Below are positions 1 through 64,000 of a stretch of 64,000 bases of DNA, piece by piece. A model generated the notes under the pieces. That model was not told the origin of the DNA, did not search any database, and saw only the letters and a program-made list of their open reading frames with translations. The position numbers and the translations under genes are program-made. How positions within the stretch are numbered: position 1 is the stretch's first letter; every line of letters starts with the position of its first letter. The stretch spans positions 1 to 64,000 of the forward strand of contig DASTMB010000074.1 of assembly GCA_035714365.1 (NCBI GenBank), read 5' to 3'. The DNA comes from Mycobacteriales bacterium. Its GTDB lineage: Bacteria > Actinomycetota > Actinomycetes > BP-191.

Positions 1-588
1 CACGGCTTGGCGCGCTGGTCGGCGACGCTGCGCGCGCTGCTGGCGCGCGGCGTCGACGTGCGGGTCGTCACCAGGCCGCCCGCCGAGCAGCCGCGCGCGA
101 CCGCGCTGGTCGAGCAGATGCGCGACGCGGGCGTCGCGGTCGACCTCTGGGCCGGCATGGGCGAGCGGGCCGTCGTGGTCGACGGCGACGTGACCTGGCT
201 CGGCGGCACCGACCTCGGCGCCGACGCGCCACCAGGCCCGGCCTGGCTGCGGGTGAAGGGCGCGCCGCTGCCCGCGGCGCTCGCCGACCTGCTGCGGCCC
301 GCCCGCGCGCCGCGCCGCCCGCTCGGCGAGCCGACCAACCCGCCCTGCGAACGCTGCGACGGCCCGACGGTGCTGCGGCGCGGCGGGGGAGCGGCGGCGT
401 TCGTCTGTGTGGACGGGCGGCACTGCACCGGGCTGCGGCCGGTGTCCGACGAGGACCGCGAGGAGCGCCCGGACAGCGCCGTCGGGCCCTGCCGCCAGCC
501 CGGCTGCACCGGCTGGCTGGTCAAGCGGGACGGCCGCTACGGCGCGTTCACGTCGTGCAGCCGCTACCCGGCCTGCTCAGGCCGGTGA
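1..588 (+). CDS. C-terminal part of a PLD-like protein with topoisomerase-type zinc ribbons (partial)
   Basis: The reading frame is open to the left edge, so only the last 195 or so residues are present. An early stretch (AVVVDGDVTWLGGTDLG) resembles the end of a phospholipase-D-type HKD domain, though the lysine and histidine are not in the expected form. The C-terminal third holds two Cys-containing zinc-ribbon units (CERC...CVDGRHC and CRQPGC...CSRYPAC) of the kind found at the end of topoisomerase I and of some helicases and nucleases. This fits a nucleic-acid-acting enzyme such as a DNA repair helicase/nuclease, but the catalytic part is outside the window. Its stop overlaps the end of the convergent AAA+ gene by 12 bases. 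Confidence 0.6.
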   Translation, partial: HGLARWSATLRALLARGVDVRVVTRPPAEQPRATALVEQMRDAGVAVDLWAGMGERAVVVDGDVTWLGGTDLGADAPPGPAWLRVKGAPLPAALADLLRPARAPRRPLGEPTNPPCERCDGPTVLRRGGGAAAFVCVDGRHCTGLRPVSDEDREERPDSAVGPCRQPGCTGWLVKRDGRYGAFTSCSRYPACSGR

Positions 589-1653
589 CAGCGCCGGCGC
601 GACGTCGTCGCCGGTGAGCGCGCGCAGCTCGCCCTTCGTCGGCTTCTTCACCTCGGACAGCCGCATCGCCTGCGTCTGCACCGCCTGCTCGAACAGCGTC
701 CGCACCGCGCGGGCGTTGCCGAACGACTGGTCCCGCACCGAGCCGGCCAGCAGCGCGCGCACCCGGTCCTTCGCCGACTTCGTCGCCGTGTAGCCGGCCT
801 GGCGGCACATCGTCGCGAAGATCGTGAGCAGCTCCTCGTCGGTGTAGTCGGGGAAGTCGATCGTGCGCGGCATCCGCGAGCGCAGGCCAGGGTTGGTCGC
901 GATGAACGCGTCCATCTCGTCCGGGTAGCCGGCGGCGATGACGACGGTGTCGTCGCGGTGGTCCTCCATCAGCTTCACCAGGGTGTCGATCGCCTCCTGG
1001 CCGAAGCCGCTCGCCGACCCGGCGTCGCGCGCGAGCGTGTACGCCTCGTCGATGAACAGCACGCCGCCGCGCGCCTTCCCGAACGCCTCGCTCGTCTTGA
1101 TCGCGGTCTGGCCGACGTACTCGGCGACCAGGCCGGCGCGGTCGGTCTCCACCACGTGCCCCTTCGGCACGACCTCGAGCGCCGCGTAGATCCGGCCGAT
1201 CAGCCGGGCCACGGTGGTCTTGCCGGTGCCGGGGTTGCCGCGGAACACCAGGTGCAGGCTCATCACCGCCACCGGCAGCCCCGCCGCGCGGCGCATCTTC
1301 TGCACCCGCACCAGCGCCGTGAGCTCCTTCACCTGCTTCTTCACGACCGCGAGCCCGGTGAGCGTCTCCAGCTCCTTGAGCGCGGCCTTCAGCTCCGCCT
1401 CGCCGGAGCGCGTCGTCGTCGGGTCCTTCGCCTTCGGCGCGCCCTCCGCGACCGGCACGCCGGACGTGCCGACCTCGGTCCACCTCCCCTCCAGCGAGAC
1501 CGTCCAGCGCCGGCCGTGCTCGTCGACGCCGACCATGCCGGCGAGCTGCGCGGCGACCTCGTCGGCCTTGGCGGTGCCCTTCTCGACCTTGGCGTGCAAC
1601 GACTCCCAGGTCGCGGCGAGCTCGTACAGCGTCCGCAGCGCGGCCTCGGCCAC
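577..1653 (-). CDS. CbxX/CfqX-type AAA+ ATPase
   Basis: A 358-residue AAA+ ATPase of the CbxX/CfqX group, the family of CbbX Rubisco activase and the EccA ATPase of type VII secretion. It shows Walker A (GNPGTGKTT), Walker B (VLFIDEAYTLA), a sensor/arginine region (LRSRMPRTIDFPDY) and a short helical N-terminal region. Such proteins form hexamers that remodel protein partners; no secretion or Rubisco gene is nearby, so the client is unknown. I chose the GTG at 1653 rather than the more upstream GTG at 1671 because a purine-rich GAGGGGAGAA lies about 8 nt before it. The gene converges on the zinc-ribbon gene with a 12-nt overlap and is divergent from the VWA operon. Confidence 0.85.
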   Translation of the reverse strand: MAEAALRTLYELAATWESLHAKVEKGTAKADEVAAQLAGMVGVDEHGRRWTVSLEGRWTEVGTSGVPVAEGAPKAKDPTTTRSGEAELKAALKELETLTGLAVVKKQVKELTALVRVQKMRRAAGLPVAVMSLHLVFRGNPGTGKTTVARLIGRIYAALEVVPKGHVVETDRAGLVAEYVGQTAIKTSEAFGKARGGVLFIDEAYTLARDAGSASGFGQEAIDTLVKLMEDHRDDTVVIAAGYPDEMDAFIATNPGLRSRMPRTIDFPDYTDEELLTIFATMCRQAGYTATKSAKDRVRALLAGSVRDQSFGNARAVRTLFEQAVQTQAMRLSEVKKPTKGELRALTGDDVAPALSPA

Positions 1654-1693
1654 AGCGCGTTCTCCCCTCACGGCGTCGGGTGGGTCCGGCCAG

Positions 1694-1699
1694 TATCGT
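1694..1699 (+). promoter_or_regulatory. Leaderless-type -10 box of the VWA gene
   Basis: TATCGT lies 7 nt before the GTG at 1707 with no Shine-Dalgarno sequence between them. This spacing is what leaderless actinobacterial transcripts show, with transcription starting at the start codon. Confidence 0.5.
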
Positions 1700-1706
1700 T
1701 CCTGCC

Positions 1707-3518
1707 GTGCCTCAGTCGCGGAGCAAGGCCCCGATGGTCGTCGCCGTCGTCGTCGGCCTGGTGCTCATCGTCGTGGTCCGCGCCGCCCTCGGCGGCGGCA
1801 CGAAGCCGGGCGCGCCGAAGGCGAAGAGGTCCGGCTGCATCCCGCTGACCGTCGCCGCGTCGTCGGAGAAGGCGGCGCTGCTCAAGGCGATCGCCGCCGA
1901 GTACGACGCCGCCGACCGCAAGGTCCAGGACCGGTGCGTCGCCGTCGACGTGTACTCCAAGGCGTCCGGCGGCGCCGCCGAGGCGCTCGCCCGCGGCTGG
2001 GACGACCAGGTCGACGGCGCCCGCCCCGACGTCTGGTCGCCCGCGTCCAGCTCGTGGGCGGTCATCCTGCGCCAGCGCACCTCCGCCGTCGACAAGCCGG
2101 ACCTCGTGCCCGGCGACAAGCCGACCGACCTGCCGCACGTCGCGCAGACGCCGCTCGTGCTGGCCATGCCGCGGCCGATGGCCGAGGCGCTCGGCTACCC
2201 GAAGAAGCCGCTCGGCTTCGGCGACCTGCTCGACCTCGCCCGCGACCCGTCCGGCTGGGGGCGGTACGGCCACCCGGAGTGGGGCGCGTTCCGGCTCGGC
2301 AAGACCAACCCGAACTTCTCCACGTCCGGCCTCAACGCCACCATCGGCTCGTACTTCGCCGCCACCGGCGTCTCCAGCGACCTCACCGCCGCGAACGTGC
2401 AGGACCCGAAGACCGTCGCGTACGTGAAGGGCGTCGAGCAGTCCGTCGTCCACTACGGCGACACGACGCTGACGTTCCTGTCGAACCTCCAGGCCGCCGA
2501 CGACCGCGGCCAGGGCCTGTCGTACATCTCGGCCGTGACGATCGAGGAGAAGTCGGTCTGGGACTACAACGAGGGCAACCCCACCGGCGACCCCAAGACG
2601 CTCGGCAAGCACCGCAAGCCCGGCGTGCCGCTCGTCGCGATCTACCCGAAGGAGGGGACGCTGTTCTCGGACAACCCGTACATCGTCCTCAACGCCCCCT
2701 GGGTCGACGACGCGAAGAAGGCCGCCGCCGCCGACTTCCTCACGTTCCTCCAGTCCGGCAAGCAGCAGCAGCGGTTCAAGGACGCGGCGTTCCGCGACTT
2801 CCAGGGCCGCTCCGGCGACAAGATCGGCCCGCGCAACGGCCTCGACCCGGCACAGCCGAAGATCACGCTCGCGCCCCCTGCGCCGGCCGTGCTCGACCTC
2901 GTGCAGAAGTCGTGGGACTCGCTGCGCAAGCGGGCACGCGTGCTCGAGGTCATCGACGTCTCCGGGTCGATGGGCGAGTCGGTGTCCAGCGCCGGGCGGA
3001 CCAAGCTCGACCTCGCCAAGGCCGCCGCGATCCGCGCGCTCGGCGAGTACTCGCCGGAGGACGAGGTCGGCCTCTGGGTGTTCTCCTCGAACGTCAACGG
3101 CCGGCCCACGCCGTACCAGGAGCTGGTGCCGATCGGCCCGGTGAAGGACAACCGCGCCGAGCTGGCCCGCCGCATCTCCGGGCTGATCCCCAACGGCGGC
3201 ACCGCGCTCTACGCGACCACGCGCGCGGCCGTGGACAACGTGCGGAAGTCGTTCAACGCGGAGCGGATCAACGCCGTCATCTTCCTCACCGACGGCAAGA
3301 ACGAGTACCAGCCGGACCAGAACCTCGAGGGCCTGCTGCGCGACCTGCAGTCGGAGGACGAGTCGGTGGCGGTGCGGGTGTTCACGATCGGCTACGGCGA
3401 CGACGCCGACCTGCCGACGCTGTCGCGGATCGCCGCCGCCTCGCGCGGCGCCGCCTACGACGCGTCCGACCCGGCGTCGATCGACAAGGTGTTCACCAAC
3501 GTGATCTCGAACTTCTGA
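1707..3518 (+). CDS. Membrane-anchored substrate-binding plus VWA domain protein
   Basis: A 603-residue protein with one N-terminal membrane segment (about residues 10-27). A region resembling an extracellular solute-binding protein follows (about 45-380, with SASGGAAEALARG-like and LSYISAVTIEEK stretches), then a von Willebrand A domain (about 410-600). The VWA domain carries a MIDAS-like VIDVSGSMGES, a conserved Thr (GGTALY) and a downstream FLTDGKNE. Such proteins sit outside the membrane and bind metal-dependent partners. It is the first gene of an operon with a coiled-coil membrane protein (4-nt gap) and a PspA homologue. The GTG at 1707 is preferred to an in-frame GTG at 1680 because of the -10 box 7 nt upstream. 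Its ligand is unknown. Confidence 0.8.
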   Translation: MPQSRSKAPMVVAVVVGLVLIVVVRAALGGGTKPGAPKAKRSGCIPLTVAASSEKAALLKAIAAEYDAADRKVQDRCVAVDVYSKASGGAAEALARGWDDQVDGARPDVWSPASSSWAVILRQRTSAVDKPDLVPGDKPTDLPHVAQTPLVLAMPRPMAEALGYPKKPLGFGDLLDLARDPSGWGRYGHPEWGAFRLGKTNPNFSTSGLNATIGSYFAATGVSSDLTAANVQDPKTVAYVKGVEQSVVHYGDTTLTFLSNLQAADDRGQGLSYISAVTIEEKSVWDYNEGNPTGDPKTLGKHRKPGVPLVAIYPKEGTLFSDNPYIVLNAPWVDDAKKAAAADFLTFLQSGKQQQRFKDAAFRDFQGRSGDKIGPRNGLDPAQPKITLAPPAPAVLDLVQKSWDSLRKRARVLEVIDVSGSMGESVSSAGRTKLDLAKAAAIRALGEYSPEDEVGLWVFSSNVNGRPTPYQELVPIGPVKDNRAELARRISGLIPNGGTALYATTRAAVDNVRKSFNAERINAVIFLTDGKNEYQPDQNLEGLLRDLQSEDESVAVRVFTIGYGDDADLPTLSRIAAASRGAAYDASDPASIDKVFTNVISNF

Positions 3519-3522
3519 CCCG

Positions 3523-4380
3523 ATGACGCTCAAGGACGAGGTGCGCGACCCCTGGACCTACGTCATGGGGGCGCTCGGCGGCGGCCTCGGCTGGGCGGTG
3601 CTGGCGGGGATGGGCCCGCCCGGATGGATCGCCGGCGCCGGCGTCGGCGCCGCGGTCGCCGTCACCAAGATCGTCGCGGGCGCGTTCGTCCGGCCGACCG
3701 GCCCGCGCCGGAAGCGGCCGAACGAGCGGCGGCTGCCGGTGCTGACCCGGACGTTCGAGGCGGCCTGGCTGGCGCGCGCCGAGGCGGCGCAGCGCAACTT
3801 CGACCAGATCGCGTCCAGCGTCGAGGAGGGGCCGGTCGCCGAGCGGGTGCAGAGCCTCGGCGACGAGGCGTGCGAGTCGCTGTGGGCGATCCAGCGGCTC
3901 GCCGGGCAGGCGTCGGCGATCCGCGTCGCGCTCGGCCGGATGGACCCCAGGCGGCTGGCGTACGAGCAGGACCGGCTGCGGGCCGACCGGTCCGGCGACC
4001 CGGTCGTGGTGGCGGAGCGGCAGCGCGCGCTCGGGGCGGTGCAGGCGCAGCTCGACGCGTACCAGCGGCTCACCAGCGCGCTCACGGCGGTGCTGGCGCG
4101 GATCGAGTCCGGCTCGCTCGGCCTCGAGGGCCTGGTGGCGCGCCTCGCCGAGGTGGTGGCGTTGACGCAGGCGTCGGCCGTCGGCAGCGGCGACCTCGCC
4201 CAGGTGGACGAGCTGGCCCAGGAGCTGGAGGGGCTGCGCGCGGGCCTGGTCGAGGCGGAGGACGTGTCGACGCGGGCCATGCAGGGGCTGGCGCCGTTGC
4301 CGCAGGCGGCACCGGCCACGACGCAGCAGCCCGTCCCCGGTAGTGTCCCGACCCAGGCTCGCCGCCGCGCGGGCGAGTAG
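3523..4380 (+). CDS. Membrane protein with coiled coil, partner of PspA
   Basis: A 285-residue protein of no family I recognise. Residues about 15-55 are Gly/Ala-rich and hydrophobic (two short membrane segments), followed by an Arg/Lys-rich turn. A long, charged alpha-helical region (about 70-260) with Leu/Ala heptad character is likely a coiled coil, and the tail is Pro/Gln-rich. It starts 4 nt after the VWA gene and ends 22 nt before the PspA gene, so the three are probably co-transcribed. The shared helical character suggests it recruits or holds the PspA homologue at the membrane, but this is inference from context. Confidence 0.65.
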   Translation: MTLKDEVRDPWTYVMGALGGGLGWAVLAGMGPPGWIAGAGVGAAVAVTKIVAGAFVRPTGPRRKRPNERRLPVLTRTFEAAWLARAEAAQRNFDQIASSVEEGPVAERVQSLGDEACESLWAIQRLAGQASAIRVALGRMDPRRLAYEQDRLRADRSGDPVVVAERQRALGAVQAQLDAYQRLTSALTAVLARIESGSLGLEGLVARLAEVVALTQASAVGSGDLAQVDELAQELEGLRAGLVEAEDVSTRAMQGLAPLPQAAPATTQQPVPGSVPTQARRRAGE

Positions 4381-4402
4381 ACCGTCCCCGGAGGACTGAC
4401 AC

Positions 4403-5224
4403 GTGTTCGAACTGCTGAGGCGAGGCTGGTCGTACTTCGTCGCCGCGCTGTCCGGCAAGCTCGACGAGCGGGCCGACCCGAAGATCCAGATCGAGCAGGC
4501 CATCACCGAGGCGAAGCGCCAGCACGAGCTGCTCTCGCAGCAGGCCGCCGCCGTCCTCGGCAACCGGCACCAGCTCGAGATGAAGCTCGACAAGCAGATG
4601 GACCAGGTCGAGCAGATGCAGGGCTCCGCGCGGCAGGCCGTCGTGCTCGCCGAGCAGGCCCGCGCCGCCGGCGACACGGCGAAGGCGGCCGAGTACGACT
4701 CGGCGGCGCAGTCGTTCGCGACGCAGCTCGTCGCCGCCGAGAAGGCGCTGGAGGACCTCAAGCACCTGCACGACCAGGCGTTGCAGGCGTCGGAGAAGGC
4801 CAAGCAGGCCGTCCAGCAGAACGCCATGCTGCTCCAGCAGCGCCTCGCCGAGCGGACCAAGCTGCTCAACCAGCTCGACCAGGCGAAGATGCAGGAGCGC
4901 GTCAACGACGCCCTCAAGTCGGTCTCGCAGCTCGCCGTCCCCGGCAACACGCCGTCGCTGGACCAGGTCGCCGAGAAGATCGAGGCCCGCTACGCCCGCG
5001 CGATGGGCGCGTCCGAGCTCCAGGAGACCTCGGTCGAGTCGCGGATGCTCGAGGTGCAGCGTTCGGCGCTCGACGTCGAGGGCCAGCAGCGGCTCCAGGC
5101 GATCCGCGCGTCGATGGGCCTCACGCCCGCCGCGACCGCGACGCCCGCCGCCGCCGAGACGCCGGCCGAGGCGCCCGCCACCGAGTCGAAGCCGGCCCGC
5201 GCCCGGAGCAAGTCCACCCCGTAG
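4403..5224 (+). CDS. PspA/IM30 family protein
   Basis: A 273-residue PspA/IM30 (ESCRT-III-like) protein. The N-terminal amphipathic helix (MFELLRRGWSYFVAALSG) and the long Gln/Lys/Glu-rich coiled coil up to about residue 190 are typical, followed by an Ala/Pro/Thr-rich tail. Family members bind stressed membranes and oligomerise to keep the membrane intact. A GGAGGA ribosome-binding site lies 7 nt before the GTG start. It closes the VWA / coiled-coil / PspA operon, which may be a membrane-stress module with an outward-facing VWA protein as sensor or anchor. No PspBC, ClgR or PspF homologue is visible, so regulation must be by another route. Confidence 0.88.
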   Translation: MFELLRRGWSYFVAALSGKLDERADPKIQIEQAITEAKRQHELLSQQAAAVLGNRHQLEMKLDKQMDQVEQMQGSARQAVVLAEQARAAGDTAKAAEYDSAAQSFATQLVAAEKALEDLKHLHDQALQASEKAKQAVQQNAMLLQQRLAERTKLLNQLDQAKMQERVNDALKSVSQLAVPGNTPSLDQVAEKIEARYARAMGASELQETSVESRMLEVQRSALDVEGQQRLQAIRASMGLTPAATATPAAAETPAEAPATESKPARARSKSTP

Positions 5225-5253
5225 CGCACCTTCCCGGGCGGGCGGCGCGCTCC

Positions 5254-5259
5254 TACACT
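5254..5259 (+). promoter_or_regulatory. Leaderless-type -10 box
   Basis: TACACT ends 7 nt before the ATG at 5267, with no ribosome-binding site between them, so the small gene downstream is probably read from a leaderless mRNA. Confidence 0.45.
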
Positions 5260-5266
5260 CGCTCGC

Positions 5267-5548
5267 ATGCTGCTCTTCGCGACGCGGCGGTCCTGCTACG
5301 CGATCGACCCCGGGCTGGGCATGCTCATGCAGCTCCCCGGCGGGACCGACTGCGGCCTGCGGCAGGGCGTGTGGCACGCCGTCGTCTACGACGAGCAGCC
5401 GTGCGAGGGGCGCCCGTTCTTCTGCTCGGTGGCGCCGCGCGACGGCGGCGCGCCGGTCGCGATCCGCACCAGCGCGGTCGGCTGGGTGGGGCCGGAGCCG
5501 CCCGTCCCGGCGTTCGCCGAGATCTTCGCGCCGGCGCTGCGCGGCTGA
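5267..5548 (+). CDS. Small protein of unknown function
   Basis: A 93-residue protein I do not recognise. It has no signal peptide or membrane segment, four Cys residues spread along the chain, and a compact mixed composition that could be a single small domain. Support for it being real comes from strong GC bias at third positions and a -10 box 7 nt before the ATG. It lies between the PspA operon and the convergent sensor kinase gene, 43 nt after the PspA stop, with its own promoter. Confidence 0.5.
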   Translation: MLLFATRRSCYAIDPGLGMLMQLPGGTDCGLRQGVWHAVVYDEQPCEGRPFFCSVAPRDGGAPVAIRTSAVGWVGPEPPVPAFAEIFAPALRG

Positions 5549-5607
5549 CACCGACCGCGATCACTGCTGCGCCACGCCGCGCGCACCCGCACGCCGCGCC
5601 GCATTGA

Positions 5608-7653
5608 TCACTGGCGGGTGGGGGTCCCCGTCGTGTTGCGCGCCTCGGGGGCGACGCGGGCCGGCGGGACGGCGGGGGCGTACGGCAGCGTGAAGCCGAT
5701 GCGGGCGCCGCCGTCCGCGCGGTTCGCGGCGTGCACGGTGCCGCCCTGCGCCTCGACGAGCTGGCGGACGATGTGCAGCCCGAGCCCCATGCCGGCGTAC
5801 TCGCGGCGGTCACCGGAGCCGGCCTGGAAGAACCGCGTGAACATCTGCTCGGCGGCGCCCGGCGGGATGCCGACGCCCCGGTCGAGCACCTCGACCACCG
5901 CGTAGCCGTCGCCGCCGCGCACCAGCACCCGGACCTCGCCGCCGCGCGGGCTGTACTTGATCGCGTTCTCCAGGAGCTGGCCGACGACCGGGTCGATGGT
6001 GGTGGGGTCGCCGAGCACGTACGGCAGGTCGTCGGGCACGTCCACGACCACCCGGTGCAGGTCCGAGACGGCGCCGAACCCCTCCGCCGCCGCGCGCACC
6101 GCCGGCTCGACGTCGAACGCCACCTGCTCCAGCGAGAAGCGCGCCACCCCGGCGCGGGCGCCGAGCAGCAGGTGGTTGACCAGGCCGACGAGGGAGTCGG
6201 TGCGGTCGGCGACCGCCGCGAACGCGTCCTCGCGCTCGGTGCGCGAGAGCCGGTCCCAGCTCTGCCGCAGGATCGCGACGTACCCCTTGATGACGGTGAT
6301 CGGCGTGCGCAGCTCGTGCGAGGTGGTGGCGAGGAACAGGTCCTTCGCCTCGTCCAGCGCCTTCGCCTTGGTGACGTCACGGAAGCCGACGACGGTCTCG
6401 CCGACGCCGTCGAGCGGGGAGGTGAGGACCTCGATCCAGCGCCCGTCGGGCAGGTGGTGGTCGGTGGCGACGTGCGGCGGCCCCACGGGGAACGGCAGCG
6501 GTCCGCCGACGACGGTGGTCGCGGGGAGGCCGGTGAGGCGGGCGGCGGCGGCGTTCCAGGAGATGACGTCGCCGCGGGCGTCGAGCACCGCCATGCCGTC
6601 GGCCATGCCGTCCACGACGGCCTGCTCGTGGTCGCGGGCGCGGACGACCTCGGCGTGGGTGGCGGCGTTGGCGAGGGCGGCGCCGGCGTGGCCGGCGAGC
6701 AGCGTCGCGACGTCGACCTCGTCGGGGGAGACGACGCGGCCGGGCTGCGCGAACAGCGCGTAGAGCGCGCCGCGCACCTCGCCGCGGCCGACGCTGGGGA
6801 TGACGAGCAGCGTGTGCAGGCCGGGGACGGCGGCGTTGATCTCGGCCATGAGGTGCGGGTACCGCGTCAGGTCCTGGAGCACGAGCGGCTCGCGGGTGCG
6901 CAGCACCTCGCCGAGCGAGGAGTCGCCGACCGGCCACTCCGCCCCGACCAGCCCGGCCGGCAGCCCCTCGACGGAGACGATGCGCGCGGTGCCGCCCTCG
7001 GCGGCGACGAAGCCGGCCGCGCTCGCGTCGACCAGCTCGCGCGCCGAGTGGCAGATCCGGGCGAGGACGGCGTCCACGTCGAGGTCGGCGTTGAGCTCGC
7101 CGACGAGCGCGGCCAGCCGCTCGACCCGGCTCGCCCGCTCGGCGAGCGCCCGCTGCGCCTCGGCCTGGCGCCGTACCGTCCGGGCGATGGTCTCGCCGAC
7201 GAGCACGCAGACGGGGATCGCGACGCTCACCGACGAGATCGACGCCTTGGGGACGTGCGTGAGCGTGAGCGGGACGACGTACGCCACCGCGGCGACGGGG
7301 GCGAGCAGCCACGACATGCGCGGCGGGTGCGCGATGCCGACCCAGACGAAGATCACGACGAAGTAGACGGCGTAGCTGTACGCGCTGACGCCGCCGTAGC
7401 GGTTCGAGACGGCGATGAGCGCGAAGCCGAGCAGGCCGAGCACGAGCGACGCGCGCGGGTGCCACCGCTGCCACGGCAGCAGCAGGTACGACACGGCGCC
7501 GGTGCCGAGCGCGATCAGCCCGATCGCGTTGAGCAGCGCGATGTCCAGCAGCTCGCTGCCGGGCAGGTAGTTGTTGACGACGGTGAACGCGCCGGCCGCC
7601 ATGAGGAGCAGCCCGGCGGTCCGGCCGCCGTTGCCTGGGGTGGCGGACGCCAT
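5608..7653 (-). CDS. Membrane sensor histidine kinase (MASE-like, GAF, PAS, HisKA, HATPase)
   Basis: A 681-residue orphan sensor kinase. The first 150 or so residues hold about five hydrophobic segments. Then come a coiled coil, a GAF domain (about 190-330), a PAS domain (VVDGMADGMAVLDARGDVISWN, about 340-410) and the HisKA box (TTSHELRTPITV, His near 437). The catalytic ATPase has N box (LLENAIKYSP), G1 (DRGVGIP) and G2 (GMGLGLHI). All catalytic motifs are intact. No response regulator gene is adjacent, so the partner must lie elsewhere. The membrane region could sense a membrane or small-molecule signal and the GAF/PAS pair a cytosolic one. Confidence 0.9.
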   Translation of the reverse strand: MASATPGNGGRTAGLLLMAAGAFTVVNNYLPGSELLDIALLNAIGLIALGTGAVSYLLLPWQRWHPRASLVLGLLGFALIAVSNRYGGVSAYSYAVYFVVIFVWVGIAHPPRMSWLLAPVAAVAYVVPLTLTHVPKASISSVSVAIPVCVLVGETIARTVRRQAEAQRALAERASRVERLAALVGELNADLDVDAVLARICHSARELVDASAAGFVAAEGGTARIVSVEGLPAGLVGAEWPVGDSSLGEVLRTREPLVLQDLTRYPHLMAEINAAVPGLHTLLVIPSVGRGEVRGALYALFAQPGRVVSPDEVDVATLLAGHAGAALANAATHAEVVRARDHEQAVVDGMADGMAVLDARGDVISWNAAAARLTGLPATTVVGGPLPFPVGPPHVATDHHLPDGRWIEVLTSPLDGVGETVVGFRDVTKAKALDEAKDLFLATTSHELRTPITVIKGYVAILRQSWDRLSRTEREDAFAAVADRTDSLVGLVNHLLLGARAGVARFSLEQVAFDVEPAVRAAAEGFGAVSDLHRVVVDVPDDLPYVLGDPTTIDPVVGQLLENAIKYSPRGGEVRVLVRGGDGYAVVEVLDRGVGIPPGAAEQMFTRFFQAGSGDRREYAGMGLGLHIVRQLVEAQGGTVHAANRADGGARIGFTLPYAPAVPPARVAPEARNTTGTPTRQ

Positions 7654-7801
7654 GCGGTGAGTATCGGGCGCGCTCGGCGCCGATGTGGGGGGATCGCCGG
7701 AATGTCCCGGTTCGCCGGGTGTCGCGGCGGCGGCAGGAGCGGGGGAGCGCGGCGGCGAAGCAACGGAGCGTAGGTCCCTCGCCCCTCACCGGAGGAACGC
7801 C

Positions 7802-9154
7802 GTGCGCGTCCGTCCCACGCCCGCCACCGGCCTCGCGCTCGCCGCGCTCGCCGGCCTCGCCGCCGCCGCGCTGTCCGCGCCGCCGAACGCCCTCCCCACG
7901 AGCGCCTCGAAGCGCCCGGAGAAGGCGACGGTCAAGAGCTTCCCGGTGTACGACGCCAAGGGCCGCAAGACCGGCACCGCGAAGTGGCGGCTGACCAAGG
8001 CCGGCGGCAACTGCTGCGAGGTCCTCGTCACGACGACCCGCAGCGGCCGGATCATCGAGTTCGGCGGGACGTACCCGATCTACTCCGACGACCGCGGCGT
8101 GACCTGGACCGAGATCGCGCCGGCCGTGCCGAGCACGTCGAAGATCCCGAACCCCGGCCCCCGGCAGATCGCGGGCGGCGAGGGCACCGTCGTGCAGGCG
8201 CCCGGCGGCGACATCCTCGGCATCGGCTGGGACCCGTACAGCGGCGACCGCCTCCAGTCCTTCTTCTACAGCGCCAAGGAGAAGAAGTGGTTCTACAACG
8301 AGGCGCCCCTGCACGAGCCGTTCTACGACCGTGAGTGGGTCGCGGTCGCCAAGGGCCCGATCACGATCAACGGCACCACGTACCCGTGGGTGGCGCTCGT
8401 CCTGAGCAACGCCAACCGCGAGTTCGTGCTGATGAGCACCGACGGCATCAACTACTTCACGCCCACCCAGCGCGACCTCGACGCGGTCCGCAACACGCGG
8501 GTGAACTCCTACCTGCCGGTCAAGAGCGACCCGGACCTCGACTACACGCAGGAGCAGGCGCAGACCGGGCTCGCGGCGCTGCCGCAGGGCGCGCTGTCGT
8601 TCGACCACGCGCAGGGGTGCAAGACGCAGATCTTCACCGCCGCCGGCTCGTGGTCGTGCTTCACGCTGCCGAACGAGCACGAGCTCGAGGGCCCGCTGCA
8701 CGCCGACTCGCGCGGCTGGCTGCACGAGGTCGTCGCCGACGGCTCGGACGTCGTCTACCGGCTGTCGAAGGACGGCGGGCGGCGCTGGACCGAGCGGACG
8801 TTCCACTACCCGGGCGAGCCGATCGTCAACGGCAGCGACGCGACGTACGACTTCAAGGTCAACGGCAAGCTGGGCATCGCCGTCGTCGCCTCGCACGCCC
8901 GCAAGGCGAACGGCACGTTCCAGGACATGGTCATGAAGATCGACGTCCGCACGCCGACGCCGAAGCTGGAGAAGACCTACTTCGTGGGCGCCGGCAACTT
9001 CGCGTCGAGCGTCGGCCTCGACCCGCTCACGCTGGTGAGCGGCAAGAGCAACCGCGTCGACTTCACGTCGGTGGCGATCCTGCCGGACGGCAAGATCGTC
9101 GTGTCGTTCGCGGACAAGACCTACGACGACCCGGCGGTCGCGGTCCTGCTGTAG
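7802..9154 (+). CDS. Secreted Asp-box (BNR/sialidase-like) propeller protein
   Basis: A 450-residue exported protein: a signal peptide (about residues 1-27, Ala/Leu-rich, cleavage near ALS-AP), then a beta-propeller-like body. Two Asp-box motifs are visible (SDDRGVTWTE and SKDGGRRWTE), the repeat found in sialidases and other six-bladed propellers. The usual sialidase arginine triad cannot be assigned by eye, so an enzymatic role is uncertain. I chose the GTG at 7802 because GGAGGA lies 5 nt upstream and it begins a proper signal peptide; the open frame extends further upstream without a start of equal quality. The gene is single and ends at a shared bidirectional terminator. Confidence 0.8.
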   Translation: MRVRPTPATGLALAALAGLAAAALSAPPNALPTSASKRPEKATVKSFPVYDAKGRKTGTAKWRLTKAGGNCCEVLVTTTRSGRIIEFGGTYPIYSDDRGVTWTEIAPAVPSTSKIPNPGPRQIAGGEGTVVQAPGGDILGIGWDPYSGDRLQSFFYSAKEKKWFYNEAPLHEPFYDREWVAVAKGPITINGTTYPWVALVLSNANREFVLMSTDGINYFTPTQRDLDAVRNTRVNSYLPVKSDPDLDYTQEQAQTGLAALPQGALSFDHAQGCKTQIFTAAGSWSCFTLPNEHELEGPLHADSRGWLHEVVADGSDVVYRLSKDGGRRWTERTFHYPGEPIVNGSDATYDFKVNGKLGIAVVASHARKANGTFQDMVMKIDVRTPTPKLEKTYFVGAGNFASSVGLDPLTLVSGKSNRVDFTSVAILPDGKIVVSFADKTYDDPAVAVLL

Positions 9155-9169
9155 GCCCCGCAACGCCCG

Positions 9170-9205
9170 AAGGGCCGCCTCCCCGTTGCGCGGGAGGCGG
9201 CCCTT
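9170..9205. terminator. Bidirectional hairpin terminator
   Basis: A 14-bp perfect inverted repeat (AAGGGCCGCCTCCC and its complement) with an 8-nt loop lies between two convergent genes. It has a TT end on one side and AA on the other, so it can serve both. Confidence 0.8.
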
Positions 9206-9222
9206 CGTGCGTGCGGAGCGGG

Positions 9223-11649
9223 CTAGCCGATCGTCCAGCGGTCCAGGCAGACCAGGTTGCCGGTGGCGCCGGCGCGGTGCGTGCCGAGCACGACCAGCTT
9301 CACCGTGTGCACCTGGTCGGAGAGGCCGGTGACGGTGCGGCGGACGTTGTACGCGGTGGTCGCCGCCCAGTTGTCGTACGTCGCCTTGAGGACGCCGTCG
9401 ACGTAGAGCGACGCCTTGCCGCGGTTCGGGCCGGTGCTGGTCCACCACGAGATCGACGTGCCGCGGAACTGGAGGGTCGCCTGCTCGTTCGCCAGGTCCG
9501 CGACCGCGAGGAACCCGCCCGACGCCGCCGACACCGGCGCGGAGCGCCAGGAGTAGGTGAGCGTCGGGTTGGCGGTCAGCGTGCTGCCGACCTTGACCGC
9601 GTCGAACGACACGAACGTCCCCGTGCCCTTCGTGCTGCCCTTCTTGCCGGTGGCCACGACGCGCAGCTTGTGCGTGGCCGCGGTCAGCCCCACGATCGGG
9701 CGCGGCACGCGGTAGGTCGTGGTGGCCGCGTAGTTGTTGACCGTCGCCCGCTTGACGCCGTCGACGTAGACGTCGGCGGTGCCCTGGTTCGGGCCGGTCA
9801 CCGTGTACCAGGTGACCGCCGTGCCGGCGAACGTGTACGCGACCGCGGCGTTCGGGAAGTGCTCGGTGACGTAGGTCGAGCCGAGCGCCGCCGATGTCGG
9901 CACCGCGCGCCAGGTGTAGCGGGCGGACGGGCTGACCTCCTGCACCGTGGTGGCCGCGCGGAACGCCGTCGTCTTGGTGGCGACCGCGTTGCCCGCCACG
10001 TCGGCGACGGTCGGGGCCGCGGCCGGGTTGACGACCGCGGTGTAGTGCTGGCCCGCGACGAGCGCGGACTTCGGCTTGAGCGCCGCCGTGCGGACGGCGC
10101 CGCTGGCGCAGTCGACCGCGGCGTTGCCGGCGTCGGCGCAGGTGACGGTCGCCGGCAGGTTGGTGACGGTCGAGGCGACGCGGAGCACGAACGACGCCGC
10201 GCTCACGCCGTGCACGGCCTCGCCGAACGTCGCGACGACCGGGCCGTTGAGCGCGGCCGGCGCGGTGACGGTGACGAGCGGCGCGATGATGTCGATCGTC
10301 CAGCCGTACGTCGTCTGCGCGGTGTTGCCCGCCGCGTCCGTCGCGGTGACGACCAGGCTGTGCGCGCCCGGCACGAGCGAGGAGTACGACTGGCCGTCGG
10401 CGCAGGCGGTCGCGGTCGCGCCGTCGAGCGCGCAGGTGAACGTCACCAGCGCCTCCGTGTCGGTGATCCCGAACGTCGCGGTCGTGGCCTTGGTGACCGC
10501 CGCCGGGCCGGTGACGCTCGGGGCCGGCGGCGGGGTGGCGTCGACCGTCCACGCCCACGGCGTGGCACCGGACTCGTTGGTGGCGGCGTCGCGGCCGAGG
10601 ACGGCGAGCGTGTGCGCGCCGTCGGCGAGCGAGGCCGTCGAGAACGACGAGCCGCAGTCGGCGTAGTCGCCGCCGTCGACCGAGCAGCGGAGCTGCGTCG
10701 CGTCGTGCGCGTCGAACGTGAACGACCCGACGGCCACCTTCGTGACCGCGGCCGGGCCGGTGAGGATCGACGGCGGCGTCGGCGCGGTGGTGTCGACGGT
10801 CCACGCGAACTGCGTGGCCGACGCGGTGTTGCCGGCCGCGTCGCTCGCCTTCACGTCGAACGTGTGCGGGGCCTCGCTGAACGACGAGTAGGACGGGGCG
10901 GTGGTGCAGGCCTCGTACGCGCCGCCGTCGAGCGAGCAGGTGAGCGTCGCGTCCGGGTCGGCCTCGTAGACCGCGAACGTCGCGGTGGTGGCGTTGGTGA
11001 TCGTGGCCGGGCCGGTCGTCACCGACGGCGCCGGGGGCGGCGTGGTGTCGACGGTCCAGGCGCCGCTCGTGGGGGCGCTCTCGTTGCCGGCGCCGTCGAC
11101 CGCGACGACGTCGACCGTGTGGCCGCCGTCGGCGAGGCCGGTGAGCGACAGCGGCGAGGTGCAGGCGGTCGCGGTGGCGCCGTCGACCGCGCAGCGGAAC
11201 GTCGTGCCGGCCTCGGTGTCGCCGAACGTCAGCGTCGCCGACGTGGCCTGCGTCGTGCCGGACGGCACGCCGGACAGCGACGGCGCGGGCGGCGCCGTGA
11301 GGTCGATCGTCCACGCGGCGCTGGTGGCGTTGCCGATGAGGGAGCCGCTGCGGGCGCGGACCCGGAACGTGTGGGCGCCCGCGGCCAGCGACGAGTACGT
11401 CTTCGGGCTGGCGCAGGTGCCGTAGGCGGTCCCGTCGAGCGCGCACTGGAACGTCACGCCGGACATGGCGTCCGTGAACGCGAACGTCGCCGTCCGCGCG
11501 TTCGTCAGCGCGGGCGGCTTGCTGGTGATCGTCGGCGCCGGCGGCTTCTTCTTCGCGGCGGCCCCCGCCGTGCCGGCCAGCGGGCCGGCGACGAGGGCGG
11601 CCGCGCCGAAGGCGGCGGCGGAGCGGAGCAGTACGCGGCGAGTCGGCAT
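9223..11649 (-). CDS. Secreted multi-Ig-repeat protein with two C-terminal jelly-roll-like repeats
   Basis: An 808-residue exported protein. The N-terminus has a twin-arginine-like signal (TRRVLLRSAAAFGAAAL). About five repeats of 90 or so residues follow, each with the pattern TF.CALDG....C....S...L..G.H...V.A.D..GN, the bacterial Ig-like fold often found in adhesins and wall-associated proteins. After a divergent Ig-like unit (about 440-560) come two related domains of about 115 residues (YTWRAVP... and YSWRSAP...). Both contain W-Y/W-T-x-TGPN-x-G and Y-VDG-V, likely beta-sandwich carbohydrate-binding-like units. No enzyme motif is seen. Each repeat has a Cys pair that may be oxidised outside the cell. 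ATG at 11649 follows AGGGGA. One ACA Thr codon is present (9895-9897 on the plus strand). Confidence 0.8.
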   Translation of the reverse strand: MPTRRVLLRSAAAFGAAALVAGPLAGTAGAAAKKKPPAPTITSKPPALTNARTATFAFTDAMSGVTFQCALDGTAYGTCASPKTYSSLAAGAHTFRVRARSGSLIGNATSAAWTIDLTAPPAPSLSGVPSGTTQATSATLTFGDTEAGTTFRCAVDGATATACTSPLSLTGLADGGHTVDVVAVDGAGNESAPTSGAWTVDTTPPPAPSVTTGPATITNATTATFAVYEADPDATLTCSLDGGAYEACTTAPSYSSFSEAPHTFDVKASDAAGNTASATQFAWTVDTTAPTPPSILTGPAAVTKVAVGSFTFDAHDATQLRCSVDGGDYADCGSSFSTASLADGAHTLAVLGRDAATNESGATPWAWTVDATPPPAPSVTGPAAVTKATTATFGITDTEALVTFTCALDGATATACADGQSYSSLVPGAHSLVVTATDAAGNTAQTTYGWTIDIIAPLVTVTAPAALNGPVVATFGEAVHGVSAASFVLRVASTVTNLPATVTCADAGNAAVDCASGAVRTAALKPKSALVAGQHYTAVVNPAAAPTVADVAGNAVATKTTAFRAATTVQEVSPSARYTWRAVPTSAALGSTYVTEHFPNAAVAYTFAGTAVTWYTVTGPNQGTADVYVDGVKRATVNNYAATTTYRVPRPIVGLTAATHKLRVVATGKKGSTKGTGTFVSFDAVKVGSTLTANPTLTYSWRSAPVSAASGGFLAVADLANEQATLQFRGTSISWWTSTGPNRGKASLYVDGVLKATYDNWAATTAYNVRRTVTGLSDQVHTVKLVVLGTHRAGATGNLVCLDRWTIG

Positions 11650-11830
11650 CCGGTCCCCTGCGAGAAGTGGCGAGGTGGGTCCCCCGTGGGCCGAGCCGGC
11701 CCGGGTGTTCCGCCGAGTCTGCCCAGGCGAGTCCGCGTCTGTCCGGCGAACGGCCGAGAAAGTTCACCCGTCCGGGTGTGTGGCGACGTGTCCGCAGGAG
11801 CGGGACCGCGGCGCGCCGAACGTTGCGGGC

Positions 11831-13435
11831 ATGCGACCCCTCACCCGCCTCCTCGGCTACGCCGCCGCCGTCGCGCTGGCCGCCTCGGCCCTCGCCGGCA
11901 CCTCGGCCGCCGCGCCCGCCCGTGCCGGCGACGACGCCGTCGTCGTGGCCGTCATCGACTCCGGCTTCTCGCCGTACCACTGGGACTTCCTCGCGTCGAA
12001 GATGCCGCAGGCACGGACCGCCACGAAGGCGGACGACCTGCCGCTCGACCGGGCGCCGCACACCTGGCTGCGCGGCTTCCCGGAGCCGTCGGCGTTCGGG
12101 ACGTACGCGCCGCTGCGGCTGAGCCTCGACGGCCGCAACGCGAAGACGTCCCAGGCGAAGCTGTTCCAGCGGGACGCCCGCGCGTGGGACTCGGTCGAGG
12201 GGAGCAACCGCTCGGACACGTCGTACTACTGGCTGCCGGGCACGAAGGTGATCGGCGCGATGTCGTTCGGCTCCGGCACCGACACCCCGATCTGGGGCGC
12301 CGGGGCGGTCGAGCACGGCATGGGCACCACCACCGTCTCCGTCGGCAACGTGCACGGCACCTGCCCCGAGTGCCTGCTGGTGTTCCTCCAGGCGAACGGC
12401 GACGACCAGTACGAGGCCGCCATCGAGTGGGCGCTGCGGCAGCCGTGGATCGACGCGATCAGCAACTCGTACGGCGTCTCGGCGACCGGCGTCCTCCGCG
12501 ACCGGGTCTACGCCGGCTCCGACACGGCGTTGCAGAAGACGGCGACCGAGCGCGGCAAGACCGTCTTCTTCTCCTCCGGCAACGGCGTGATGAACGACTT
12601 CGTCACCCCCAACACCACGCTGCTGTCCTCGCAGGAGGGCCCGGACTGGCTGGTCACGGTCGGCGCCACCGACCCGGCCGACGTCGACTACCCCGGCGCG
12701 GGCAAGCCGGCCGACATCGCGGGCATCGGCACCGCCTACCCTTCCGGCTACGGCTCCACGACCGTGAGCGACGGCGCCGACTTCAGCGGCACCTCCAACG
12801 CCACGCCCACCATCGCCGGCACGTACGCCCGCGCGCTGTGGCTGGCCCGGGACGCCCTGTCCGGCCCGTCGCGGGTCCAGAGCGGCGGCGTCGTGGCCCG
12901 GGGCGGCCGGTACGCGTGCGGCGCCAAGCGGCGCGCCTGCGAGCTCGGCGACGGCGTGCTCACGCGGACCGAGCTGGAACGCCGCCTGTTCCAGGGCGCC
13001 ACGCCGACCACCGGCGGCTTCGCCGGGCGCCGCAGGGTGCCGTCCAGCATCCTCGGCGTCGTCCCGGTCCCGCCGCCCGTCGGCGGCACGCCGGTGCCGT
13101 TCGTGACCACGCCGCCGGTCGCCGACAGCCGCCGGTTCTCCGAGGGGTACGGCACCTACCGCGCCCGCCTCGACGGGACCGCGAAGTGGCTCAAGGAGTT
13201 CGAGACGAGGTTCTGGGGGCCGCTGCGCGGCACCGCCCCGGCGCCGGCCCGGCCGGCGGGGGACACCGAGTGGTTCCGCGTCGACTCGTGGTGCCGCCAG
13301 CACGTGTGGGGCACCTGGCGCGGCGGCGCGTACCTCGACGAGACGAGGACGCCGCTCCCGCTGCCCGACCCGGCGACGCCGTCGCGCAACGCCTACCAGG
13401 CCGGCTGCAACGCGCTGACCCGCCCACCGGTCTAG
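11831..13435 (+). CDS. Secreted subtilisin-like (S8) serine protease
   Basis: A 534-residue exported peptidase of the S8 family with a signal peptide (about 1-34) and no obvious long propeptide. The triad is visible: Asp in VVAVIDSGF, His in VEHGMGTTTVSVGNVHG, Ser in FSGTSNATP. The region between His and Ser is longer than usual and the active-site surroundings are divergent (IDSGFSPYH, with EHGMGT instead of HGTHVAG). A C-terminal extension of about 180 residues is rich in Pro and Gly and has two Cys. It is a single gene divergent from the Ig-repeat gene. It differs clearly from the classical subtilase at the right end of the window. Confidence 0.85.
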   Translation: MRPLTRLLGYAAAVALAASALAGTSAAAPARAGDDAVVVAVIDSGFSPYHWDFLASKMPQARTATKADDLPLDRAPHTWLRGFPEPSAFGTYAPLRLSLDGRNAKTSQAKLFQRDARAWDSVEGSNRSDTSYYWLPGTKVIGAMSFGSGTDTPIWGAGAVEHGMGTTTVSVGNVHGTCPECLLVFLQANGDDQYEAAIEWALRQPWIDAISNSYGVSATGVLRDRVYAGSDTALQKTATERGKTVFFSSGNGVMNDFVTPNTTLLSSQEGPDWLVTVGATDPADVDYPGAGKPADIAGIGTAYPSGYGSTTVSDGADFSGTSNATPTIAGTYARALWLARDALSGPSRVQSGGVVARGGRYACGAKRRACELGDGVLTRTELERRLFQGATPTTGGFAGRRRVPSSILGVVPVPPPVGGTPVPFVTTPPVADSRRFSEGYGTYRARLDGTAKWLKEFETRFWGPLRGTAPAPARPAGDTEWFRVDSWCRQHVWGTWRGGAYLDETRTPLPLPDPATPSRNAYQAGCNALTRPPV

Positions 13436-13449
13436 CGACCCCGGACACG

Positions 13450-13486
13450 CGACGAGGCCCCCGCCTGCCGGCGTGGGGCCTCGTCG
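13450..13486. terminator. Hairpin terminator between the subtilase gene and the tRNA pair
   Basis: A 12-bp perfect inverted repeat (CGACGAGGCCCC and its complement) with a 13-nt spacer, followed by TT. It ends the rightward subtilase gene and the leftward tRNA transcript. Confidence 0.8.
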
Positions 13487-13490
13487 TTCG

Positions 13491-13562
13491 TGGGCGATAG
13501 TGGTGTCGAACCACTGGCCTCTACCGTGTCAAGGTAGCGCTCTCCCGCTGAGCTAATCGCCC
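13491..13562 (-). tRNA. tRNA-Val (anticodon GAC)
   Basis: A 72-nt cloverleaf on the minus strand: acceptor GGGCGAT paired with ATCGCCC, anticodon stem CTACC/GGTAG with loop TTGACAC (anticodon GAC), T loop TTCGACA and discriminator A. It lies 1 nt downstream of tRNA-Cys and is likely co-transcribed with it. CCA is not encoded. Confidence 0.95.
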
Positions 13563-13563
13563 G

Positions 13564-13635
13564 AGGCGGAGGCGAGAATCGAACTCGCGTACAGGGCTTT
13601 GCAGGCCCTTGCCTAAGCCACTCGGCCACTCCGCC
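13564..13635 (-). tRNA. tRNA-Cys (anticodon GCA)
   Basis: A 72-nt cloverleaf on the minus strand: acceptor GGCGGAG paired with CTCCGCC, anticodon loop CTGCAAA (anticodon GCA), T loop TTCGATT and discriminator U as expected for Cys. CCA is not encoded. A Cys-Val tRNA tandem is common in actinobacteria. Confidence 0.95.
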
Positions 13636-13976
13636 AGCTCGAGACCCGGAGGCCCCGCTTCGTACAACGACCCCCCGCGCGACGTGCGCCCGGGGGGCAT
13701 CTCGTACGGCGTGGAGTATGCCACAACGCCGCCCACCGCACCCTCCGCGGGCCGGCTGTCACGGTATCTGCGGCGACGCGCCGAAGGATTGCGGCCGGTC
13801 GAGCGTAAACCGGGCGTCGGACGAGGTGGACGACGGCTCCCGGCCCCTTTCGGGGTCCGGGACACCGTTGCCCGTCCTCGCCCGGCTGCCGCGCGGCGTG
13901 CCGTTACCGCGTGGAGGCAGGCCGGTCGCCAGGCCGCCCGGTCCCGAGGTGGGCGACAGGGAGGAGGTGTTGTGGA
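13636..13976 (+). other. 341-nt intergenic region upstream of the ACA-rich peptide gene
   Basis: No convincing gene. The left half must hold the minus-strand tRNA promoter. A strong hairpin is present at 13839-13861 (CCCGGCCCC / GGGGTCCGGG, loop TTT), about 115 nt before the peptide start, and could be a terminator or part of a structured leader. Just before the peptide gene is a GGAGGAGG ribosome-binding site (13961-13968). Confidence 0.5.
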
Positions 13977-14222
13977 ATGAAGGTCGTACGTGCTCTCGTG
14001 CTGGGCGGTGCGGTCGTCGCGGCGCTCGCCGCGACCCCGGCCAACGCTCAGACAGTGCCCGGTTGCGACACGGTGCAGACAGTGCCGTCGTCGATCGGTG
14101 TGACACTCGGTGTCACACTGGACTGCTCCGGCAGTGGCAGTGCGGTCTCCGTGGCGACAGTCCCTGGTTGCGAGCTGATCCAGACAGTCGCCAGCGAGAT
14201 CGCGACAGTGCCCTGCTCGTAG
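13977..14222 (+). CDS. Small secreted Cys-containing peptide rich in ACA codons
   Basis: An 81-residue peptide: Sec signal (about 1-24, ending ATPANA) and a mature part of 57 residues with four Cys and an imperfect internal repeat ([Q/A]TVPGC[D/E]...QTV at residues 25-36 and 60-71). Its codon use is striking: seven of nine Thr codons are ACA (codons 26, 35, 43, 47, 61, 70, 77), against almost none in neighbouring genes. The signal-peptide Thr is ACC and codon 32 is ACG. Most ACA codons are followed by a Val codon. Two in-frame stops (TAGTAG) end it, followed 11 nt later by a hairpin. It lies upstream of the operon with an unusual aminoacyl-tRNA synthetase and tRNA, so ACA here may specify something other than Thr (inference). 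Confidence 0.8.
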   Translation: MKVVRALVLGGAVVAALAATPANAQTVPGCDTVQTVPSSIGVTLGVTLDCSGSGSAVSVATVPGCELIQTVASEIATVPCS

Positions 14223-14233
14223 TAGGTCACCCA

Positions 14234-14251
14234 CGACGGTGAGAGCCGTCG
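14234..14251 (+). other. Hairpin after the stop codon of the ACA-rich peptide gene
   Basis: CGACGG, 6-nt loop TGAGAG, CCGTCG, starting 11 nt after the stop. The same six stem base pairs with a similar position recur inside the longer hairpins after the two leader-peptide genes at 21.5 and 22.0 kb. The rest of 14223-14486 holds no gene that I can support. Confidence 0.4.
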
Positions 14252-14486
14252 GAGCCGGGAGTCACGACCAGCGCGCGGTCCCGACCACCCCGGCCGCGGC
14301 GGGCGCCACCGCCCTCACCACCCACGACAGGAACGTCCCGAGGCACGGGGACGGCGACGTCGTCCGAGGGCCGCCGTCCGCCACCCCGTCCGGCCCGCGG
14401 TATCAGCAGCCGCGGCCGCGACGGCCACCACCGCCCCGCGTCCCCACGCCCCGGGCCGTCCCTACCGCCCCAGGAGTAGCAGCACG

Positions 14487-15650
14487 ATGAGCACCGCCAC
14501 GCCCACGCTGCCCCGGACCCCCCGGCCCGGCGCGCGCGACGATGTCGAGGCGATGATCGGCGACACGCCGCTCGTCCGGCTGCGCCGGATGTTCCCGGCC
14601 GACGGTCCGGCCGTCTACCTCAAGCTCGAGCAGTTCAACCCGGGCGGCAGCGTCAAGGACCGCACCGCGCTCGGCATCATCCGCCACGCCGAGGAGACCG
14701 GCGTGCTGCGGCCCGGCATGACGATCGTGGAGAGCTCGTCCGGCAACACCGCGATCGGGCTGTCGCTGCTCGCGCAGTCGCGCGGCTACCACGTCGTCGC
14801 GATCTGCGACCGGCACCTGCCGGCGGTCAAGCGGGCGCGGCTGCGCGCGTTCGGCGCCGACGTCGTGTTCCTGCCGGACACGCCGCCGGGCATGGACACC
14901 GTGCAGCTGCGCATCCGTCTCGCCGAGCACCTGGCGAACGTGCTCCCGGACGCGGTGACGCTCGGCCAGTACTCGAGCCCGGGCAACGCGCGGATCCACT
15001 ACGAGACCACCGGCGCCGAGATCTGGCGCGACACCGGCGGGCATGTGTCCGCCCTCGTCGCCGCGGTCGGCACCTGCGGCACGATCACCGGCGCCGGGCG
15101 GTACCTGAAGGAGCGCGACCCGTCGGTCTCCGTCGTCGGCGTGGAGCCGGTGGGCTCGGTCGTGTTCGGCGGCGACCACGGGACCTACCTCGTCCAGGGC
15201 GGCGGCCTCAGCTTCGTGCCGAGCATCTTCGACGGCGGCGTCGTCGACACCGGCATCAAGGTCGACGACGCGACGACGTTCGGCTGCGTGCGCGACACGG
15301 CGTTGCGCGAGGGGTGGCTGCTCGGCGGCACCGGCGGGCTGGTCGTCGCCGGCATCCAGCGGATCGCCGAGCGGTACGGCCCGGACGACACCGTCGTCGG
15401 GATCGTCGCGGACTCGGGGGACCGGTACGTCGAGACGCTGTTCGACGAGGACTGGATGGCGGGCCACGCGGCCGGCGCCGCGCCGGTGTCCGCGTGGGCG
15501 GCCCACCCGGCGACCGCCGCGCTGACGCAGGCGCTCGGCTGCAGCGTCAACGCCGTCCCGGCCGACCCGGGGCCGGCGCTCGCGGAGTTCTGCCACACGA
15601 TCGGGTTCGACCCGGCCGGGCTGCCGGTGCCGCCGGAGGGTGCCGCGTGA
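14487..15650 (+). CDS. PLP-dependent beta-substitution enzyme (cysteine synthase / SbnA-like)
   Basis: A 387-residue fold-type II PLP enzyme of the O-acetylserine sulfhydrylase family. The Schiff-base Lys is K57 in NPGGSVKDR; the substrate loop is ESSSGNTAIG and the PLP phosphate loop GTCGTITGAG. It carries a C-terminal extension of about 60 residues (AHPATAALTQALGC...) absent from ordinary CysK. The long forms I know include SbnA, which joins O-phosphoserine to glutamate on the way to 2,3-diaminopropionate, and related enzymes in antibiotic clusters. No SbnB-type dehydrogenase is next to it. It is the first enzyme gene of a five-gene operon and most likely makes a beta-substituted alanine. 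The exact nucleophile cannot be read from the sequence. Confidence 0.8.
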   Translation: MSTATPTLPRTPRPGARDDVEAMIGDTPLVRLRRMFPADGPAVYLKLEQFNPGGSVKDRTALGIIRHAEETGVLRPGMTIVESSSGNTAIGLSLLAQSRGYHVVAICDRHLPAVKRARLRAFGADVVFLPDTPPGMDTVQLRIRLAEHLANVLPDAVTLGQYSSPGNARIHYETTGAEIWRDTGGHVSALVAAVGTCGTITGAGRYLKERDPSVSVVGVEPVGSVVFGGDHGTYLVQGGGLSFVPSIFDGGVVDTGIKVDDATTFGCVRDTALREGWLLGGTGGLVVAGIQRIAERYGPDDTVVGIVADSGDRYVETLFDEDWMAGHAAGAAPVSAWAAHPATAALTQALGCSVNAVPADPGPALAEFCHTIGFDPAGLPVPPEGAA

Positions 15651-16804
15651 GCGGGTACCTCCTCCTCCACTACGACGAGTTCCACACGCCGCTCGGGCTC
15701 GTCTCGCCGCTGCTCACCGGCGACGGCCCGCGCGTCGTGCTGCACGTCCGCGTCGACGACGCCGACGACGGCGGCGCGGCGCCCGCCGAGGGCTGGGTGC
15801 GGGAGCACGTCGACGCGCGGGACGAGTTCGCCGCCGGGTACCTCACCCGCGCGGTCAAGGCGAACGCCGTGTACGAGGGCGGCTACTACCTCTCCGCCGC
15901 GCTGTCCCGCCCGCTGCTCGCCGCGGTGTGCGCGCGCTCGCTGCGCGAGCGCGGCATCGGCGTGCTGGTCCACGGCTTCGCCGGCAACGACCAGCTCCGC
16001 TTCGAGATGGCGGTGCAGGCGCTCGCGCCGGAGACGACGATCGTGTCGGTCGCCAGCCTGCTCGGCAGCCAGAACGACCGCAACGGCGACGGCTACACCG
16101 TCAGCACCAACCTCTGGGGCCGCAGCGTCGAGGCCGGCCCGCTCGCCGACCCCGCGACCCGCCCGCCCGCCGAGGTGTTCGAGCGCGCCGGGGCGGGGTT
16201 CGCCACCGACGTGCCCGCCGCGCTGCACACGGTGTCGTTCGAGCGAGGCGTGCCGGTGGCGTTCGACGGCGTCGCGAGCGGGCTGCCGGACCTGCTGCGC
16301 CGGGTGGAGGCGGCCGCGCGGCCGCACGGCTTCGGCTACACCGACCTGGTCGAGGACGGCGCGATCGCGCTGAAGACCCGTGCGGTCTACGAGTCGCCCG
16401 CCGCGATCGTGCTCGTCGCCGCGCACCGCGACCTGGAGCGCCTCGTCGCGACGCGCGCGCAGAACCGGTTCAAGGCGCTGGTCGACCAGGCGTGGGCCGA
16501 GCTGGTCTACGACGGCTACTGGTTCGACGCGCAGCGGGAGAGCCTGGACGCGTACGTCGACAGCGTGAACCGCTGGGTCACCGGCGACGTCGACCTGCTG
16601 TTCCGGCCCGGCGGCGTGCACGTCGTCGGCCGCCGGTCCCCGCACGGCCTCTACGGCGAGGCCGAGTCCATCTACCGCTTCGGCCAGGACTTCGGCGCGC
16701 GCGAGGCGACCGCGGTCGCCTCCTCGCTGTCGGCCCACATGCGCGCGTCGGTCCGGCGCGGCGCCACCGCACGAGAGAACGGGAACCCCCGATGGAACGC
16801 CTGA
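15647..16804 (+). CDS. Argininosuccinate synthase-like protein lacking the ATP P-loop
   Basis: A 385-residue relative of argininosuccinate synthase, starting with a GTG that overlaps the previous stop (GTGA). Matches along the family are clear: VDARDEF, AVKANAVYEGGYYLSAALSRPLL, GNDQLRFEM, STNLWGRSVEAGPL, FERGVPVAFDG, LKTRAVYESPAA and VVGRRSPHGLYGE. What is missing is the N-terminal PP-loop that binds ATP (SGGLDTS in the family); here the start reads LLLHYDEFHTPLG. The HG.TGKGND loop is shortened to HGFAGND. So ATP-driven adenylation may be lost or altered while the citrulline/aspartate binding fold is kept. In the operon it may act on a ureido or guanidino intermediate. This is inference. Confidence 0.8.
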   Translation: MSGYLLLHYDEFHTPLGLVSPLLTGDGPRVVLHVRVDDADDGGAAPAEGWVREHVDARDEFAAGYLTRAVKANAVYEGGYYLSAALSRPLLAAVCARSLRERGIGVLVHGFAGNDQLRFEMAVQALAPETTIVSVASLLGSQNDRNGDGYTVSTNLWGRSVEAGPLADPATRPPAEVFERAGAGFATDVPAALHTVSFERGVPVAFDGVASGLPDLLRRVEAAARPHGFGYTDLVEDGAIALKTRAVYESPAAIVLVAAHRDLERLVATRAQNRFKALVDQAWAELVYDGYWFDAQRESLDAYVDSVNRWVTGDVDLLFRPGGVHVVGRRSPHGLYGEAESIYRFGQDFGAREATAVASSLSAHMRASVRRGATARENGNPRWNA

Positions 16805-17589
16805 TGTGCCCTCCGACGTACTTCGACGTCGAGTACAGCATCAACCCCTGGATGGACGTCGCGGTGCCGGTGGACAAGGCGCTCGCGGCCGACCAGTGGC
16901 AGCACCTCTACGACACGCTGGTCGAGCTCGGCGACACGATCCACCTGGTGGACGCGGCGCCGGGGCTGCCGGACATGACGTTCTCCGGCGACGCCGGGAT
17001 GGTGTGGCAGCGGACGTTCGTGCCGAGCAACTTCCGCCACCCGGAGCGGCAGGGCGAGGTCGCGCACTACCTGCCGTGGTTCGAGGCGAACGGCTACGCG
17101 ATCCGGCCGATGCCGGACGACGTGGTGTTCGAGGGCCTCGGCGACGTGGTGTTCCACAACGCGCGCGCGTTCGTCGGCCACGGCATCCGCTCCGACGAGC
17201 GGGCGATCGAGGTGCTCGGCGAGGTCGTGCCGCGGCTCGAGGTGCTCGGCTCGCTGGAGATCGTCGACGACCACTACTTCCACCTCGCGATGGCGCTCGG
17301 GTTCGTCGACGACGACACGGTCGTCTACTACCCGCCGGCGTTCACGCCCGAGTCCGAGGTCGTGATCCAGAAGGCGGTCGCGAACGCGATCCCGGTCTCG
17401 GCGGAGGACGCGAACACGTTCTTCGCCTGCAACAACCTCGTCATCGGCGACACCGTCCTCATCGACGACTGCACGCCGGCGCTGCGCGAGGACCTCGGTG
17501 CGTACGGCTACCGCGTCCGCACCGTCCCCATGTCGGAGTTCAAGAAGAGCGGCGGGTCGCTGCGGTGCCTCGTCCTCAGCTTCATGTGA
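16792..17589 (+). CDS. Arginine deiminase/amidinotransferase-fold enzyme (DDAH-like)
   Basis: A 265-residue member of the guanidine-modifying superfamily (DDAH, arginine deiminase, amidinotransferase). It begins with the family signature CPPTYFDVEYSINPWMD, has FSGDAGMV (acidic substrate-binding region), DDHYFHLAMALGF with the catalytic His, and ends with GGSLRCLVLSF, where the Cys is the expected nucleophile. Both hydrolysis of a methylated or plain guanidine and amidino transfer are possible. The ATG at 16792 overlaps the previous gene by 13 nt; an ATG at 16804 (TGATG overlap) is an equally good start and gives MCPPTYF. It is probably used to make or trim the guanidine/ureido group of the operon's product. 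Confidence 0.85.
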   Translation: MERLMCPPTYFDVEYSINPWMDVAVPVDKALAADQWQHLYDTLVELGDTIHLVDAAPGLPDMTFSGDAGMVWQRTFVPSNFRHPERQGEVAHYLPWFEANGYAIRPMPDDVVFEGLGDVVFHNARAFVGHGIRSDERAIEVLGEVVPRLEVLGSLEIVDDHYFHLAMALGFVDDDTVVYYPPAFTPESEVVIQKAVANAIPVSAEDANTFFACNNLVIGDTVLIDDCTPALREDLGAYGYRVRTVPMSEFKKSGGSLRCLVLSFM

Positions 17590-17619
17590 CGGCGCGCTAG
17601 CGCAGGGAGGGCGGGCACG

Positions 17620-19311
17620 ATGAAGGTCCTGGGGGTCAACGCGGTCTACCACGAGACGTCGGCGGCGCTCGTCGTCGACGGCGAGGTCGTGGCCGCGGTC
17701 GAGGAGGAGCGGTTCAACCGGCGCAAGCACGGCGCGGAGGCCCGCGTCGACAACGCCGACGAGCTGCCGCTGGAGTCGATCCGCTACTGCCTCGGCGCGG
17801 CCGGCGTGACGGCGGCCGAGCTCGACGCGGTCTGCTACTCGTTCGACCCGGCGGCACGCCGGCGGCGCAACCAGCTCGACCCGTACGCGGTGCCGGGGAG
17901 CTGGGGCAGCCTCGACGGCGAGGCGGCGTTCCTCGCCGGCCTGGGCCGCGTCGAGCGGGCGCTGTCGGACGCGCTCGGCGAGCCGGTCGGCGACCGGCTG
18001 CGCTGGGTCCCGCACCACCTCGCGCACGCCGCGTCGAGCTACTACGCGTCGCCGTTCGACGAGGCCGCGATCCTCGTCGCCGACGGCATCGGCGAGTACG
18101 ACTCGACGCTGCTCGCGTACGGCTCGGGCGGGCGGATCACGCCGGTGCGGACGTTCTCGTTCCCGGATTCGCTCGGCTTCCTCTGGGAGCGGCTCAGCGC
18201 GTTCCTCGGCTTCTCCGAGTACGACGCCTGCAAGGTCATGGGCCTGGCCGGCTACGGCGACCCGCGGCGGTACGAGGACCTCATGGCGAAGATCGTGCGC
18301 GTCGAGCCGGGGGCGTTCGCGGTCGACGACAACATCACGCAGTTCCGGCAGCCGGTGTCGGAGGAGCTGGCCCGGCTGTTCGGCCCGCTGCCGTCGCGCA
18401 TCGGCCGGGTGCACGAGGACGTCGCCGCCGCGCTCCAGCACGCCACGAACGAGATCGTGCTCTCGCTCGCCCGCAGCCTCTACGACGCCCGTCCCACGCG
18501 CGGCCTCTGCCTCGCCGGCGGCGTGGCGCTGAACTGCACCGCGAACTGGGTGCTCAAGGAGAACGGCCCGCACGAGGAGGTCTACGTCCCGAGCGCGCCG
18601 CACGACGCGGGCACCGCGGTCGGCGCGGCCCTGCACGAGTACCACCGGGTCCGCCCGCGGGACGCGGTGCGGGTGCGGGCCGGCGCGTCGCCGTACACCG
18701 GCCCGGAGTTCGGCGACGCGGAGGTCCTCGCGGCCGTCGAGCGGCACGGGCTGACGGCGGCCCGGCTCGACGACGCGCCGGCCGAGGCGGCCCGGCGGAT
18801 CGCCGCGGGCGAGGTCGTCGGCTGGTTCCAGGGCCGCATGGAGTTCGGCCCGCGCGCGCTCGGCAACCGCTCGCTGCTCGCCGACCCGCGCGACCCGTAC
18901 ATGCGCGACAAGCTCAACGTGAAGGTCAAGCACCGCGAGCCGTTCCGGCCGTTCGCGCCCAGTGTGCTCGCCGAGCGGGCCGCGGAGTGGCTCGAGCTGG
19001 GCCGCCCGTCGGACAGCTACGAGTACATGCTCTACGCCTGCCCGGTGCGCGAGGAGGTCGCCGACCGGATCCCCGCCGTCCTCCACGTCGACGGCACGGC
19101 GCGGGTGCAGCTCGTGACGGCCGGGAGCAACGCGCGGTACCACGCGCTGATCTCGGCGTTCCACGCGCTGACCGGCGTGCCGGTCGTGCTGAACACGTCG
19201 TTCAACGACTCCGAGCCGATCGTCTGCACGCCGGACGACGCGATCGCGACGTTCCTCAAGACCGACATCGACGCGCTGTTCCTCGGCGACCACCTGGTGA
19301 CGAAGCGATGA
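17620..19311 (+). CDS. NodU/CmcH-type O-carbamoyltransferase
   Basis: A 563-residue carbamoyltransferase of the NodU/TobZ family, about the usual length. The N-terminal ATP-grasping half begins MKVLGVNAVYHETSAAL and has VPHHLAHAASSYYASPF with the catalytic His pair and VADGIGEYDST. The C-terminal YrdC-related half has GWFQGRMEFGPRALGNRS and KHREPFRPFAPSV. Family members use carbamoyl phosphate and ATP to carbamoylate a hydroxyl (antibiotics, Nod factors). A GGGAGGG ribosome-binding site precedes the ATG. In this operon it may carbamoylate the side chain of the amino acid intermediate or of the final product. All motifs appear intact. Confidence 0.9.
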   Translation: MKVLGVNAVYHETSAALVVDGEVVAAVEEERFNRRKHGAEARVDNADELPLESIRYCLGAAGVTAAELDAVCYSFDPAARRRRNQLDPYAVPGSWGSLDGEAAFLAGLGRVERALSDALGEPVGDRLRWVPHHLAHAASSYYASPFDEAAILVADGIGEYDSTLLAYGSGGRITPVRTFSFPDSLGFLWERLSAFLGFSEYDACKVMGLAGYGDPRRYEDLMAKIVRVEPGAFAVDDNITQFRQPVSEELARLFGPLPSRIGRVHEDVAAALQHATNEIVLSLARSLYDARPTRGLCLAGGVALNCTANWVLKENGPHEEVYVPSAPHDAGTAVGAALHEYHRVRPRDAVRVRAGASPYTGPEFGDAEVLAAVERHGLTAARLDDAPAEAARRIAAGEVVGWFQGRMEFGPRALGNRSLLADPRDPYMRDKLNVKVKHREPFRPFAPSVLAERAAEWLELGRPSDSYEYMLYACPVREEVADRIPAVLHVDGTARVQLVTAGSNARYHALISAFHALTGVPVVLNTSFNDSEPIVCTPDDAIATFLKTDIDALFLGDHLVTKR

Positions 19312-20945
19312 CGACCAGCGCGGAGCGGCCGGTGCTCGCCGCCGCGACGGAGTTCGCCGACCACGGGTGGGTCGACTCCGTCGCCGCGGCCGAGGGCCGC
19401 TTCGTGCTGCGCAACGCGCGCGGTCGCTGGGACGTGCGCTGCGACGGTGGCGGTCCGGCCGCCGCGCTCACGCGGCTGCGGCCCGAGTCGGCGGTCGAGG
19501 TGAGCGGCCGGCTGGAGCCGGGGGAGGGCGGCGCGGCCGTCGTCCGCTGCGCGCGCCTCGACGTGCGCAACCTCGCGGAGCCGCTGCCGTTCACCCCGGC
19601 CACCCGCGAGGCGGCGCCCGCCGACGTGCGCGCGCGGTACCGGTACCTGGAGCTCCGCGACGACGCGGTGCGCGAGCTGCTCGTCGCCCGGCACCGCGCG
19701 GTGCACGCGCTGTCCTGCCACCTGGCCGACCTCGGCTTCGTCTCCGTCGAGACGCCCCTGCTGGCCGTGCCGTCCGGGAGCGGCGCGCGGGAGTTCACCG
19801 TGCGCGGCACCGGCGACGTCGAGTACGCGCTGCCGCAGTCGGCGCAGGTCTACGGCCACCTGCTCGTCGCCGGCGGCGTCGAGCGGTACTACCAGCTCTC
19901 CCGGTGCTTCCGCGACGAGGACCTCCGCGCCAACCGGCAGCCGGAGTTCACCCAGCTCCACCTGGAGCAGGCGTTCGCGACGACCGACGACGTCGTGCGG
20001 GTCGTCGAGGGGGCGGTGGTGGCGGCGTTCGCGGCGTGCGGGCGCCCGGTCGCGACACCGTTCCCGCGGCTCACCTACGACGACTGCGTCGCGCGCTACG
20101 GCACCGACACCCCGGACCTGCGGCACGAGCCGCTGTTCCGCGTGCTGCCGTGCCGGCTCGACCGCCGCCGGGAGGGGCCGGCCGACCTGTTCTCGGTCGC
20201 GCCCGCCGACGGCGTGGAGCTCACCGCCGACGACTGGGCGGCCGTCGCGCGCGCAGGCGACCGCGCCGGCTGCCGGCTCGCCGGCTACGCGCCGGCCGGC
20301 GCGCCGGACCCGGACGAGGCGGCGCTGGCGTTCCCCGCGCTGCGCGTGGCGCTCGACCTCGCCGACGCGCCGTTCCCCGGCTGCGTCGCGGTCCTCGCCG
20401 GGCCGGCCGCCCGTGCCGCGAAGGTGTGCCGCGCGGTCTACACCGCCTCGCTCGCGCACCCGGCGCCCGGCGGGCCGCGGCCGGCCTGGGTCACGGCGTT
20501 CCCGATGTTCGAGGCGGACGCCGCGGCGCCCGCCGGCGTCGCCGCGGCGAACAACCCGTTCGTCGCGCCGCTGGACGAGGCGGCGTTCCGGGCCGCCCGC
20601 AAGAAGGTGGAGCTGCTCGCGCTGCGCGGGGCGTCGTTCGACCTCGTCGTCGACGGCGTCGAGCTGGGCAGCGGCTCCGTCGTCAACCACCGGCCCGAGG
20701 TGCAGGAGCGGGTGCTCCAGCTCCTCGGGATGCCGCGCGAGGAGGTGCGCCGGCTGGGCTTCCTGCTCGAGGCGCTGCGGTACGGCGCGCCGCCCGTCGC
20801 CGGCTTCGGGCTCGGCGTCGACCGGCTCGTCGCCGCGATCACCGGCGCGCCCGGCATCCGCGACGTCATCGCGTTCCCCAAGACCAAGACCGGCCGCTGC
20901 CCGATGACCGGCGGCGCGGAGAGGGGAGGTGGCGGGCCGAGCTGA
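19308..20945 (+). CDS. Aspartyl-tRNA synthetase paralogue with altered substrate pocket
   Basis: A 545-residue class II aminoacyl-tRNA synthetase of the bacterial AspRS type, its ATG overlapping the previous stop (ATGA). Order: divergent OB-fold (about 15-95), motif 1, motif 2 (RCFRDEDLRANRQPEFTQL), a shortened GAD-like insertion and motif 3 (GFGLGVDRL). Set against E. coli AspRS by eye, ATP-binding residues are kept but residues that read Asp are not: the Lys at 198 is Gly183 (QSAQVYG), Arg489 is Val459 (GSGSVVNH), Asp233 is His (QLHLE), and the HH pair of HHPF is NN (N415-N416). Loss of both cationic residues argues for a neutral or basic substrate. The tRNA-like gene 17 nt downstream is the likely partner. 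Codon 250 (20055-20057) is an ACA. Confidence 0.85.
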   Translation: MTTSAERPVLAAATEFADHGWVDSVAAAEGRFVLRNARGRWDVRCDGGGPAAALTRLRPESAVEVSGRLEPGEGGAAVVRCARLDVRNLAEPLPFTPATREAAPADVRARYRYLELRDDAVRELLVARHRAVHALSCHLADLGFVSVETPLLAVPSGSGAREFTVRGTGDVEYALPQSAQVYGHLLVAGGVERYYQLSRCFRDEDLRANRQPEFTQLHLEQAFATTDDVVRVVEGAVVAAFAACGRPVATPFPRLTYDDCVARYGTDTPDLRHEPLFRVLPCRLDRRREGPADLFSVAPADGVELTADDWAAVARAGDRAGCRLAGYAPAGAPDPDEAALAFPALRVALDLADAPFPGCVAVLAGPAARAAKVCRAVYTASLAHPAPGGPRPAWVTAFPMFEADAAAPAGVAAANNPFVAPLDEAAFRAARKKVELLALRGASFDLVVDGVELGSGSVVNHRPEVQERVLQLLGMPREEVRRLGFLLEALRYGAPPVAGFGLGVDRLVAAITGAPGIRDVIAFPKTKTGRCPMTGGAERGGGGPS

Positions 20946-20962
20946 TGCGCGTGCACGACCGG

Positions 20963-21210
20963 ACCGGAGTGGCGGAACTGGGAAACGCACAGGTCTTGTA
21001 AACCTGCCGCTCGGCATCGGTCGCCGACACGGTGACGACACGTCCTCCGGTGCCCTATGACCGGTGGACCGGCCACGACGGATCAGCATCCGACCGGGCG
21101 GCCTCGGCCGGGCCGTCCGTTGCTGAGGTCGGGTGTCCGTCCACGGCCCTTGTCACCGTCAGGCTGCTGAGACCCGGGCCTTGGGGGTTCGAATCCCCTC
21201 TCCGGTGCCA
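20963..21210 (+). tRNA. tRNA-like RNA, anticodon UGU, with a 176-nt insertion before the T arm
   Basis: The 5' part is a clean tRNA: acceptor ACCGGAG (20963-20969), D arm with stem GCG/CGC, anticodon stem CAGGT/ACCTG (20990-20994, 21002-21006) and loop CTTGTAA, giving anticodon UGU for ACA codons. The 3' part is also clean: T arm with loop TTCGAAT (21183-21199), acceptor CTCCGGT (21200-21206, perfect 7 bp), discriminator G and encoded CCA. Between them lie 176 nt (21007-21182) instead of a normal variable loop. These can form a long rod: 21019-21025 with 21162-21174, 21029-21036 with 21152-21159 (8 bp), and 21037-21041 with 21133-21137. G73 is an AspRS identity base and A1-U72 is unusual for tRNA-Thr. 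It is either a giant variable arm or an insertion removed later. Confidence 0.7.
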
Positions 21211-21246
21211 GACGCGGCCCCGTCCTCCCCCGGGCGGGGCCGCGTC
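21211..21246 (+). terminator. Terminator after the tRNA-like gene
   Basis: An 11-bp perfect inverted repeat (GACGCGGCCCC / GGGGCCGCGTC) directly after the encoded CCA, followed by a short T tract. A close copy lies after the first leader-peptide gene. Confidence 0.75.
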
Positions 21247-21354
21247 GCCGTTTCTCCCTCGCGGACGAAGCCACGGACCCGTCGCGGACGGGACCATCGC
21301 GGGCAGCCGCCCGGCCACCGCGGCCGGGCCGGGAACCGCGAGGGGAGGGACACC

Positions 21355-21531
21355 ATGAACGCACGGACGCTGCGGCTGCGCCGCGAGGCGCTGCACGAGC
21401 TCACCACCGTCGAGCTCGGCCGGGTACAGGGCGCGGGGGTCGTCGACACGACAACCTGCCAGACCACCGAGCTGCTCACGCCGTTCATCGCGACCGGACA
21501 GTCGCAGGACACAACCTGCACGTCGTTCTAG
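21355..21531 (+). CDS. Leader-peptide (RiPP precursor-like) gene 1 with two ACA codons
   Basis: A 58-residue peptide with a charged leader (ARTLRLRREALHELTTVELG) like the leaders of class I lanthipeptide-type and other ribosomal natural-product precursors, then AGVV and a 28-residue core rich in Thr with two Cys. Only two Thr codons are ACA, codons 33 and 53 (21451-21453, 21511-21513), each one codon before a T-C pair. The paralogue downstream has ACA at codon 33 too and again in an Asp-ACA-x-Cys setting, though the cores differ. GGGAGGG lies before the ATG. No lanthionine synthetase or exporter is near, so leader processing must come from elsewhere. The core may receive the amino acid made by the upstream operon (inference). 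Confidence 0.75.
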   Translation: MNARTLRLRREALHELTTVELGRVQGAGVVDTTTCQTTELLTPFIATGQSQDTTCTSF

Positions 21532-21533
21532 AC

Positions 21534-21624
21534 GCGCACCGGCACGCGCGACCGCCGCCCTGCTTCGGCCGGGGGCGCCGCCGCGACGGGATCGGCCCCG
21601 TCGCGCGACCCCGAGGGCGTTCGG
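21534..21624 (+). other. Conserved structured element directly after the stop of leader-peptide gene 1
   Basis: About 90 nt, starting 2 nt after the stop, almost identical to 21963-22048 behind the second gene. It contains a perfect 9-bp hairpin (CGCGACGGG, loop ATCGGC, CCCGTCGCG at 21582-21605) and the block CCGAGGGCGTTCGG. It is better conserved than the peptide cores. Possible roles are mRNA stability or a decoding signal in cis. Confidence 0.6.
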
Positions 21625-21645
21625 AGCGGCCGCGCCACTCTCGTC

Positions 21646-21676
21646 CGCGGCCCCGCCCCTCCCGGGCGGGGCCGCG
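21646..21676 (+). terminator. Terminator between the two leader-peptide genes
   Basis: A 10-bp perfect inverted repeat (CGCGGCCCCG / CGGGGCCGCG) followed by CCGCGTTTCT. It is the copy of the terminator at 21211-21246. Confidence 0.7.
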
Positions 21677-21782
21677 CCGCGTTTCTCCCTCCGCGACGAA
21701 GCCACGCCGTCCCCGCGGTGTGACCCTGGGCGGATCCGCCGGCCCTCGGGGCCGGCCCGGCTGTCGGGAGGGAGGGAACACC

Positions 21783-21959
21783 ATGCAGGCACGCACGCTG
21801 CGGCTGCGGCGGGAGGCGCTGCACGAGCTCACGAGCGAGGAGCTCGGCTCGATCCTCCGCGCGGGCGCCGTCGGCAGCACACCGACGGACACGCTCACCA
21901 CGTCGATCGTCGTCGGGCCGCTCACGCTCGACACACGGTGCGCAACCTCGGTGGGCTGA
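21783..21959 (+). CDS. Leader-peptide (RiPP precursor-like) gene 2 with two ACA codons
   Basis: A 58-residue paralogue of the gene at 21355. The leader (ARTLRLRREALHELTSEELG) is nearly the same; the core differs (AGAVGSTPTDTLTTSIVV...LDTRCATSVG) and has one Cys. The only ACA Thr codons are codon 33 (21879-21881) and codon 51 (21933-21935), the first at the same codon number as in paralogue 1 and the second again as Asp-ACA-x-Cys. Other Thr codons are ACC or ACG. Keeping the ACA codon at fixed places while the surrounding residues change suggests the codon itself, not just Thr, is under selection. GGAGGGAGG precedes the ATG. Confidence 0.75.
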   Translation: MQARTLRLRREALHELTSEELGSILRAGAVGSTPTDTLTTSIVVGPLTLDTRCATSVG

Positions 21960-21962
21960 GCC

Positions 21963-22048
21963 GCGCACCGCACCGCGACGGCCGCCCTGCTTCGGCCGGG
22001 ACGCGCCGCGACGGGATCGGCCCCGTCGCGCGTCCCGAGGGCGTTCGG
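21963..22048 (+). other. Conserved structured element directly after the stop of leader-peptide gene 2
   Basis: The second copy of the element at 21534-21624, beginning 3 nt after the stop, with the same 9-bp hairpin (22007-22030) and loop ATCGGC. Confidence 0.6.
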
Positions 22049-22072
22049 CACGTCGCGGGACCCACGAACCAG

Positions 22073-22103
22073 CGAGGCCCCGCCCGGACCGGGCGGGGCC
22101 TCG
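22073..22103. terminator. Bidirectional terminator
   Basis: A 13-bp perfect inverted repeat (CGAGGCCCCGCCC / GGGCGGGGCCTCG) with a 5-nt loop, between the rightward tandem units and the leftward small secreted peptide gene. Confidence 0.8.
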
Positions 22104-22108
22104 TCGCG

Positions 22109-22318
22109 TCAGTCGCAGGCCCAGGGCTTCCAGGTCGGGTCCGGGACGCCGATGTGCTGCCCGGCGACGTCGATGCCGATCAGCTCCGGCGGCGTGCAGC
22201 AGGGGCCGGGCTCGCCCTCGGCGGGCGGGTTGCAGGCCAGCGCGGGCGCGGTGGCGAACGGCGCGGCGGCGAGGCCGGCGGCCAGCGCGAGCGCGGTGGC
22301 GAGACGGCGGCCGGTCAC
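22109..22318 (-). CDS. Small secreted Cys-rich peptide coupled to a leader peptide
   Basis: A 69-residue exported peptide: signal (RRLATALALAAGLAAAPFATAPALA, about 1-28) and a mature part of about 40 residues with four Cys (ACNPP...GPCCTPP...PWACD). The GTG start overlaps the stop of the upstream leader-peptide gene (GTGA), so translation is likely coupled. It has no ACA codon. The pairing of a cytosolic leader-type peptide with a Sec-exported Cys-rich peptide occurs again on the other strand at 22628-22998. Its function is unknown; a two-component peptide system is one possibility. Confidence 0.6.
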   Translation of the reverse strand: MTGRRLATALALAAGLAAAPFATAPALACNPPAEGEPGPCCTPPELIGIDVAGQHIGVPDPTWKPWACD

Positions 22319-22485
22319 GAGCAGGCCACGTCGAGGCTGAGCAGGCAGCGCAGGCCGGTGACCGGCGTCGTGATGCACGGGTCGGTGAGGCAGACCTGGG
22401 TGTTCAGGCCGGCGCCGCCGACCTGGCCCAGCTCCTCGCCGGTGAGCTCGGCGAGCAGCTCCTTGCGGAGGGTGAGGGTGCGCAT
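22315..22485 (-). CDS. Leader-peptide (RiPP precursor-like) gene 3
   Basis: A 56-residue peptide with leader MRTLTLRKELLAELTGEELGQVGG, the double-Gly type ending common for exported bacteriocin-like precursors, and a core with four Cys and several Thr (NTQVCLTDPCITTPVTGLRCLLSLDVAC). It is related to the ACA peptides in the leader pattern (L.LR.E.L.ELT..EL) but all its Thr codons are ACC or ACG. Its stop overlaps the start of the secreted peptide gene that follows. No modification enzyme lies next to it. Confidence 0.65.
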   Translation of the reverse strand: MRTLTLRKELLAELTGEELGQVGGAGLNTQVCLTDPCITTPVTGLRCLLSLDVACS

Positions 22486-22580
22486 GGGGGCTCCGTTGGG
22501 GAGGGGACGGTGACGCGCGTTCACTTCGACCGCGCCCGCGGCGTTCCTCCCGGGGTGGTGACGCGGCGGCGCGGTGTCCC

Positions 22581-22586
22581 TATAGT
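22581..22586 (+). promoter_or_regulatory. -10 box upstream of the small secreted peptide gene
   Basis: TATAGT about 41 nt before the ATG at 22628. A CAGGAG ribosome-binding site follows, so this would give an mRNA with a short leader of about 35 nt. Confidence 0.4.
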
Positions 22587-22627
22587 CCGGCTCGTCCCGT
22601 TCCGTCCCCGCACCCGCAGGAGCCCTC

Positions 22628-22840
22628 ATGCGCGCTGTCGCGCTCACCCTCGCGTCGGCGGCCGCCGTCGCCGCCCTCGCGGCGCCCGCCGCCCACGCCC
22701 AGCCCCCGGCCCACTGCGACGAGTCGACGGTCGGCGTGCTCTGCCTCGACCAGGGCTCCGACGGCACGATCTACCAGTGCGTCGTGTGGGTCCGCGGCAT
22801 CCGCCCCGAGAACAACCCGACCTGCTTCGCGATCTTCTAG
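22628..22840 (+). CDS. Small secreted peptide with four Cys
   Basis: A 70-residue exported peptide: signal MRAVALTLASAAAVAALAAPAAHA, then a 46-residue mature part with four Cys (HCDE, LCLD, QCVV, TCFA). It is preceded by CAGGAG and by a TATAGT -10 box, and followed after 2 nt by leader-peptide gene 4. It mirrors the coupled pair on the other strand, with the order reversed. No family is recognised and no ACA codon is used. Confidence 0.55.
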   Translation: MRAVALTLASAAAVAALAAPAAHAQPPAHCDESTVGVLCLDQGSDGTIYQCVVWVRGIRPENNPTCFAIF

Positions 22841-22842
22841 CC

Positions 22843-22998
22843 ATGAAGCGCACCCTGTCGCTCCGCAAGGAGACGCTCGCCGAGCTCACCGCCGGCGAGC
22901 TCGCGTCGGTCGCCGGCGGCGTCACGACCGTGGGCCCGAAGTGCCTGCCGGAGACGCTGACGTTCTGCCCCGACTTCTACTGCACGGGCACGGTCTAG
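22843..22998 (+). CDS. Leader-peptide (RiPP precursor-like) gene 4
   Basis: A 51-residue peptide with leader MKRTLSLRKETLAELTAGEL followed by ASVAGG, a clear double-Gly end, and a 25-residue core with three Cys (KCLP, FCPD, YCTG). The leader type matches precursors of lanthipeptide-like natural products. It begins 2 nt after the secreted peptide gene and its stop overlaps the end of the convergent methyltransferase gene by 4 nt. No maturation enzyme apart from that methyltransferase is near. It has no ACA codon. Confidence 0.65.
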   Translation: MKRTLSLRKETLAELTAGELASVAGGVTTVGPKCLPETLTFCPDFYCTGTV

Positions 22999-23582
22999 CG
23001 ACGCCGCGCCGCGAAGCGCATCGCCGTCCCGCCCAGCGCGGGCAGCACGGCGGTGCGCTCCGTGGGCGCCGCCGCCAGCGCGGCGGCCAGCGCCGCCCGC
23101 GACGCGAGCCGGAACGGACTGCGGTCCAGGCGGTGCACCAGCCGACTCGGCGGCGTGTCGACCAGGTCGAGGCCGAGCAGCAGCCCGCCCGGCCGCAGCA
23201 CGCGCACCGCCTCCGCCACGGCGCGTTCCCACGCGCCGACGTGGTGCAGCATCAGGAACGACAGCACCGTGTCGAACGACTCGTCCGCGAACGGCAGCGC
23301 CGTCGCGTCGGCGACCGTCGCGCGCGCCCGCCCGCCGAACGCCGCCAGCGCCCGCGCCGCCACGGCCACCATCGCCGGGTCGTAGTCGCTCGCGGTCAGG
23401 TCGAGGTCCGGGTGGCGGCGGAGCAGCCCGGCCGCCATCGCGCCCGACCCGGCACCCACCTCGAGCACCCGCCCGCGCGGCGCCGCGCCGCGCAGCGCCC
23501 ACGGCAGGACGGCGCGTCCGGCCACCGCGCGCCACGGCGCGCCGCGGCAGAACGCCTGCTCCACCGACGACATCGCGGGCAT
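22995..23582 (-). CDS. Class I SAM-dependent methyltransferase
   Basis: A 195-residue methyltransferase: motif I VLEVGAGSGAMA, acidic residue at the end of strand 2 (TASDYD), motif with VADATALPFADESFD, and post-motif LSFLMLHHV...RVLRPGG of the UbiE/COQ5-like group. It is somewhat short, with the usual seven-strand core only. The ATG at 23582 is preferred; the open frame continues upstream but there it is low-complexity and unlike a protein. Convergent with leader-peptide gene 4. Whether it methylates the peptides or an unrelated small molecule cannot be told. Confidence 0.8.
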   Translation of the reverse strand: MPAMSSVEQAFCRGAPWRAVAGRAVLPWALRGAAPRGRVLEVGAGSGAMAAGLLRRHPDLDLTASDYDPAMVAVAARALAAFGGRARATVADATALPFADESFDTVLSFLMLHHVGAWERAVAEAVRVLRPGGLLLGLDLVDTPPSRLVHRLDRSPFRLASRAALAAALAAAPTERTAVLPALGGTAMRFAARRR

Positions 23583-23746
23583 CAGACGTGCCTGGCTCGC
23601 CGGGGCCGGCGAACGCGGCCGGCATCGGTCGCCATGCCCGCCACCGTACCGGCGTCGCCGGCGCCGTAAGGAACCGCCCCCGGCTCCGTGTAGGGGGAGC
23701 GCGCGGTGTCCCGCCCGCGTACCCCTGCACCCAAGGAGCAACGACC

Positions 23747-24238
23747 ATGCGCCTCGTCCCCCTGGCCGCCGTGCTCGCGGCCACGGCGTCGTTCGCCGTG
23801 CCGGCCCACGCCGGCACGCCGGCGCCGGCCTCGTGCACCGCCGTCGCCCACGGCGTCGTCGCCCCCGCGAACCCGGGTGACCTCGTCGGCAGCGCGGCGG
23901 TGGTGACCTACGGCGCGGAGGTCGTGTGCAAGCGCGACCCGCTCACGACCCCGCCGATCGACCACGCGACCGGCTTCACCGGCGACCTCAGCATCGAGGT
24001 GTTCGCGGCGGACGGCACCATGCTGTGCGCCGGCAACCCGCTGCTGCCGGGCCGGTACAGCTCCCCCTCGTCCGTCCTGGTCATGGCGAACGACAACGTC
24101 TGCGTCGTCCCCGTCAGCAACCCGCACCGGCTCCAGCCGATGACCCTGCACGCCTACTGGGCGACCATGCCGCCGTACATCTGCTGCGCCGGGATCGACG
24201 TCCCCATCACCCCGGCCGGTGCCGGCGTGAAGCCCTAG
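23747..24238 (+). CDS. Secreted protein, paralogue A
   Basis: A 163-residue exported protein with a signal peptide (MRLVPLAAVLAATASFAVPAHA) and five or more Cys in the mature part, ending with a C-C pair near PPYICCAGID. It has AAGGAGC before the ATG. It is about 35-40 percent similar by eye to the next gene: both share CT..A.G.V.PANPG, AAVV...A.V.C..DPL.T, GD.S..V and PPY.CC. The upstream regions also share GCGTACCCCT before the ribosome-binding site. No known domain is recognised. Confidence 0.65.
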   Translation: MRLVPLAAVLAATASFAVPAHAGTPAPASCTAVAHGVVAPANPGDLVGSAAVVTYGAEVVCKRDPLTTPPIDHATGFTGDLSIEVFAADGTMLCAGNPLLPGRYSSPSSVLVMANDNVCVVPVSNPHRLQPMTLHAYWATMPPYICCAGIDVPITPAGAGVKP

Positions 24239-24290
24239 CCGGTCTCGAACGCGCGGCGACCCCCGCGCGTACCCCTACGAAGGAGCCCCC

Positions 24291-24776
24291 ATGCGCATCG
24301 TCCGACTGGCCGTCACCACGGCGGCCGTGCTCGCCCTCTCCGCCGCCGTCCCCGGAGCGACGGCGGCCACGCCCGACCCGCACTCCTGCACGATGCAGGC
24401 CGCCGGCGAGGTCGTCCCCGCGAACCCCGGCAACATCGTCGCCACCGCTGCCGTCGTCAACGTCGACGCGACCGTCGAGTGCACCCTCGACCCGCTGCGC
24501 ACGACCGTGACCGACATGGTCAACGGGTACGGCGGCGACATGTCGCTCGGGGTGTACACGGACACCGGCGTGCAGCTCTGCGGCGCCCCGCTCGCGGTCT
24601 ACCGCTCCACCGGCCCGGTGCTCGTCATGGTGCAGCACCTCGAGTGCGTGCTCGGGGTCGACCAGGCGCTGCGGACCCGCCCGCTGTACGGCCGGGTCGA
24701 CTGGGCGACCAACCCGCCGTACCTGTGCTGCGGGTTCCGCTGGTTCCGGATCAGCCCGGTGGGCAGCACGACCTGA
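24291..24776 (+). CDS. Secreted protein, paralogue B
   Basis: A 161-residue exported protein, tandem paralogue of the gene at 23747, with signal peptide MRIVRLAVTTAAVLALSAAVPGATA. Cys positions and the end motif (NPPYLCCGF) match paralogue A. The spacing of 52 nt and the repeated GCGCGTACCCCT plus AAGGAGC upstream show the duplication included the leader. Function is unknown; secreted beta-sandwich proteins with disulfides are a likely form. Confidence 0.65.
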   Translation: MRIVRLAVTTAAVLALSAAVPGATAATPDPHSCTMQAAGEVVPANPGNIVATAAVVNVDATVECTLDPLRTTVTDMVNGYGGDMSLGVYTDTGVQLCGAPLAVYRSTGPVLVMVQHLECVLGVDQALRTRPLYGRVDWATNPPYLCCGFRWFRISPVGSTT

Positions 24777-24788
24777 GGCCGCCGCGCG

Positions 24789-25472
24789 TCACGCGTCCGG
24801 GCGCTCCGGGGCGCGGTCGGCGAGCCAGGCGAGGAACGTCGCGCTCGACGACGCGAGGCCGGAGAACGCGGGGGAGCCGGGCGGCACGGGCACGTCGTCC
24901 AGGCGCCGGGCCGCGGCGGCGACCACCTCGTCGTACACCTCGGCCGGGCCGTGGTCGCGGACGAGGACGGCCAGCGGCAGCAACGTCTCCGGGCCGACGT
25001 GCGGGTCGGTCCGGAACAGGCCGAGGAAGTGGTCGCGCAGCGCCGGCCCGGCGCAGAGCGGCTCCGCCCAGTGCGCCAGCCCGTCCACGAGGCCGTCGAG
25101 CGGCTCGCCGCGGGTCCAGTCGTCGCCCGCCACGACCCCGGCGAGGTGCACCCGTCCGGTGGCCGGGTCGAAGACGCGCGACTCGGTGCCGCGGAACGGC
25201 CAGAGGCTGCCGTGCGACGGCCGCCCGGGCGGTGACCACGGCACCAGGGCGACCGGTGCGACGCGGTCCAGCGCGACCCCCGCGTGGAGCGCGAGGTACA
25301 CGGACCCGGGCGGGGCGTCGGCGGCGAGCCACCCCTTCAGGGGGGTGACCTCCGCCTCGAAGCCGGCCCACCCGCCGTCGGACCGACGCCACCCCCCGTC
25401 CCGCGCGGCCTCCCCGCCGCGCGGGACGAGTCGTGCCGAGACCGTGTCACGTACCGCGGCCCGAGCCGCCAC
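24789..25472 (-). CDS. Putative immunity protein for the RHS toxin
   Basis: A 227-residue protein without signal or membrane segments, starting 18 nt after the stop of the giant RHS gene, on the same strand, with GGAGG before its GTG. I do not recognise a family. It is Trp- and Asp-rich in the first half (GWRRSDGGWAGFEAEVTPLKGW) and helical near the end. In polymorphic toxin loci the gene directly after the toxin tip usually encodes the cognate cytosolic immunity protein, which is the reason for this call; the sequence itself does not prove it. Confidence 0.5.
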   Translation of the reverse strand: MAARAAVRDTVSARLVPRGGEAARDGGWRRSDGGWAGFEAEVTPLKGWLAADAPPGSVYLALHAGVALDRVAPVALVPWSPPGRPSHGSLWPFRGTESRVFDPATGRVHLAGVVAGDDWTRGEPLDGLVDGLAHWAEPLCAGPALRDHFLGLFRTDPHVGPETLLPLAVLVRDHGPAEVYDEVVAAAARRLDDVPVPPGSPAFSGLASSSATFLAWLADRAPERPDA

Positions 25473-25490
25473 GGTCCACCTCCACCGCCG

Positions 25491-28400
25491 TCATGCCGCG
25501 AGCGCGTAGTTCTCGACGGCGGTGTACGCCGCCGCCGCCATGGCCATCACGGCGGCGGCCTCCTCGATCGCGACCACCGTCGCGGCGGCTGCCGCGAGCG
25601 CCTCGACCGCGACGACGGCGACCGCCGCGACCGCCGCGACCGCGACCACCACGCCGACCGCGACGAGCGTCACCATCATCGGATTCTCCCACCAGGCGCC
25701 GGCGAAGCTGAGCGGCAGCGGCTCGGTCGTCATCCACTGCGGGGACGGGTTCGGCCACGGCTCGCTCTTCGGCTGGCTGAAGTCCATGTACGGGCTCTCC
25801 TCGGCCGGCTTCTGGACCTCACCCGGCATCGGCGTCTTCCGCACCAGGCTCTCCCGGTACTTCTTCGCGCGTTCGTCGTCGACGTAGTTGTAGTACCGCG
25901 CGCCGCTCGGGGCCGCGGACGGCGGCGACACGACGTAGAACGTGCCCTTCCCGACGCGGAGCTGCGACGTCGGGAGCCACTGACCCGGCGAAGCCTGCTG
26001 GCCGCGGAGCTGGAACTCCTTGACGAACCGCTTCGCGTCCCGCTCCGCGGTGCGCCGGCCGTACTCGTTGTAGGGCTTGACCTCCCAGACGTAGTAGTGG
26101 CCGTTGTAGAGCAGCACGATGTCCGGCCGCGGACCCCAGTTGCGGTTGTTCTCCTTGCCGGGGACGAGCGACTTCAGCCGGCAGCCGCGCAGGATGCCGA
26201 TGTCGCGGTCGAACCCGGGGACGGCCGCGCAGAGCTGCGCGCCCTTCGGCAGCGACGCCTGGATCGTCAGCGCGGTGAGGAACACCGCCGCGTCGTGCGC
26301 CTCGGAGCTGCCCTTCGCGTCGGGGATCGGCCCGTCCAGCGGCCGGCCGTGCGGGGCGCCGTCGGAGCCCATCATGCTGAGCCAGTACGTCATCGCCGCG
26401 CACTCGTCGCCGCCGTCGTCGCAGCCCGGCCGGTGCCCGTCGGGGTCGACGAGGTTCAGCGGGTCGCCGTTGACGTACGAGTAGACGTTCCGGGTCAACG
26501 GGTCGTTGCCGACCGAGCCCTTCCCGTCCGGAGCGCTCGTGCGCACGGTGTCCTGCGTGTTGAACGACGCGCGGGCGGGGTCGTAGGTGCGCGACCCCAT
26601 CTGGTAGGTGCCGGTGGTGGCGTCGCGGCGGGCGCCGTGGAACAGCAGCGACGTCGGCGTCGAGCCGGTGGAGCAGGCGTTGGTGGCGCTCTGCCCGCCG
26701 ATCGGGGAGCCGAACGGGTCGTACCGCAGCGAGCAGGCGACCGTCGCCGAGCTCGTCGGCAGCGTCGTGCTGACGGAGCCGCGGGCGTCGTCGGTCAGGT
26801 ACTGCGGCTGCGAGCCGGTCCGCGCCACCGCGGTCGCCACGCCGTCCGGACGGAGCGCGTAGTCGATCGCGCCGCCGCTCGGCGTGGTCTCCTGGGCGAG
26901 CGTCTTGCTCGCCCCGTCGTAGTACAGCGTGGTCGTGCCGGGCGTCGTGGCGCCCGCGCCGGACTCGGTGCGGGTGGTCTGCCGGTCGAAGCCGTCGTAC
27001 GTGTACGCGGTCGTCGACGGCGTCCCGCAGCCGGTGACGGTCTTGACCGTCGCGGTGAGCTGGCGGTCGAAGCCGTCGTACGTGTTCGTCGTGCACTCGT
27101 CGCCGAGCAGCGCGCCGGACGGCGAGTACGTCGAGTGCCGCACCGGCGCCGCGGCGTTCGCCCGGCTCGTGTCGATGCTGTCGTCGGCGTTGTACGTGAA
27201 CCGCGCCGGGTCGGCCGCGGGGCCGTAGGACAGCCGGTTGCCGTCGTGGTCCCACGTCAGCTCGCGGTCGCCCTGCCGGTCCTTGAACTGCGACAGCCGG
27301 CCCGCCGGGTTGTAGCCGAAGCACTGCAGCCCGGTGGGCAGCAGTGACGGCGACTGCGCGCAGTCGAGCGACGGCGAGGTGCTGGTGCCCTGGTTCGCGG
27401 CCACGACGCGGCCGAGACCGTCGTACTGGTAGTCCCAGCGGGAGAGGACGGCGGACGCCGCCCCCGACAGCGTCTGCGACGCCACCGTGTCGTCGGGGTT
27501 GTAGACCCGCGACAGCGCCGCGCCGTTGGGCAGCGAGACGCCCGCGAGCCGGCCGGCGACGTCGTACGACCACGACTGGGTGCCGCCGGCAACCACGTCG
27601 GAGGTGAGCGACGCGAGCTGCCCGCCGTTGCCGTAGGTGTTCGTCGTCAGCACCCGGGCTCCGGTCGCGTCGACGACGTCGGCGCGCGCCACGCGAGCAC
27701 CCGAGCCGTCGTAGGCGAACTGCACGGTCCGCCCGCGCTCGCTGACCGTGCGGGGCGTCCCGTCGAGGTAGAACGTCGCGGTCGTCGTGACCGGCGACCC
27801 GCTCGCCGGCGTGTTCACGACCGAGACCGCGTGCCCCGCCGGGTCGTACGTGTAGGCGATGCTGTCCTGGCCGTTGTGGCCGCTCTGCGTCGCCATCCGG
27901 TCGTCGTCGTAGTACGTGAAGCGCGCGGTGCCCGACGACGCCGTGACGGTGCCGGACGAGTTGCGCATCACGGACAGCTCCGACGACTTGCGGCCGGCGT
28001 TGTCGTAGCCGTACGTCGTGCGCCGCGTGACGGAGCCGTCGGCGGTGAACGGGGTGGTACGGGTCTGGAGCAGGTTGTCGAGCGTGTACGTGTTGACCAC
28101 GGCGACGCCGTTGACGTTGGACGCGTCGTGCGCGTTGGCCGACGGCGACGTCGTCGTCGTGAGGTTGCCGACGGCGTCGTAGGCGTACGTCGTGTGGTCG
28201 CGCGCCGGGTCGGTCGCGCTGGTGCCGGTGCCGTAGACGTCCTTGCGCAGGCCGTCCGTGTAGTAGGACGCCGTGCTCACCCGCACGATCGGCGTCGCCG
28301 GCTGCGGGTCGACCGGGGCGTGGTTGAGCCAGGTCTTGAGCTCGACCGGCTTGCCGTTCGCGTCGTGCCGGTACTCGGTGAAGTGGTTCACCGTCGCCGT

Positions 28401-31400
28401 CGACGTGGGCTCGCCCGCCTTCGACGCGACGAGGCCGTCCGCCGTGTACGTGGTGACGTCCTGGTGGCCCAGGGCGTCCACCGTCTTCACGACCCGCCCG
28501 CTGCCGTCGTACTGGTACGTCGCCGTCACCTGCCGGCCGGTGCCGGTCGGCTGGCTCGGGTCGGGGGAGTTGACCGTGAGCGGCTTGTTGTCGTCGGTGT
28601 AGGTGGTGAGGACGTAGCGGTTGTCGGCGTTGTTCGACGTCGGCAACGTCACCTTCGTGCGGTTGCCGACGAAGTCGTACGCGTAGCGGATCACGCAGAC
28701 GCCGACGTTGCCCGGGTACGCGGGCACCCCGGTGACCGCGTCCGGCGTGGCGCCGGTCGGGCACTGCGAGGTCTGCGTCGTGCTGAGCCCCGGGTCGCTC
28801 GCGGAGGACGCGTCGTAGCGCGGGCTCCACGCCCGGATCACGCGGCCGTCGGCGTCGACGTCGGAGCGCGTCATGAAGCGCGGGTCGGGCGTCGTGGTCG
28901 ACGTCGCGAACGCGCGCGGCTCGAACTGCGCCGTGACGCGGCCCTCGCTGTCGTACATGACCCGGGTGCGGATGTTGCGCCCGCCCTGGGCGTCGGTGAG
29001 GCCGGCCGACTCCGCGAACTTCGACGACGACGCCTGGACGGTGTCGACCACGCGGTTGTCGGCGTCGTACGAGTAGGCCGTGATGCGGCCGAGCGTCCGC
29101 GTGCCGGGGTAGCTCGGGTTGTCCAGGTAGAACGGGGTGTCGGTGTCGATGCGGATGTAGCCGCTGTCGCCGTAGCCGCCCGCGGCCGGCCCGCTGCCGC
29201 CCGCGCCGCCCGTCGCGTAGACGCTGCCGAGGCTGAGGTTCGGCGCGGTGATCCACACGCCGCCACCGGAGCCGCCGCCGCCGGAGCCGCCGCCGCTGCC
29301 GCCGACGCCGGCCGTGATGGAGGTGCCGGCCGCGCCGTCGGCCGAGATCCGGCCCTCGTTGTCGAGCTGGTTGGCGGTGATGTGGATGAAACCGCCGCCC
29401 GCGCCGCCGGCGCCGCCCGGGTTGGTACCGCCCGCGCCGCCGCCGCCACCGCCGGAGCCGAGGTCGGTCGTGTTGCCGGCGTTGAGGTCGGCGGAGCCGT
29501 ACGCGGCGCCGCCGGACCCGCCCGCGCCGCCGCCGGTGGCGGTCGCGCCGTAGCTGCCCGAGTACCGGTGCCCGGCACCGCCACCGCCGCCGCCGTTCAC
29601 CGCGCCCGGCGAGCCGCCGTGGCCCGGACCCTGGCCCTGGCCGTCCGGCGCGGCGACCGTGAGCGACGTGCCGCCCGCGGCACCGGGCAGGCCGCGGCCG
29701 TCCGCGTTGATCCGGCACGAGTAGCAGACGCTGACGGTGCCGGTGGCCTTGATGTCCAGGCGGCCGCCGCCGCTGGTGTACGGCACCGCCACGACGTACG
29801 CGCCGTTGACCAGCGTGAGGTTCCGGAAGTTCTTGCCCGTGGGCATGACGTACGGGTTGCTCGCGCCGTAGACGTTGCCGTCGATGGTGAGGTCGCCGTC
29901 GGCGCCGGTGCCGAGGTCGACCGCGCCGGGACGCAGCACCGACCTGACGTTGCCGACCGAGTCGTACGTGTAGCGCGTGACGTTGGTGACGCCGGTCTCG
30001 CGCGGGACGGACTGCGTCAGCAGCCGGTTGTTGAGGTCGTACGTCGAGGTGGTGGTGGTGCCCTTGGCGTCGGTGCTCGACGTGACGTTGCCGTCGCGGT
30101 CGTAGGAGACGCTCGACGTGAGCGGGGTGCTCGCGTCGCGGTACGTCGTGGTCGTGCGCGCGCGCCCGGCCTCGTCGTACGTCGTGTGCGTGGCGTACGG
30201 GTCGCCGGCCGCGCACGTCGTGGCGCCGCCCTCCGCGAAGCTGCGCGGCGGGCAGGTGCGCAGGACGTTGCCGTCGGCGTCGTACACGGTGTCGGTGCGC
30301 AGCGTCGTCAGGACACCGTCGTAGCGCGGCGCGTCGGTGCGCACCAGCCGGTGCACGGCGTCGTAGCGCAGCGTCGTCACCTGCGCGTCGGCGTCGGTCT
30401 TCGACACGACGTTGTCGACGCCGTCGAACGACTGGAGGTTCGAGCAGACCAGGCGGCCCGCCGGCAACGGCGCGTCGGCCGTCGTCGTCGCGGTCGCGCG
30501 GCAGCCCGGCGGGCGCTGGGCCGGGTCCGTCGGGAACGGCCCGCGGGTGAAGCTCGTGGACACGACGCGGTTGACCGCGTCGTACGACGACACCGTGACC
30601 GAGCCGTTCGGGTCGGTCTTCGACGTCCGGTTGTCGAACGCGTCGTACGTGTAGCTCGTCTGCTTCCCGGCGGCGGCGCTGACGGGGGTCGCGGTCGTGA
30701 GCGGGTTGTTGTTCTTGTCGTACGTCGCGACGACGTCGTAGCTCGTCGAGTTCGCGGTGACGCCGCGCGGCGGGGTCACGCGTTCGGAGTTGCCGTTGCG
30801 GTCGACCTGCGTCTTCGTCCGGTTGCCGATCGGGTCGGCGGCCTCGGTGACGTAGCGCCACGGGTTCGACAGCGAGCCGCGGATCGACTCCGCGTAGCCG
30901 CCCGAGCAGCACGACGACCACGTGGTGGCGGTGCCATAGGTCTGCCTGCGGTCCCAGGTGCGCGCGATGTTGCCCGCCCGGTCGTAGCTGTAGGCGATGA
31001 AGTGGTCGACACCCTGGTAGTCGGACGGGTTGGACGTCGGGTCCGACACCGTCTTCAGCCACCCGCCGGCGGACGTGTTGCCGCTGAGGTCGCGCTCGGT
31101 GTCGCTGTAGTACTGGTACACGTACCTGCCGTACGTCGAGAACCAGTACGTGGTCGCCGTCGACTGCGGCGTGCGCATCGTGACGCGCTGCCCGTAGTCG
31201 TCGTAGGTGTAGTCGGTGAGGGCGGTCGTCGTGCCGTTGAACGGCTCGGTCTTGCTGCAGAGCACGCCGGTGTTGCGCGCGGTGCAGGCGCTGCCCGGGG
31301 CGGTGGTGTTCGGTGCCGTGCCGACGGCGTTGGCCGGGGCGAACGTCGTGCGGTAGTTCGCGAACGACGCGCCCGCGGCGTTGCCGCGCGGCGTCACGGA

Positions 31401-34400
31401 CGCCGTCTGGTCGGTGATGACGTAGATCACCGACAGGCTCTGCGTCGCGTCCGGGCGCGCGGTCGACGTGACGACGCCGCCGGCACCCGGGGTGTCCGTG
31501 GCGGTCTGCGTCGTGCCGTCGGCCTTCACGTACTGCGCGGTGAAGCCGAACGTCGTGTCGAGCGACGCGGGGGAGCCGCCGGTGTTGGCGCGGCGGGCGG
31601 CGAGGAGGTTCCCCTCGTCGTCGTAGAGGAAGTTCGTCACCTCGTCGGGCGTGCTCGCGGTGAACGAGCTGCGGGTGACGCGGCAGACGTTGTTGTCGCC
31701 GGTGGTGGCGGGCTGTCGGCAGCCGGCGGTGTCCCACGTCTTCTGCGTCGAGTGCAGGTAGACGTCCGAGGTCGAGCCCTCGTCGATCTGGCCGACGCGG
31801 CCGGCGGAGTCGAGGCCCTGGTACCGCGTGCGGTGCGTGCCGGTGTCGGCGGTGACGTAGTCGGGCGACGCGAAGTAGGTGATCGTGGACACGGTCCCGT
31901 TGCGGTCGGTGATGCCGGTGACGCGCTTCGGGCCGAGCGTCGCCGGACCGTACGCGAACCGCGACGTGTACCCGCGCGCGTCGGTGACCGAGCAGAGCTG
32001 CCCGGTGCTGGTCGTGGTGGACCCGTCGCAGTTGTCGCCGAAGCCGTCGTAGGTGTACGTGACGTGGTCGCTCGCGACCGCGCCCGAGGTCTCCGGCGGG
32101 TTGACGACCTTGACGAGGTGCTGCGGCGTCGCCGTGTCCAGCTGGTAGCTCGTCACCCGGCCGGCCGGGTCGGTGACGCGCACCTCGGTCGACGACGGGT
32201 AGGCGATCGACAGCTTGCGGCAGGCCGCGACGAGCGACTGCGCGCAGGTCGTGGAGCTGTTGTAGACCGGGCGCAGCGTCGGCTCGAAGACCGTCGTCAG
32301 GCGCCCGAGCGTCGCGCCGGCCAGCGGCAGCGACTCGTACTGGTACCGCAGCTCGACACCGCTCGGGTCGACCACGCTCAGCAGGCGGCCGTTCCACGAG
32401 TACTCGGTGCGCAGCCGGTCCGGCCGCATCGCGGCGAAGCCGAGCACGACGCCCGTCGAGACGCCGCCGCAGCCGGCCGACGAGACGCCGACGTACCGCC
32501 ACAGCGACAGGTGCACGCCCGCGGGGGCCGTATAGGTGCCGTCGACGCAGACGTTGGTGTGCTTCGTGATGTCCAGCGCCTTGGGCAGCAGCGTCCCGAT
32601 CGCGCTGGTCGAGGTCAGCGAGCTCAGCGAGATCGGCGTCGCGAGCGACTTGAAGCGGAACAGGTGCCGGGTGCCGTCGCGGTCCACCAGCGTCACCGCG
32701 AGCGGCGACGTCACGCCCTGCGCGCTCGGCACGGACAGACCGGTGGCGCCGATCCCGAGCCCGCCGAGGTCGTCGACCTGGCCGAGGTTGAGCTGCCAGC
32801 CGGCGCCGATGCCCGCACCGGGCAGCGCGAGCACGCCGGTGTCCTGGCTGTTGTAGGTGCGCCGCACGCCGTAGGAGAGCCGGCCGTGCGCCTGCACCGG
32901 GGTCGAGTCGTTGGCGCTGACGACCAGGTTGCCGTTCGCGACGTTGACGCTCGCGAGCGACTCGGCCGCGACCTGCTCGGCCGCGTAGGACCACCAGTCC
33001 TCGAGGCCCAGCGCCGTGTCGCACACGGTCATGGTGACCGCCGACGTGGAGGCGCCGAACGAGTTCACGGCGCGCGCGGCGTTGGTCGCCGTCGAGCAGA
33101 CGCGGTCGACGCCGGCCGCGACCGCCTTGTAGACGATGTCCCTCGCCCCGAGCCCGGGCACGGTGAAGCTGCCGACGTTGAGCGTCGTCCCCGTGAACGA
33201 GCAGACGGTGCAGGCGGCGCCGTCGATCGTCATCGGGGTGCCGGTCGCGACCAGGCCGGCCGGCACCGCGTCCGTGATGCTGTCGACGACCATCGACGTC
33301 GACGCCGGGTTGCTGACGTGCAGCGTGAACGTCAGCTCCTGGCCGCGGCCGTACGCCGCCGCCACCGGCGACACGCTCTTCACGAGCTGCGGCGCGGGCG
33401 ACAGCGTGACGGTGTTGGAGTTCGCCGACGGCGGGCCGTAGCCGACGCTGTTCGACGCCGTGACGGTCGCGTAGTAGCTGCCGTACGGAACGCTGCTGAA
33501 CGTCGTGGTGAGGCACGTGGCGCACGTCTTCGTGGTCGTCTCGCCGGTGACGGCGTTCCACAGCGTGATCTCGTAGCCGTCCACGGCCGGGCCGCCGTTC
33601 GCGGCCGGCGCCAGCCAGTCGACCTTCACCGACGTGTTCGTCGGGGTGGAGGCGACGACGTTGCGTGGCGCGCCGGGCGGCGGCGACCAGACGATGTCGA
33701 CCTTCGGCCGCTGGTCGGTGATCGGGTCGTTGGGGCCGGAGAACGACGGGCCGCCGATGTTGCCGGTGGCCGGCTCGGACGACAGCCGCTGGCCGATGCC
33801 GTAGTTCGGGTTCGCGGGGAAGAACCCGCTGACCACCCAGTCGTCGACCAGCGCCTTGATGTCGAACGCGATGGCCGTGCGGGTGCCGGGCGCGAACGCC
33901 GGGAGGTCGTAGTAGTACAGGACCGGCCCGGTGGCGGCGGTGGCGGAGATCTGCGTCCACGTGCTGTTGACGCTGTGGTTCTGGCGCAGCGGGTAGTACT
34001 GGATGCGGTAGTTGTGCTTGTCGCACTGGTACTGCGTCGCGTCGAAGCCGAAGCAGCCGTTCTGGAACAGCGTCATCTTGGCGCTGGTGACGAGCGAGTC
34101 CTCCGCGATCTGCGACGTGGAGAACTTGTAGAAGCTGCGCGCCGGGCGGGCGTCGATGTTCCAGACGGTGCCGACCTTCTCGGTCTGCGTCGCCGCGCCC
34201 ATGGCGTTCGGGTTCGTCGACGGCGGGACGTAGCCGATGCAGCCGCCGCGGGTGCCGCCGCAGGCGCTCTCGTGGCCGGAGCTGACCTGGCTGGTCACCC
34301 AGCTCGCGATCTGCGTGTTGCGGTACGCGACGCTCGGGTCCAGCACGACCGGGAACGACTTGTCCGCGAGCCAGTCCGCGTCGACGGACAGCGTCACGTC

Positions 34401-35261
34401 GAAGCCGTCGCCGGCCGCCGTGACCACCTGGTGCGCGCTGCCGGGGGCGACCGGCGGCGTGACGCCCGCCGGCACCTGCTCGTACGCGTACGGCGACGGC
34501 AGCGTGAGGTACGTGTCGGGCGCCACCGGCTTGCTGAAGCGGTACGCCTCCTCGCCGAGCGGGACGAGGGTGCCGAGCGCGCCGGCCGGGTCGGACAGGT
34601 GGAAGTGCCAGGTGCGCCGCGCCTGCGCGTTCGCCAGGACGAGCTGCTCCTTCACGCCGTCGGCGTTGACGTCGAGCAGCAGGTCCGAGCCGGGTGCCAC
34701 GTCGTCGTACGTGACGCGGGTGCCGGACACCGACGGCAGCAGGACCGCCGTGGCGTCGGTCCACGACTCGGTGACGGTGCCGCCGGGCAGCGCGAACGTC
34801 GCGACGTGACCGCTGTCGAGCCCGAACGTCACCGGCACCAGCGACCCCGGGCTCGTCACGAGCCCGCCGGTCAGCGTGCTCAGCGCCGTGTCGATCGTGG
34901 CCCAGCCGGTGGCGGTGGGCTTGAACTGCGGCCCCATGTAGAACTCGCCGCCGATCGTCCCGTCGCCCTTGTGCTTCCAGTGCGTCGAGACGGTCCAGCC
35001 CTCGGTCGGCAGCTCGGGCTCGGTCAGCTCCTGCGCGATGCCGCCCGACGGCGGCGGCGCGGGCTGCGGGTCCGCCTGCGGGGGCGGCAGGACCGCGCTC
35101 GCCGACTCCGGCGACTCCATCGGCGGCGGGAACGACACCGGCAGGTCGATCGGGGTCGTCACCGGTTCCGGGACGTCGGCGTAGGCCGGGGGCGTGGCCG
35201 CCAGGCGGCCACAGACGACTGCTGCCACGACGGCGAGCGAGACGGCGCGGACGGAACGCAC
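25491..35261 (-). CDS. Giant RHS/YD-repeat protein with a PD-(D/E)XK nuclease-like tip (polymorphic toxin)
   Basis: A 3256-residue exported protein. Order: signal peptide (about 1-28); N-terminal domain with conserved Trp/Asp patches (to about 520); fibronectin III (about 525-620); DUF11-like domain (about 620-745); long YD-repeat shell (about 760-2940) interrupted by a Gly-rich insertion (about 1860-2030); the RHS core ending YVNGDPLNLVDPDGH (about 2930-2942). The variable tip follows, with RPDIVLLYNGHYYVWEVKPY, a PD...EVK arrangement typical of PD-(D/E)XK nucleases (about 3045-3060). The last 65 residues are hydrophobic Ala/Val-rich. GTG start with GGAGG 7 nt upstream. Such shells encapsulate and deliver a toxic tip to neighbours. 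No nearby secretion system is seen beyond the Sec signal. Confidence 0.9.
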   Translation of the reverse strand: MRSVRAVSLAVVAAVVCGRLAATPPAYADVPEPVTTPIDLPVSFPPPMESPESASAVLPPPQADPQPAPPPSGGIAQELTEPELPTEGWTVSTHWKHKGDGTIGGEFYMGPQFKPTATGWATIDTALSTLTGGLVTSPGSLVPVTFGLDSGHVATFALPGGTVTESWTDATAVLLPSVSGTRVTYDDVAPGSDLLLDVNADGVKEQLVLANAQARRTWHFHLSDPAGALGTLVPLGEEAYRFSKPVAPDTYLTLPSPYAYEQVPAGVTPPVAPGSAHQVVTAAGDGFDVTLSVDADWLADKSFPVVLDPSVAYRNTQIASWVTSQVSSGHESACGGTRGGCIGYVPPSTNPNAMGAATQTEKVGTVWNIDARPARSFYKFSTSQIAEDSLVTSAKMTLFQNGCFGFDATQYQCDKHNYRIQYYPLRQNHSVNSTWTQISATAATGPVLYYYDLPAFAPGTRTAIAFDIKALVDDWVVSGFFPANPNYGIGQRLSSEPATGNIGGPSFSGPNDPITDQRPKVDIVWSPPPGAPRNVVASTPTNTSVKVDWLAPAANGGPAVDGYEITLWNAVTGETTTKTCATCLTTTFSSVPYGSYYATVTASNSVGYGPPSANSNTVTLSPAPQLVKSVSPVAAAYGRGQELTFTLHVSNPASTSMVVDSITDAVPAGLVATGTPMTIDGAACTVCSFTGTTLNVGSFTVPGLGARDIVYKAVAAGVDRVCSTATNAARAVNSFGASTSAVTMTVCDTALGLEDWWSYAAEQVAAESLASVNVANGNLVVSANDSTPVQAHGRLSYGVRRTYNSQDTGVLALPGAGIGAGWQLNLGQVDDLGGLGIGATGLSVPSAQGVTSPLAVTLVDRDGTRHLFRFKSLATPISLSSLTSTSAIGTLLPKALDITKHTNVCVDGTYTAPAGVHLSLWRYVGVSSAGCGGVSTGVVLGFAAMRPDRLRTEYSWNGRLLSVVDPSGVELRYQYESLPLAGATLGRLTTVFEPTLRPVYNSSTTCAQSLVAACRKLSIAYPSSTEVRVTDPAGRVTSYQLDTATPQHLVKVVNPPETSGAVASDHVTYTYDGFGDNCDGSTTTSTGQLCSVTDARGYTSRFAYGPATLGPKRVTGITDRNGTVSTITYFASPDYVTADTGTHRTRYQGLDSAGRVGQIDEGSTSDVYLHSTQKTWDTAGCRQPATTGDNNVCRVTRSSFTASTPDEVTNFLYDDEGNLLAARRANTGGSPASLDTTFGFTAQYVKADGTTQTATDTPGAGGVVTSTARPDATQSLSVIYVITDQTASVTPRGNAAGASFANYRTTFAPANAVGTAPNTTAPGSACTARNTGVLCSKTEPFNGTTTALTDYTYDDYGQRVTMRTPQSTATTYWFSTYGRYVYQYYSDTERDLSGNTSAGGWLKTVSDPTSNPSDYQGVDHFIAYSYDRAGNIARTWDRRQTYGTATTWSSCCSGGYAESIRGSLSNPWRYVTEAADPIGNRTKTQVDRNGNSERVTPPRGVTANSTSYDVVATYDKNNNPLTTATPVSAAAGKQTSYTYDAFDNRTSKTDPNGSVTVSSYDAVNRVVSTSFTRGPFPTDPAQRPPGCRATATTTADAPLPAGRLVCSNLQSFDGVDNVVSKTDADAQVTTLRYDAVHRLVRTDAPRYDGVLTTLRTDTVYDADGNVLRTCPPRSFAEGGATTCAAGDPYATHTTYDEAGRARTTTTYRDASTPLTSSVSYDRDGNVTSSTDAKGTTTTSTYDLNNRLLTQSVPRETGVTNVTRYTYDSVGNVRSVLRPGAVDLGTGADGDLTIDGNVYGASNPYVMPTGKNFRNLTLVNGAYVVAVPYTSGGGRLDIKATGTVSVCYSCRINADGRGLPGAAGGTSLTVAAPDGQGQGPGHGGSPGAVNGGGGGGAGHRYSGSYGATATGGGAGGSGGAAYGSADLNAGNTTDLGSGGGGGGAGGTNPGGAGGAGGGFIHITANQLDNEGRISADGAAGTSITAGVGGSGGGSGGGGSGGGVWITAPNLSLGSVYATGGAGGSGPAAGGYGDSGYIRIDTDTPFYLDNPSYPGTRTLGRITAYSYDADNRVVDTVQASSSKFAESAGLTDAQGGRNIRTRVMYDSEGRVTAQFEPRAFATSTTTPDPRFMTRSDVDADGRVIRAWSPRYDASSASDPGLSTTQTSQCPTGATPDAVTGVPAYPGNVGVCVIRYAYDFVGNRTKVTLPTSNNADNRYVLTTYTDDNKPLTVNSPDPSQPTGTGRQVTATYQYDGSGRVVKTVDALGHQDVTTYTADGLVASKAGEPTSTATVNHFTEYRHDANGKPVELKTWLNHAPVDPQPATPIVRVSTASYYTDGLRKDVYGTGTSATDPARDHTTYAYDAVGNLTTTTSPSANAHDASNVNGVAVVNTYTLDNLLQTRTTPFTADGSVTRRTTYGYDNAGRKSSELSVMRNSSGTVTASSGTARFTYYDDDRMATQSGHNGQDSIAYTYDPAGHAVSVVNTPASGSPVTTTATFYLDGTPRTVSERGRTVQFAYDGSGARVARADVVDATGARVLTTNTYGNGGQLASLTSDVVAGGTQSWSYDVAGRLAGVSLPNGAALSRVYNPDDTVASQTLSGAASAVLSRWDYQYDGLGRVVAANQGTSTSPSLDCAQSPSLLPTGLQCFGYNPAGRLSQFKDRQGDRELTWDHDGNRLSYGPAADPARFTYNADDSIDTSRANAAAPVRHSTYSPSGALLGDECTTNTYDGFDRQLTATVKTVTGCGTPSTTAYTYDGFDRQTTRTESGAGATTPGTTTLYYDGASKTLAQETTPSGGAIDYALRPDGVATAVARTGSQPQYLTDDARGSVSTTLPTSSATVACSLRYDPFGSPIGGQSATNACSTGSTPTSLLFHGARRDATTGTYQMGSRTYDPARASFNTQDTVRTSAPDGKGSVGNDPLTRNVYSYVNGDPLNLVDPDGHRPGCDDGGDECAAMTYWLSMMGSDGAPHGRPLDGPIPDAKGSSEAHDAAVFLTALTIQASLPKGAQLCAAVPGFDRDIGILRGCRLKSLVPGKENNRNWGPRPDIVLLYNGHYYVWEVKPYNEYGRRTAERDAKRFVKEFQLRGQQASPGQWLPTSQLRVGKGTFYVVSPPSAAPSGARYYNYVDDERAKKYRESLVRKTPMPGEVQKPAEESPYMDFSQPKSEPWPNPSPQWMTTEPLPLSFAGAWWENPMMVTLVAVGVVVAVAAVAAVAVVAVEALAAAAATVVAIEEAAAVMAMAAAAYTAVENYALAA

Positions 35262-35532
35262 GGTGCTACCTCCACGAGCGGGGCTTGGTGCCTAGCCGGG
35301 AGGGGTTGGTGCGCGCGCGGCCGGCGGAACGAGGTGCCCACCCTGGTACACCGACCGCGACGACGACATAGCACGGCGTGATGGTCTTGGGACGTTCCGC
35401 CCGGCCACGGGTGGCCCGGTGTGACTACCGCCGGCACCGTCCGGGGCGGTGCCGGCCGGGCCGAAGTCCCGCGCCGGAGCGGGACCTTCGGCGCCCCGCG
35501 GCCGCTCGCCACCGGCCGCCGCTCGCCGCGCC

Positions 35533-35538
35533 TACGAT
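35533..35538 (+). promoter_or_regulatory. Leaderless-type -10 box of the PP2C gene
   Basis: TACGAT ends 6 nt before the GTG at 35545, with no ribosome-binding site. A decayed copy of this promoter and start lies at 43329-43394. Confidence 0.5.
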
Positions 35539-35544
35539 CCGCGG

Positions 35545-36837
35545 GTGGACACGAGCGCGCGGGGGAACGAGGCGCTGGGCCGGCTGCTCGACACCGCGGA
35601 GGACGCGCCGCCGGTGCAGGCGGTCGAGGCGGTGACCCGCGAGCTGGGCCGGGCGCTCGGCGCCACGAGCGTGTCGTTCCTCATCGCCGACCTCTCGGGC
35701 CGGTCGCTGGTGCGCCTCGCGCACCTCGAGCCGGGCGGCGGTGCGGACGGCGCCGGCCGGCAGGAGGGCGAGGAGTCCGCGACCGAGCTGCCGTTCGACG
35801 GCGGCCCCGCGGAGCAGGCGTTGCGCACGCAGACGGTCCAGGTGGTCCCCGCGACGGCGGGCGGCGAGTGGACGGTGTTCGCGCCGGTGACCGAGCGCGG
35901 CGAGGCGCTCGGGCTGCTCGAGCTGACGCTGGCCGGCGAGCCCGGCGACGGGGACGTCGCCAACGTCCTCCGCACCGCGCACGCGCTGGCGTTCGTGCTC
36001 ATCGCGAACCGCCGGCACACCGACATGTTCGAGTGGGGGCAGCGGACCACGCCGTTCACGCTGCCCGCCGAGATCCAGCGGCGGCTGCTGCCGTCGGCGT
36101 TCACGTGCGAGGCCGGCGCGTTCACGCTGTCGGCGTGGCTGGAGCCGGCCGCCCACGTCGGCGGCGACACGTTCGACTACAGCCTCGGCCGAGACGCGCT
36201 GGTCCTGTCGGTGACGGACGCGATGGGCCACGGCGTCAGCAGCGCGCTGACCGCGACGTTGTGCGTCGGCAGCCTGCGGAACACCCGCCGGCGCGGCGCC
36301 GGCCTGGTCGAGCAGGCGGCCGCGGCGAACGCCGCGCTGTTCGCGCACACGGACGGCCTGGGGATCGAGGCGTTCGCGACGGGCGTGCTCGGCTCGCTCG
36401 ACCTGGCGAGCGGCGCGTTGTCGCTGCTGAACGCCGGCCACGTCGCGCCGTACCTCGCGCGCGGCGACACGGTGTCCGCCGTCGCGCTGCCCGACGGGCT
36501 GCCGCTCGGGCTGTTCGAGGACGCGCGGCACGAGCAGTCGTCGCTGCGACTCGAGCCGGACGACCGGCTGGTCTTCGTGACCGACGGGATGATCGAGCGC
36601 CAGGCGGCGGCCGTCGACCTGGTCGCCGAGATCCGGCAGACCAGGGCGCTGCACGCGCGGGAGACGACGCGCTACCTCGCCGACGCCGTCCTCGCGGCGA
36701 CGGGCGGGGAGCTCGCCGACGACGCGACGCTGCTCGTCCTGGACTGGCACGGCGGCCACGGCGGACGGGGTGCGGACCGCACCACCGCGGGGGGCGCCGA
36801 CCCCGCGCGGGCGAGCAGCGGGACCGCGGCGGACTGA
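35545..36837 (+). CDS. GAF-like plus PP2C (SpoIIE-type) phosphatase
   Basis: A 430-residue cytosolic protein: an N-terminal GAF-like sensor (about 20-165) and a C-terminal SpoIIE/RsbU-type PP2C phosphatase (about 175-400). Metal-binding signatures are visible as HVGGDTFDY, VTDAMGHG and VTDGMIE plus DDATLLVL. Such enzymes dephosphorylate anti-anti-sigma factors and so release sigma factors. The frame is open upstream to 35449, but the GTG at 35545, 6 nt after a -10 box, is preferred. It converges on the GGDEF/EAL gene with 3 nt between the stops. Confidence 0.85.
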   Translation: MDTSARGNEALGRLLDTAEDAPPVQAVEAVTRELGRALGATSVSFLIADLSGRSLVRLAHLEPGGGADGAGRQEGEESATELPFDGGPAEQALRTQTVQVVPATAGGEWTVFAPVTERGEALGLLELTLAGEPGDGDVANVLRTAHALAFVLIANRRHTDMFEWGQRTTPFTLPAEIQRRLLPSAFTCEAGAFTLSAWLEPAAHVGGDTFDYSLGRDALVLSVTDAMGHGVSSALTATLCVGSLRNTRRRGAGLVEQAAAANAALFAHTDGLGIEAFATGVLGSLDLASGALSLLNAGHVAPYLARGDTVSAVALPDGLPLGLFEDARHEQSSLRLEPDDRLVFVTDGMIERQAAAVDLVAEIRQTRALHARETTRYLADAVLAATGGELADDATLLVLDWHGGHGGRGADRTTAGGADPARASSGTAAD

Positions 36838-36840
36838 GAC

Positions 36841-38715
36841 CTAACGGCGCCGCGGAGCGGGCAGGTGCAGCAGCCCCGGCGGGTGCGCCCACAGCCGGGC
36901 GCTGAGCTCCTCGAACGTCAGCGCCGGGGCGTAGTGGAAGCCCTGCGCGGACTCGCAGCCGATCGCGACGACGGCGTCGTGCTGCGCGGCGGTCTCCACG
37001 CCTTCGGCGGTGACGCTCAGCCCGAGGGCGTGCGCGAGCCTGGTGACCGCCGCGACGATCTCGCTGCCGGTGTGCTGCTCGCCGATGTCGGCGACGAACC
37101 CCTGGTCGATCTTCACGATGTCCACCGGGAAGCGGCGCAGGTAGTTCAGCGAGGAGTAGCCGGTCCCGAAGTCGTCCAGCGCGAGCCGCACGCCGAGGCT
37201 CTTGAGGTCGGCGAACACCGTCGTGGCGCGCGCGCTGTCGTCCAGGAACATGCCCTCGGTCATCTCCAGGATCAGGTGCGACGGCCGCATCCCCGTGCGG
37301 TCGAGCGCCGCGGCGACGGTGTCGCGGAACCCGGGGCCCATGAGCTGGCGCACCGACACGTTCACGGCCAGGTCCAGGGGCGTGTCCGGGTGCTCCCGCA
37401 GCCAGCGCATGTGGTCGCGGCAGCCGCGGTCGAGGACCCACGCGCCGATGTCGACGATCAGCGAGCTCTCCTCGGCGATGCCCACCATCGCGGGAGCCGG
37501 AACGGCGCCGCGGCTCGGGTGGGTCCAGCGCAGCAGCGCCTCGACGCCGGTGACCTCGCCGCTGCCGGCGCGCACGATCGGCTGGTACGACACCGCCAGG
37601 GCGTCGTGGGAGAACGCCGCGCGGAGGTCCTGCTGGAGCGCCCGGAGGTCGGCGGACCGGTGGGCCTCGGTCAGGTCGATGACCTGGTGGGCGCCGCCGC
37701 CCTTGCGCTTGGCCTGGTACATCGCGATGTCGGCGTCGCGGACCAGGTTGCGGGTGATGTCCTCCGCGTGGCCGGAGAAGGCCATGCCGACGCTGGCGCT
37801 GATGCTGATCTCGACCTGCGTGGTGCCCCCGTCCGCCACCACGAACGGCGTGGTGAACGCGCTGTCGATGCGGTTCGCGAGCTCCTCGATGTCGGAGGCG
37901 GCGCGCAGGTCCTCGCACAGGATCACGAACTCGTCGCCGGAGACCCTGGCCAGGGTGTCGCCGGGGCGCAGCAGGGTGGACAGCCGCGCCGCCACCGCGA
38001 TGAGCAGCGCGTCGCCGACCGGGTGGCCGTACGTGTCGTTGACCTGCTTGAAGCCGTCGAGGTCCGCGAACAGCACCGCGGCCTCGGTGTGCGAGCGGCG
38101 CGCGCGGTCCGCCGCGTGGGCGAGGCGCTGCTGGAGCAGCACCCGGTTCGGCAGCCCGGTGAGGGCGTCGTGCAGCGTGCTCGCGCGGAGGCGGTCCGCG
38201 GCCTCGCGCGCGTCCTGGCGGGCCTGCGCGTTCAGCAGGTAGGCGGCGGCGACGTCCGCGAGCGTCTGCGCCGCCGCCATGTCGTCCGGCGCCAGCGGGC
38301 CGGGGGTGTCGCGGTACAGGTCCAGCGCGCCGAGCCGGCCGTCGTCGTGCCGCAGCGGGAACGTGAACACCGCGGCCACCCGGGCACCCGCGGCGGCGGC
38401 CGAGAACTCCGGGAAGCGCGGGTCGGTCAGGAGGTCCGGGATGCTGACCGCCACGCCGGTCTGGTACGCGACGACGCAGGGACCCCGGCCCGTCTCGGTC
38501 TGCAACGTCTCGAACTCCAGGGCGGCGTCGTTCGAGGCGGCGACGTAGTGCGGGTTCTTCCCGGGGGAGATCAGCGTCACGCCGGCGGCGGTGACGGGCA
38601 GCACGTCGACGATGCGTTCGACCAGGCGGTCGAGGATCGCCTGGATGGGGAAGTCGGTGACCATGGTGCGCGCGAACTCGCTCAGCACCGCTGAGAGCTG
38701 CCGCTCCTGTGTCAT
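36841..38715 (-). CDS. GAF-GGDEF-EAL cyclic-di-GMP protein
   Basis: A 624-residue protein with a GAF domain (about 20-165), a GGDEF domain (about 200-360) and an EAL phosphodiesterase domain (about 370-615). The cyclase motif reads SGDEF and is preceded by an intact inhibitory RxxD site (RPGD). The EAL domain has GVEALLRW, NVSVRQL, EMTEG, DDFGTGYSSL and VKIDQ, so hydrolysis of cyclic-di-GMP is likely. Its N-terminus (VLSEFARTM...IQAILDRLVERIV) is closely related to that of the PP2C gene at 41569, showing a shared sensor module. It has no membrane segment. Confidence 0.9.
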   Translation of the reverse strand: MTQERQLSAVLSEFARTMVTDFPIQAILDRLVERIVDVLPVTAAGVTLISPGKNPHYVAASNDAALEFETLQTETGRGPCVVAYQTGVAVSIPDLLTDPRFPEFSAAAAGARVAAVFTFPLRHDDGRLGALDLYRDTPGPLAPDDMAAAQTLADVAAAYLLNAQARQDAREAADRLRASTLHDALTGLPNRVLLQQRLAHAADRARRSHTEAAVLFADLDGFKQVNDTYGHPVGDALLIAVAARLSTLLRPGDTLARVSGDEFVILCEDLRAASDIEELANRIDSAFTTPFVVADGGTTQVEISISASVGMAFSGHAEDITRNLVRDADIAMYQAKRKGGGAHQVIDLTEAHRSADLRALQQDLRAAFSHDALAVSYQPIVRAGSGEVTGVEALLRWTHPSRGAVPAPAMVGIAEESSLIVDIGAWVLDRGCRDHMRWLREHPDTPLDLAVNVSVRQLMGPGFRDTVAAALDRTGMRPSHLILEMTEGMFLDDSARATTVFADLKSLGVRLALDDFGTGYSSLNYLRRFPVDIVKIDQGFVADIGEQHTGSEIVAAVTRLAHALGLSVTAEGVETAAQHDAVVAIGCESAQGFHYAPALTFEELSARLWAHPPGLLHLPAPRRR

Positions 38716-38856
38716 CGCACGTCCCGGCCCGCGGAGAACCTGCCCGCATGGTCTGGACGGGGTCGCCTCGAGGAGGAGACATCACCGAGTGTAACCCGCA
38801 CGGCCGGTGCGGCCCCCTGTCCGGTACGTCTGATTCGCGGGCGTATGGGCAACCCC

Positions 38857-39621
38857 TCAGGACGGCGGGACGGACAGGGTGTCCAGGGCGATGGCGCCGC
38901 GGGTGACGGCGTAGGCGGTCTCGGTGAGCTTGAGGTTGTGGTCGCGGGCGTACCGGCGCAGCGACTCGAACGCCGTGTCCATGTCGACGGCGAACCGCTC
39001 GGCGAGCACGCCCTTCGCCTGCTCGATGACGACGCGGCTGTTCAGCGCGTGCTGGAGCTGCTCGGCCATCGCCGAGCTGCGGTGCGCGGAGCGCCGTTGC
39101 AGGATGCCGATGGTCGCCACGTCGGCGAGCGCCTGGGCGAGGCGCTGGTCCTTCGCCGACACCGGCTCGGCGCGGGCGTGGAAGACGTTGAGCGCCCCGA
39201 TGACCTGGTCGCGCAGCCGCATCGGCATCGCGGCGACGGAGCCGAAGCCGGCCGCGAGCGCGGCGGGGACGAACCTCGGCCAGCGCGCCCGCTCCGCGTC
39301 GAGGTCCGCGCAGGCGACGGAGGTCCCGGTCCGGACGCAGTCCAGGCACGGCCCTTCGTTGGTCTGGAGCTGGAAGACCTCCAGCAGCCGGATCTCGTCG
39401 CTGGACGAGGCGACGACCGCGAGGTTGCCCTTCTGGTCGTCGAGCAGCAGCCCGGCGGCCTTGACGCCGAGCAGGTCCACGCAGGCGCGGGTGAGCTGGT
39501 CGAGCAGGTCGACGACGTCGTAGTCGTCGACGAGGGTGTCGGCGAGCAGCACGAAGATGTCGGCGAGCGCCTGCTCCCGGTCCGCGACGGCGGGCCCGCG
39601 GGTGACGTCGTCGTCGGTCAT
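38857..39621 (-). CDS. GAF-ANTAR regulator (third gene of the coupled operon)
   Basis: A 254-residue protein: GAF sensor (about 30-175) with the common LQTNEGPCLDCVRTG stretch, followed by an ANTAR RNA-binding domain (about 190-245: VIEQAKGVLAERFAVDMDTAFESLRRYARD). ANTAR domains bind paired hairpins in leader RNAs to prevent termination. The ATG overlaps the previous stop (ATGA) and AGGAGG precedes it. The RNA target is unknown. Confidence 0.88.
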   Translation of the reverse strand: MTDDDVTRGPAVADREQALADIFVLLADTLVDDYDVVDLLDQLTRACVDLLGVKAAGLLLDDQKGNLAVVASSSDEIRLLEVFQLQTNEGPCLDCVRTGTSVACADLDAERARWPRFVPAALAAGFGSVAAMPMRLRDQVIGALNVFHARAEPVSAKDQRLAQALADVATIGILQRRSAHRSSAMAEQLQHALNSRVVIEQAKGVLAERFAVDMDTAFESLRRYARDHNLKLTETAYAVTRGAIALDTLSVPPS

Positions 39622-40331
39622 CGTTCCTCCTTCGAGAAGCGCAGACGGCGTTCCACGACGTCGGTCGCGACGGCCACCAGTGGCTGCTCCGCGGCGAATG
39701 CCCGCGCGCGCAGCATCGCGAACGCCTCCTCCGTGGTGACGCCGAGCTGCACCTGGAGCATCCCGGTGGCCTGGTGCACCTGGAGCTGGTAGGTGGAGCG
39801 CGCGTCCGGGTCGTCCGCGAACGGGTCGTCGCGGCCGAGGTCGAGGTCCAGCAGCGCGAGCGCGGCGACGTCGGCGGCCATCGACGCGGCCGTGACGTGG
39901 TCGCCGTCGAGGTCGCCGCCCGCGTCCCGGTAGAGGTCGAGCGCGCCCACGCCCATGACCCCGATGCGCAGCGGGAACGCGAACACCGCCCGCACGCCGG
40001 CCGCCGCCGCCCCCTCGGTGAACGCCGGCCACCGCCCGGCCACGGCGTCGTCCGGCCCGGCGAGGTCCGGGACGAGGACGGGGGCGCCCGAGCGCACCGC
40101 GTCGAAGGCCGGCCCCTCGCCGAGGGTGAACTGGAGGTCCTCGATCCGCGCGGACACGTCGTCGGTCGCGTAGACGACGCCGCGGTTGCCGGCCGCCGTC
40201 ATCATCGAGATCCCGGCGCCGGTGACGTCGAGCGTCTCGACGCAGAGGGTGCAGATCCGGCGTGGCCGGTCGGCGCGTTCGGCGGCCGTCGCCGCCAGCC
40301 GCCGCGCCCAGCCCTCCCGGTCCACGGTCAC
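39618..40331 (-). CDS. GAF-ANTAR regulator (second gene of the coupled operon)
   Basis: A 237-residue protein: GAF (about 15-160) and ANTAR (about 175-230: VHQATGMLQVQLGVTTEEAFAMLRARAFA). It starts with GTG overlapping the stop of the PP2C gene (GTGA) and its stop overlaps the next ATG, so all three proteins are likely made together. The N-terminus has a Cys pair (ICTLC) that may respond to redox or be incidental. Confidence 0.87.
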   Translation of the reverse strand: MTVDREGWARRLAATAAERADRPRRICTLCVETLDVTGAGISMMTAAGNRGVVYATDDVSARIEDLQFTLGEGPAFDAVRSGAPVLVPDLAGPDDAVAGRWPAFTEGAAAAGVRAVFAFPLRIGVMGVGALDLYRDAGGDLDGDHVTAASMAADVAALALLDLDLGRDDPFADDPDARSTYQLQVHQATGMLQVQLGVTTEEAFAMLRARAFAAEQPLVAVATDVVERRLRFSKEER

Positions 40332-41569
40332 GTCGCCAGGACGGCGAGGGCCGCCACGTCGTCGGCGAGGCCGCCGTCGCAGAAGGTCAGGACGGTGCCG
40401 ATGACCGTGTCGACGACGGCGTGCGCGTCCGCGCGGCTGCGGGCGAGCAGGTCGCGCAGCCGCGCGTCCCCGAACTGCTCGGTGCCCCGGCGGGCCTCCG
40501 GCACGCCGTCGGTGTAGACGAGCAGCAGGTCGCCCGGCGCGAGGTGGAGCCGGCGTTCCTCCAGGTTCGCGTCGGGCCCGCAGCCCAGCAGCCCGCCGGG
40601 CGGCTCGACCACCTCCACCGTGCCGTCGGCGCGCCGGAGCAGCGGCGCGGGGTGCCCGCCGCGCACGAGGGTCGCCTCGACCCCCTCCGGTGTCGCCCGG
40701 GTGGTCAGGTAGACGCAGGAGAGGAACCGTTCGGGCTCTCCCTGGCCGAGCACGACGTCGTTCAGCCCGGCCAGCACCAGGCTCGGGGACGGCTGGAGCC
40801 CGGCGAGGGTACGGACGGTGTAGCGGGCCAGGCCGGCCAGCGTGGCGGCGCGCGCCCCGTGGCCGACCACGTCGCCCATGACGACGCCCCACCGCCCCGC
40901 CGGGAGCTCGAAGACGTCGTAGAAGTCGCCGCCGACGAGCATCACGCCGCCGCCGGCGAAGAAGCGGGCCGCGACGTCGAGGCCCGGCACGGTCGGGAAC
41001 TCGGGCGGCAGCAGGCTCTCCTGCAACGTGGCCGCCAGCTCGGTGCTCGCCCGCGCGCCCTCGCGCGCCGCGTGCCGCGCCTGGGCGTTGAACAGGTAGG
41101 CGGCCGCGACGTCGGCGAGCGTCTGTGCGCCGACGAGGTCCGCCTCCGGCAGGTCGAGCGGCTCCTTCGCGTACAGCTCGAGCGCGCCGAGCTGCCGGTC
41201 GTCCAGGCGCAGCGGGAAGCCGTAGACGGCGCCCAGCCCCGCCCGTGCCGCCGCCGGCGAGAACCGCGCGAACGTCCTGTCCCGCGCCAGGTCCCGGACC
41301 GCGACGTGCCGGCCGGTGCGGTACGCCTGGAGGCACGGCCCCTCCTGGAGCTCCATCTGGAGCGCCTCGACCCCGCGGATCATCTCGTCCGACGCGGCGA
41401 CGAAGCGGTGCTCGACGTCGCTGTCCATCAGCAGCACCCCGGCGCCGTCGACCGGGATGACCTCGACGATGCGGTCGACCAGGTGGTCGAGGATCTTCTG
41501 GATGGAGAAGTCGGCCGTCAGCGTCCGGGCGAACTCGACCAGGACCGTCGTGAGCCGCTGCTCGTCCAC
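40328..41569 (-). CDS. GAF plus PP2C (SpoIIE-type) phosphatase (first gene of the coupled operon)
   Basis: A 413-residue protein: GAF sensor (about 15-170) and SpoIIE-type PP2C domain (about 190-405) with LVGGDFYDVF, VMGDVVGHG, LVYTDGVPEAR and DDVAALAV. It heads an operon with two GAF-ANTAR genes. I chose GTG at 41569 since it aligns with the start of the GGDEF-EAL relative; the frame continues upstream by nine codons. Together these proteins could couple partner-switching control of a sigma factor with antitermination. Confidence 0.87.
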   Translation of the reverse strand: MDEQRLTTVLVEFARTLTADFSIQKILDHLVDRIVEVIPVDGAGVLLMDSDVEHRFVAASDEMIRGVEALQMELQEGPCLQAYRTGRHVAVRDLARDRTFARFSPAAARAGLGAVYGFPLRLDDRQLGALELYAKEPLDLPEADLVGAQTLADVAAAYLFNAQARHAAREGARASTELAATLQESLLPPEFPTVPGLDVAARFFAGGGVMLVGGDFYDVFELPAGRWGVVMGDVVGHGARAATLAGLARYTVRTLAGLQPSPSLVLAGLNDVVLGQGEPERFLSCVYLTTRATPEGVEATLVRGGHPAPLLRRADGTVEVVEPPGGLLGCGPDANLEERRLHLAPGDLLLVYTDGVPEARRGTEQFGDARLRDLLARSRADAHAVVDTVIGTVLTFCDGGLADDVAALAVLAT

Positions 41570-41885
41570 CGCTTCCCCGTTTCGCCGACACGGCAATGTG
41601 ACGTGTGCCGCCGAGGTCCGGAGCAGCGAGTACGCGAGCCCGACCCTACGCTCGTACCGGCGGCGGCCGTGCCGGTTCGGTCACGTCCGTCCGGCTCGGC
41701 CGCGGAGGGGCTCCGCGAGCGCGCGGAGCCCGGGCCGTCCGCCTGGGCGCGCAGGGCGGTCCGCCGGAGTGCCGGGGGGCGGCCGGTCTCCGCGTGCGGC
41801 ACGGGTGGGTGACGGGGGCTCGTTCCGGTTCGCGACGGCGCAAATCGGACGTAACCACCCGTCGGCGCGGGTGGTCGTACCGGGC
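41570..41885 (+). other. 316-nt divergent intergenic region
   Basis: No gene is supported. The right end holds a perfect 8-bp inverted repeat (ACCACCCG at 41854-41861 and CGGGTGGT at 41868-41875) with a 6-nt spacer, 10 nt before the ATG at 41886. It may be an operator or a hairpin that limits translation. The left part must hold the promoter of the PP2C-ANTAR operon. Confidence 0.45.
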
Positions 41886-43400
41886 ATGACCCGACGTGCG
41901 ACCGTTGTCCTGGCCGTCCTGCTCGGCGTGCTGGCGCCCGCCGTCCCCGCCTCCGCCGCCGCGTCGATAATGATCGCCGGCCGGGTGCTGGACGAGGCCG
42001 GCCACCCGGTCGCCGGCGCGACCGTCGCCGGCAGCGTCGACATCGAGTACACGGCATGGCAGTCGTTCGTCAACGGCATCGGCGACGTGCTGGCCTGCCT
42101 GGTCTCCCTCGGCTTCGCCTGCGACCCGTTCGAGACGGACCGCGTCCGGGTCACCGCCAGGACCGACCGGAACGGCCGCTACGTCCTGCGCTACGACACG
42201 GCGTGGACGCTCGCGGGCAACGCCGTCCACGACGTGGAGGTCACCGCGCCGGTGCTCGTGCGCGGCACCGCGCCGGCGACGACGACGGCGGACGTCGCGT
42301 ACGCGCGCGGCGGGACGCTGCCGGCGTTCCGCGTCTGGCTGCGCGGCGCGGCGCTGGACCCGGCGCGCGGGACGCGGCGCCGGCTCCGCGCCGGCGTACC
42401 CGGCGCGCTCGGACGCCCCGTTCACCCGCCGGCGGTCGAGCTGGTGCAGGGGTGGGCGACCGTGTGGTCGTACGGCCAGGTCGCGCACGACCGCGACGTC
42501 GACGCGCGCGTCGCCGAGGCGGGCACGACGGGCACCCGGTCGTCGGTCACGGCCAGGGCCGGCGCGCTCGTGGTCAGGTACCGCTCCGGCGTACGGCCGG
42601 TCGGCACGACCGTGCGGCCGCTCTCCCGGGGGCGCCGGTGCTACGACGACGACCACGGGCTGCGGCAGGAGATCGACGACTGCCCGCTGACCGACGGCCG
42701 GCTCGGGTACCCGCCGGCGCGCTTCAGCCTGAACGAGTTTGTCGTGGACCTCGGCGGGCTCACGAAGCCGGACGCGTACATCGCCCGCGGCTGCGCGATC
42801 AAGGCGGTCGCGGCCTCGGTGGAGGGTGTCGTGTTCCTTGACGTCGCGACGACGCAGCACGAGCGCGGCGTGCACACCGGCAGCCCCGAGCTGCCCGTGC
42901 GGTACGTCCGCCTGACGCTGGGGTGGTGCAAGCCGACGGAGCTGTCGGTCTTCGGCTCGGCGGTGATCCTGATCGGTGCGCCCGCGCGGCTCCCAGGCGC
43001 TGCTCGCCGGCCTCGCCCGTTACCGGGCGCCGGGGGTTCGCGGCCGGGCTCGGCCCGGTGCCGCGGGGCCGACGACGCCGCGGCGGCGCAACGGCGGCAG
43101 CACGGCGGGCGGGTTACGGCGTTCCGGCAGCTCGGCGAGCAGGTCCTTCGTCGCGGCGGCGATGCGTTCGACCGCGCGGTCGAGCGCCGCCTGGGTGGTC
43201 GCCGAGGGCGCGGAGATCGCCGCGACCTTGCGGGCGTACTGGAGTGCGGCGGCGGCGATCTCGGTGTCGGTCGCGGCGGGCTCGAGGCCGCGCAGCGGCG
43301 TGATGTTGCGGCACATGCCGTCGAGCGTACGGCGCGCGGGCTGGACAGGAGCGCCCGCGGCAACGAGGCGCTGGGCCGGCTGCTCGACACCGGCGGCTGA
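41886..43400 (+). CDS. Secreted protein with Cna-B-like start and read-through C-terminus
   Basis: A 504-residue open frame with a signal peptide (about 1-27), then a carboxypeptidase-regulatory/Cna-B-like stretch (AGRVLDEAGHPVAGATVAGSV...NGRYVLRYD). A central part with a few Cys follows, to about residue 365 (ELSVFGSAVILIGAP). Beyond that the sequence turns into low-complexity Arg/Gly/Ala that is antisense to a DUF2277 gene and ends inside a decayed PP2C start. The true stop has probably been lost, and only the first 370 or so residues look like a normal protein. No enzyme function is visible. Confidence 0.5.
   Translation: MTRRATVVLAVLLGVLAPAVPASAAASIMIAGRVLDEAGHPVAGATVAGSVDIEYTAWQSFVNGIGDVLACLVSLGFACDPFETDRVRVTARTDRNGRYVLRYDTAWTLAGNAVHDVEVTAPVLVRGTAPATTTADVAYARGGTLPAFRVWLRGAALDPARGTRRRLRAGVPGALGRPVHPPAVELVQGWATVWSYGQVAHDRDVDARVAEAGTTGTRSSVTARAGALVVRYRSGVRPVGTTVRPLSRGRRCYDDDHGLRQEIDDCPLTDGRLGYPPARFSLNEFVVDLGGLTKPDAYIARGCAIKAVAASVEGVVFLDVATTQHERGVHTGSPELPVRYVRLTLGWCKPTELSVFGSAVILIGAPARLPGAARRPRPLPGAGGSRPGSARCRGADDAAAAQRRQHGGRVTAFRQLGEQVLRRGGDAFDRAVERRLGGRRGRGDRRDLAGVLECGGGDLGVGRGGLEAAQRRDVAAHAVERTARGLDRSARGNEALGRLLDTGG
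43020..43316 (-). CDS. DUF2277 family protein
   Basis: A 98-residue protein matching the DUF2277 family, which starts MCRNI.PLR..EP.AT..EI..AALQ.VRK (here MCRNITPLRGLEPAATDTE and AAALQYARKVAA). The function of the family is not known. The ATG at 43316 gives the family start; the longer frame upstream is not used. It lies entirely opposite the C-terminal read-through of the secreted protein gene, one reason to think the other frame is not real there. Confidence 0.85.
   Translation of the reverse strand: MCRNITPLRGLEPAATDTEIAAAALQYARKVAAISAPSATTQAALDRAVERIAAATKDLLAELPERRNPPAVLPPLRRRGVVGPAAPGRARPRTPGAR
43329..43394 (+). pseudogene. Decayed copy of a PP2C gene start
   Basis: About 54 nt match the promoter/start of the PP2C gene at 35533-35598 at roughly 85 percent: the -10 TACGAT has become TACGGC and the GTG start CTG, followed by RSARGNEALGRLLDT against TSARGNEALGRLLDT. 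A stop follows four codons later. It is a remnant of a related PP2C gene or of a small duplication. Confidence 0.6.
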
Positions 43401-43440
43401 CGCGCGTTCTACCGTGGGTGACGACAGCACTACCGCCCGC

Positions 43441-43446
43441 TACCCT
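43441..43446 (+). promoter_or_regulatory. Leaderless-type -10 box
   Basis: TACCCT ends 7 nt before the ATG at 43454. No ribosome-binding site lies between. Confidence 0.45.
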
Positions 43447-43453
43447 CGCCGCC

Positions 43454-45328
43454 ATGCCTTCCCCGCGCCGTCTCGCCGCCGCCGTCCTGCTCGCCGCCCT
43501 CGCCACCGGCGCCGCCCCCGCGTACGCCTCGGGCGGGTCCATCGCCGGCACGCTCACCGACGCCACCACCGGCCAGCCCGCCGACATGGCCTGCGTCCAG
43601 GTGTGGCGGATCGTCGCCGACGAGGGCTGGGCCGAGCAGGTGCAGACCGACCACTGCACCACGGCCACCGGGCAGTACGCGTTCACCGGCCTCCAGCCCG
43701 GCACGTACGCGGTGAACGCGTACGGCGGGTTCTGGCAGCAGCAGTTCGCGTACGGCACGACCGACCTGTGGGCGGCCGACCGGTTCACCGTCACCGACGG
43801 TGGCGCCGTGACGGTCGACCTGCCGATCCAGCCCGCCGGCGTGATCGAGGGCACCGTCACCGACGCGGTGACCGGTGACCCCCTCAACGGCGTCTGCGTG
43901 CTCGCCGAGGGTGCCGGCGGCAGCGGCGATGCCTGCACCGACGGGGACGGCTACTACCACGTCAACGGCCTCGCGCCGGGGGGCTACACGCTCTGGTTCA
44001 GCGACTCGTCCGGCGAGCACCTCGGCGAGTTCGCGCACGACGCCGCCGACCGGGACGCCGCGACGCCGGTCACCGTCCTCGCGAACGAGAGCGTCCAGGT
44101 GGACGAGGACCTCGCCCGCGCCGGCGCGATCACCGGCACCGTCACCGACGCGATCACCGGCGCTCCGCTCGACGGCATCTGCCTCACCGCCGCCGAGTAC
44201 GCCACCGGCGTCGGCGCCGCCGGCTACGGCTGCACCGACGCCACCGGCGCGTACCGGCTGGGCGGCCTGCCCACCGGCTCGTTCCACGTGTACGCCGAGG
44301 ACGGGACCGGGGCGCACCCGCTCACCTACCACCCGGCCACCACCGACCCGGCCGCCTCCGTCGCGGTGGCCGTCACCCAGGGGCAGGACACCGCGGGCGT
44401 CGACGTCGCCATGCCGCGGCCGGCGTTCCTCAGCGGCACCGTCACCGCCGCCGCGACCGGTGCGCCCGTCGCCGGCGTCTGCGTGTTCGCGCACCGCGCC
44501 TCCGACCTGCACGGCGTCGGCACGCACGACTGCACCGACAGGTACGGCCACTACACGATCGGCGGCCTGCCCGGTGGCGACGTCAAGGTCGAGTTCCGGC
44601 CGCCGTACCGCGGCGACCTGCTGCCGCAGTGGGCGTACGGCCAGCCGACCGCCGCCACCGCCGCGACCGTCGGCACCGCCGTCGGCCGGACCACCACCGG
44701 CGTCGACGCCGCGCTCGTCCGCAGCGCGCACCTCGCCGGCCGGGTCGTCAACGCCCTCACCGGCGCGCCCGTCGCCGGCGTCTGCGCCACCGTCGGGGTC
44801 TACGACCACCGCGCGGCCGAGGCCACCGGCACCGAGACGGCGCCGTCGTGCACCGGCGCCGACGGCCGGTACGAGATCACCGGCCTCACGACCGGCTCGT
44901 ACCGGGTCGAGCTCTACGACCTCAACGCCGCGTGGGCCTGGCAGTTCTACCCGGGGAAGACCGACCGCGCCTCCGCCACGCCCATCGCCGTCACGGCCGG
45001 GGCGACGACGACCGTCGCCGACGCGCGCGTCTCGCCCGCGGGCCGGATCGAGGGCGTCGCGCTCGACGCCGCCGGCCACCCCGCCGCGGAGGTCTGCCTC
45101 GACGCGTTCACGGCCACCACGCGGAACCCGTTCGGCACCGGCGCCTGCACCGGCGCCGACGGCCGCTTCACGCTGTCCGGGTTCCCGACCGGGAGCGTCA
45201 AGGTGCACGTGCTCGGCGGCGGCGCCTGGCCGGAGGAGTGGGCGGTCGACAGGACGTCGTTCGCCACGGCCACGGCCGTCCCGACCGTCGCCGGGGGAGT
45301 CACGCCGTTGCCGCTCAGCGTCGGCTGA
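43454..45328 (+). CDS. Secreted protein with six or seven Cna-B/carboxypeptidase-regulatory-like repeats
   Basis: A 624-residue exported protein: signal peptide (about 1-26), then six to seven repeats of about 85-95 residues, each with G.I.GTVTDA.TG.P..GVCV, a second Cys, DG.Y.I.GLP.G.Y.V and a closing TDRA.AT.V.V. These are transthyretin-like beta-sandwich units found in surface proteins and stalks. Each repeat has a Cys pair that probably forms a disulfide. There is no LPXTG or membrane anchor, so it is released or bound by others. No ACA codons were seen despite high Thr content. Confidence 0.85.
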   Translation: MPSPRRLAAAVLLAALATGAAPAYASGGSIAGTLTDATTGQPADMACVQVWRIVADEGWAEQVQTDHCTTATGQYAFTGLQPGTYAVNAYGGFWQQQFAYGTTDLWAADRFTVTDGGAVTVDLPIQPAGVIEGTVTDAVTGDPLNGVCVLAEGAGGSGDACTDGDGYYHVNGLAPGGYTLWFSDSSGEHLGEFAHDAADRDAATPVTVLANESVQVDEDLARAGAITGTVTDAITGAPLDGICLTAAEYATGVGAAGYGCTDATGAYRLGGLPTGSFHVYAEDGTGAHPLTYHPATTDPAASVAVAVTQGQDTAGVDVAMPRPAFLSGTVTAAATGAPVAGVCVFAHRASDLHGVGTHDCTDRYGHYTIGGLPGGDVKVEFRPPYRGDLLPQWAYGQPTAATAATVGTAVGRTTTGVDAALVRSAHLAGRVVNALTGAPVAGVCATVGVYDHRAAEATGTETAPSCTGADGRYEITGLTTGSYRVELYDLNAAWAWQFYPGKTDRASATPIAVTAGATTTVADARVSPAGRIEGVALDAAGHPAAEVCLDAFTATTRNPFGTGACTGADGRFTLSGFPTGSVKVHVLGGGAWPEEWAVDRTSFATATAVPTVAGGVTPLPLSVG

Positions 45329-45401
45329 GCGTTGCCGGTAACGGGTCGACCGGCACGGCCGGTACTCTCGCGGCCGGCGCAGGATCGTTACGGGGGTACG
45401 C

Positions 45402-46679
45402 ATGCAGGACCGCGTCGCCGACCGCGACTACACGCGGTCGGCGTTGTTCGTCGACTTCGACAACATCTACAGCAGCATCAGGGAACGCGACCCGGACGCG
45501 GCGCAGCGGTTCGCCACGCATCCTCAGCTCTGGGTCGCGTGGTTCGAGGAGACGCTGGGGCCGGTCGGCCCGCGCGCCACCAACGACACCCGCCGGGTGC
45601 TCCTGCAACGGAACTGCTACCTCAACCCGACGGTGTTCGCTCGCTTCCGCGGGCACTTCACCCGGGCGGGGTTCCGGGTGGTCGACTGCCCGCCGCTGAC
45701 GCAGCAGGGCAAGAACAGCGCCGACATCCACATCGTGCTGGACGCGCTCGACGTGCTGGCGCACCCGACGTACTACGACGAGATCATCGTGCTGAGCCTC
45801 GATGCCGACTTCACTCCGCTGTTCCTGCGACTGCGCGCGTACGACCGGCGAGTGGTCATGCTCGGCAGCGGTCCGGCGGCCGGGGCGATGCGCAGCGCGT
45901 GCGACTACGTGATCCCGGACGAGATCTTCTTCGAGGAGGCGCTGGTTCCCCCTGTCCAGCCCGTGGCTGCGAGCGCCACGCTCGCGAAGCCCGCGTCCGC
46001 CCCCGCGCCCGCGCCCGCGGCTACCGAGATGGGCGACCGGGTTCGCGCGCGCATCGTCGCCGTGGTCGCCGCCAGCCCTGCCCCGATCTCCGGGGCCGGG
46101 CTCGGCGCGCTGCTGACGAAGGAGTTCGGCCCTGCGCTGCGCGAGAGCAAGTGGCTCGGCACGGGGACGTTGAAGGCGCTGGTGACGGGGCTGGAGTCGC
46201 CGACACTGACCTGGAACCCCGTGCAGACGGGGTACGTCGGCGATCCGGCGAGGCACGTCCTGCCGGCGCCCGACGTGGACGGCTGGACCGCCGGTGCCCA
46301 TGGTGGCCGGGTGCGGGTCGTCGAAGAGGTCAGCCGCGTGATCGACCTGCCGCGGCTCGGCCGGGAGCACTGGCGGCGCGTGCTCGTGGCGGTGGCGGAG
46401 GCGCTGTCGGCGCCGGACCTGCCGGGACTCGCCGCGCGCGAGCACGCTGCCGTCGAGGCCGCCGGAGCCGTCGCGAGCACGGTCCGGTACGTCGTGGAGG
46501 GTCTGCGCGTCGGGGAGTACGGCCTCGACGCGCGGCGGCACGAGCCGGCGGCGGTCGCGACGGCCTTCGCCGGCAGCGTGGCGCACCTCGCGCAGGCGGC
46601 GCAGGTGCCGTTGGAGCCCGCCGAGAAGCGGGTGCTCGTGGACTGGGTGTCGGGCGGGCTCGCGACTCGCATCGACTGA
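45402..46679 (+). CDS. NYN-domain (PIN-like) putative RNase
   Basis: A 425-residue protein. The N-terminal NYN domain (about 12-180) shows the acidic PIN-like site: ALFVDFDNIYSS, KNSADIHIVLDAL, IIVLSLDADFTPLF. Next comes an Ala/Pro linker (about 190-205) and a winged-helix-like unit (about 210-270: ARIVAVVAASPAPISGAGLGALL), then a helical tail. Such proteins cut or bind RNA. Its codon use is less GC-biased than that of neighbours, including one ACA Thr codon (46203-46205), a hint of more recent acquisition. It starts with ATG after GTTACGGGGGTACGC, without a strong ribosome-binding site. Confidence 0.8.
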   Translation: MQDRVADRDYTRSALFVDFDNIYSSIRERDPDAAQRFATHPQLWVAWFEETLGPVGPRATNDTRRVLLQRNCYLNPTVFARFRGHFTRAGFRVVDCPPLTQQGKNSADIHIVLDALDVLAHPTYYDEIIVLSLDADFTPLFLRLRAYDRRVVMLGSGPAAGAMRSACDYVIPDEIFFEEALVPPVQPVAASATLAKPASAPAPAPAATEMGDRVRARIVAVVAASPAPISGAGLGALLTKEFGPALRESKWLGTGTLKALVTGLESPTLTWNPVQTGYVGDPARHVLPAPDVDGWTAGAHGGRVRVVEEVSRVIDLPRLGREHWRRVLVAVAEALSAPDLPGLAAREHAAVEAAGAVASTVRYVVEGLRVGEYGLDARRHEPAAVATAFAGSVAHLAQAAQVPLEPAEKRVLVDWVSGGLATRID

Positions 46680-46718
46680 GCGGACGGCGAGGAACCCGTC
46701 CCGGGGCGGTATGCGTGG

Positions 46719-46791
46719 AGCGGACGACGGGATTCGAACCCGCGACCCTCACCTTGGCAAGGTGATGCTCTACCAGCTGAGCCACGTCCGC
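46719..46791 (-). tRNA. tRNA-Gly (anticodon GCC)
   Basis: A 73-nt cloverleaf on the minus strand: acceptor GCGGACG paired with CGTCCGC, anticodon loop TTGCCAA (anticodon GCC), T loop TTCGAAT, discriminator U. CCA is not encoded. Confidence 0.95.
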
Positions 46792-46857
46792 ATGCGTTGT
46801 GCGGCCGTCACTGTAGCGTCCGCGCCGCGTCGCCTCAAACGCGCAAGGATGGGCGCC

Positions 46858-47790
46858 GTGACGACCCGCCCGGAGGACCCGCGCTGGCCGCGCGCGGCCG
46901 CCTGGCTGGCGGCCGGCCCGGGCACCCGGCCGGTGGACCTGGCGGTGCTCGGCATCCCGACGTACGCCACGTCGATCAGCGGCAGCGGCGCCCACGCGAC
47001 GCCGAACGCCGTCCGCCGCACGCTGGGCAGGCTGTCCACCTGGTGCCCGAGCCGCGGCGTGGACCTGGCGGAGGCGGTGGCCCCGCTGGACCTGGGCAAC
47101 GTGGACGACCCGGACCTGGGCGACGAGGGGGAGTGGCGGGCGCGGACGGCGGCGGCGTCGGCGGCGCGGAAGGCGACGCTGGTGCTGGCGCTCGGCGGCG
47201 ACAACGCCCTCACCGCGCCGCTCGGCGTCGGCGCGCTGGGCGACCTGACCAACGCAGGCCTGGTCACGCTGGACGCCCACCACGACATCCGCGAGGGCCG
47301 CAGCAACGGCTCCCCGGTACGCCGCCTGCTCGACGCGGGCCTGCCGGGGGAGCGGGTGGTGCAGGTGGGGCTGGCGGACTGGGCGAACAGCCGCTCCTAC
47401 GCCGACGAGGCGCACGCGCGGGGGCTGACGGCGATCTCGCGGCAGCAGGTGGCCGACCATGGCATCGACGCGAGCATGCGCCGGGCGCTGGACGTGGCGG
47501 GCGAGGGCGGCGGGCCGGTGCTGGTGGACCTGGACCTGGACGTCTGCGACCGGGCGGTGGCGCCCGGCTGCCCGGCGAGCCTGCCGGGCGGGCTGAGCGC
47601 GCACGAGGTGCTGCACGCGGCGTACCTGGCGGGCAGCGACCCGCGGGTGAAGGCGGTCGACGTCACCGAGGTCGACGCGACGAACGACCCGGACGAGCGC
47701 ACGGTGCGCCTGGCGGCGTTGTGCGTGCTGGAGGTCGCGGCGGGGCTGGCGGTCCGGCTCGGCCGGGCGACCGGCCGGCCACCCCGCTAG
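46858..47790 (+). CDS. hutG: Arginase/agmatinase-fold enzyme, probable formimidoylglutamase (HutG)
   Basis: A 310-residue ureohydrolase-fold protein. Metal-site motifs: LALGGDNALT (family GGDH, here Asn), LDAHHDIREG (intact), and VLVDLDLDVCDRAVAPG (family SxDxDxxDP). Nearby hutH, hutU and hutI favour the last step of histidine degradation, hydrolysis of N-formimidoylglutamate to glutamate. Agmatinase or guanidinobutyrase remain possible. GTG at 46858 is preferred, with AAGGA 8 nt upstream; an in-frame ATG at 46849 is an alternative. Its end touches the convergent LVIVD gene without spacing. Confidence 0.7.
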   Translation: MTTRPEDPRWPRAAAWLAAGPGTRPVDLAVLGIPTYATSISGSGAHATPNAVRRTLGRLSTWCPSRGVDLAEAVAPLDLGNVDDPDLGDEGEWRARTAAASAARKATLVLALGGDNALTAPLGVGALGDLTNAGLVTLDAHHDIREGRSNGSPVRRLLDAGLPGERVVQVGLADWANSRSYADEAHARGLTAISRQQVADHGIDASMRRALDVAGEGGGPVLVDLDLDVCDRAVAPGCPASLPGGLSAHEVLHAAYLAGSDPRVKAVDVTEVDATNDPDERTVRLAALCVLEVAAGLAVRLGRATGRPPR

Positions 47791-49221
47791 CTAGAGCCCG
47801 AGCCGGGTCTCGCGCTCGAAGCAGAAGTACGTGCGGCCCTTCGGCTGCGACGCCCGGTCGCGCAGCGCGCGGAACAGCGCCTGCTGCGGCGTGAGCCACA
47901 GGCCCGGCGAGACCTTCGGCCTGGCCTTGCGGTCGTACTTCACGACGTCCATGCCGCGCGCGGTGTCGCCGGTGTAGACGTAGCCGCGGTCGTCGATCTT
48001 GGCGCTCCAGGTGTCGCTGTCGGCGACGCCCCAGTTGGCGAGGCGCTTGATGCCGGTGCCGGCGGCCTGGCCGTTGGCGCCGGCGGAGACGCCGGAGAGG
48101 CCGGAGATGTCGAGCACCTGGATGCCCTGTGAGTACCAGCCCATGACGAGCGTCTTGCCGTCGGGCGCGAGGCGCATGACGTGCGCGGTGCAGCGGTAGA
48201 CGGTGGGGCCGACACCGACGACGTTGGGGCGCGGGCCGGGGTCGGTGGTGGCGAACGCCTCCGGGATGAAGTACGCGCCGACCTTGACCGGCACGGCGGG
48301 GTTGGAGATGTCCCACACGTGGATGCCGCCGCCGGGGCAGGAGAGGTTCCCCTCGGCGCCGACGAACTCGTCGGTGACGAGCAGGTACTTGCCGTCGGGG
48401 GTGGGGTCGGCCTGGTGCGCGAAGTTGATGGCGGGGTCGGCGACCCGGCCGAGGATCGTCGGCTCGGTCGGCTTGGTGGTGTCGAGGATGACGGTGACGC
48501 CGCCGAAGCCGGCGGCGACGAACGCGCGGGTGCCCTTGGCGTTGAACGTGATGTCGTGCGGGCTGTCGCCCGGCCCGAGGGTGAACGTCGACAGCAGCCG
48601 CGGCTTGCGCGGGTTGGCGACGTCGACGACGTAGACGGGCTGGAGCGTCGTGTACGCGTCCGGCGAGAGCGACTCCGACTCGCTGATGTAGAGGATCGGC
48701 TTGGTCGGGTGGACGGTCGTGTTGTGCGCGCCGGTGGCGAGCGGGAGGAAGCCGACGGCGCGCGGGTGCGCCGGGTCGGCGAGCTCGACCACGACGACGC
48801 CGGTCTTCGGCGCGATGCCGCCGAGCTGGGTCCAGCAGTCCTTGCGGCCGTCGACGTCGAGCTTGGCGTTGAAGTCGACGGCGAGGAACGCGCGCGTGCC
48901 CTGCACCTGGATGTCGTTCTGCGAGGTGTTGCAGGGGAGGAAGCCGGTCACCTTCGGCTTGGCCGGGTTGGTGACGTCGACGACCCGCAGGCCGGGGGAG
49001 GTCGTGGGGTTGTAGTTGTTCTGCGCGCCCGCGACGACGTAACGGCGGCCCTTGATGCGGGCCAGCTCGAGGTCGGTGCCGCCGCGCCACTGGAGGTGCG
49101 CGACCGGCTTCATGTTCGAGCTGGCCGAGACGCGGGCGGGCGGGACGGCGGTGCCGGTGGCGGGCGTGGCGAGCGCGAGCGCGCAGCCGAGGACGACCAG
49201 CCGGGAGGGGGACAGGCGCAT
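47791..49221 (-). CDS. Secreted LVIVD-repeat beta-propeller protein
   Basis: A 476-residue exported protein: signal peptide (about 1-26), then repeats with G..V.D(V/I)(T/S)NP..P...G, the LVIVD propeller pattern (RVVDVTNPAKP, VVVELADPAHP, YVVDVANPRKP, HVWDISNPAVP and others). Several loops carry His/Asp residues (GDSPHDITF, TGAHNTTVH), which may bind metal. No catalytic motif is clear. It stands between the HutG-like gene and an LPXTG gene and has no visible link with histidine degradation. Confidence 0.8.
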   Translation of the reverse strand: MRLSPSRLVVLGCALALATPATGTAVPPARVSASSNMKPVAHLQWRGGTDLELARIKGRRYVVAGAQNNYNPTTSPGLRVVDVTNPAKPKVTGFLPCNTSQNDIQVQGTRAFLAVDFNAKLDVDGRKDCWTQLGGIAPKTGVVVVELADPAHPRAVGFLPLATGAHNTTVHPTKPILYISESESLSPDAYTTLQPVYVVDVANPRKPRLLSTFTLGPGDSPHDITFNAKGTRAFVAAGFGGVTVILDTTKPTEPTILGRVADPAINFAHQADPTPDGKYLLVTDEFVGAEGNLSCPGGGIHVWDISNPAVPVKVGAYFIPEAFATTDPGPRPNVVGVGPTVYRCTAHVMRLAPDGKTLVMGWYSQGIQVLDISGLSGVSAGANGQAAGTGIKRLANWGVADSDTWSAKIDDRGYVYTGDTARGMDVVKYDRKARPKVSPGLWLTPQQALFRALRDRASQPKGRTYFCFERETRLGL

Positions 49222-49291
49222 GGGAAGCAGATACGCCGCGCGCGCCGCGAGTCCTGCGCGGGACCTGCCGCGGGACCTGCCGCCGGACGTG

Positions 49292-49331
49292 CCGCGGGGC
49301 CGCCTCCGGCGAACGGAAGGCGGCCCCGCGG
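49292..49331 (-). terminator. Hairpin terminator of the LPXTG gene
   Basis: A 14-bp inverted repeat (CCGCGGGGCCGCCT / AGGCGGCCCCGCGG) with a 12-nt loop just downstream of the leftward LPXTG gene. Confidence 0.75.
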
Positions 49332-49341
49332 GTCGTGCGGG

Positions 49342-50046
49342 TCAGGCGGAACGGCGCCCCGCGAAGGTGGCGCCGCCGCCGACGACGAGCAGGGAGACGG
49401 CGGCCAGGAGCAGGCCGGTCGTCTCGCCCCCGGTGAACGGGAGCGTCCCCTGCGCGGTGCCCCCGGCGACGGACGGGCGGGTGAGCCGGGTCCCGAGGAC
49501 CTCGGGCGCGAACGCGCCCTGCGCACCCACGGTCACGGCCTCGGTCGCCGCCGCCGGAGCGGCCTTGACCAGCGCCGTGCCACGCACCGCCGCCACGGCC
49601 ACGGGGGCCGGGGCGGGCGGGGCGACCGTCACCGTACGGGGCGCGACAACGACGCTCGGGGCGGCCGTCGGCGCGAGCGCCGTGCAGCCGGTGTGAGCGG
49701 GGTTGGAACGCCCGATGCCCGCGTTGCCGTCGCACTCGTACCCGTTGTTCGAGTCCGAGCCGTTCGGGCGCTGGCCGTACGGGTTCTTGTCGTCGGCCTT
49801 GCCGACGCAGCCGGCACAGGGCCGGCCGGTGGCCTTGCCGCCGCCGTTGCCGTTCCGCGACGGCGAGCCGTCGCGGGTGGAGCAGTAGTTCCCGCAGTCG
49901 GCGTTCGCGCTGTGCGAGGCCTTCGTGCGGTCGTGCTTGCCGTGGCCGCCCTCGGCGGCGTTGGCGGTGGTGCCGGCGACCGTGACGAGGAGCGTCCCGG
50001 TCAGCAGGACCGTGGCGATCCTGCGCACTGCGGTGGTGACGTTCAC
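49342..50046 (-). CDS. LPXTG-anchored cell-wall protein
   Basis: A 234-residue surface protein: signal peptide (about 1-30), a Cys-containing domain (about 45-120) with CGNYCSTRDGSPSRNG, CAGCVGKADDKNP and a CDGNAGIGRSNPAHTGC stretch known from actinobacterial wall proteins. A Pro/Ala/Val linker follows, then a sortase signal (LPFTGG, hydrophobic segment, RRSA). Sortase would attach it to peptidoglycan. ATG at 50046, with a weak GGGAG upstream. The leader between 50047 and about 50230 is long and GC-rich and may be structured. Confidence 0.88.
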   Translation of the reverse strand: MNVTTAVRRIATVLLTGTLLVTVAGTTANAAEGGHGKHDRTKASHSANADCGNYCSTRDGSPSRNGNGGGKATGRPCAGCVGKADDKNPYGQRPNGSDSNNGYECDGNAGIGRSNPAHTGCTALAPTAAPSVVVAPRTVTVAPPAPAPVAVAAVRGTALVKAAPAAATEAVTVGAQGAFAPEVLGTRLTRPSVAGGTAQGTLPFTGGETTGLLLAAVSLLVVGGGATFAGRRSA

Positions 50047-50251
50047 TGCGGAACTCCCGTCCGGTCTGCCGCGGTGGTGCGGCGTCGTGGGCGGGTCGGT
50101 CTCGCCACTGGCTCCCCGTACGGTCTAGGCGACCGCTTGTCTCCGTGCGCTGGGTTGCGTCGGTGAGGTCCGTACGGATCGTCGCTCCCTGCCTGACGAG
50201 CGGCGCTCGTCACAATCCGTAACGACGTTCGGTACAGCGAGTTACGAAGGT

Positions 50252-50257
50252 TAGGGT
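50252..50257 (+). promoter_or_regulatory. Leaderless-type -10 box of hutH
   Basis: TAGGGT ends 8 nt before the GTG at 50266; no ribosome-binding site is present. Confidence 0.45.
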
Positions 50258-50265
50258 CTTCTGTC

Positions 50266-51798
50266 GTGGCCGACGTGGTGGTGACCGGGGACCCGCTGAC
50301 CCCGGAGGACGTGCTCGCGGTGGCGCGCGGCGGGGCCGGCGTGCGGCTCGACCCGCGGGCGCTCGACGCGCTGGCGGCGGGGCGGGCGGTCGTGGAGCGG
50401 CTCGCGGCCGCCGACCGGCCGGCGTACGGCGTCTCCACCGGCTTCGGCGCGCTGGCGACGCGGCACATCCCGGTGGAGAGCCGGGCCCAGCTCCAACGCT
50501 CCCTCGTCCGGTCGCACGCGGCCGGGATGGGCGACCCGGTGGAGCCGGAGGTCGTGCGGGCGATGATGGCGCTGCGGCTGCGCACGCTCTGCACGGGGCG
50601 TACCGGCGTCCGTCCGGTCGTGGCGGAGACCCTCGCCGCGCTGCTGAACACCGGCGCCACCCCGGTCGTCCCGGAGCACGGCTCGCTGGGGTGCAGCGGC
50701 GACCTGGCGCCGCTCGCGGCGGTGGCGCTGGCGCTGATGGGCGAGGGGTCCTGCCATACAGACGGCGAGGTCGTGCCGGCGGCCGAGGTGCTGCGCGCGG
50801 CGGGCGCGGAGCCGGTGGTGCTGGCCGAGAAGGAGGGCCTCGCCCTCATCAACGGCACCGAGGGCATGCTCGGCATGCTCGTGCTGGCGCTGGACGACCT
50901 GGCGGCGTTGCTGACGGTCGCGGACGTCGGCGCGGCGATGAGCGTGGAGGCGCTGCTGGGCACCGACCGGGTGTTCGCGGCCGACCTCCAGGCGCTGCGG
51001 CCGCACCCGGGCCAGGCGGCGAGCGCCGCCAACCTGCGGGCGCTGCTCGCCGGCTCGCCGATCGTCGCCTCGCACCGGGAGGGCGACACGCGGGTGCAGG
51101 ACGCGTACTCGCTGCGCTGCTCCCCGCAGGTCCACGGCGCCGCCCGCGACACGCTGGCGCACGCCCGCGCGGTCGCCGAGCGGGAGCTGTCCGCCACGAT
51201 CGACAACCCGGTCGTGCTGCCCGACGGCCGGGTCGAGTCCAACGGCAACTTCCACGCCGCGCCCGTCGGCTACGCCTGCGACTTCCTCGCCATCGCGGTC
51301 GCCGACGTCGGGTCGATCGCCGAACGCCGCACCGACCGGATGCTGGACAAGGCGCGCTCGCACGGGCTGCCGCCGTTCCTCGCGGCGGACCCGGGCGTCG
51401 ACAGCGGGCTGATGATCGCGCAGTACACGCAGGCGGGCATGGTCGCGGAGAACCGCCGCCACGCCGTGCCGGCCAGCGCCGACAACGTCCCCACGTCGGG
51501 CATGCAGGAGGACCACAACTCGATGGGCTGGGGCGCCGCGCGCAAGCTGCGGCGCTCGGTCGCGAACCTCCGGCGCATCCTCGCCGTCGAGCTGGTCGTG
51601 GCGGCGCGGGCGCTGGACCTGCGGGCGCCGCTGGCGCCGGCCGCGGGGACGGGCGCGGCCCGCGACGCGCTGCGCGCGGTGGTCCCCGGCGTAGGGCCGG
51701 ACCGGTGGCTGGCGCCGGAGCTGGCCGCGGCGGAGGAGCTGCTGCGTTCGGGCGCGCTGCCGGCGGCGGTCCGCGCGGCGGGGGTGGAGCTCGCGTGA
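50266..51798 (+). CDS. hutH: Histidine ammonia-lyase
   Basis: A 510-residue member of the MIO-type ammonia-lyase family, the first step of histidine degradation (histidine to urocanate). Signatures: [21 protein letters not shown] (the MIO triad is Cys-Ser-Gly rather than Ala-Ser-Gly), [16 protein letters not shown] and [10 protein letters not shown]. The length is as usual. Its GTG start lies 8 nt after a -10 box, suggesting a leaderless mRNA. The gene has one ACA Thr codon (50758-50760, after CAT), both rare here. Confidence 0.95.
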
Positions 51799-52421
51799 AG
51801 TTCGACCTGGAGCGGACGCACGAGCTGGCCGCGCTGTTCGAGGTGCCGCGGGCGGAACGCGGGGACGCGTGGGCCGACGCGTTCTTCGCGGCCGTGCCGG
51901 ACGCGTCGCTGGCGGCCGGCGACCCGCAGGTGATCGGCGGGCCGGACGGCTTCCCGTACTTCCGGCTGCGGTTGCCCGACGAGGGGCCGTTCGAGACGTT
52001 CTGCGTGACGCACGTCCTCGACGCCTGCCTGGAGAACGGCTTCGGCATCGTCGTGACGGCGGCGGGGCCGCAGCCGGAGTGGGTGTTCACGTACGGCGAC
52101 CTGTGGTCGTTCGCGTCGACGGGCAGGTTCGTCGTCTCGACGGGCGAGACGACGACGCTGGAGGCGCCGCGGCAGGTGCTGGTCGGCGCGCCGAGCGACA
52201 CGACGCTGCCGGCGTACGCGCGGGGGGCGTTGCGCCGCGCGCTGGCGGCGCAGGGCGTGACCGACCCGCTCGTGTTCCTGGTGCACGCGCCGGGCAACGA
52301 CCCGGAGCAGGCGTTCGCGTTCCGGCCGCTGCCCGACCCGCAGGCGCTGCTGTGGTACCTGCCGCGGCACTACGCGCTCATGTCCGCCCCGGACGACTGG
52401 GCCGAGGGCGAGCCGCTCTGA
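51795..52421 (+). CDS. Protein of unknown function coupled to hutH
   Basis: A 208-residue cytosolic protein that starts with GTG overlapping the hutH stop (GTGA). I do not recognise the family. Visible features: a mixed alpha/beta composition, [12 protein letters not shown] and [18 protein letters not shown] stretches, no signal or membrane segment. Tight coupling with hutH suggests a helper or regulator of histidine degradation, but nothing in the sequence shows a mechanism. Confidence 0.65.
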
Positions 52422-52428
52422 GCGGCGC

Positions 52429-52434
52429 TAGCCT
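52429..52434 (+). promoter_or_regulatory. Leaderless-type -10 box of hutU
   Basis: TAGCCT ends 7 nt before the ATG at 52442, in the 20-nt gap behind the previous stop, so hutU can be transcribed on its own. Confidence 0.45.
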
Positions 52435-52441
52435 GTCGCGC

Positions 52442-54124
52442 ATGCACGGAGCGCGGGTGGTGAGGGCGCCGCGCGGCGCCGGGATGTCTTGCCGTTCGTG
52501 GGGTGCCGAGGCGGCCCTGCGGATGCTGCACAACAACCTCGACCCCGAGGTGGCCGAACGCCCCGACGACCTCGTCGTCTACGGCGGCAACGGCCGCGCC
52601 GCCCGCGACTGGCGGTCGTTCGACGCGATCGTCGAGACGCTGCGCACGATGGCGCCGGACGACACGCTGCTCGTCCAGTCCGGCAAGCCGGTGGGCGTGG
52701 TGCGGACGCACGAGTACGCGCCGCGCGTGCTCATCGCGAACTCCCTGCTCGTCCCGCGCTGGGCGACGCCCGAGCACTTCCGCGACCTCGAGGACCGCGG
52801 CCTGATCATGTACGGCCAGATGACGGCCGGGTCGTGGATCTACATCGGCACGCAGGGCATCCTCCAGGGCACGTACGAGACGTTCGCGGCGGTGGCGCGC
52901 CAGCACTTCGGCGGGTCGTTGCGCGGGCGGCTGGTGCTGACCGCGGGGCTCGGCGGGATGGGCGGCGCGCAGCCGCTCGCGGTCGCCGGCAACGGCGGCG
53001 TCGCGCTCGTCGTGGAGGTCGACCCGGCGCGCGCGGAACGCCGCCGCGACAACGGCTACCTCGACGTCGTCGCCTCGTCGCTGGACGAGGGGCTGCGGCT
53101 CTGCGCGGACGCCGTCGCCGAGGGGCGGGCGCTGTCCGTCGGGGTCATCGGCAACGCCGCCGAGGTGTTCCCCGAGCTGCTCCGGCGCGGAGCGCCCGTC
53201 GACGTCGTCACCGACCAGACGTCGGCGCACGACGCGCTCAACGGCTACGTCCCGGCCGGTCTCACCCTGGACGAGGCGGCGGAGCTGCGGCGGGAGAAGC
53301 CGTCGGAGTACGTCGACCGGTCGCGCGCGTCGATGGCCGACCACTGCCGGGCGATGCTCGGCTTCCAGGCCGCGGGCGCGGTCGTCTTCGACTACGGCAA
53401 CGGCCTGCGCGGCCAGGCGCTCGACGCGGGCGTGACCGAGGCGTTCGACTACCCGGGGTTCGTGGCGGCGTACGTGCGGCCGCTGTTCTGCACCGGGACG
53501 GGGCCGTTCCGCTGGGCCTGCCTCTCCGGCGACCCGGCCGACCTGGCGGCGACCGACGAGGCGGTGCTCAAGGCGTTCCCGGACAACGACCCGCTGCACC
53601 GGTGGATCGCGTTCGCGCGCGAGCGCGTCGTGGGCCAGGGGCTGCCGTCGCGGATCTGCTGGCTCGGCTACGGCGAGCGCCACGTCGCCGGGGAGGCGTT
53701 CAACGACCTGGTCGCCCGCGGCGTCGTGTCGGCGCCGGTCGTCATCGGCCGCGACCACCTCGACGCCGGCTCGGTCGCGTCGCCGGAGCGGGAGACCGAG
53801 GCGATGCTCGACGGCACCGACGCCGTCGCCGACTGGCCGGTCCTCAACGCCCTGCTGAACACCGCCTCCGGCGCCTCCTGGGTGTCGGTCCACCACGGCG
53901 GCGGCGTCGGCATCGGCAAGTCGATCCACGCCGGCGTCGTCGTCGTCGCCGACGGCACCGACACCGGCCGCGACCGGCTGGAACGCGTCCTCACCAACGA
54001 CCCCGGCACCGGCGTCCTGCGGCACGCGGACGCCGGCTACGACACCGCGCTGGACACCGCGCGCGACGTCGGCATCCGCATCCCGCTGGAGCCCGGGACG
54101 GGCGCGCCCGCCTGGCAGCGGTGA
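52442..54124 (+). CDS. hutU: Urocanate hydratase
   Basis: A 560-residue urocanase, the second step of histidine degradation (urocanate to imidazolonepropionate, with NAD as electrophile). It has family hallmarks [94 protein letters not shown] and [13 protein letters not shown], so it is complete. It ends with a 4-nt overlap into hutI. Confidence 0.97.
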
Positions 54125-55302
54125 CGTCGCTGCTCGTGCGCGGCATCGGCCGGCTGCTGCCGATGGCCGGGCCGTCCTGGGCGGTCGAGGACGCGGCGGT
54201 GCTGGTGCGTTCCGGGCTCGTGGCGTGGGCCGGCCCGGAGGCGGCGTTGCCGGCCGGGCTCGGCGACGTGCCGGAGCTGGACGCGGGCGGGGCCTGCGTC
54301 GTGCCGGGGTTCGTCGACGCGCACACGCACGCGGTGTGGGCGGGGTCGCGGCGGCGCGACTTCGCGGAGCGGCTGGCCGGCGTGCCGTACGGCGACATCC
54401 TCGCCCGCGGCGGCGGCATCCACTCCACGGTGCGGGCGACGCGTTCGGCATCGACGGAGGAGCTGGCCGCGCTGGCGGGGGAGCGGGTCGCCGCGATGCG
54501 CGCGACCGGCACCACCACCGTCGAGGTCAAGAGCGGCTACGGCCTCACCCGCGACGACGAGCTGCGGCTGCTCGCGGTCGCGCGCGGGCTGGACGGCGTG
54601 CGGGTCGAGGCGACGTACCTGGGCGCGCACGCGGTGCCGCCGGACCGTTCGCGCGAGGAGTACGTGGCCGAGGTGGTCGCGACGCTGCCGGACGCGGCGG
54701 CGGCGGGGGCGCGGTGGTGCGACGTGTTCTGCGACGAGGGGGCGTTCACGGTCGAGGAGGCGCGGCGGGTGCTCACCGCCGCGCGCGAGGCCGGGTTCGG
54801 GCTGCGGGTCCACGCCGACCAGCTCGCCGCGATCGGCGCGACCGAGCTCGCCGCCTCGTTGGGCGCGGCCAGCGCCGACCACCTGGACCACCTGACGCCC
54901 GCGGGCGCCGCCGCGCTCGCCGCTGCCGGCGTGGTCGGCGTGCTGCTGCCCGCCTGCGCGCTGACGATGCGGCACGGGCGCTGGGAGGCGGGGCGGCTGC
55001 TCCGCGACGCCGGCGCGACCATCGCGCTCGGCACCGACTGCAACCCCGGCACGTCGTGGTGCGAGTCGATGCCATACGCGGTCCAGCTCGCCTGCCTGGC
55101 GTACGGGCTCTCGGTGGAGGCGGCGTTCCGCGCGGCGACGCTGGGGTCCGCGCGGTCGCTGCGGCGGCCGGACGTCGGGCACCTCGCGGTCGGCGCGCGC
55201 GGGGACCTGGCGGTGCTGGCGGCGGAGCACGAGGCCGACCTGGTCGCCCACCTCGGCGCCCGGCCGGTCAATACCACCGTCGTGGGCGGGGTCGTGTGCT
55301 AA
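54121..55302 (+). CDS. hutI: Imidazolonepropionase
   Basis: A 393-residue amidohydrolase that opens the imidazolone ring to N-formimidoylglutamate, step three of histidine degradation. Metal site and substrate motifs: [46 protein letters not shown] and [11 protein letters not shown]. It starts with a GTG overlapping the hutU stop (GTGA). Its stop codon TAA forms part of the -10 box of the next gene. Confidence 0.96.
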
Positions 55303-55305
55303 CGT
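55300..55305 (+). promoter_or_regulatory. Leaderless-type -10 box of the antitoxin gene
   Basis: TAACGT, overlapping the hutI stop codon, ends 6 nt before the ATG at 55312. Confidence 0.45.
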
Positions 55306-55311
55306 CGGCAC

Positions 55312-55551
55312 ATGCGAGTGCACATGATGCTGGACGACGCGCTGGTCGCGGAGATCGACCGCGTCGCGGGGGCCAGGGGCCGGAGCGCCTTCATCGCGAA
55401 GGCGATCGACAAGGCCCTCGAGGAGGAACGGCGCTGGACCGGCATCCTCGACAGCCTCGGCTCCATCGCCGACACCGGCCACGAGTGGGACGAGGACCCG
55501 GCGGCGTGGGTCCGGGCGCAGCGCCGGGCCGACCCGCGCGCGGTCGGGTGA
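55312..55551 (+). CDS. Ribbon-helix-helix antitoxin (VapB-like)
   Basis: A 79-residue protein with an N-terminal ribbon-helix-helix (MRVHMMLDDALVAEIDRVAGARGRSAFIAKAI) and an acidic/aromatic C-terminus (WDEDPAAW) that would bind the toxin. It is 4 nt upstream of a PIN-domain toxin gene. Such antitoxins neutralise the toxin and repress their own promoter, here likely the -10 box at 55300. Confidence 0.82.
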   Translation: MRVHMMLDDALVAEIDRVAGARGRSAFIAKAIDKALEEERRWTGILDSLGSIADTGHEWDEDPAAWVRAQRRADPRAVG

Positions 55552-55555
55552 GCGC

Positions 55556-55945
55556 GTGGCGTTGCTGCTCGACACCACCGTCCTGATCGACGCCCTCCGC
55601 GGGCGGCCCGCCGCGCAGCGGCTCGCGGCACTGCGGGAGCACGGCGAGGTGCCGTACTTCTGCGCGGTCAACGCCGACGAGCTGATGCGCGGCGTGCGGG
55701 TGGAGGAGATCGGGCGCGCGGCCGTGCTGATGGCGTCGTTGCGGACGGCGCCGATGAACTACCTCGCCGGCGCCCTGGCCGGGACGTGGCGCCGGGAGTT
55801 CGCGAAGCAGGGCATCACGCTCCACCAGAGCGACTGCCTCGTCGCCGCCGCCGCGGTCGGGGTGCACGCGACGATCGCGACCGGCAACCCGGAGCACTTC
55901 CCCATGGACGGCGTCACCGTGGAGCACTGGCCCGTCGGGGAATGA
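55556..55945 (+). CDS. PIN-domain toxin (VapC-like)
   Basis: A 129-residue PIN-domain RNase. Acidic residues of the site: Asp in LLDTTVLIDAL, Glu in VNADELMRG, Asp in HQSDCLVAAAA, with TGNPEHF near the end. VapC-type toxins cut tRNA or rRNA when the antitoxin is lost. It directly follows its antitoxin gene and starts with GTG. Confidence 0.85.
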   Translation: MALLLDTTVLIDALRGRPAAQRLAALREHGEVPYFCAVNADELMRGVRVEEIGRAAVLMASLRTAPMNYLAGALAGTWRREFAKQGITLHQSDCLVAAAAVGVHATIATGNPEHFPMDGVTVEHWPVGE

Positions 55946-56065
55946 CCGAACTCCCGACATCCGGGCGTGACGCAGCGTGTCCATTCCGGTACGGTTCGCC
56001 GCGCGTTACGCGGGACCGGGGGCAACGGGCGTCCGGCCCGCGCCCCTACCGCAGGAGTTCTCACC

Positions 56066-57325
56066 ATGACGCGACCAGCCCAGCGGCTCGCGTTCGTGCT
56101 CGCCACGGCAGTCGTGGCCGGCACGACCACCCTCACCGGAACGGCCCTCGCCGACCACGACAGCTGCAACAGCGGCCACGACATGGGTGCCGCCACCTCC
56201 GGCACCGTCACGTCCGCCGCGCGCGACGACTGGTGGCAGTCCACCAGCCTCGCGTCGCGCACGATCACGCTCCAGCCCGCTGGCGGGGACGCCGACCTCT
56301 ACGTCACCGACGCGAGCTGCGGCACCGTCCTCTGCTCCAGCACGCAGGGCGGCGACGCGACGGACAGCTGCACGGTCGCCGTGCCCGGGACCGTCAACGT
56401 CCGCGTCTCCTACTACTACTCCGTGTCCGGCTCGGTGCCGTACACGCTGACGGCCACCCCGCCGCCGGTGAACCCGGTCGCCACGACCGGCTACCCCTCC
56501 GACGACTGCGCCCGCGGCGTGGCGGGCGCGCACGACGTGGTCTCCGGCTTCGCCGGCAACACCTACGTCACGCTGCGCACGGAGCAGCGGGCGGACGGGC
56601 AGACGTGGGTGTGCGCCCGCGCCGACGCCGGCGCCACCTCGTTCGGCGGCAAGATCGTCGTCGGCGGCGTGGTCCCGCCGCGGCTCGTGGACGTCGACGC
56701 GCAGGCCGGCGCCTGCGCGACCGGCGCCAACTACACCAAGGTTGCCGACCTGCCGGGGGTCGCCACCCTGGAGACCGCGAACGGCCCCACGGGCGACACC
56801 TGGGTCTGCCTGCGCGCGCCGCTGGTGTCCCAGCGGGTGATCGTCTACTCCGCCCAGAGCAGCGGCCAGCTCCCCGTGAAGCTTTACCTCGACGCCCCTG
56901 GCCGGCACGCCCCCGAGCAGCCGGCGTCGGACCTGCCGTCCGGTGACTGCCAGCGCGCCGCGTCCGGCACCACCACGCGCGTCGTGGACCTCCTCAGCGA
57001 GGGCTCGCGGGCGTACGCCTACACCAACGTCGACGGCCTCACGGCGCGCGTCTGCGTCGGTGCGCCGGGCGGCGGCCTGCTCACGGTCACCGGAGCGACC
57101 GTGCCGAGCGTGACGCCGGTGTACTCCTGGGAGGACTGGGCGGCGGAGTGCCCACAGTACGTCGGCGCCGTCGCCGGTACCGAGCTGTGGACGGGCCGGA
57201 GCGGCGACTCCACCGCGGTCTGCGCCGTGCGCAACGGCTCGCTGCTGCTGGGCGAGCGCGTCACCACGGGCGGCCTGCCGGCCGTGTCGTGGCAGCCGGA
57301 CCACCCGGGGCCGGTCGTCGTCTGA
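56066..57325 (+). CDS. Secreted protein with a pre-peptidase-C-like domain
   Basis: A 419-residue exported protein: signal peptide (about 1-30), then a PPC-like beta domain (about 40-130: ARDDWWQSTSLASRTITL, GGDADLYVTDASC, VRVSYYYSVSGSVPYTLTATP), followed by two or three Cys-containing beta repeats without a known family. Ribosome-binding site GGAG precedes the ATG at 56066. No anchor or enzyme motif. It ends at a clear terminator. Confidence 0.75.
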   Translation: MTRPAQRLAFVLATAVVAGTTTLTGTALADHDSCNSGHDMGAATSGTVTSAARDDWWQSTSLASRTITLQPAGGDADLYVTDASCGTVLCSSTQGGDATDSCTVAVPGTVNVRVSYYYSVSGSVPYTLTATPPPVNPVATTGYPSDDCARGVAGAHDVVSGFAGNTYVTLRTEQRADGQTWVCARADAGATSFGGKIVVGGVVPPRLVDVDAQAGACATGANYTKVADLPGVATLETANGPTGDTWVCLRAPLVSQRVIVYSAQSSGQLPVKLYLDAPGRHAPEQPASDLPSGDCQRAASGTTTRVVDLLSEGSRAYAYTNVDGLTARVCVGAPGGGLLTVTGATVPSVTPVYSWEDWAAECPQYVGAVAGTELWTGRSGDSTAVCAVRNGSLLLGERVTTGGLPAVSWQPDHPGPVVV

Positions 57326-57344
57326 CCCACCCGTAGCAACGTCG

Positions 57345-57375
57345 AACGCCCCCGGGCGGGAGGTCCGGGGGCGTT
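57345..57375. terminator. Bidirectional hairpin terminator
   Basis: An 11-bp perfect inverted repeat (AACGCCCCCGG / CCGGGGGCGTT) between the convergent secreted-protein and SsgA-like genes. Confidence 0.8.
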
Positions 57376-57394
57376 CGGCGTGCGTGGGGGAGCG

Positions 57395-57829
57395 TTACGC
57401 GTCCGGCTCGGTCCACAGCAGCAGCGCGAGCTCGGCGTCGACGTCGAGGTACTGGCTCTCCGAGCCGGTGGGGACGGCGGCGTAGGAGCGGGTGAGGAAC
57501 TCCACCAGCTCGGTCAGCGACGCCTCGAACAGCGCCTCGCCGGACGGGCTGCACAGCGAGAGGCAGACGGCGGCGGCGCCCTGCGAACGGGTCGGCCAGA
57601 CCTTGACGTCGCCCTCGCCGACGAGGCGAGTGACGCCGTCGGTGAGGAGCTGGCGGGCGAAGCGCCACTCGACGGTGCCGCGCTCGCCACCGGTGTGGAA
57701 CGTCACCTGCACCGCGAACGGGTCGGCGGCGTCGTAGGTGATGGAGGCCAGGACCGGCAGGGCGGGGCTGCCCGGGACCACGAGGCGCAGGTCGAGGTCG
57801 GCGGTGACGGCGGCGGGACGGGTGCTCAT
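57395..57829 (-). CDS. SsgA-like cell division/sporulation regulator
   Basis: A 144-residue SsgA-like protein. Family traits are the central W-x-F-x-R-x-L-L (WRFARQLLTDGV), a preceding F-x-x-G-x-x-x-T/V stretch (FHTGGERGTVEW), GDVKVWP and the acidic C-terminal region (ESQYLDVDAELALLL). Such proteins position septa or modify wall growth in morphologically complex actinobacteria. ATG at 57829 with GGGCTGACCCCACCG upstream lacking a strong ribosome-binding site. Confidence 0.85.
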   Translation of the reverse strand: MSTRPAAVTADLDLRLVVPGSPALPVLASITYDAADPFAVQVTFHTGGERGTVEWRFARQLLTDGVTRLVGEGDVKVWPTRSQGAAAVCLSLCSPSGEALFEASLTELVEFLTRSYAAVPTGSESQYLDVDAELALLLWTEPDA

Positions 57830-58041
57830 CGGTGGGGTCAGCCCTTTCGCTGGCCGGGTCTGGGTACGCCAGGAGAACGACGCGCCGCCCCGGTGGTGAC
57901 GCGTCCGGTCCAGCACGACCCCCATACCCGGACAAGCCGGGAACGACGCACCCCGAGGTGCGCGTCCCCGGGGCAGGTCGTAGGGTCGCGCCCATCCGTT
58001 CGGCGCCCTGCGGCGAACGTTCTAGCGTGAGGACGGCGGTC

Positions 58042-58632
58042 ATGGCCACGGCACGGGGGTACGACGCGCTCGAGGACGCGGCCCTCGTGGCACTCGTCGC
58101 CGACGGCGACGGCTCCGCGCTGGAGTCGCTGTACGCCCGGTACGGCCGCCCCGCCTACGCCCTGGCCCGCCGCATCCTCGCCGACGAGCAGCTCGCCCAG
58201 GACGTGGTGCAGGAGGTGTTCCTCACGGTCTGGCGCGACCCGCGGCGGTTCGACGCGACGCGGGGCGGGTTCTCGTCGTGGCTGCTGACGATGACCCACC
58301 ACAAGGCGGTCGACGCGGTCCGCCGCGAGGAGAACCTCCGCAAGCGCCGCGCGTCCGCCGACGCGCTGGACCTCGCCGAGTCGCGCGAGCCGCAGGTGGA
58401 CGACGAGGTGTGGGGGATGATCCGCCGCGACCGGGTGCGCGGGGCGCTGGCCGAGCTGCCGGACCCGCAGCGCGAGGCGCTGGCGCTGGCGTACTTCGGC
58501 GGCTACACCCAGCGCGAGATCGCGAAGCTGACGGACACGCCGCTCGGCACCGTGAAGACGCGGATGCTGGCCGGGATGAAGCGGATGCGCGGCGCCCTCC
58601 AGGTGCCGCTGGACGAAGGGAGGGGGGTGTGA
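58042..58632 (+). CDS. ECF sigma factor (SigK-like)
   Basis: A 196-residue ECF sigma factor: region 2 (LESLYARYGRPAYALARRIL...AQDVVQEVFLTVWRDP) and region 4 (LPDPQREALALAYFGGYTQREIAKLTDTPLGTVKTR). It overlaps by 4 nt a zinc-binding anti-sigma factor gene of the RskA type, so the two form a stress-responsive pair. The upstream GGCGAACGTTCTAGCGT could be its own promoter. Confidence 0.92.
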   Translation: MATARGYDALEDAALVALVADGDGSALESLYARYGRPAYALARRILADEQLAQDVVQEVFLTVWRDPRRFDATRGGFSSWLLTMTHHKAVDAVRREENLRKRRASADALDLAESREPQVDDEVWGMIRRDRVRGALAELPDPQREALALAYFGGYTQREIAKLTDTPLGTVKTRMLAGMKRMRGALQVPLDEGRGV

Positions 58633-59393
58633 CGACCGGACACGGGCAGTGGGAGGAGCTGGCGGCCGGCCACGCCCTCAACGCCCTGGAGCCCGAGGAG
58701 GAGCACGCGTTCCTCGACCACCTGCGCGGCTGCGACCGCTGCCGCCGCGACCTGGCGGCGTTGCGGGAGGTCGCCGGGGAGATGGCGTGGGCGGCGGAGC
58801 CGGCCGAGCCGCCGGCGGCGCTGGGGCGCCGGATCATGGAGGCGGCCGCGGCGGAGCGCCCGGCGCCGTTCGCGCCCGCGGCGCCGCGCGCGCTGCGGCA
58901 GCGCCGGGTCTGGCAGCCGACGGTCCGGCCCGCGATGCTCGCGACCGCCGCCGCGGTGGTCGCCGCGCTCGGCCTCGCGACGTGGAACCTCGCCCTGCGC
59001 GCCGACAACGCCGCGAAGCGCGACGCGCTGGGCCGCCGCACCGCCGCGCTGTCCTGCCTCGCCGCGCCGGAGACGCGGAAGTTCGAGCTGCGCTCCCCGA
59101 ACGAGCCGCGCGGCGCCGCCTGCCTCGCCGGGGACCGGGCGTACCTCGTCGTGGACCGGATGGAGCCGAACGACGCGGCCCGGTCGGTCTACGTGCTCTG
59201 GTGGCAGGACGCGAAGGCGGCGATGCACCCGGTGGAACGGTTCGACGTGACGGGGACGCGGGCGGCGGTGTTCGAGCTGCCGCTGACGGTCGCGCCGGCG
59301 GACGTGCGCGCGGTGGCCGTGTCGCTGGAGCCGGGCCGCGGGCTGCCGTCGGTGCCGACCCGCCAGATCGCGTCGGGGGCGGCCGTCGGCTGA
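58629..59393 (+). CDS. Membrane anti-sigma factor (RskA-like, zinc-binding)
   Basis: A 254-residue anti-sigma factor: N-terminal zinc-binding anti-sigma domain with HxxxCxxC (DHLRGCDRC), a helix pair, one membrane segment near residues 100-120 (MLATAAAVVAALGLATWNLAL) and an extracytosolic RskA domain (about 130-250) with VLWWQDAK-type conserved Trp. It starts with GTG overlapping the sigma gene. Release of the sigma factor may be by oxidation or proteolysis. Confidence 0.9.
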   Translation: MTTGHGQWEELAAGHALNALEPEEEHAFLDHLRGCDRCRRDLAALREVAGEMAWAAEPAEPPAALGRRIMEAAAAERPAPFAPAAPRALRQRRVWQPTVRPAMLATAAAVVAALGLATWNLALRADNAAKRDALGRRTAALSCLAAPETRKFELRSPNEPRGAACLAGDRAYLVVDRMEPNDAARSVYVLWWQDAKAAMHPVERFDVTGTRAAVFELPLTVAPADVRAVAVSLEPGRGLPSVPTRQIASGAAVG

Positions 59394-59407
59394 CCGCGCG
59401 TGGGAGC

Positions 59408-60103
59408 ATGCGCGGCATGGCCGACGCCGCGACCGACGCTGACCCGACGCCGCCGACCGACCCGTACGCGGGGCTCCTCAAGGAGCTGCGCGGCCCCGTC
59501 GCGTCGATCCAGAGCTACGTCCGCACCCTCATCGCGCGGGACGAGGAGCTCGCCCCGGCGGCGCGCGCCACGATCCACCAGGTGATCCTCCAGCAGGCGC
59601 AGCGGCTGGACGGGTTCGTCGACGACGTCGTGCTCTACGTGCGGCTGCTCTCCGGCGGCGTCGCCACCGAGACGGAGCCGCTGATGGTCGCGGCGGTGGT
59701 CGAGGAGGTGCGCCACCAGCTCGGCGAGCCGGACCGCGTCGAGGTCACCGGCGACGTCGTGCTGCACACCGACCGCGCCGCCCTCGCCGCGGCGTTGCGC
59801 CGCCTGGTCCGCAACGCCCTCGTCTACGGCCCGCGCAACGGCACCGTCGCCGTCGACGTGCGCGCCCGCGGCGACGCGGTCGAGGTCACCGTCGGCGACA
59901 GCGGCTTCGGCATCCCGGACGAACGCCGCGACGAGGCGCTGCGGCCGTTCGCCCGCGCGCTGCACCCGGACGAGCGCCGCAAGGACGGCGTCGGCCTCGG
60001 CCTCGCCGTCGCCCGGGAGCTGGTGGCGCTGCTCGGCGGCGAGGTGCTGCTGCGCGACAACGACCCGGGGCTGCTCGCGGTGGTGCGGCTGCGCGCCGTG
60101 TAG
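59408..60103 (+). CDS. Histidine kinase-like ATPase lacking the phospho-acceptor His
   Basis: A 231-residue soluble protein with a dimerisation helix pair and a HATPase domain. The H box reads KELRGPVASIQSY where kinases have SHELRTP, so the phosphorylated His is replaced by Lys. The ATPase boxes are present: N box LVRNALVYGP, G1 GDSGFGIP and G2 GVGLGLAVARELV. It may be an ATP-binding regulator rather than a phospho-donor. It starts 14 nt after the anti-sigma gene and probably belongs to the same operon. ATG at 59408 or 59417. Confidence 0.8.
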   Translation: MRGMADAATDADPTPPTDPYAGLLKELRGPVASIQSYVRTLIARDEELAPAARATIHQVILQQAQRLDGFVDDVVLYVRLLSGGVATETEPLMVAAVVEEVRHQLGEPDRVEVTGDVVLHTDRAALAAALRRLVRNALVYGPRNGTVAVDVRARGDAVEVTVGDSGFGIPDERRDEALRPFARALHPDERRKDGVGLGLAVARELVALLGGEVLLRDNDPGLLAVVRLRAV

Positions 60104-60119
60104 CATCGTCGCGGTTCGC

Positions 60120-60191
60120 GGGCGTATAGCTCAGTGGGAGAGCGCTTCGTTCACACCGAAGAGGTCCCTGGTTCGAAACCAGGTACGCCCA
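60120..60191 (+). tRNA. tRNA-Val (anticodon CAC)
   Basis: A 72-nt cloverleaf: acceptor GGGCGTA paired with TACGCCC, anticodon stem CTTCG/CGAAG with loop TTCACAC (anticodon CAC), T loop TTCGAAA, discriminator A. CCA is not encoded. It lies 16 nt after the kinase-like gene. Confidence 0.95.
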
Positions 60192-60392
60192 CCGCGTTCG
60201 AGAGAGTCCCCCGGAAATGTCGAAGGCGCGCCCCCCGCGGACGCGCCCCCGACCACACCCGCGTGACGCGGGCTTGCCTGTCCGTGCGCACCCCGATCCA
60301 GCGGTAGGGACGCCAGCAGGCGGCGGTCGGAGCGCGTTTCCCCGCGAAACGCGCCCGGCCGACACCCTCTACACGGTGGAGGGCGGGAATGA

Positions 60393-60575
60393 TTACAGGT
60401 CCGGGATGATCGATCCCCACACCCGCCCGTCGGGGGGGCAGGCACGTAAGTCGTGCTCGTAAGGAGGAACATCCACCTGGTAGGTGTAGCAGTCCATGGC
60501 CGGAGCGGCGACACTATGGACCGGCCACGCCGAAGCGGCGGCGGCGACGGCGACACCGAGGAGTAGGCGGCGCAC
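60393..60575 (-). CDS. Small secreted protein
   Basis: A 60-residue exported peptide: signal MRRLLLGVAVAAAASAWPVHS-VAAPA and a mature part with two Cys (MDCYTYQVDVPPYEHDLRACPP), aromatic-rich. CTGGAGG lies 6 nt before the GTG. It is transcribed away from the sigma-like gene. No family is recognised. The 200 nt downstream to the tRNA-Val gene hold no gene I can support. Confidence 0.6.
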   Translation of the reverse strand: MRRLLLGVAVAAAASAWPVHSVAAPAMDCYTYQVDVPPYEHDLRACPPDGRVWGSIIPDL

Positions 60576-60603
60576 GATGAACCTCCAGGAGGCTGAGGGG
60601 GCG

Positions 60604-61536
60604 ATGGAAGCCTCACGTGACGACGCGCCGCTGATTACCCCGGCGTTCGAGACGGTCTGGCCCGACGTCGAACGCCGCCTGCGGGGGATGCTGCACCGGC
60701 GCGGGCTGGACCGCGCCTCGGTGGACGACGTGGTGCAGGAGGTCGCGCTGCGCGCGCTGGCCAACCACGTGACGTACGCCTCCGCGTCGGACCTGCTGCG
60801 CTGGGCGGCGCCGGTCGCGTGCAACCTGCACGTCGACCTGGTCCGCCACCGCGCCCGGCTGCTGGAGCCGCCGGAGGCGGAGGAGCACGCGGCGGCCGAC
60901 GACGTGGCGCGGGAGGTGGCGCACCGGATCGAGCTGCAACGCGCGTTCCGCGGCATCGCGGCGCTCCGCCCGGCCGACCGCGAGGCGATCATCGAGGCGG
61001 TCACCGAGCACGCGGCGCCGTGCTCGCGCAAGGAGGCGGTCCGGCTCGCCGTGCGGCGGCACCGGGCGCGCAGCCGGCTGATGCTGGTGCTCGAGCAGCT
61101 CGCGGCGTGGGTCGCCGGGGTCCGGGCGTTGCGGCCGGGGCGGCGCGCCGTCGCGGTCGCGGCGCTGGCGCCGGTGGCGGCGGTGCAGCTCGTGGTGGCC
61201 TGGCACGTGCCGTCCGCGGCGGGCGGCTCGGCGGTGCGGCCGGCGACGGTCGCGCCGGTGGTCGTGCGGCCGGTCGCCGTCACCCACGAGCTGACGGCGG
61301 CACGGCGCGCCACGGCCGCGGCGCACGCGCCGACGGCCGCCGTCGCGCCACGGCGTGCCACGACGACCACCGTACGTCCGGCGGCGCCGCACCGGCCGCC
61401 GATCGTCAAGGTGAGCGGGCCGCGCGGCATCGGCGCGCAGGCGGGCACCGACCCGCGCCGCCCGGACGACCACGTGCTCTGCACGGGCTTCCACGGCCTG
61501 CCCGACGACGCCCTCAGCGAGGTCTGCGTCCTGTAA
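60604..61536 (+). CDS. ECF sigma-like protein with a C-terminal membrane segment
   Basis: A 310-residue protein. Residues about 15-90 match sigma region 2 (MLHRRGLDRASVDDVVQEVALRALANHV). A region resembling a weak region 4 follows (about 120-165), then one membrane segment (AVAVAALAPVAAVQLVVAWHV, near 180-205) and a Pro/Arg/Thr-rich tail outside or at the wall that ends with a Cys pair. The combination of sigma region 2 with a membrane anchor is unusual. A GGAGG lies 12 nt before the ATG at 60604; an ATG at 60577 is also possible. Confidence 0.65.
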   Translation: MEASRDDAPLITPAFETVWPDVERRLRGMLHRRGLDRASVDDVVQEVALRALANHVTYASASDLLRWAAPVACNLHVDLVRHRARLLEPPEAEEHAAADDVAREVAHRIELQRAFRGIAALRPADREAIIEAVTEHAAPCSRKEAVRLAVRRHRARSRLMLVLEQLAAWVAGVRALRPGRRAVAVAALAPVAAVQLVVAWHVPSAAGGSAVRPATVAPVVVRPVAVTHELTAARRATAAAHAPTAAVAPRRATTTTVRPAAPHRPPIVKVSGPRGIGAQAGTDPRRPDDHVLCTGFHGLPDDALSEVCVL

Positions 61537-61597
61537 TCACCGCCGCGCGCACGCGTGTACCTCCCGTGTACGGGGGCCTCGTGCGGGCGGAGCCACG

Positions 61598-61885
61598 GTG
61601 GCGGCGGTACGGCTGAGCGTGCTGGACCTGGACAGACGGATCGCCGTCGTCCGGGTGAGCGACGACGGCGACCCGTCGTTCGTGCACGTGCTGCGCGGCA
61701 CGCTGGCCGCGATGATCGACGACGCGAGCTGGCACATCGTCGTGGCGTTCATGGACGAGGAGCCGCCGCGCCCGGCGGTCGTCGCGGTGCTGGACCAGGC
61801 CCGCCGGTGGGCGGGCGACGCGGGCTGCCGGCTCTCGGTCACCACGCTGCGTGACCTGTCGTGGGTCGCCAAGAACGATCCGTGA
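61598..61885 (+). CDS. Small cytosolic protein, STAS-like
   Basis: A 95-residue protein with an alternating beta/alpha pattern (VRLSVLDLDRRIAVVRVSDDGDPSF, WHIVVAFMDEEPP, DQARRWAGDAGCRLSVTT) that resembles a short STAS domain of anti-anti-sigma factors. The phosphorylated Ser of such factors cannot be assigned. It starts with GTG and lies 61 nt after the sigma-like gene. Moderate support only. Confidence 0.5.
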   Translation: MAAVRLSVLDLDRRIAVVRVSDDGDPSFVHVLRGTLAAMIDDASWHIVVAFMDEEPPRPAVVAVLDQARRWAGDAGCRLSVTTLRDLSWVAKNDP

Positions 61886-61947
61886 CCTAAGCCCCTGTCC
61901 CGAACGGCACCGCGGGAGCACACTGGGCACGTCGGAAGGACGGGCCC

Positions 61948-62424
61948 GTGCTCCAGGTGCTCAGTGGTGTCGCCCAGGTGACGGTGGCGCTGCCCGGTCC
62001 CGGCGGCGTGACCCTGTACGCGCAGAAGCGCGCGGGGGAGCGGACGCCGCGGGTGGTGGCCGAGGCGTACGACCACGCCGGGCTGGTCGTCGCGGGCGAG
62101 CTGTCGGTCCTCGACGTCAACCAGGCGCTCACGTCGTTGCGGATCAAGGGGGAGCAGGGGCGCCGGCTCGCGCTGCGCGACGACGGTCGCGGCCACGGCG
62201 GGTACCTCGACCTGGTCACCGGCGGCGGCGACGCGACGCTCGTGGCGACCGGCCCCGGCGACCGGCGCGCGGAGTTCACGACGACGGCGACCGCGCTCGC
62301 CGAGTCCGTCGGCAGCGTGCTGCGGCACTACCTCGCGCTGACCCGGTCCGGGCCGCCGCCGACGATCGTGCTGCCGGACGCTCAGCCCAGCGCGCGCGCC
62401 GCGTTGATCCGGCCGGTGCCGTAG
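61948..62424 (+). CDS. Protein of unknown function
   Basis: A 158-residue cytosolic protein without a recognised family. Beta-rich start (LQVLSGVAQVTVALPGPGGVTLYAQ), a Gly-rich middle and a helical end; it ends with a Pro-rich tail that overlaps the convergent subtilase gene by 43 nt. GGAAGGACG lies before the GTG at 61948, which supports translation. Confidence 0.5.
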   Translation: MLQVLSGVAQVTVALPGPGGVTLYAQKRAGERTPRVVAEAYDHAGLVVAGELSVLDVNQALTSLRIKGEQGRRLALRDDGRGHGGYLDLVTGGGDATLVATGPGDRRAEFTTTATALAESVGSVLRHYLALTRSGPPPTIVLPDAQPSARAALIRPVP

Positions 62425-63569
62425 TACGGGTCCCGGCCCTTCGCGCCGCGATCGTCCGCCGTGCGCATGATCCGGTCCTTCACCTGCGCCGGCGTCCAGT
62501 CCGGGTGCTTCGACAGCAGCAGCGCCGCCAGCCCGGAGACGAACGGCGCCGCCATCGACGTGCCGGACAACGACGCGTAGGAGCGCTTGCCGGTGCGCGG
62601 GTCGTAGTACGTCGACAGGACGTTGACGCCGGGCGCGCTGACGCCGACGTAGGGCTGGTGCGTCGAGAAGACGGCGGCCCGGTCGGCCGAGTCGGTGGCG
62701 CCGACGGCGAGGACGCCGTCGCAGTTGGCGGGCGTGTTGGTCTTGTTGCCCTTCTTCGCGCCGTTGCCGGCGGAGACGACGGGCAGCCCGCCCTTGCCGA
62801 GCGCGTAGTCGACGGCCTGCTGCATCACGAACCCGCACGGCGCGCCCTCGGCGCCGAGGCTGAGGTTGAGCACGTGCGCGCCCGCGTCGGCGGCGCTGAG
62901 CATGCCGAGCGCGATGTCGCAGTCGCTGCCCGCGCCGTCGGCGGCGAGCACCTTCACCGCGAGCACCTGCGCGCCCCACGACATCCCGGCGACGCCGGTC
63001 CTGTTGTGGGTGCCGGCGGCGACGATGCCGGCGACGTGGGTGCCGTGGCTGTTGTCGTCGGTGGGGTCGTCGGTGTTGTCGACGACGTTCTTCCCGGCGC
63101 TGACGTGCCCGATCAGGTCGGGGTGGCGCAGGTCGACGCCGGTGTCGAGGACGGCGACGACGACCGGGTGGCCGGTGCCGATCTCGCGGTCCCATGCCTT
63201 CATGGCGCCGACCTTGTACAGGCCCCACTGGTACGGCAGGTACGGGTCGTTCGGCTGCCGGGACGCGGTGAACACCCGCTCCCGCTGGACCGGCACGCCG
63301 GCCGCGGCGAGCGTGGTCGCGGCCGCGTCCCGCGCCGCCACCGACCCGAACGCCGCCTCGGTCACCCGCAGCCGCCGGATGCCGCCGACGACCCGCCCGC
63401 CGAGCGCGGGGACGCGCGCGGCGGCGGTGTCGGGCAGCAGCAGCCGCGTCGGGGCGAGCTTCGGCACGGCGTAGCAGAAGCCGGGCAGGAACGCCTGCGC
63501 CGGAGCCGCCACGAGCGCCCCGCCCGCGACCGCCGCCGCGACGAGGACCGCGCGTACCCGCCTGCTCAT
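62382..63569 (-). CDS. Secreted subtilisin (S8) protease
   Basis: A 395-residue subtilase with signal peptide (about 1-27), an I9-like propeptide region (about 40-115) and a classical triad: Asp in VVAVLDTGVD, His in NSHGTHVAG, Ser in LSGTSMAAP, plus oxyanion Asn in VSAGNG. It starts with an ATG overlapping the stop of the Pro-rich membrane protein gene (ATGA), so the two are coupled. The order subtilase after a Pro-rich membrane protein is reminiscent of mycosin genes, but no ESX gene is in view and there is no C-terminal membrane helix. Confidence 0.93.
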   Translation of the reverse strand: MSRRVRAVLVAAAVAGGALVAAPAQAFLPGFCYAVPKLAPTRLLLPDTAAARVPALGGRVVGGIRRLRVTEAAFGSVAARDAAATTLAAAGVPVQRERVFTASRQPNDPYLPYQWGLYKVGAMKAWDREIGTGHPVVVAVLDTGVDLRHPDLIGHVSAGKNVVDNTDDPTDDNSHGTHVAGIVAAGTHNRTGVAGMSWGAQVLAVKVLAADGAGSDCDIALGMLSAADAGAHVLNLSLGAEGAPCGFVMQQAVDYALGKGGLPVVSAGNGAKKGNKTNTPANCDGVLAVGATDSADRAAVFSTHQPYVGVSAPGVNVLSTYYDPRTGKRSYASLSGTSMAAPFVSGLAALLLSKHPDWTPAQVKDRIMRTADDRGAKGRDPYYGTGRINAARALG

Positions 63570-64000
63570 GTGCCCACCTCCCGGACGCGCGACCGGCGCC
63601 GCCGCTGTTCCAGTACGACGGAGGCCATGACGAAACCTGCCACCGCCCCCGGCAGCGACGACGGCGGGTCGGTCCGCCGCGCCCGGAACTCCTTCACGTC
63701 GGACGCCTGCTCCGCCGCCTCGACCTCCTCCTGGCGCTCGGCCGCGGCACCCGGCTGGCCCAGCGCGCCGGGCTGCGCGCCCGGGTGGCCCTGGGCGAGC
63801 GGCTGCGGCTGCGACGCGGGCGGCGGCGGCTGCGGCGGCGCGACCGGCAGCGGCGGCGGGGGCGCCGCCACGACCGCCGCGTCGGGCACCGCCTGCAACG
63901 GCGGCACGATCGGCCGCGGCGGCAGCGGCGGGCGCGCCACGGGGTCCAGCGGCGCGACGAACGTCGTCACCAGCGCCGAGCCGAGCCCGCGCGCCGGGCG
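63566..64000 (-). CDS. Proline-rich membrane protein (partial)
   Basis: The frame is open to the right edge, so the N-terminus is outside the window. The visible 144 residues begin with ALVTTFVAPLDP, continue as a long Pro/Ala/Gln linker, then a charged stretch (AAERQEEVEAAEQASDVKEFRARRTD), a short hydrophobic segment (SLPGAVAGFVMASVVL) and a basic end (EQRRRRSRVREVGT), as in a type I or C-terminal membrane anchor. It is coupled to the subtilase gene and may be its partner at the membrane. Function is unknown. Confidence 0.6.
   Translation of the reverse strand, partial: RPARGLGSALVTTFVAPLDPVARPPLPPRPIVPPLQAVPDAAVVAAPPPPLPVAPPQPPPPASQPQPLAQGHPGAQPGALGQPGAAAERQEEVEAAEQASDVKEFRARRTDPPSSLPGAVAGFVMASVVLEQRRRRSRVREVGT

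Follow-up and report, generated by a model that had tools for sequence, protein, structure and literature searches.

A candidate pyrrolysine-like code-expansion cassette with an AspRS paralogue and a giant-variable-arm tRNA in an actinomycete and two proteobacteria

Nature is firmly known to have expanded the genetic code only twice, with selenocysteine and with pyrrolysine. A locus that joins genes for amino-acid chemistry to an altered aminoacyl-tRNA synthetase and an unusual tRNA raises the question of whether a further amino acid is made, loaded and inserted there. Such a locus (13977-22048) lies in the window analysed here, meaning the whole stretch of 64,000 nucleotides from a Mycobacteriales contig. 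An earlier note on this DNA had listed a five-gene operon that includes an AspRS-like gene, a UGU tRNA within 17 nt of it, and 11 ACA codons in three small genes. This parts list held, and every described part was found at or near the position the note assigned to it (Table 1).

Table 1. Features of the locus in the window
Feature	Coordinates	Strand	Remarks
P1, small secreted-type peptide, 81 aa, N-terminal signal-like stretch	13977..14222	+	7/9 Thr codons are ACA
PLP beta-replacement enzyme (PALP; CBS/SbnA/CysK-like)	14487..15650	+	Pfam PF00291, 218 bits
ASS-like (argininosuccinate-synthase-like) protein	15647..16804	+	superfamily by Pfam
DDAH/arginine-dihydrolase-like enzyme	16792..17589	+	superfamily by Pfam
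NodU/TobZ-type carbamoyltransferase	17620..19311	+	PF02543 + PF16861
AspRS paralogue, changed amino-acid pocket	19308..20945	+	best families AspRS (NF001750, TIGR00459)
tRNA, UGU anticodon (20997-20999), G73, CCA, 176-nt variable arm (21007-21182)	20963..21210	+	complete cloverleaf
P2, 58 aa, mersacidin-like leader	21355..21531	+	2 ACA codons: D-T-X-T-C and D-X-T-C
P3, 58 aa, P2-type leader	21783..21959	+	2 ACA codons: S-X-P-T and D-X-R-C

Gene content and distribution of the operon

The five amino-acid-chemistry genes overlap or are tightly spaced, the AspRS paralogue being the last. Two further bacteria, the alphaproteobacterium Breoghania and a betaproteobacterial leaf symbiont of the genus Paraburkholderia, have the same five-gene set with the same odd tRNA directly after the synthetase. 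The test named in the earlier note, namely co-occurrence of the synthetase, the tRNA and codon-enriched small genes elsewhere, gave a positive result in these distant proteobacteria, and one that went beyond the prediction: the relatives' tRNA reads UAG, and one ORF holds 16 in-frame UAGs. The DDAH-like enzyme marks the system best (58-65% identity among the three loci); its next-best relative was ~39% identical, and in the genome search the next best match scored 212 vs 537 bits. PALP homologues share 54% (Paraburkholderia) and 47% (Breoghania) identity with the window enzyme, and the carbamoyltransferase 52-56% with its counterparts in these two loci.

At least three loci are known, a small number that weighs against the cassette reading below, and the genome-contig scan may have missed members. 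No others were found on the plasmids searched or in ~1800 genomes, which were drawn from the class, order and phylum of the window as well as from relatives, or the phylum, of the two proteobacteria. Eleven DDAH relatives on viral contigs were rejected as members at only 31-38% identity; one AspRS-like viral match reached 46% over 136 residues. No earlier description of the system was found in the literature searched, mostly without subscription papers.

The PALP enzyme fell under every listed NCBIfam equivalog cut-off; the other three enzymes besides the synthetase belong to the ASS, DDAH/arginine dihydrolase and NodU/TobZ families by Pfam superfamily, but likewise did not reach NCBIfam equivalog cut-offs. 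The ASS-like protein further differs from argininosuccinate synthase in its N-terminus: the SGGxDTS (SGGLDTS) ATP pyrophosphatase loop is absent at all three loci, where LLxYDxxHTP stands instead, and the Pfam HUP domain match begins only at profile position 58. Without this ATP-binding motif, ordinary citrulline-to-argininosuccinate chemistry is doubtful.

The synthetase paralogue and its adjoining tRNA

The paralogue aligns almost full length with bacterial AspRS (aspS; PDB 1efw and 1c0a) and keeps the class II motifs, but it misses the bacterial AspRS equivalog cut-offs (349.4 vs 443 and 323.4 vs 373.85 bits, NCBIfam) and its aspartate-binding residues are replaced. Whereas all 37 canonical AspRSs have K, D, H and R at E. 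coli positions 198, 233, 448 and 489 and TPE at 169-171, the three system synthetases have G/G/G, H/H/H, N/N/C and V/V/L at the former and SGS/STT/STS at the latter. The altered AspRS of the earlier note was thus confirmed residue by residue, and the side-chain grip on aspartate (K198, D233, H448, R489) is inferred, from sequence alone, to be lost in all three. These synthetases form a single clade (support 100/100), and each genome has a separate AspRS homologue (in the window genome 38% identical, at contig C15:33895-35550). AlphaFold models of the synthetase and the ASS-like protein were of low confidence (mean pLDDT 44 and 47) and were not used.

Starting 17 nt past the synthetase stop, the window tRNA has acceptor strands ACCGGAG/CTCCGGT, anticodon loop CTTGTAA, T arm GGGGG-TTCGAAT-CCCCT, G73 and an encoded CCA. 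Neither ARAGORN nor the Rfam tRNA model detected it; the 176-nt variable region is evidently the reason. All three loci have a tRNA with a 7-bp acceptor stem, a 5-bp anticodon stem, a 5-bp T stem, a TTCGAxx loop and a single discriminator base, and the cloverleaf with a closed giant variable arm lies within 0-1.7 kcal/mol of the minimum in each. The 3' CCA is encoded in two of them (CCC in Paraburkholderia). G73, which the earlier note had reported for the window, is present in all three and is a major aspartate determinant (PMC9976931). The Breoghania and Paraburkholderia tRNAs have CUA anticodons and variable arms of 208-210 nt. A known group I/II intron was rejected as the insert, with no Rfam intron match at E up to 5 (window) or 2 (Paraburkholderia, Breoghania), although a novel intron is not excluded. 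The tRNA inventory also includes a normal tRNA-Thr(UGU) in the window genome, so ACA should be read there at least partly as threonine.

Small ORFs enriched in the cognate codons

Adjoining the Breoghania tRNA is an ORF of 73 codons (11937-12158 of its locus) with 16 in-frame TAGs and a TAA stop. It is preceded by a perfect Shine-Dalgarno sequence, AAAGGAGGTG, and reads MALXMVXMARTVATXLEX...QGKK, where X is the putative non-standard amino acid. Its UAG content (binomial P ~1e-23) is the top TAG count among readthrough frames of the 376-kb contig, and Markov sequences of 21.5 kb gave a maximum of 7 TAGs per frame. A reverse-strand gene with 16 CTA codons was excluded at ~6e-30 (CTA makes up 1.6 per 1000 codons of the Breoghania contig), and an origin in tandem-repeat DNA was rejected, TRF showing just one 18-base doublet in the ORF; helical clustering of X in the peptide was not significant. 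Of the 216 genes on this contig, 35 still end in UAG, so X would have to compete with release factor. In Paraburkholderia, the Shine-Dalgarno sequence and the ATG-GCN-CTN-TAG (MAL-UAG) start are retained, a motif found once per genome in both proteobacteria, right behind the tRNA. The Paraburkholderia ORF ends after MALXD, and a protein search of the three genomes found no second UAG-rich homologue. In-frame UAG decoding thus has sequence evidence in Breoghania and no protein data.

The window tRNA reads ACA, and this codon occurs 7, 2 and 2 times in the 81, 58 and 58 codons of P1, P2 and P3 (11/197 in total). The genome count suggested by the earlier note gave 70 ACA in 108,236 codons of 271 sampled genes (0.65 per 1000; 0.94% of Thr codons), against which enrichment had P ~2e-13 for P1 and 0.004-0.006 each for P2 and P3. 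The note's count of four ACAs in the larger window genes was slightly low (a crude gene call gave ~10 in 17,269 codons). The leader of P2 and P3 is common to ~45 ORFs of the genome; P2 fell short of the gathering score of Pfam PF16934 (mersacidin-like; 21.9 vs 27.6 bits) and P3 gave no match, nor did P1 in Pfam or NCBIfam. ACA encodes 4 of the 23 Thr positions of P2 and P3 vs 1 of ~177 in 22 paralogous precursors (Fisher P = 6e-4), and both peptides have it at residue 33 and again within a D-X-x-C motif towards the C-terminus. The ACAs of P1 sit in internal repeats (GACAGT repeats and a 9-bp palindrome, 14098-14118) and are not fully independent because the stretch is internally repetitive, yet flanking synonymous positions vary (GTG/GTC, CCC/CCG/CCT) while ACA is constant.

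Two further possibilities were rejected. Other ACA-dense frames in 429 kb resemble out-of-frame shadows of longer genes; and ACA is rarer in this genome than in two relatives, but ACT drops in parallel, so avoidance due to the cassette is not supported. UAG accounts for ~42% of stops in the window actinomycete.

A transferable cassette and its rivals

The sequence establishes the set of genes, the tRNA with its anticodons, the altered pocket and the codon-enriched ORFs. Their best explanation, which we regard as likely, is a transferable code-expansion cassette, pyrrolysine-like in its working but unrelated, with its codon set by the anticodon; charging with X, insertion of X and its structure are inferred, without bench data. 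The locus would be compact and apparently horizontally spread. Its four enzymes (PLP beta-replacement, ASS-like, DDAH-like and carbamoyltransferase) would make X, which is probably a beta-substituted alanine, neutral or polar, bearing a group of the carbamoyl, ureido or guanidino type. The dedicated AspRS paralogue, unfit for aspartate, would load X onto the dedicated tRNA, with G73 and probably also the tRNA body or giant variable arm, not the anticodon, as recognition elements, and the ribosome would place X where the anticodon pairs: at UAG in Breoghania and the Paraburkholderia symbiont, and at ACA in the window actinomycete. The products would be the small peptides encoded beside the tRNA. 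The overall interpretation of the earlier note is supported to this extent, with ACA insertion in the window genome inferred rather than shown; its chemistry (a diaminopropionate with a ureido, carbamoyl or guanidino group) remains a guess.

Like the pyrrolysine cassette (pylT, pylS, pylBCD), the locus combines biosynthesis genes with a class II synthetase and a tRNA of its own, and shares G73, UAG decoding (inferred, in the two proteobacterial loci) and a patchy, apparently horizontal spread. However, its synthetase is an AspRS paralogue, with no PylRS (pylS)-type match in the operon scan; its biosynthesis genes are unrelated, pylB, pylC and pylD being absent beside the tRNA; its products would be small peptides and not methyltransferases; the tRNA of one member reads a sense codon, ACA; and tRNA-Pyl has a variable arm of 3 nt (PMC7609411) vs 176-210 nt here. 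The selenocysteine system also pairs a non-standard amino acid with a tRNA of its own that has G73 and a long variable arm, but the cluster lacks SelA-type on-tRNA conversion, no SelB or SECIS was seen, and UGA is not involved. Allo-tRNAs (non-canonical Ser-type) are likewise unusual tRNAs of bacteria, long-armed and odd in their anticodons; the new tRNA differs in its canonical 7+5 acceptor branch, its arm of >170 nt, and its dedicated synthetase and biosynthesis genes.

The rival that survives best, though we consider it unlikely, accepts the cassette in the actinomycete and takes the peptide ACAs as ordinary threonine, enriched as a by-product of repeats. The normal tRNA-Thr(UGU), the repeats and palindrome underlying P1, and the lack of genome-wide avoidance specific to ACA favour it. 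Against it, ACA stays fixed in P1 while its synonymous neighbours vary, and P2 and P3 exceed their paralogues in ACA, at positions common to both.

We consider improbable a donor role, in which the synthetase-tRNA-amino acid partnership is real and the charged tRNA feeds an enzyme rather than the ribosome, be it for PEARL-like extension of a peptide or for some other step that depends on tRNA. P2 and P3 do resemble precursors of RiPPs, with their mersacidin-like leader, and peptide ligases that use tRNA are known (PMC11962472). However, the cluster proteins scanned included no such ligase, each anticodon arm is intact, a CUA anticodon adjoins the UAG-rich ORF, and enriched codon and anticodon shift in concert across loci. 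Equally improbable is that the tRNA decodes but carries a standard amino acid (Ser via SerRS, allo-tRNA-like; Thr via ThrRS at UGU; or Asp via the paralogue), the enzymes making an unrelated metabolite. SerRS uses G73 and a long variable arm (PMC7609411), and UGU carries ThrRS determinants; yet the five genes and the tRNA stay linked in three distant lineages, the Asp side-chain contacts are lost in all three system synthetases, and a new cluster is hardly needed to insert Ser or Thr. Synthetase resistance copies are well known in antibiotic clusters and the window genome has another AspRS homologue, but an aspartate-like antimetabolite with the paralogue as self-resistance copy, and the tRNA and ACA peptides incidental, is all but ruled out, as a resistance copy must charge Asp while all three proteins lack K198, D233 and R489, and the conserved unusual tRNA and UAG-rich ORF would be left unexplained.

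A bolder reading of the code-expansion cassette, which we consider more likely than not, is that it is a third natural expansion of the code, mobile, without relation to selenocysteine or pyrrolysine, and retargeted via its anticodon to UAG in proteobacteria and to the rare sense codon ACA in the actinomycete. Evidence against the cassette reading in the latter is that its UGU anticodon offers ThrRS determinants and that ACA is not specially avoided genome-wide. To our knowledge, natural insertion of a non-standard amino acid at a sense codon, here with a giant-variable-arm tRNA, would be without precedent if true. Code expansion would then arise and spread more readily than thought, from an AspRS relative, its own pathway and an unusual tRNA, and one amino acid would occupy different codons in nature, a sense codon included. 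The synthetase and tRNA would provide a new pair, possibly orthogonal, for protein engineering, and tolerance of an ambiguous codon would become testable.

A five-gene operon with its own tRNA and two related loci

The window constitutes contig C74 of a 3.8-Mb parent genome in 98 contigs, which gene content and relatives suggest to be that of a high-GC actinomycete. The five genes of its operon all lie on the forward strand, overlapping or separated by short gaps (see table). We scanned GTDB genome contigs with the window synthetase, an AspRS-like protein, as the query, and 80 loci were returned. The top two, in Breoghania corrubedonensis DSM 23382 (L046) and the MAG of a Paraburkholderia 'Vmac' leaf symbiont (L045), carry all four remaining operon genes; none of the other loci returned had even one of these next to its synthetase gene. 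Compared with the window proteins, identity was 58-65% for the DDAH-like enzyme, 52-56% for the carbamoyltransferase, 47-54% for the PLP enzyme, 41-43% for the AspRS-like protein and 38-43% for the ASS-like protein. In both loci a tRNA gene begins 43-56 nt after the synthetase gene, with a D-arm and G73 as in the window tRNA, a variable region of 208-210 nt, and a CUA anticodon, reading UAG, rather than the UGU of the window.

Features of the window and of other loci mentioned in the text
Feature	Location	Strand	Remark
tRNA-Val(GAC) and tRNA-Cys(GCA)	window 13490-13635	-	in tandem, directly adjoining the cassette
P1 small ORF	window 13977-14222		upstream flank
Inverted repeat GTGTGACAC-TCG-GTGTCACAC	window 14098-14118		perfect, 9 bp; inside P1 coding region, spans two ACA codons
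PLP beta-replacement enzyme	window 14487-15650	+	
Argininosuccinate-synthase (ASS)-like protein	window 15647-16804	+	
DDAH/arginine-dihydrolase-like enzyme	window 16792-17589	+	
NodU/TobZ-type carbamoyltransferase	window 17620-19311	+	
AspRS-like protein	window 19308-20945	+	
tRNA gene, UGU anticodon	window 20963-21210		normal cloverleaf; 17 nt after AspRS-like gene
P2 small ORF	window 21355-21531		downstream of tRNA
P3 small ORF	window 21783-21959		downstream of tRNA
Leader-family ORF	window 22363-22485	-	
Leader-family ORF	window 22843-22998	+	
RHS/YD-repeat-like protein	window 25491-35261	-	3256 aa
L044, weak tRNA match	G000:C88:14277-14350		window genome
LacI-like regulator gene	L046 4946-6028		upstream of Breoghania operon
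PLP gene	L046 12476-13555		convergent, beyond UAG ORF; gene order rearranged relative to the window

Predicted properties of the synthetase and tRNA

Each of the three genomes has an additional AspRS homologue, and the three system synthetases (from the window, L045 and L046) form a single clade with long branches (support 100/100). In an alignment with 37 canonical AspRSs, 156 columns are strongly conserved; all three system proteins deviate at 40 of these and retain the class II catalytic motifs. By E. coli AspRS numbering (PDB 1c0a), K198 is replaced by Gly and D233 by His in all three, R489 by Val/Val/Leu, H448 by Asn/Asn/Cys, and the flipping-loop TPE (169-171) by SGS/STT/STS. Structural work has shown that K198 and R489 of AspRS grip the side-chain carboxylate of aspartate. 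As both are lost here, the amino-acid pocket is likely larger and neutral, an inference from the residue changes and established AspRS structures.

The variable region of the window tRNA is 176 nt long, which is evidently why the gene is overlooked by tRNA finders. Forced cloverleaves lay 0-1.7 kcal/mol above the minimum for all three tRNAs, and each variable region forms one closed arm, the base helix differing in sequence with pairing kept in each. The inserts of the three tRNAs had no match to Rfam intron families, and the mature variable arm could be either kept or spliced. G73, common to all three, is a major aspartate determinant, and the anticodon determinants of bacterial tRNA-Asp are strong (PMC9976931). 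The CUA and UGU anticodons share no position; we therefore infer that the system synthetase probably ignores the anticodon. Elsewhere in the window genome, L044 gave a weak Rfam tRNA match (30 bits), was uncalled by ARAGORN, and may be an odd or degenerate tRNA.

Codon usage in the adjacent small ORFs

About 65 nt downstream of the Breoghania tRNA, preceded by AAAGGAGGTG, is an ORF starting ATG GCT CTT TAG ATG GTT TAG, with 16 TAG and no TGA among 73 codons and TAA as terminator (product MALXMVXMARTVATXLEXARTTXLVGVXLVXAAXATQALHMXKQAXGAXVDVXKVXMERAXAVXALQAXQGKK, X marking UAG). It has the most TAGs of any frame on the 376-kb contig (binomial P ~1e-23), where 35 of 216 genes end in ordinary UAG stops; among 200 Markov sequences, each 21.5 kb long, the richest frame had 7. 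Reading the ORF as the antisense of a gene, with 16 CTA in 73 codons, was rejected (P ~6e-30). In Paraburkholderia, the same Shine-Dalgarno sequence and ATG-GCA-CTT-TAG follow the tRNA, with TAA two codons further, and each of these two genomes has a single copy of the SD-ATG-GCN-CTN-TAG motif.

In 271 genes sampled from the window's own genome, ACA made up 70 of 108,236 codons and 0.94% of Thr codons. Against this background, ACA accounts for 7 of 9 Thr codons in P1 (P ~2e-13) and occurs twice each in P2 (P = 0.006) and P3 (P = 0.004). The ACA codons of P1 sit within a palindrome and internal repeats and cannot be treated as seven independent cases, but nearby synonymous sites differ and ACA is constant. 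P2 and P3 are members of a family in this genome, ~45 ORFs in all, that is marked by a mersacidin-like leader, and they are richer in ACA than its 22 other readable members (1 ACA in ~177 Thr codons; Fisher P = 6e-4). Two ACA positions are common to both, one at residue 33 and one within a C-terminal Asp-X-x-Cys motif. As a separate observation, these ~45 clustered small ORFs, whose leader is of the double-Gly type, are a large RiPP-like precursor expansion in this genome, with further sites on contigs C73, C64, C50, C35 and C14.

The earlier note had claimed ACA enrichment in the three small genes flanking the cassette, which held statistically with the caveat of the P1 repeats. It had also proposed looking elsewhere for the synthetase and tRNA together with codon-enriched small genes: the pair co-occurs in Breoghania and Paraburkholderia, with a UAG-reading tRNA, and the small gene was found in Breoghania as the UAG-rich ORF, its Paraburkholderia counterpart being very short.

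Putative mechanism, codon choice and origin

The best-supported reading of the locus is a code-expansion cassette, in which a pathway, a synthetase and a tRNA would be combined with peptide genes written in that tRNA's codon. It is likely that this dedicated set inserts a non-standard amino acid (X), charging and insertion both being inferred from sequence. On balance we favour ACA as the codon for X in the window organism, insertion there again being inferred. UAG ends 103 of 246 sampled genes in that genome (~42%) and ACA is rare, a plausible reason for the choice of ACA. A normal tRNA-Thr(UGU) exists in the genome, which would make ACA ambiguous unless X is favoured by expression or context. 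The codon is less frequent here than in two genomes of the same genus, but ACT drops in step; ACA-specific avoidance is thus unsupported. The UAG stop frequency is itself unusually high for a 74% GC actinomycete, and such stops are frequent too in the two same-genus genomes sampled.

X may be a beta-substituted alanine bearing a carbamoyl, ureido or guanidino-type group, a possibility suggested by the PLP enzyme, carbamoyltransferase and DDAH-type enzyme, with the chemistry unsettled and the identity unknown. The ATP loop is missing from the ASS-like protein, which leaves its reaction unassigned. These group types, which the earlier note had placed on a diaminopropionate-type amino acid, remain a suggestion only.

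A DDAH marker search of ~1800 genomes plus plasmids and viral contigs revealed no further member, and the cassette is absent from the two same-genus genomes. Three unrelated hosts and absence in close relatives suggest horizontal transfer, and the tandem tRNA-Val/tRNA-Cys genes could represent an integration site. No earlier description was found in the literature searched, most subscription papers being outside its reach. The pyrrolysine cassette has a similar working principle (dedicated synthetase, tRNA and pathway), but its defining features, the synthetase type and pathway genes, are lacking in the window locus. If 'dedicated synthetase plus tRNA plus pathway' is taken as the kind, the cassette could be viewed as a variant. 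We judge the proposed code-expansion cassette to be categorically new, since it has no homology to either of the known natural expansions.

Follow-up and report, generated by a model that had tools for sequence, protein, structure and literature searches.

A cassette of amino-acid biosynthesis genes, an AspRS paralog and a giant-arm tRNA as a candidate natural genetic-code-expansion module reading ACA or UAG

The window analysed here, i.e., the whole stretch of 64,000 nucleotides, contains a compact cassette that quite probably is a natural genetic-code-expansion module, in which, as far as can be judged from sequence, an amino-acid pathway, an aminoacyl-tRNA synthetase (aaRS), a tRNA and dedicated peptides are brought together. 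It rather likely represents a third natural route to an encoded amino acid besides selenocysteine (Sec) and pyrrolysine (Pyl); this route would be portable, its anticodon being re-targeted to UAG in proteobacteria and to ACA in the host. Two relatives were found, in L100 (a MAG of Paraburkholderia sp. Vmac symbiont) and L101 (Breoghania corrubedonensis DSM 23382). The gene content and its conservation, the cloverleaf, the anticodons, the loss of Asp-recognition residues and the codon enrichments can be read directly from these DNAs. The features of the window cassette are the following.

13960–13969, + strand: strong Shine-Dalgarno sequence GGAGGAGGTG, 7 nt 5' of the ATG of the peptide ORF
13977–14222, + strand: secreted peptide of 81 aa with a Sec-type signal and seven ACA codons, the proposed dedicated substrate
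14487–15650, + strand: PLP enzyme, SbnA/CysK-like, first gene of the operon (54% identity with L100, 47% with L101)
15647–16804, + strand: argininosuccinate-synthase-like (ArgG-like) protein, whose N-terminal HUP domain is matched only from profile position 58
16792–17589, + strand: DDAH/arginine-deiminase-type enzyme (58–65% identity to L101/L100)
17620–19311, + strand: carbamoyltransferase (PF02543/PF16861; 52–56% identity to the L100/L101 copies)
19308–20945, + strand: AspRS paralog, class II core retained, Asp side-chain residues lost
20963–21210, + strand: tRNA with a giant variable arm, a G73 discriminator and an encoded CCA, anticodon UGU at 20997–20999
21007–21182, + strand: structured variable arm of this tRNA, 176 nt (z -4.4 versus shuffled sequence)
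21355–21531, + strand: RiPP-like precursor of 58 aa whose two ACA codons both fall within the core (VVDT-X-TC...QD-X-TC)
21783–21959, + strand: paralogous precursor of 58 aa with two ACA codons at matching core places (AVGS-X-...LD-X-RC)

The ORF 13977–14222 translates as MKVVRALVLGGAVVAALAATPANA followed by QTVPGCDTVQTVPSSIGVTLGVTLDCSGSGSAVSVATVPGCELIQTVASEIATVPCS and a stop codon; it comprises a signal peptide and a mature part of 57 residues. ACA accounts for seven of its nine Thr codons (positions 26, 35, 43, 47, 61, 70 and 77), the others being ACC at 20, within the signal peptide, and ACG at 32, a recount that agrees with the original prediction, made from this DNA alone, of seven ACA codons with exceptions in the signal peptide and at codon 32. 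The excess was also held to be far from chance, and this is borne out: against a background of 115 ACA among 16,616 Thr codons (0.69%, in ~1.25 Mb of host genome), its binomial probability is 2.7e-14, and none of the 569 host genes with at least seven Thr codons has an ACA share above 0.25. The five genes of the downstream operon use ACA for only 1/99 Thr codons, so that the bias is a property of the peptide and not of its neighbourhood.

The excess could alternatively be a by-product of duplication within a gene of recent or foreign origin and odd codon usage, the tRNA then being the relic of an amber-reading ancestor whose anticodon has drifted; we consider this quite unlikely. The internal repeat and the four cysteines noticed beforehand are indeed present, the former spanning 33 nt with 79% identity and a spacing of 105 nt. 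The seven ACAs are thus not fully independent events, and internal duplication could be the source of part of their excess. The raised frequencies of GGT (5/8 Gly) and AGT (2 Ser) codons, a GC3 of 0.77 and the orphan status of the gene would likewise fit such an origin. However, the A-ending codons GCA, CCA, GTA, GGA, TCA, CTA and CGA pooled represent 1/52 in this ORF, i.e., the bias towards A-ending codons is confined to Thr and does not reflect general A-richness. The repeat does not include two ACAs in VTL contexts, nor four core ACAs; every cloverleaf pair is kept in the tRNA, and it would be a coincidence if the anticodon had drifted to exactly the triplet complementary to the enriched codon. 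Between the repeat copies, the wobble positions of the flanking codons have diverged while ACA is unchanged.

Other causes of the excess were considered and rejected. CpG avoidance was discarded because many CpGs are left in the ORF, albeit with a low observed/expected ratio (1.00 vs 1.33), and because A-ending codons are increased for Thr alone. The mRNA structure is merely mildly unusual (z -2.3), and the further ACAGT clusters of the host genome sit in unrelated reading frames. No homologue of the peptide was detected, the only match with E <0.001 (in G014, L003) overlapping a TetR-type-regulator-like gene and being no true relative. Orthologues next to the same operon that use ACC or ACG had been named in advance as evidence to the contrary; no such gene came to light. 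The peptide itself has no Pfam or NCBIfam match, and it lacks a lanthipeptide leader, its signal being of Sec type.

The operon starts 265 bases 3' of the peptide ORF, on the same strand, and its five genes (14487–20945) overlap or are closely spaced. The SbnA-like, ArgG-like and DDAH-like enzymes together with the carbamoyltransferase would produce a free non-standard amino acid, hereafter X. A guess at its chemistry, derived from the enzyme families alone, is that X is probably neutral and perhaps a beta-substituted alanine of ureido, carbamoyl or guanidino type, an assignment made with low confidence. Several of the IMG/VR contigs L181–L191 also encode DDAH/arginine-deiminase-type enzymes, which are 31–38% identical to that of the cassette; no other cassette gene was seen beside them in the retrieved flanks.

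The last gene of the operon encodes a protein with full-length homology to bacterial-type AspRS (E ~1e-112 with PDB 1efw). In a phylogenetic tree, it forms with its two relatives a single clade (100/100), with long branches, apart from 14 canonical AspRSs. The ATP-binding motifs are retained in these paralogs, and their amino-acid pocket was judged by sequence alignment. In the window protein, K198 is replaced by G, D233 by H, R489 by V and H448 by N (E. coli numbering). The same sites are changed in all three paralogs (K198 to G, D233 to H, H448 to N/N/C and R489 to V/V/L) and are invariant among the 14 canonical enzymes; in E. coli AspRS, these four residues bind the Asp substrate. None of the three paralogs thus has the K198, D233 and R489 expected of a functional AspRS, and, as these contacts with the Asp side chain are gone, Asp is unlikely to be their substrate. 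The simplest reading of the alignment is that an AspRS duplicate now takes another, uncharged amino acid.

The tRNA starts ~17–18 nt after the synthetase stop. Its 5' part reads ACCGGAG TG GCG...CGC A CAGGT-CTTGTAA-ACCTG and is followed by the 176-nt arm, beyond which the 3' part reads GGGGG-TTCGAAT-CCCCT CTCCGGT G CCA. A full cloverleaf can be drawn, with a 7-bp acceptor stem, a 5-bp T stem and an anticodon UGU complementary to ACA. The tRNA is not detected by ARAGORN or by an Rfam RF00005 scan because of its insert, and further cases may be hidden from tRNA finders for the same reason. The insert matches no Rfam family, neither a group I intron nor any other RNA already described there. The variable arms of the homologous tRNAs of L100 and L101 reach 207 nt and 210 nt; that of L100 folds better than shuffled sequence (z -3.6) whereas that of L101 does not (z -0.7). 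In all three tRNAs, 20/20 core pairs are formed, four of them with compensatory changes on both sides, and shifting the partners by 1–3 bases lowers the pairing to 35–55%. From this intact cloverleaf and its covarying stems, the element can be considered as a putative functional tRNA. The tRNA-Sec model gives it at best 20.5 bits for a gathering score of 47, and the tRNA-Sec fold, with its 13-bp acceptor domain, is absent.

All three giant-arm tRNAs retain G73, which is a major identity base of tRNA-Asp. Combined with the AspRS/AsnRS ancestry of the synthetase, this would suit an aaRS paralog that loads a canonical residue (e.g., Asn, Asp or Ser), the four enzymes making an unrelated small molecule; free-standing biosynthetic genes could indeed be adjacent by chance. 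We regard this as unlikely, as the same four enzymes accompany the aaRS and the tRNA in three unrelated genomes, and as the loss of all three contacts K198, D233 and R489 speaks against Asp itself. The preferred reading is that the AspRS-derived synthetase, with its remodelled pocket, would charge X onto the dedicated giant-arm tRNA.

The two 58-aa precursors that follow the tRNA occupy the place held in Breoghania by a TAG-rich gene. In both, one ACA codon stands at the fifth residue of the core, the other belonging to a D-ACA-x-C motif. ACA represents 4/18 core Thr codons in the two genes (P 6e-6), a weaker excess that is supporting only, because other A-ending codons are also mildly raised there. 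Two additional RiPP-like precursors (22315–22485, - strand, and 22843–22998, + strand) have LxLRKExLAELT..GG leaders and contain no ACA codon; the second clears the NCBIfam cut-off for class I lanthipeptide leaders. Aminoacyl-tRNA-dependent modification occurs in RiPP pathways, and these downstream RiPP-like precursors would agree with a tRNA acting off the ribosome as an amino-acid donor for PEARL/LanB-type chemistry, the codon bias then having another cause. This seems very unlikely: the scan of cassette and flanking genes revealed none of LanB/PEARL type, and the anticodon corresponds to the enriched codon (ACA in the window, UAG in Breoghania), a match that a ribosome-independent tRNA does not need. 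Moreover, the Breoghania ORF described below could be translated only with decoding of its 16 UAGs.

The relatives were retrieved by using the synthetase as a query against the genomes of 84,980 species; two matches, L100 and L101, stood clearly above ordinary AspRS. Both carry all five cassette genes (38–65% identity) and a homologous giant-arm tRNA located <=60 bases from the synthetase stop. A dedicated aaRS with a dedicated adjacent tRNA is thus found in 3/3 genomes, i.e., in the host and in two unrelated proteobacteria. Their tRNAs have the anticodon CUA, versus UGU in the window. In Breoghania, the next gene (L101:11937–12158) begins with ATG GCT CTT TAG ATG GTT TAG and consists of 73 codons, including 16 in-frame TAG, before terminating at TAA. 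It is preceded by a Shine-Dalgarno sequence, has no internal TAA or TGA, and its GC signature is coding-like in frame (0.75/0.44/0.70 against 0.65/0.46/0.80). Elsewhere in the 376-kb Breoghania contig, on which TAG is an ordinary stop in 30 of the 176 genes sampled, no ORF of similar TAG richness was found. The UAGs of the Breoghania ORF are always spaced by 3, 4, 5 or 8 residues, a pattern that might fit an amphipathic helix with these positions on one face. In L100, the gene in the equivalent position has the same start, MAL-TAG, and its whole product is MALXD*, five residues; this gene may have decayed or may really be that short.

A target enriched in the codon that matches the anticodon is therefore present in the window (7/9 ACA) and in Breoghania (16 TAG), whereas L100 has one TAG only, in its five-residue ORF. 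The original prediction had implied that ACA may encode something special in a secreted peptide, an idea to which the tRNA(UGU), the AspRS paralog and the amber-reading relatives, none of them named in it, lend support. Only three cassettes were found in total. None was added by the host class, the host phylum, the class of Breoghania or the family of Paraburkholderia (371–393 genomes sampled each), nor by plasmids and viral contigs; such cassettes are either rare or highly divergent.

The cassette lies near the probable edge of a genomic island, as deduced from a comparison with the sister genome G002:

13490–13635, - strand: tRNA-Val(GAC) and tRNA-Cys(GCA), just past which synteny with the sister genome stops

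The sister genome carries different DNA at the place of the peptide. Past tRNA-Cys, it harbours unrelated small Cys-containing secreted peptides (L045 8624–8820 and 10133–10331, both - strand), which suggests that this site is a variable island spot collecting secreted peptide genes. A very long gene encoding a YD/RHS-repeat-like protein of 3256 aa (25491–35261, - strand) adjoins the island. The element L098 (G000:C88:14277–14350) resembles the 3' portion of a tRNA: its anticodon stem is intact and its loop carries TGT, but a matching 5' half is missing. It looks like the attachment-site remnant of a foreign tRNA-Thr(UGU).

Loss of the normal tRNA-Thr(UGU) is ruled out, as one is present in the host genome, which keeps ordinary tRNA-Thr with the anticodons UGU, GGU and CGU. 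At ACA, X would thus have to compete with Thr. U34 of the UGU anticodon could also wobble to ACG. ACA is among the rarest host codons (115/247,863), so that its capture would cost little and collateral damage would be limited; relative to the sister genome, ACA is not clearly more depleted across the genome than the other A-ending codons are.

Taken as a whole, the proposed process would be as follows. Once the tRNA is charged, X would enter dedicated small peptides on the ribosome, at the codon that pairs with the tRNA anticodon. In the window, this codon would be ACA and the substrates would be the peptide 13977–14222 and probably also the precursors 21355–21531 and 21783–21959. UAG would be the codon read by the tRNA in the Paraburkholderia symbiont and in Breoghania, the Breoghania substrate being the 73-residue peptide with its 16 UAGs. 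We infer the charging with X, the non-canonical nature of X, its delivery by EF-Tu and its competition with tRNA-Thr(UGU); the outcome at ACA or UAG would depend on the conditions of expression, on how abundant the tRNAs are relative to one another or on the local context.

To our knowledge, selenocysteine and pyrrolysine alone extend the set of twenty encoded amino acids in nature. If the reading is correct, the cassette would be a third, independently evolved system and would answer the question of whether more encoded amino acids exist. It would show the natural capture of a sense codon and indicate that an expanded code can be devoted to a handful of secreted peptides of its own instead of enzymes; a new orthogonal synthetase-tRNA pair would also be gained. 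As Breoghania corrubedonensis DSM 23382 is a named strain, the UAG version is directly testable. No description of the cassette was found in the open literature (preprints and most subscription papers being outside the coverage), and it looks like a genetic-code-expansion system of a kind not previously reported.

The cassette shares features with several known systems. Its aaRS resembles the AspRS family by whole-length homology and ATP motifs, but forms a separate clade, has replaced Asp contacts and is associated with a non-Asp anticodon (UGU or CUA). The leaders of the downstream precursors are similar to those of lanthipeptide-type precursors (NF038153 leader, Mersacidin PF16934), whereas the peptide 13977–14222 has a Sec signal and its proposed special residue would be installed during translation, not after. 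Allo-tRNAs and other non-canonically built tRNAs are natural tRNAs outside the standard cloverleaf that are overlooked by ordinary gene finders (PMC7609411). Unlike them, the cassette tRNA has standard acceptor, anticodon and T arms, its oddity being the giant variable arm, and is co-located with an aaRS and a pathway. Natural tRNA-Sec homologues with different anticodons read UAG or sense codons across species, and these sense-codon variants are a precedent for re-targeted anticodons (PMC10778597). However, Sec is made on its tRNA from Ser and requires SelB and a SECIS, whereas the cassette has a dedicated aaRS; neither SelA/SelB nor SECIS was found among the cassette genes scanned. The pyrrolysine system is likewise a compact cassette, in which the biosynthesis genes of a free amino acid are combined with a class II aaRS and an odd tRNA, both dedicated, and the tRNA (CUA) of the proteobacterial cassettes would also read UAG, that of the window being UGU. 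It differs in that the aaRS of the present cassette matches AspRS models and structures, not PylRS, and that the SbnA-like, ArgG-like and DDAH-like enzymes and the carbamoyltransferase are not homologous to the pylB, pylC, pylD pathway. Furthermore, the tRNA arm of the cassette reaches 176–210 nt, its window version would read a sense codon, and its substrates would be dedicated small peptides instead of methyltransferases.

What the first reader, a model, noticed from the sequence alone, without database searches (positions are those of the whole stretch)
20963..21210. tRNA-like RNA with perfect acceptor, anticodon and T arms but a 176-nt insertion in place of the variable loop
The acceptor stem (7 bp), anticodon stem (5 bp, loop CTTGTAA), T arm with TTCGAAT and encoded CCA are all intact, so it looks selected. 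The insertion can fold as a rod, including an 8-bp helix 21029-21036 with 21152-21159. Known bacterial tRNA group I introns sit in the anticodon loop, and type II variable arms are below about 25 nt. A second sequence pairing with the acceptor (CTCCGGTGCC at 21045-21054) lies inside the insertion, so two alternative 3' ends are conceivable. A1-U72 and G73 differ from normal tRNA-Thr.
Basis: partly seen in the sequence, partly recalled or inferred. Interest (0 to 1): 0.88.

Follow-up and report, generated by a model that had tools for sequence, protein, structure and literature searches.

The report
Giant-armed tRNA in code-expansion gene cluster
A bacterium appears to carry its own extra amino-acid system: a strangely large transfer RNA, a rebuilt charging enzyme and amino-acid-making genes sit side by side, next to two small peptide genes that use the one very rare codon this tRNA would read, which would be a naturally evolved expansion of the genetic code if experiments confirm it.

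Summary
Window 20963-21210 is a complete tRNA cloverleaf (7-bp acceptor, 3-bp D stem, 5-bp anticodon stem with UGU, 5-bp T stem, G73, encoded CCA). It has a 176-nt variable region that folds as one long rod (z = -4.0, 0 of 500 shuffles). It is not a known intron, and its core resembles the genome's own tRNA-Leu. The tRNA is the last element of an apparent operon: PLP beta-replacement enzyme, argininosuccinate-synthase-like protein, arginine-dihydrolase-like protein, carbamoyltransferase, and an aspartyl-tRNA-synthetase paralogue ("AspX") ending 17 nt upstream. AspX keeps class II catalytic motifs but has lost residues known to bind aspartate (K->G, R->V, HH->NN, D->H) and conserved anticodon-domain residues. 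The next two genes encode lanthipeptide-like precursors. Each has exactly two ACA codons, the codon UGU reads: 4 observed against 0.05 expected, p = 2e-7, the most enriched codon. The first is at codon 33 in both, although the cores are otherwise nearly unrelated. Best explanation: AspX charges this tRNA with a dedicated, probably non-proteinogenic amino acid that is inserted at ACA in the peptides. That is inferred, not shown. The genome also has an ordinary tRNA-Thr(UGU), and no homologous system was found, so covariation could not be tested.

The parts
14487..15650 (+). PLP beta-replacement enzyme, SbnA / cystathionine-beta-synthase / cysteine-synthase family
   Evidence: NCBIfam PLP_SbnA_fam 277 bits and CBS 289 bits, both below the curated cut-offs; Pfam PALP
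15647..16804 (+). argininosuccinate-synthase-like protein; the canonical P-loop SGGLDTS is absent from its N-terminus
   Evidence: Pfam Arginosuc_syn_C 9e-55; N-terminal HUP domain matched only from model position 58; translation
16792..17589 (+). arginine-dihydrolase (ArgZ/AgrE)-like guanidine-modifying enzyme
   Evidence: PDB matches Sll1336 and Alr4995, E 9e-51; DDAH family
17620..19311 (+). NodU/TobZ/GdmN-family carbamoyltransferase
   Evidence: Pfam Carbam_trans N and C; PDB GdmN/TobZ E about 1e-95
19308..20945 (+). AspX: aspartyl-tRNA-synthetase paralogue with the aspartate pocket and the anticodon-binding residues replaced
20963..21210 (+). tRNA-X: complete tRNA with a 176-nt variable arm and anticodon UGU (20997-20999)
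21007..21182 (+). giant variable arm of tRNA-X, folds as one rod
   Evidence: -100 kcal/mol, z -3.96, 0/500 shuffles
21213..21242 (+). strong G+C hairpin directly after the tRNA 3' end (possible operon terminator); a homologous hairpin precedes peptide gene 2
   Evidence: sequence and alignment of the two units; not called by the T-run terminator scan
21355..21531 (+). precursor-like peptide 1 (58 aa), ACA at codons 33 (21451-21453) and 53 (21511-21513)
   Evidence: weak Pfam Mersacidin match below the cut-off
21783..21959 (+). precursor-like peptide 2 (58 aa), ACA at codons 33 (21879-21881) and 51 (21933-21935)

Best explanation
This is a dedicated amino-acid-insertion cassette. Four metabolic enzymes make a small non-proteinogenic amino acid, probably an alanine carrying a beta-ureido, guanidino or carbamoyl group (inferred from enzyme families). 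AspX, an AspRS duplicate re-specified for that amino acid, charges the adjacent tRNA-X. G73 is retained as an AspRS-type determinant; the A1-U72 pair and the giant variable arm set it apart from ordinary tRNAs. Charged tRNA-X reads ACA, which is almost unused in this 74.5% G+C genome, and so places the new amino acid at two positions in each of the two lanthipeptide-like precursors encoded next to it. Shown by sequence: anatomy, gene order, loss of the aspartate-binding residues, ACA enrichment and its conserved positions. Inferred: charging, identity of the amino acid, and translation of ACA as that amino acid.
For: (1) tRNA-X starts 17 nt after AspX in a tightly packed operon. (2) Against 32 AspRS from the same class, all 32 keep K, R, HH, D and the flipping-loop E, whereas AspX has G183, V459, N415-N416, H218 and S158, while motif 2 RDED and motif 3 GxDR are kept; nine AspRS from elsewhere in the phylum keep the PQS-x-Q..K, HHPF and QxDxE motifs, and GSxR in every one where the motif was matched. 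(3) The OB-fold RR..HG conserved in housekeeping AspRS is lost, as expected if the GUC anticodon is no longer read. (4) The upstream genes make or modify amino acids with carbamoyl/guanidino chemistry. (5) ACA is 24 of 3394 Thr codons in 128 genome CDS and 3 of 467 in 57 sibling precursors of the genus, but 4 of 23 in the two linked peptides: 4 against 0.05 expected, p = 2.1e-7, top codon; Fisher p = 1.2e-4 against siblings. The codon was predicted by the anticodon before it was counted. (6) Both peptides have ACA at codon 33 and again in D-ACA-[T/R]-C, although ungapped cores share only 2 of 28 residues. (7) tRNA-X core is nearest to the genome's own tRNA-Leu, so it is a re-purposed tRNA, not debris.
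Against: An ordinary tRNA-Thr(UGU) is present, so ACA must be ambiguous or the system conditional; how tRNA-X wins is unknown. AspX itself holds one ACA. Large insertions in a variable arm usually cost translational activity: V-Spinach tRNAs were only marginally active (PMC7590224). AspX has no extra domain that would obviously hold the rod. No homologous cassette was found, so nothing tests conservation of the rod, of the pair or of the codons beyond the two paralogous peptides. Those two peptides are tandem duplicates, so the four ACA codons are not four independent events.
Confidence: 0.58

Rival explanations
1. AspX charges tRNA-X, but the aminoacyl-tRNA is used off the ribosome as an activated amino-acid donor (as PEARL-type ligases, VlmA-type or FemX-type transferases do); ACA in the peptides is coincidence.
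For: Aminoacyl-tRNA-dependent peptide tailoring is known (PEARLs, PMC11962472). A huge variable arm would matter less off the ribosome.
Against: No PEARL, LanB-like, FemX-like or GNAT ligase was identified in the operon. An off-ribosome donor needs no intact anticodon arm and gives no reason for paired ACA codons.
Confidence: 0.14
2. AspX is an aaRS-like ligase or amide synthetase that acts on a small molecule or protein (as AsnA or EpmA do), and tRNA-X is a regulatory or vestigial RNA.
For: Loss of conserved anticodon-domain residues is common in aaRS-derived ligases; AspX also matches AsnA and EpmA/GenX models at low score.
Against: AspX keeps most of the AspRS length, including an N-terminal region; the adjacent tRNA has a full cloverleaf, UUCGAAU and an encoded CCA, and the peptides use its codon.
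Confidence: 0.12
3. tRNA-X is an ordinary tRNA copy interrupted by a removable intervening sequence (an unknown bacterial intron), and the mature molecule has a normal variable loop.
For: Removing the 176 nt gives a tRNA that ARAGORN accepts.
Against: No Rfam intron family even at relaxed threshold; 176 nt is short for a group I intron; the rod's base stem sits where a class II variable stem belongs and the core is Leu-like. This rival changes only the mature size, not the cassette.
Confidence: 0.1
4. It is a decaying tRNA pseudogene with a chance palindromic insert next to an unrelated biosynthetic cluster.
For: No homologue anywhere searched; mobile elements do target tRNA genes in this genus.
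Against: Every arm and CCA intact, rod far more stable than shuffles, non-degraded Leu-like D and T arms, position at the end of the operon, codon match in the next two genes.
Confidence: 0.06

Closest known systems
Pyrrolysine system (pylTSBCD)
   Same: An operon joining a dedicated tRNA, a dedicated class II synthetase and the enzymes that make the amino acid; would work like it.
   Different: Synthetase derives from bacterial AspRS, not PylRS; tRNA is Leu-derived with a giant variable arm, whereas tRNA-Pyl has a 3-nt variable loop; sense codon ACA instead of UAG; target is a secondary-metabolite peptide.
tRNA-Sec and (9/3) allo-tRNAs
   Same: Non-canonical tRNAs with long variable arms used for special decoding.
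   Different: tRNA-X has a normal 7/5 acceptor branch and 3-bp D stem; its variable region is 176 nt, far above class II size; not Ser-type; Rfam tRNA-Sec score 20.5 against a cut-off of 47.
Bacterial sense-codon reassignments found by Codetta (PMC8629427)
   Same: A sense codon made rare by base composition takes a new meaning through a tRNA change.
   Different: Known bacterial cases are Arg codons reassigned to canonical amino acids genome-wide; here a Thr codon, local use, probably non-canonical amino acid, ordinary tRNA-Thr(UGU) retained.
Peptide aminoacyl-tRNA ligases and tRNA-dependent RiPP enzymes (PMC11962472)
   Same: tRNA biology linked to small ribosomal peptides.
   Different: Those use the cell's ordinary aminoacyl-tRNAs; no such ligase is in this operon.
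Class I lanthipeptide precursors
   Same: Leader resembling other precursors of the genome and Cys/Thr/Ser-containing cores; LanC-like proteins in the genome.
   Different: The two linked peptides are the only ones seen with paired ACA codons.

Membership tests
Functional tRNA | Cloverleaf with 7-bp acceptor, anticodon and T stems, conserved U8, G18-G19, TTC loop, CCA | tested here: met
Functional tRNA | Class I or II variable region (4-5 nt, or roughly 10-25 nt) | tested here: not met
   176 nt
Functional tRNA | Expressed, processed and aminoacylated | not testable with these tools
   needs RNA
tRNA-Thr | Threonine identity: NGU anticodon with G1-C72, C2-G71 and Thr-like body | tested here: not met
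   anticodon UGU, but A1-U72, G73 and Leu-like body
Aspartyl-tRNA synthetase (function: Asp) | Conserved aspartate-binding K198, R489, H448-H449, D233 (E. coli numbering, from established knowledge) | tested here: not met
   G, V, N-N, H in AspX; invariant in 32 AspRS
Aspartyl-tRNA synthetase (homology) | Class IIb fold with motifs 2 and 3 | tested here: met
   Pfam tRNA-synt_2 5e-79; RDED and GxDR kept
Self-splicing intron in tRNA | Group I or II covariance model match | tested here: not met
   none at E up to 10
Genetic code expansion system | Dedicated tRNA, synthetase and amino-acid biosynthesis genes together | tested here: met
   gene order and families; chemistry of the product not tested
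Genetic code expansion system | Codon of the tRNA used at special positions in target genes | tested here: met
   ACA enrichment and conserved positions
Genetic code expansion system | New amino acid present in the protein | not testable with these tools
   needs mass spectrometry
Pyrrolysine system | PylRS homologue and tRNA-Pyl (UAG) | tested here: not met
   AspRS paralogue, UGU anticodon

The most novel reading that the evidence does not exclude
A third naturally evolved genetic-code expansion after selenocysteine and pyrrolysine: a secondary-metabolite operon that makes its own amino acid, charges it by a re-specified AspRS onto a Leu-derived tRNA with a 176-nt variable arm, and writes it at the rare sense codon ACA into lanthipeptide-like precursors while ordinary tRNA-Thr remains in the cell.
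Probability: 0.52. Interest if true: 0.98.

Novelty: categorically new. Interest (0 to 1): 0.9.

Why it matters
Only two amino acids are known to have been added to the code in nature, and both use stop codons. A dedicated synthetase, tRNA and biosynthesis operon aimed at a rare sense codon would show how new amino acids can enter translation step by step, inside a disposable secondary-metabolite peptide rather than the proteome. It would also give synthetic biology a natural orthogonal pair for a sense codon, and show that the ribosome tolerates a tRNA whose variable arm is larger than the rest of the tRNA. Each step is directly testable with cloned genes.

Tried and rejected
Self-splicing intron or known RNA family: no Rfam match. 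tRNA-Sec match at 21118-21207 (20.5 bits, E 0.14) judged a chance T-arm match. Base pairing of the rod with the peptide mRNAs: no better than shuffles (25/200 and 157/200). Two alternative 3' ends: the internal copy is part of a rod hairpin. Homologues of tRNA-X: a D-arm plus UGU-anticodon pattern over about 85,000 genomes gave nine hits, none homologous; none in viral contigs. Orthologues of AspX: none in 394 other class genomes or in the phylum sample; best matches of at most 42% identity, those examined being housekeeping enzymes; only AspRS-level matches below 60% identity in plasmids. Reassignment of ACA by loss of ordinary tRNA-Thr(UGU): rejected, it is present. My own error: the first plasmid search and protein 3 used a wrong reading frame (16806-17600) for the arginine-dihydrolase-like gene; the right frame is 16792-17589, so those searches say nothing about its distribution.

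Full report
OBSERVATION. Window 20963-21210 (contig 74 of an unnamed, 98-contig, 99% complete genome of 3.8 Mb; window 74.5% G+C) contains a complete tRNA cloverleaf whose variable region is 176 nt long. Acceptor 20963-20969 with 21200-21206, D arm 20972-20988, anticodon arm 20990-21006 with anticodon UGU at 20997-20999, variable region 21007-21182, T arm 21183-21199, G73 at 21207 and CCA at 21208-21210. ARAGORN and the Rfam tRNA model miss it; with the insert replaced by a short loop ARAGORN calls tRNA-Thr(UGU). The insert alone folds at -100 kcal/mol, against -81.7 +/- 4.6 for 500 dinucleotide shuffles (z -3.96, none as low), as one rod whose first six pairs (GCUCGG/CCGGGC) stand where a class II variable stem stands. 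The cloverleaf-plus-rod fold is 1.3 kcal/mol above the unconstrained optimum. No intron or other RNA family matches.

ORIGIN OF THE tRNA. Compared with the other tRNAs recovered from the genome, the core is nearest to a tRNA-Leu (L039), sharing GAGTGGCGGAACTGG-x-A-x-ACGC and GGGGTTCGA-x-TCCCCTCTC. It is not a member of the tRNA-Thr set: all three ordinary tRNA-Thr (GGU, CGU, UGU) have G1-C72 and are less similar. A1-U72 and G73 are unusual. G73 is the main AspRS discriminator and an antideterminant for LeuRS (review PMC9976931).

NEIGHBOURHOOD. Upstream on the same strand, with overlaps or short gaps, lie a SbnA/CBS-like PLP enzyme (14487-15650), an argininosuccinate-synthase-like protein without the SGGLDTS P-loop (15647-16804), an arginine-dihydrolase-like enzyme (16792-17589; nearest solved relatives Sll1336 and Alr4995), a TobZ/GdmN/NodU-type carbamoyltransferase (17620-19311) and an AspRS paralogue here called AspX (19308-20945). 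tRNA-X begins 17 nt after AspX and is followed at once by a strong G+C hairpin (21213-21242). The theme of the four enzymes is beta-substituted alanine plus carbamoyl, ureido or guanidino chemistry; the product is therefore guessed, not shown, to be a small ureido-, guanidino- or carbamoyl-alanine.

AspX IS RE-SPECIFIED. AspX is 38% identical to the housekeeping AspRS of the same genome. In an alignment with 32 AspRS from the class, every residue that established structural work assigns to aspartate binding (E. coli numbering) is invariant in the 32 and changed in AspX: K198->G183, R489->V459, H448-H449->N415-N416, D233->H218, flipping-loop E171->S158. Catalytic motif 2 (RDED) and motif 3 (GxDR) are kept, and the OB-fold RR..HG is lost (consistent with the PDB alignments). 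Nine AspRS from elsewhere in the phylum keep PQS-x-Q..K, HHPF and QxDxE, and GSxR in every one where the motif was matched. The residue assignments rest on established knowledge; two literature searches for them did not give a text I could cite. So AspX is homologous to AspRS but fails the test for an Asp-specific enzyme.

CODON EVIDENCE. The next two genes, 21355-21531 and 21783-21959, are tandem paralogues with a lanthipeptide-type leader seen in dozens of other peptides of the genus. Each contains exactly two ACA codons, the codon complementary to UGU. In 128 clear CDS of the genome ACA is 24 of 3394 Thr codons and 24 of 57,152 codons; only one of these genes, 3789 codons long, holds two. 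In 57 sibling precursors of three genomes ACA is 3 of 467 Thr codons. In the two linked peptides it is 4 of 23: 4 against 0.05 expected, binomial p = 2.1e-7, the most enriched codon; Fisher p = 1.2e-4 against siblings and 2.9e-5 against the genome. Other A/T-ending codons are only mildly raised (4.5% against 2.5%). The first ACA is at codon 33 in both peptides; the second, at 53 and 51, lies in D-ACA-[T/R]-C in both. Ungapped identity of the cores is only 2 of 28, one of the two being ACA-33 itself, and shared leader residues already differ at third positions. The test codon was fixed by the anticodon in advance, not picked from the peptides. The two peptides share ancestry, so the nominal p-values overstate independence.

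MECHANISM. The most economical reading is a dedicated insertion cassette: enzymes make amino acid X, AspX charges tRNA-X, tRNA-X reads ACA, and X appears at two chosen positions of two modified peptides. Shown: anatomy, linkage, loss of the Asp pocket, codon pattern. Inferred: charging, identity of X, decoding. Open problems: an ordinary tRNA-Thr(UGU) exists, so decoding is ambiguous unless tRNA-X is abundant or the system is conditional, although ACA's rarity limits the damage; and large variable-arm insertions are known to cost activity, V-Spinach tRNAs being only marginally active (PMC7590224). The role of the rod is unexplained; it may be an orthogonality element or a binding site for a partner not yet identified. 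Pairing of the rod with the peptide mRNAs was tested and not supported.

DISTRIBUTION. No orthologue of AspX in 394 other class genomes or in a 397-genome phylum sample, no tRNA-X-like match in about 85,000 genomes by a D-arm plus UGU pattern or in viral contigs. The two other genomes of the genus lack AspX. Absence of homologues prevents a covariation test and is the main weakness. Several searches with the arginine-dihydrolase-like gene used a wrong frame and are void.

NOVELTY. The system would work like pylTSBCD but is not a member: different synthetase ancestry, tRNA ancestry, codon and purpose. Known bacterial sense-codon reassignments concern Arg codons and canonical amino acids (PMC8629427). 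A review of non-canonical tRNAs gives 70-100 nt as the range of tRNA length (PMC7609411), and passages retrieved from it describe nothing like a 176-nt variable arm. Literature searches found no described case, within an open-access library without preprints.

Noticed in passing
L158, L159, L161, L164 (Roseovarius MAG OX638333.1): A Leu-like class II tRNA with UGU anticodon and no encoded CCA occurs in at least four near-identical copies in different surroundings, apparently inside a repeated mobile element.
   Followed up: partly
G000:C23:34157, 40488, 43951 (L178, L180, L182); G002:C2:7353, 13142 (L177, L179): Repeated 3' halves of tRNA-Thr(UGU), like attachment sites of elements that integrate into this tRNA gene; a weak tRNA-like match at G000:C88:14277 looks like a similar remnant.
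   Followed up: partly
window 15647-16804: Argininosuccinate-synthase-like protein that lacks the SGGLDTS P-loop, so its chemistry is probably altered.
   Followed up: partly
G000:C73:1000-8500 (L109), G000:C64:98000-111500 (L110), and G001/G002 counterparts: Dozens of lanthipeptide-like precursor genes in arrays with very diverse cores; a LanC-like gene is in the C64 array and a lysine-aminomutase-like ORF in C73 (the latter by eye only).
   Followed up: partly
window 50086-50198 (-): c-di-GMP-II-GAG riboswitch (Rfam RF03169, above gathering score).
   Followed up: no
window 25491-35261 and 6380-13500: Very long open frames on both strands; those at 6380-13500 match no Pfam family, those at 25491-35261 were not tested; coding strand unclear, low-complexity G+C-rich sequence.
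   Followed up: no
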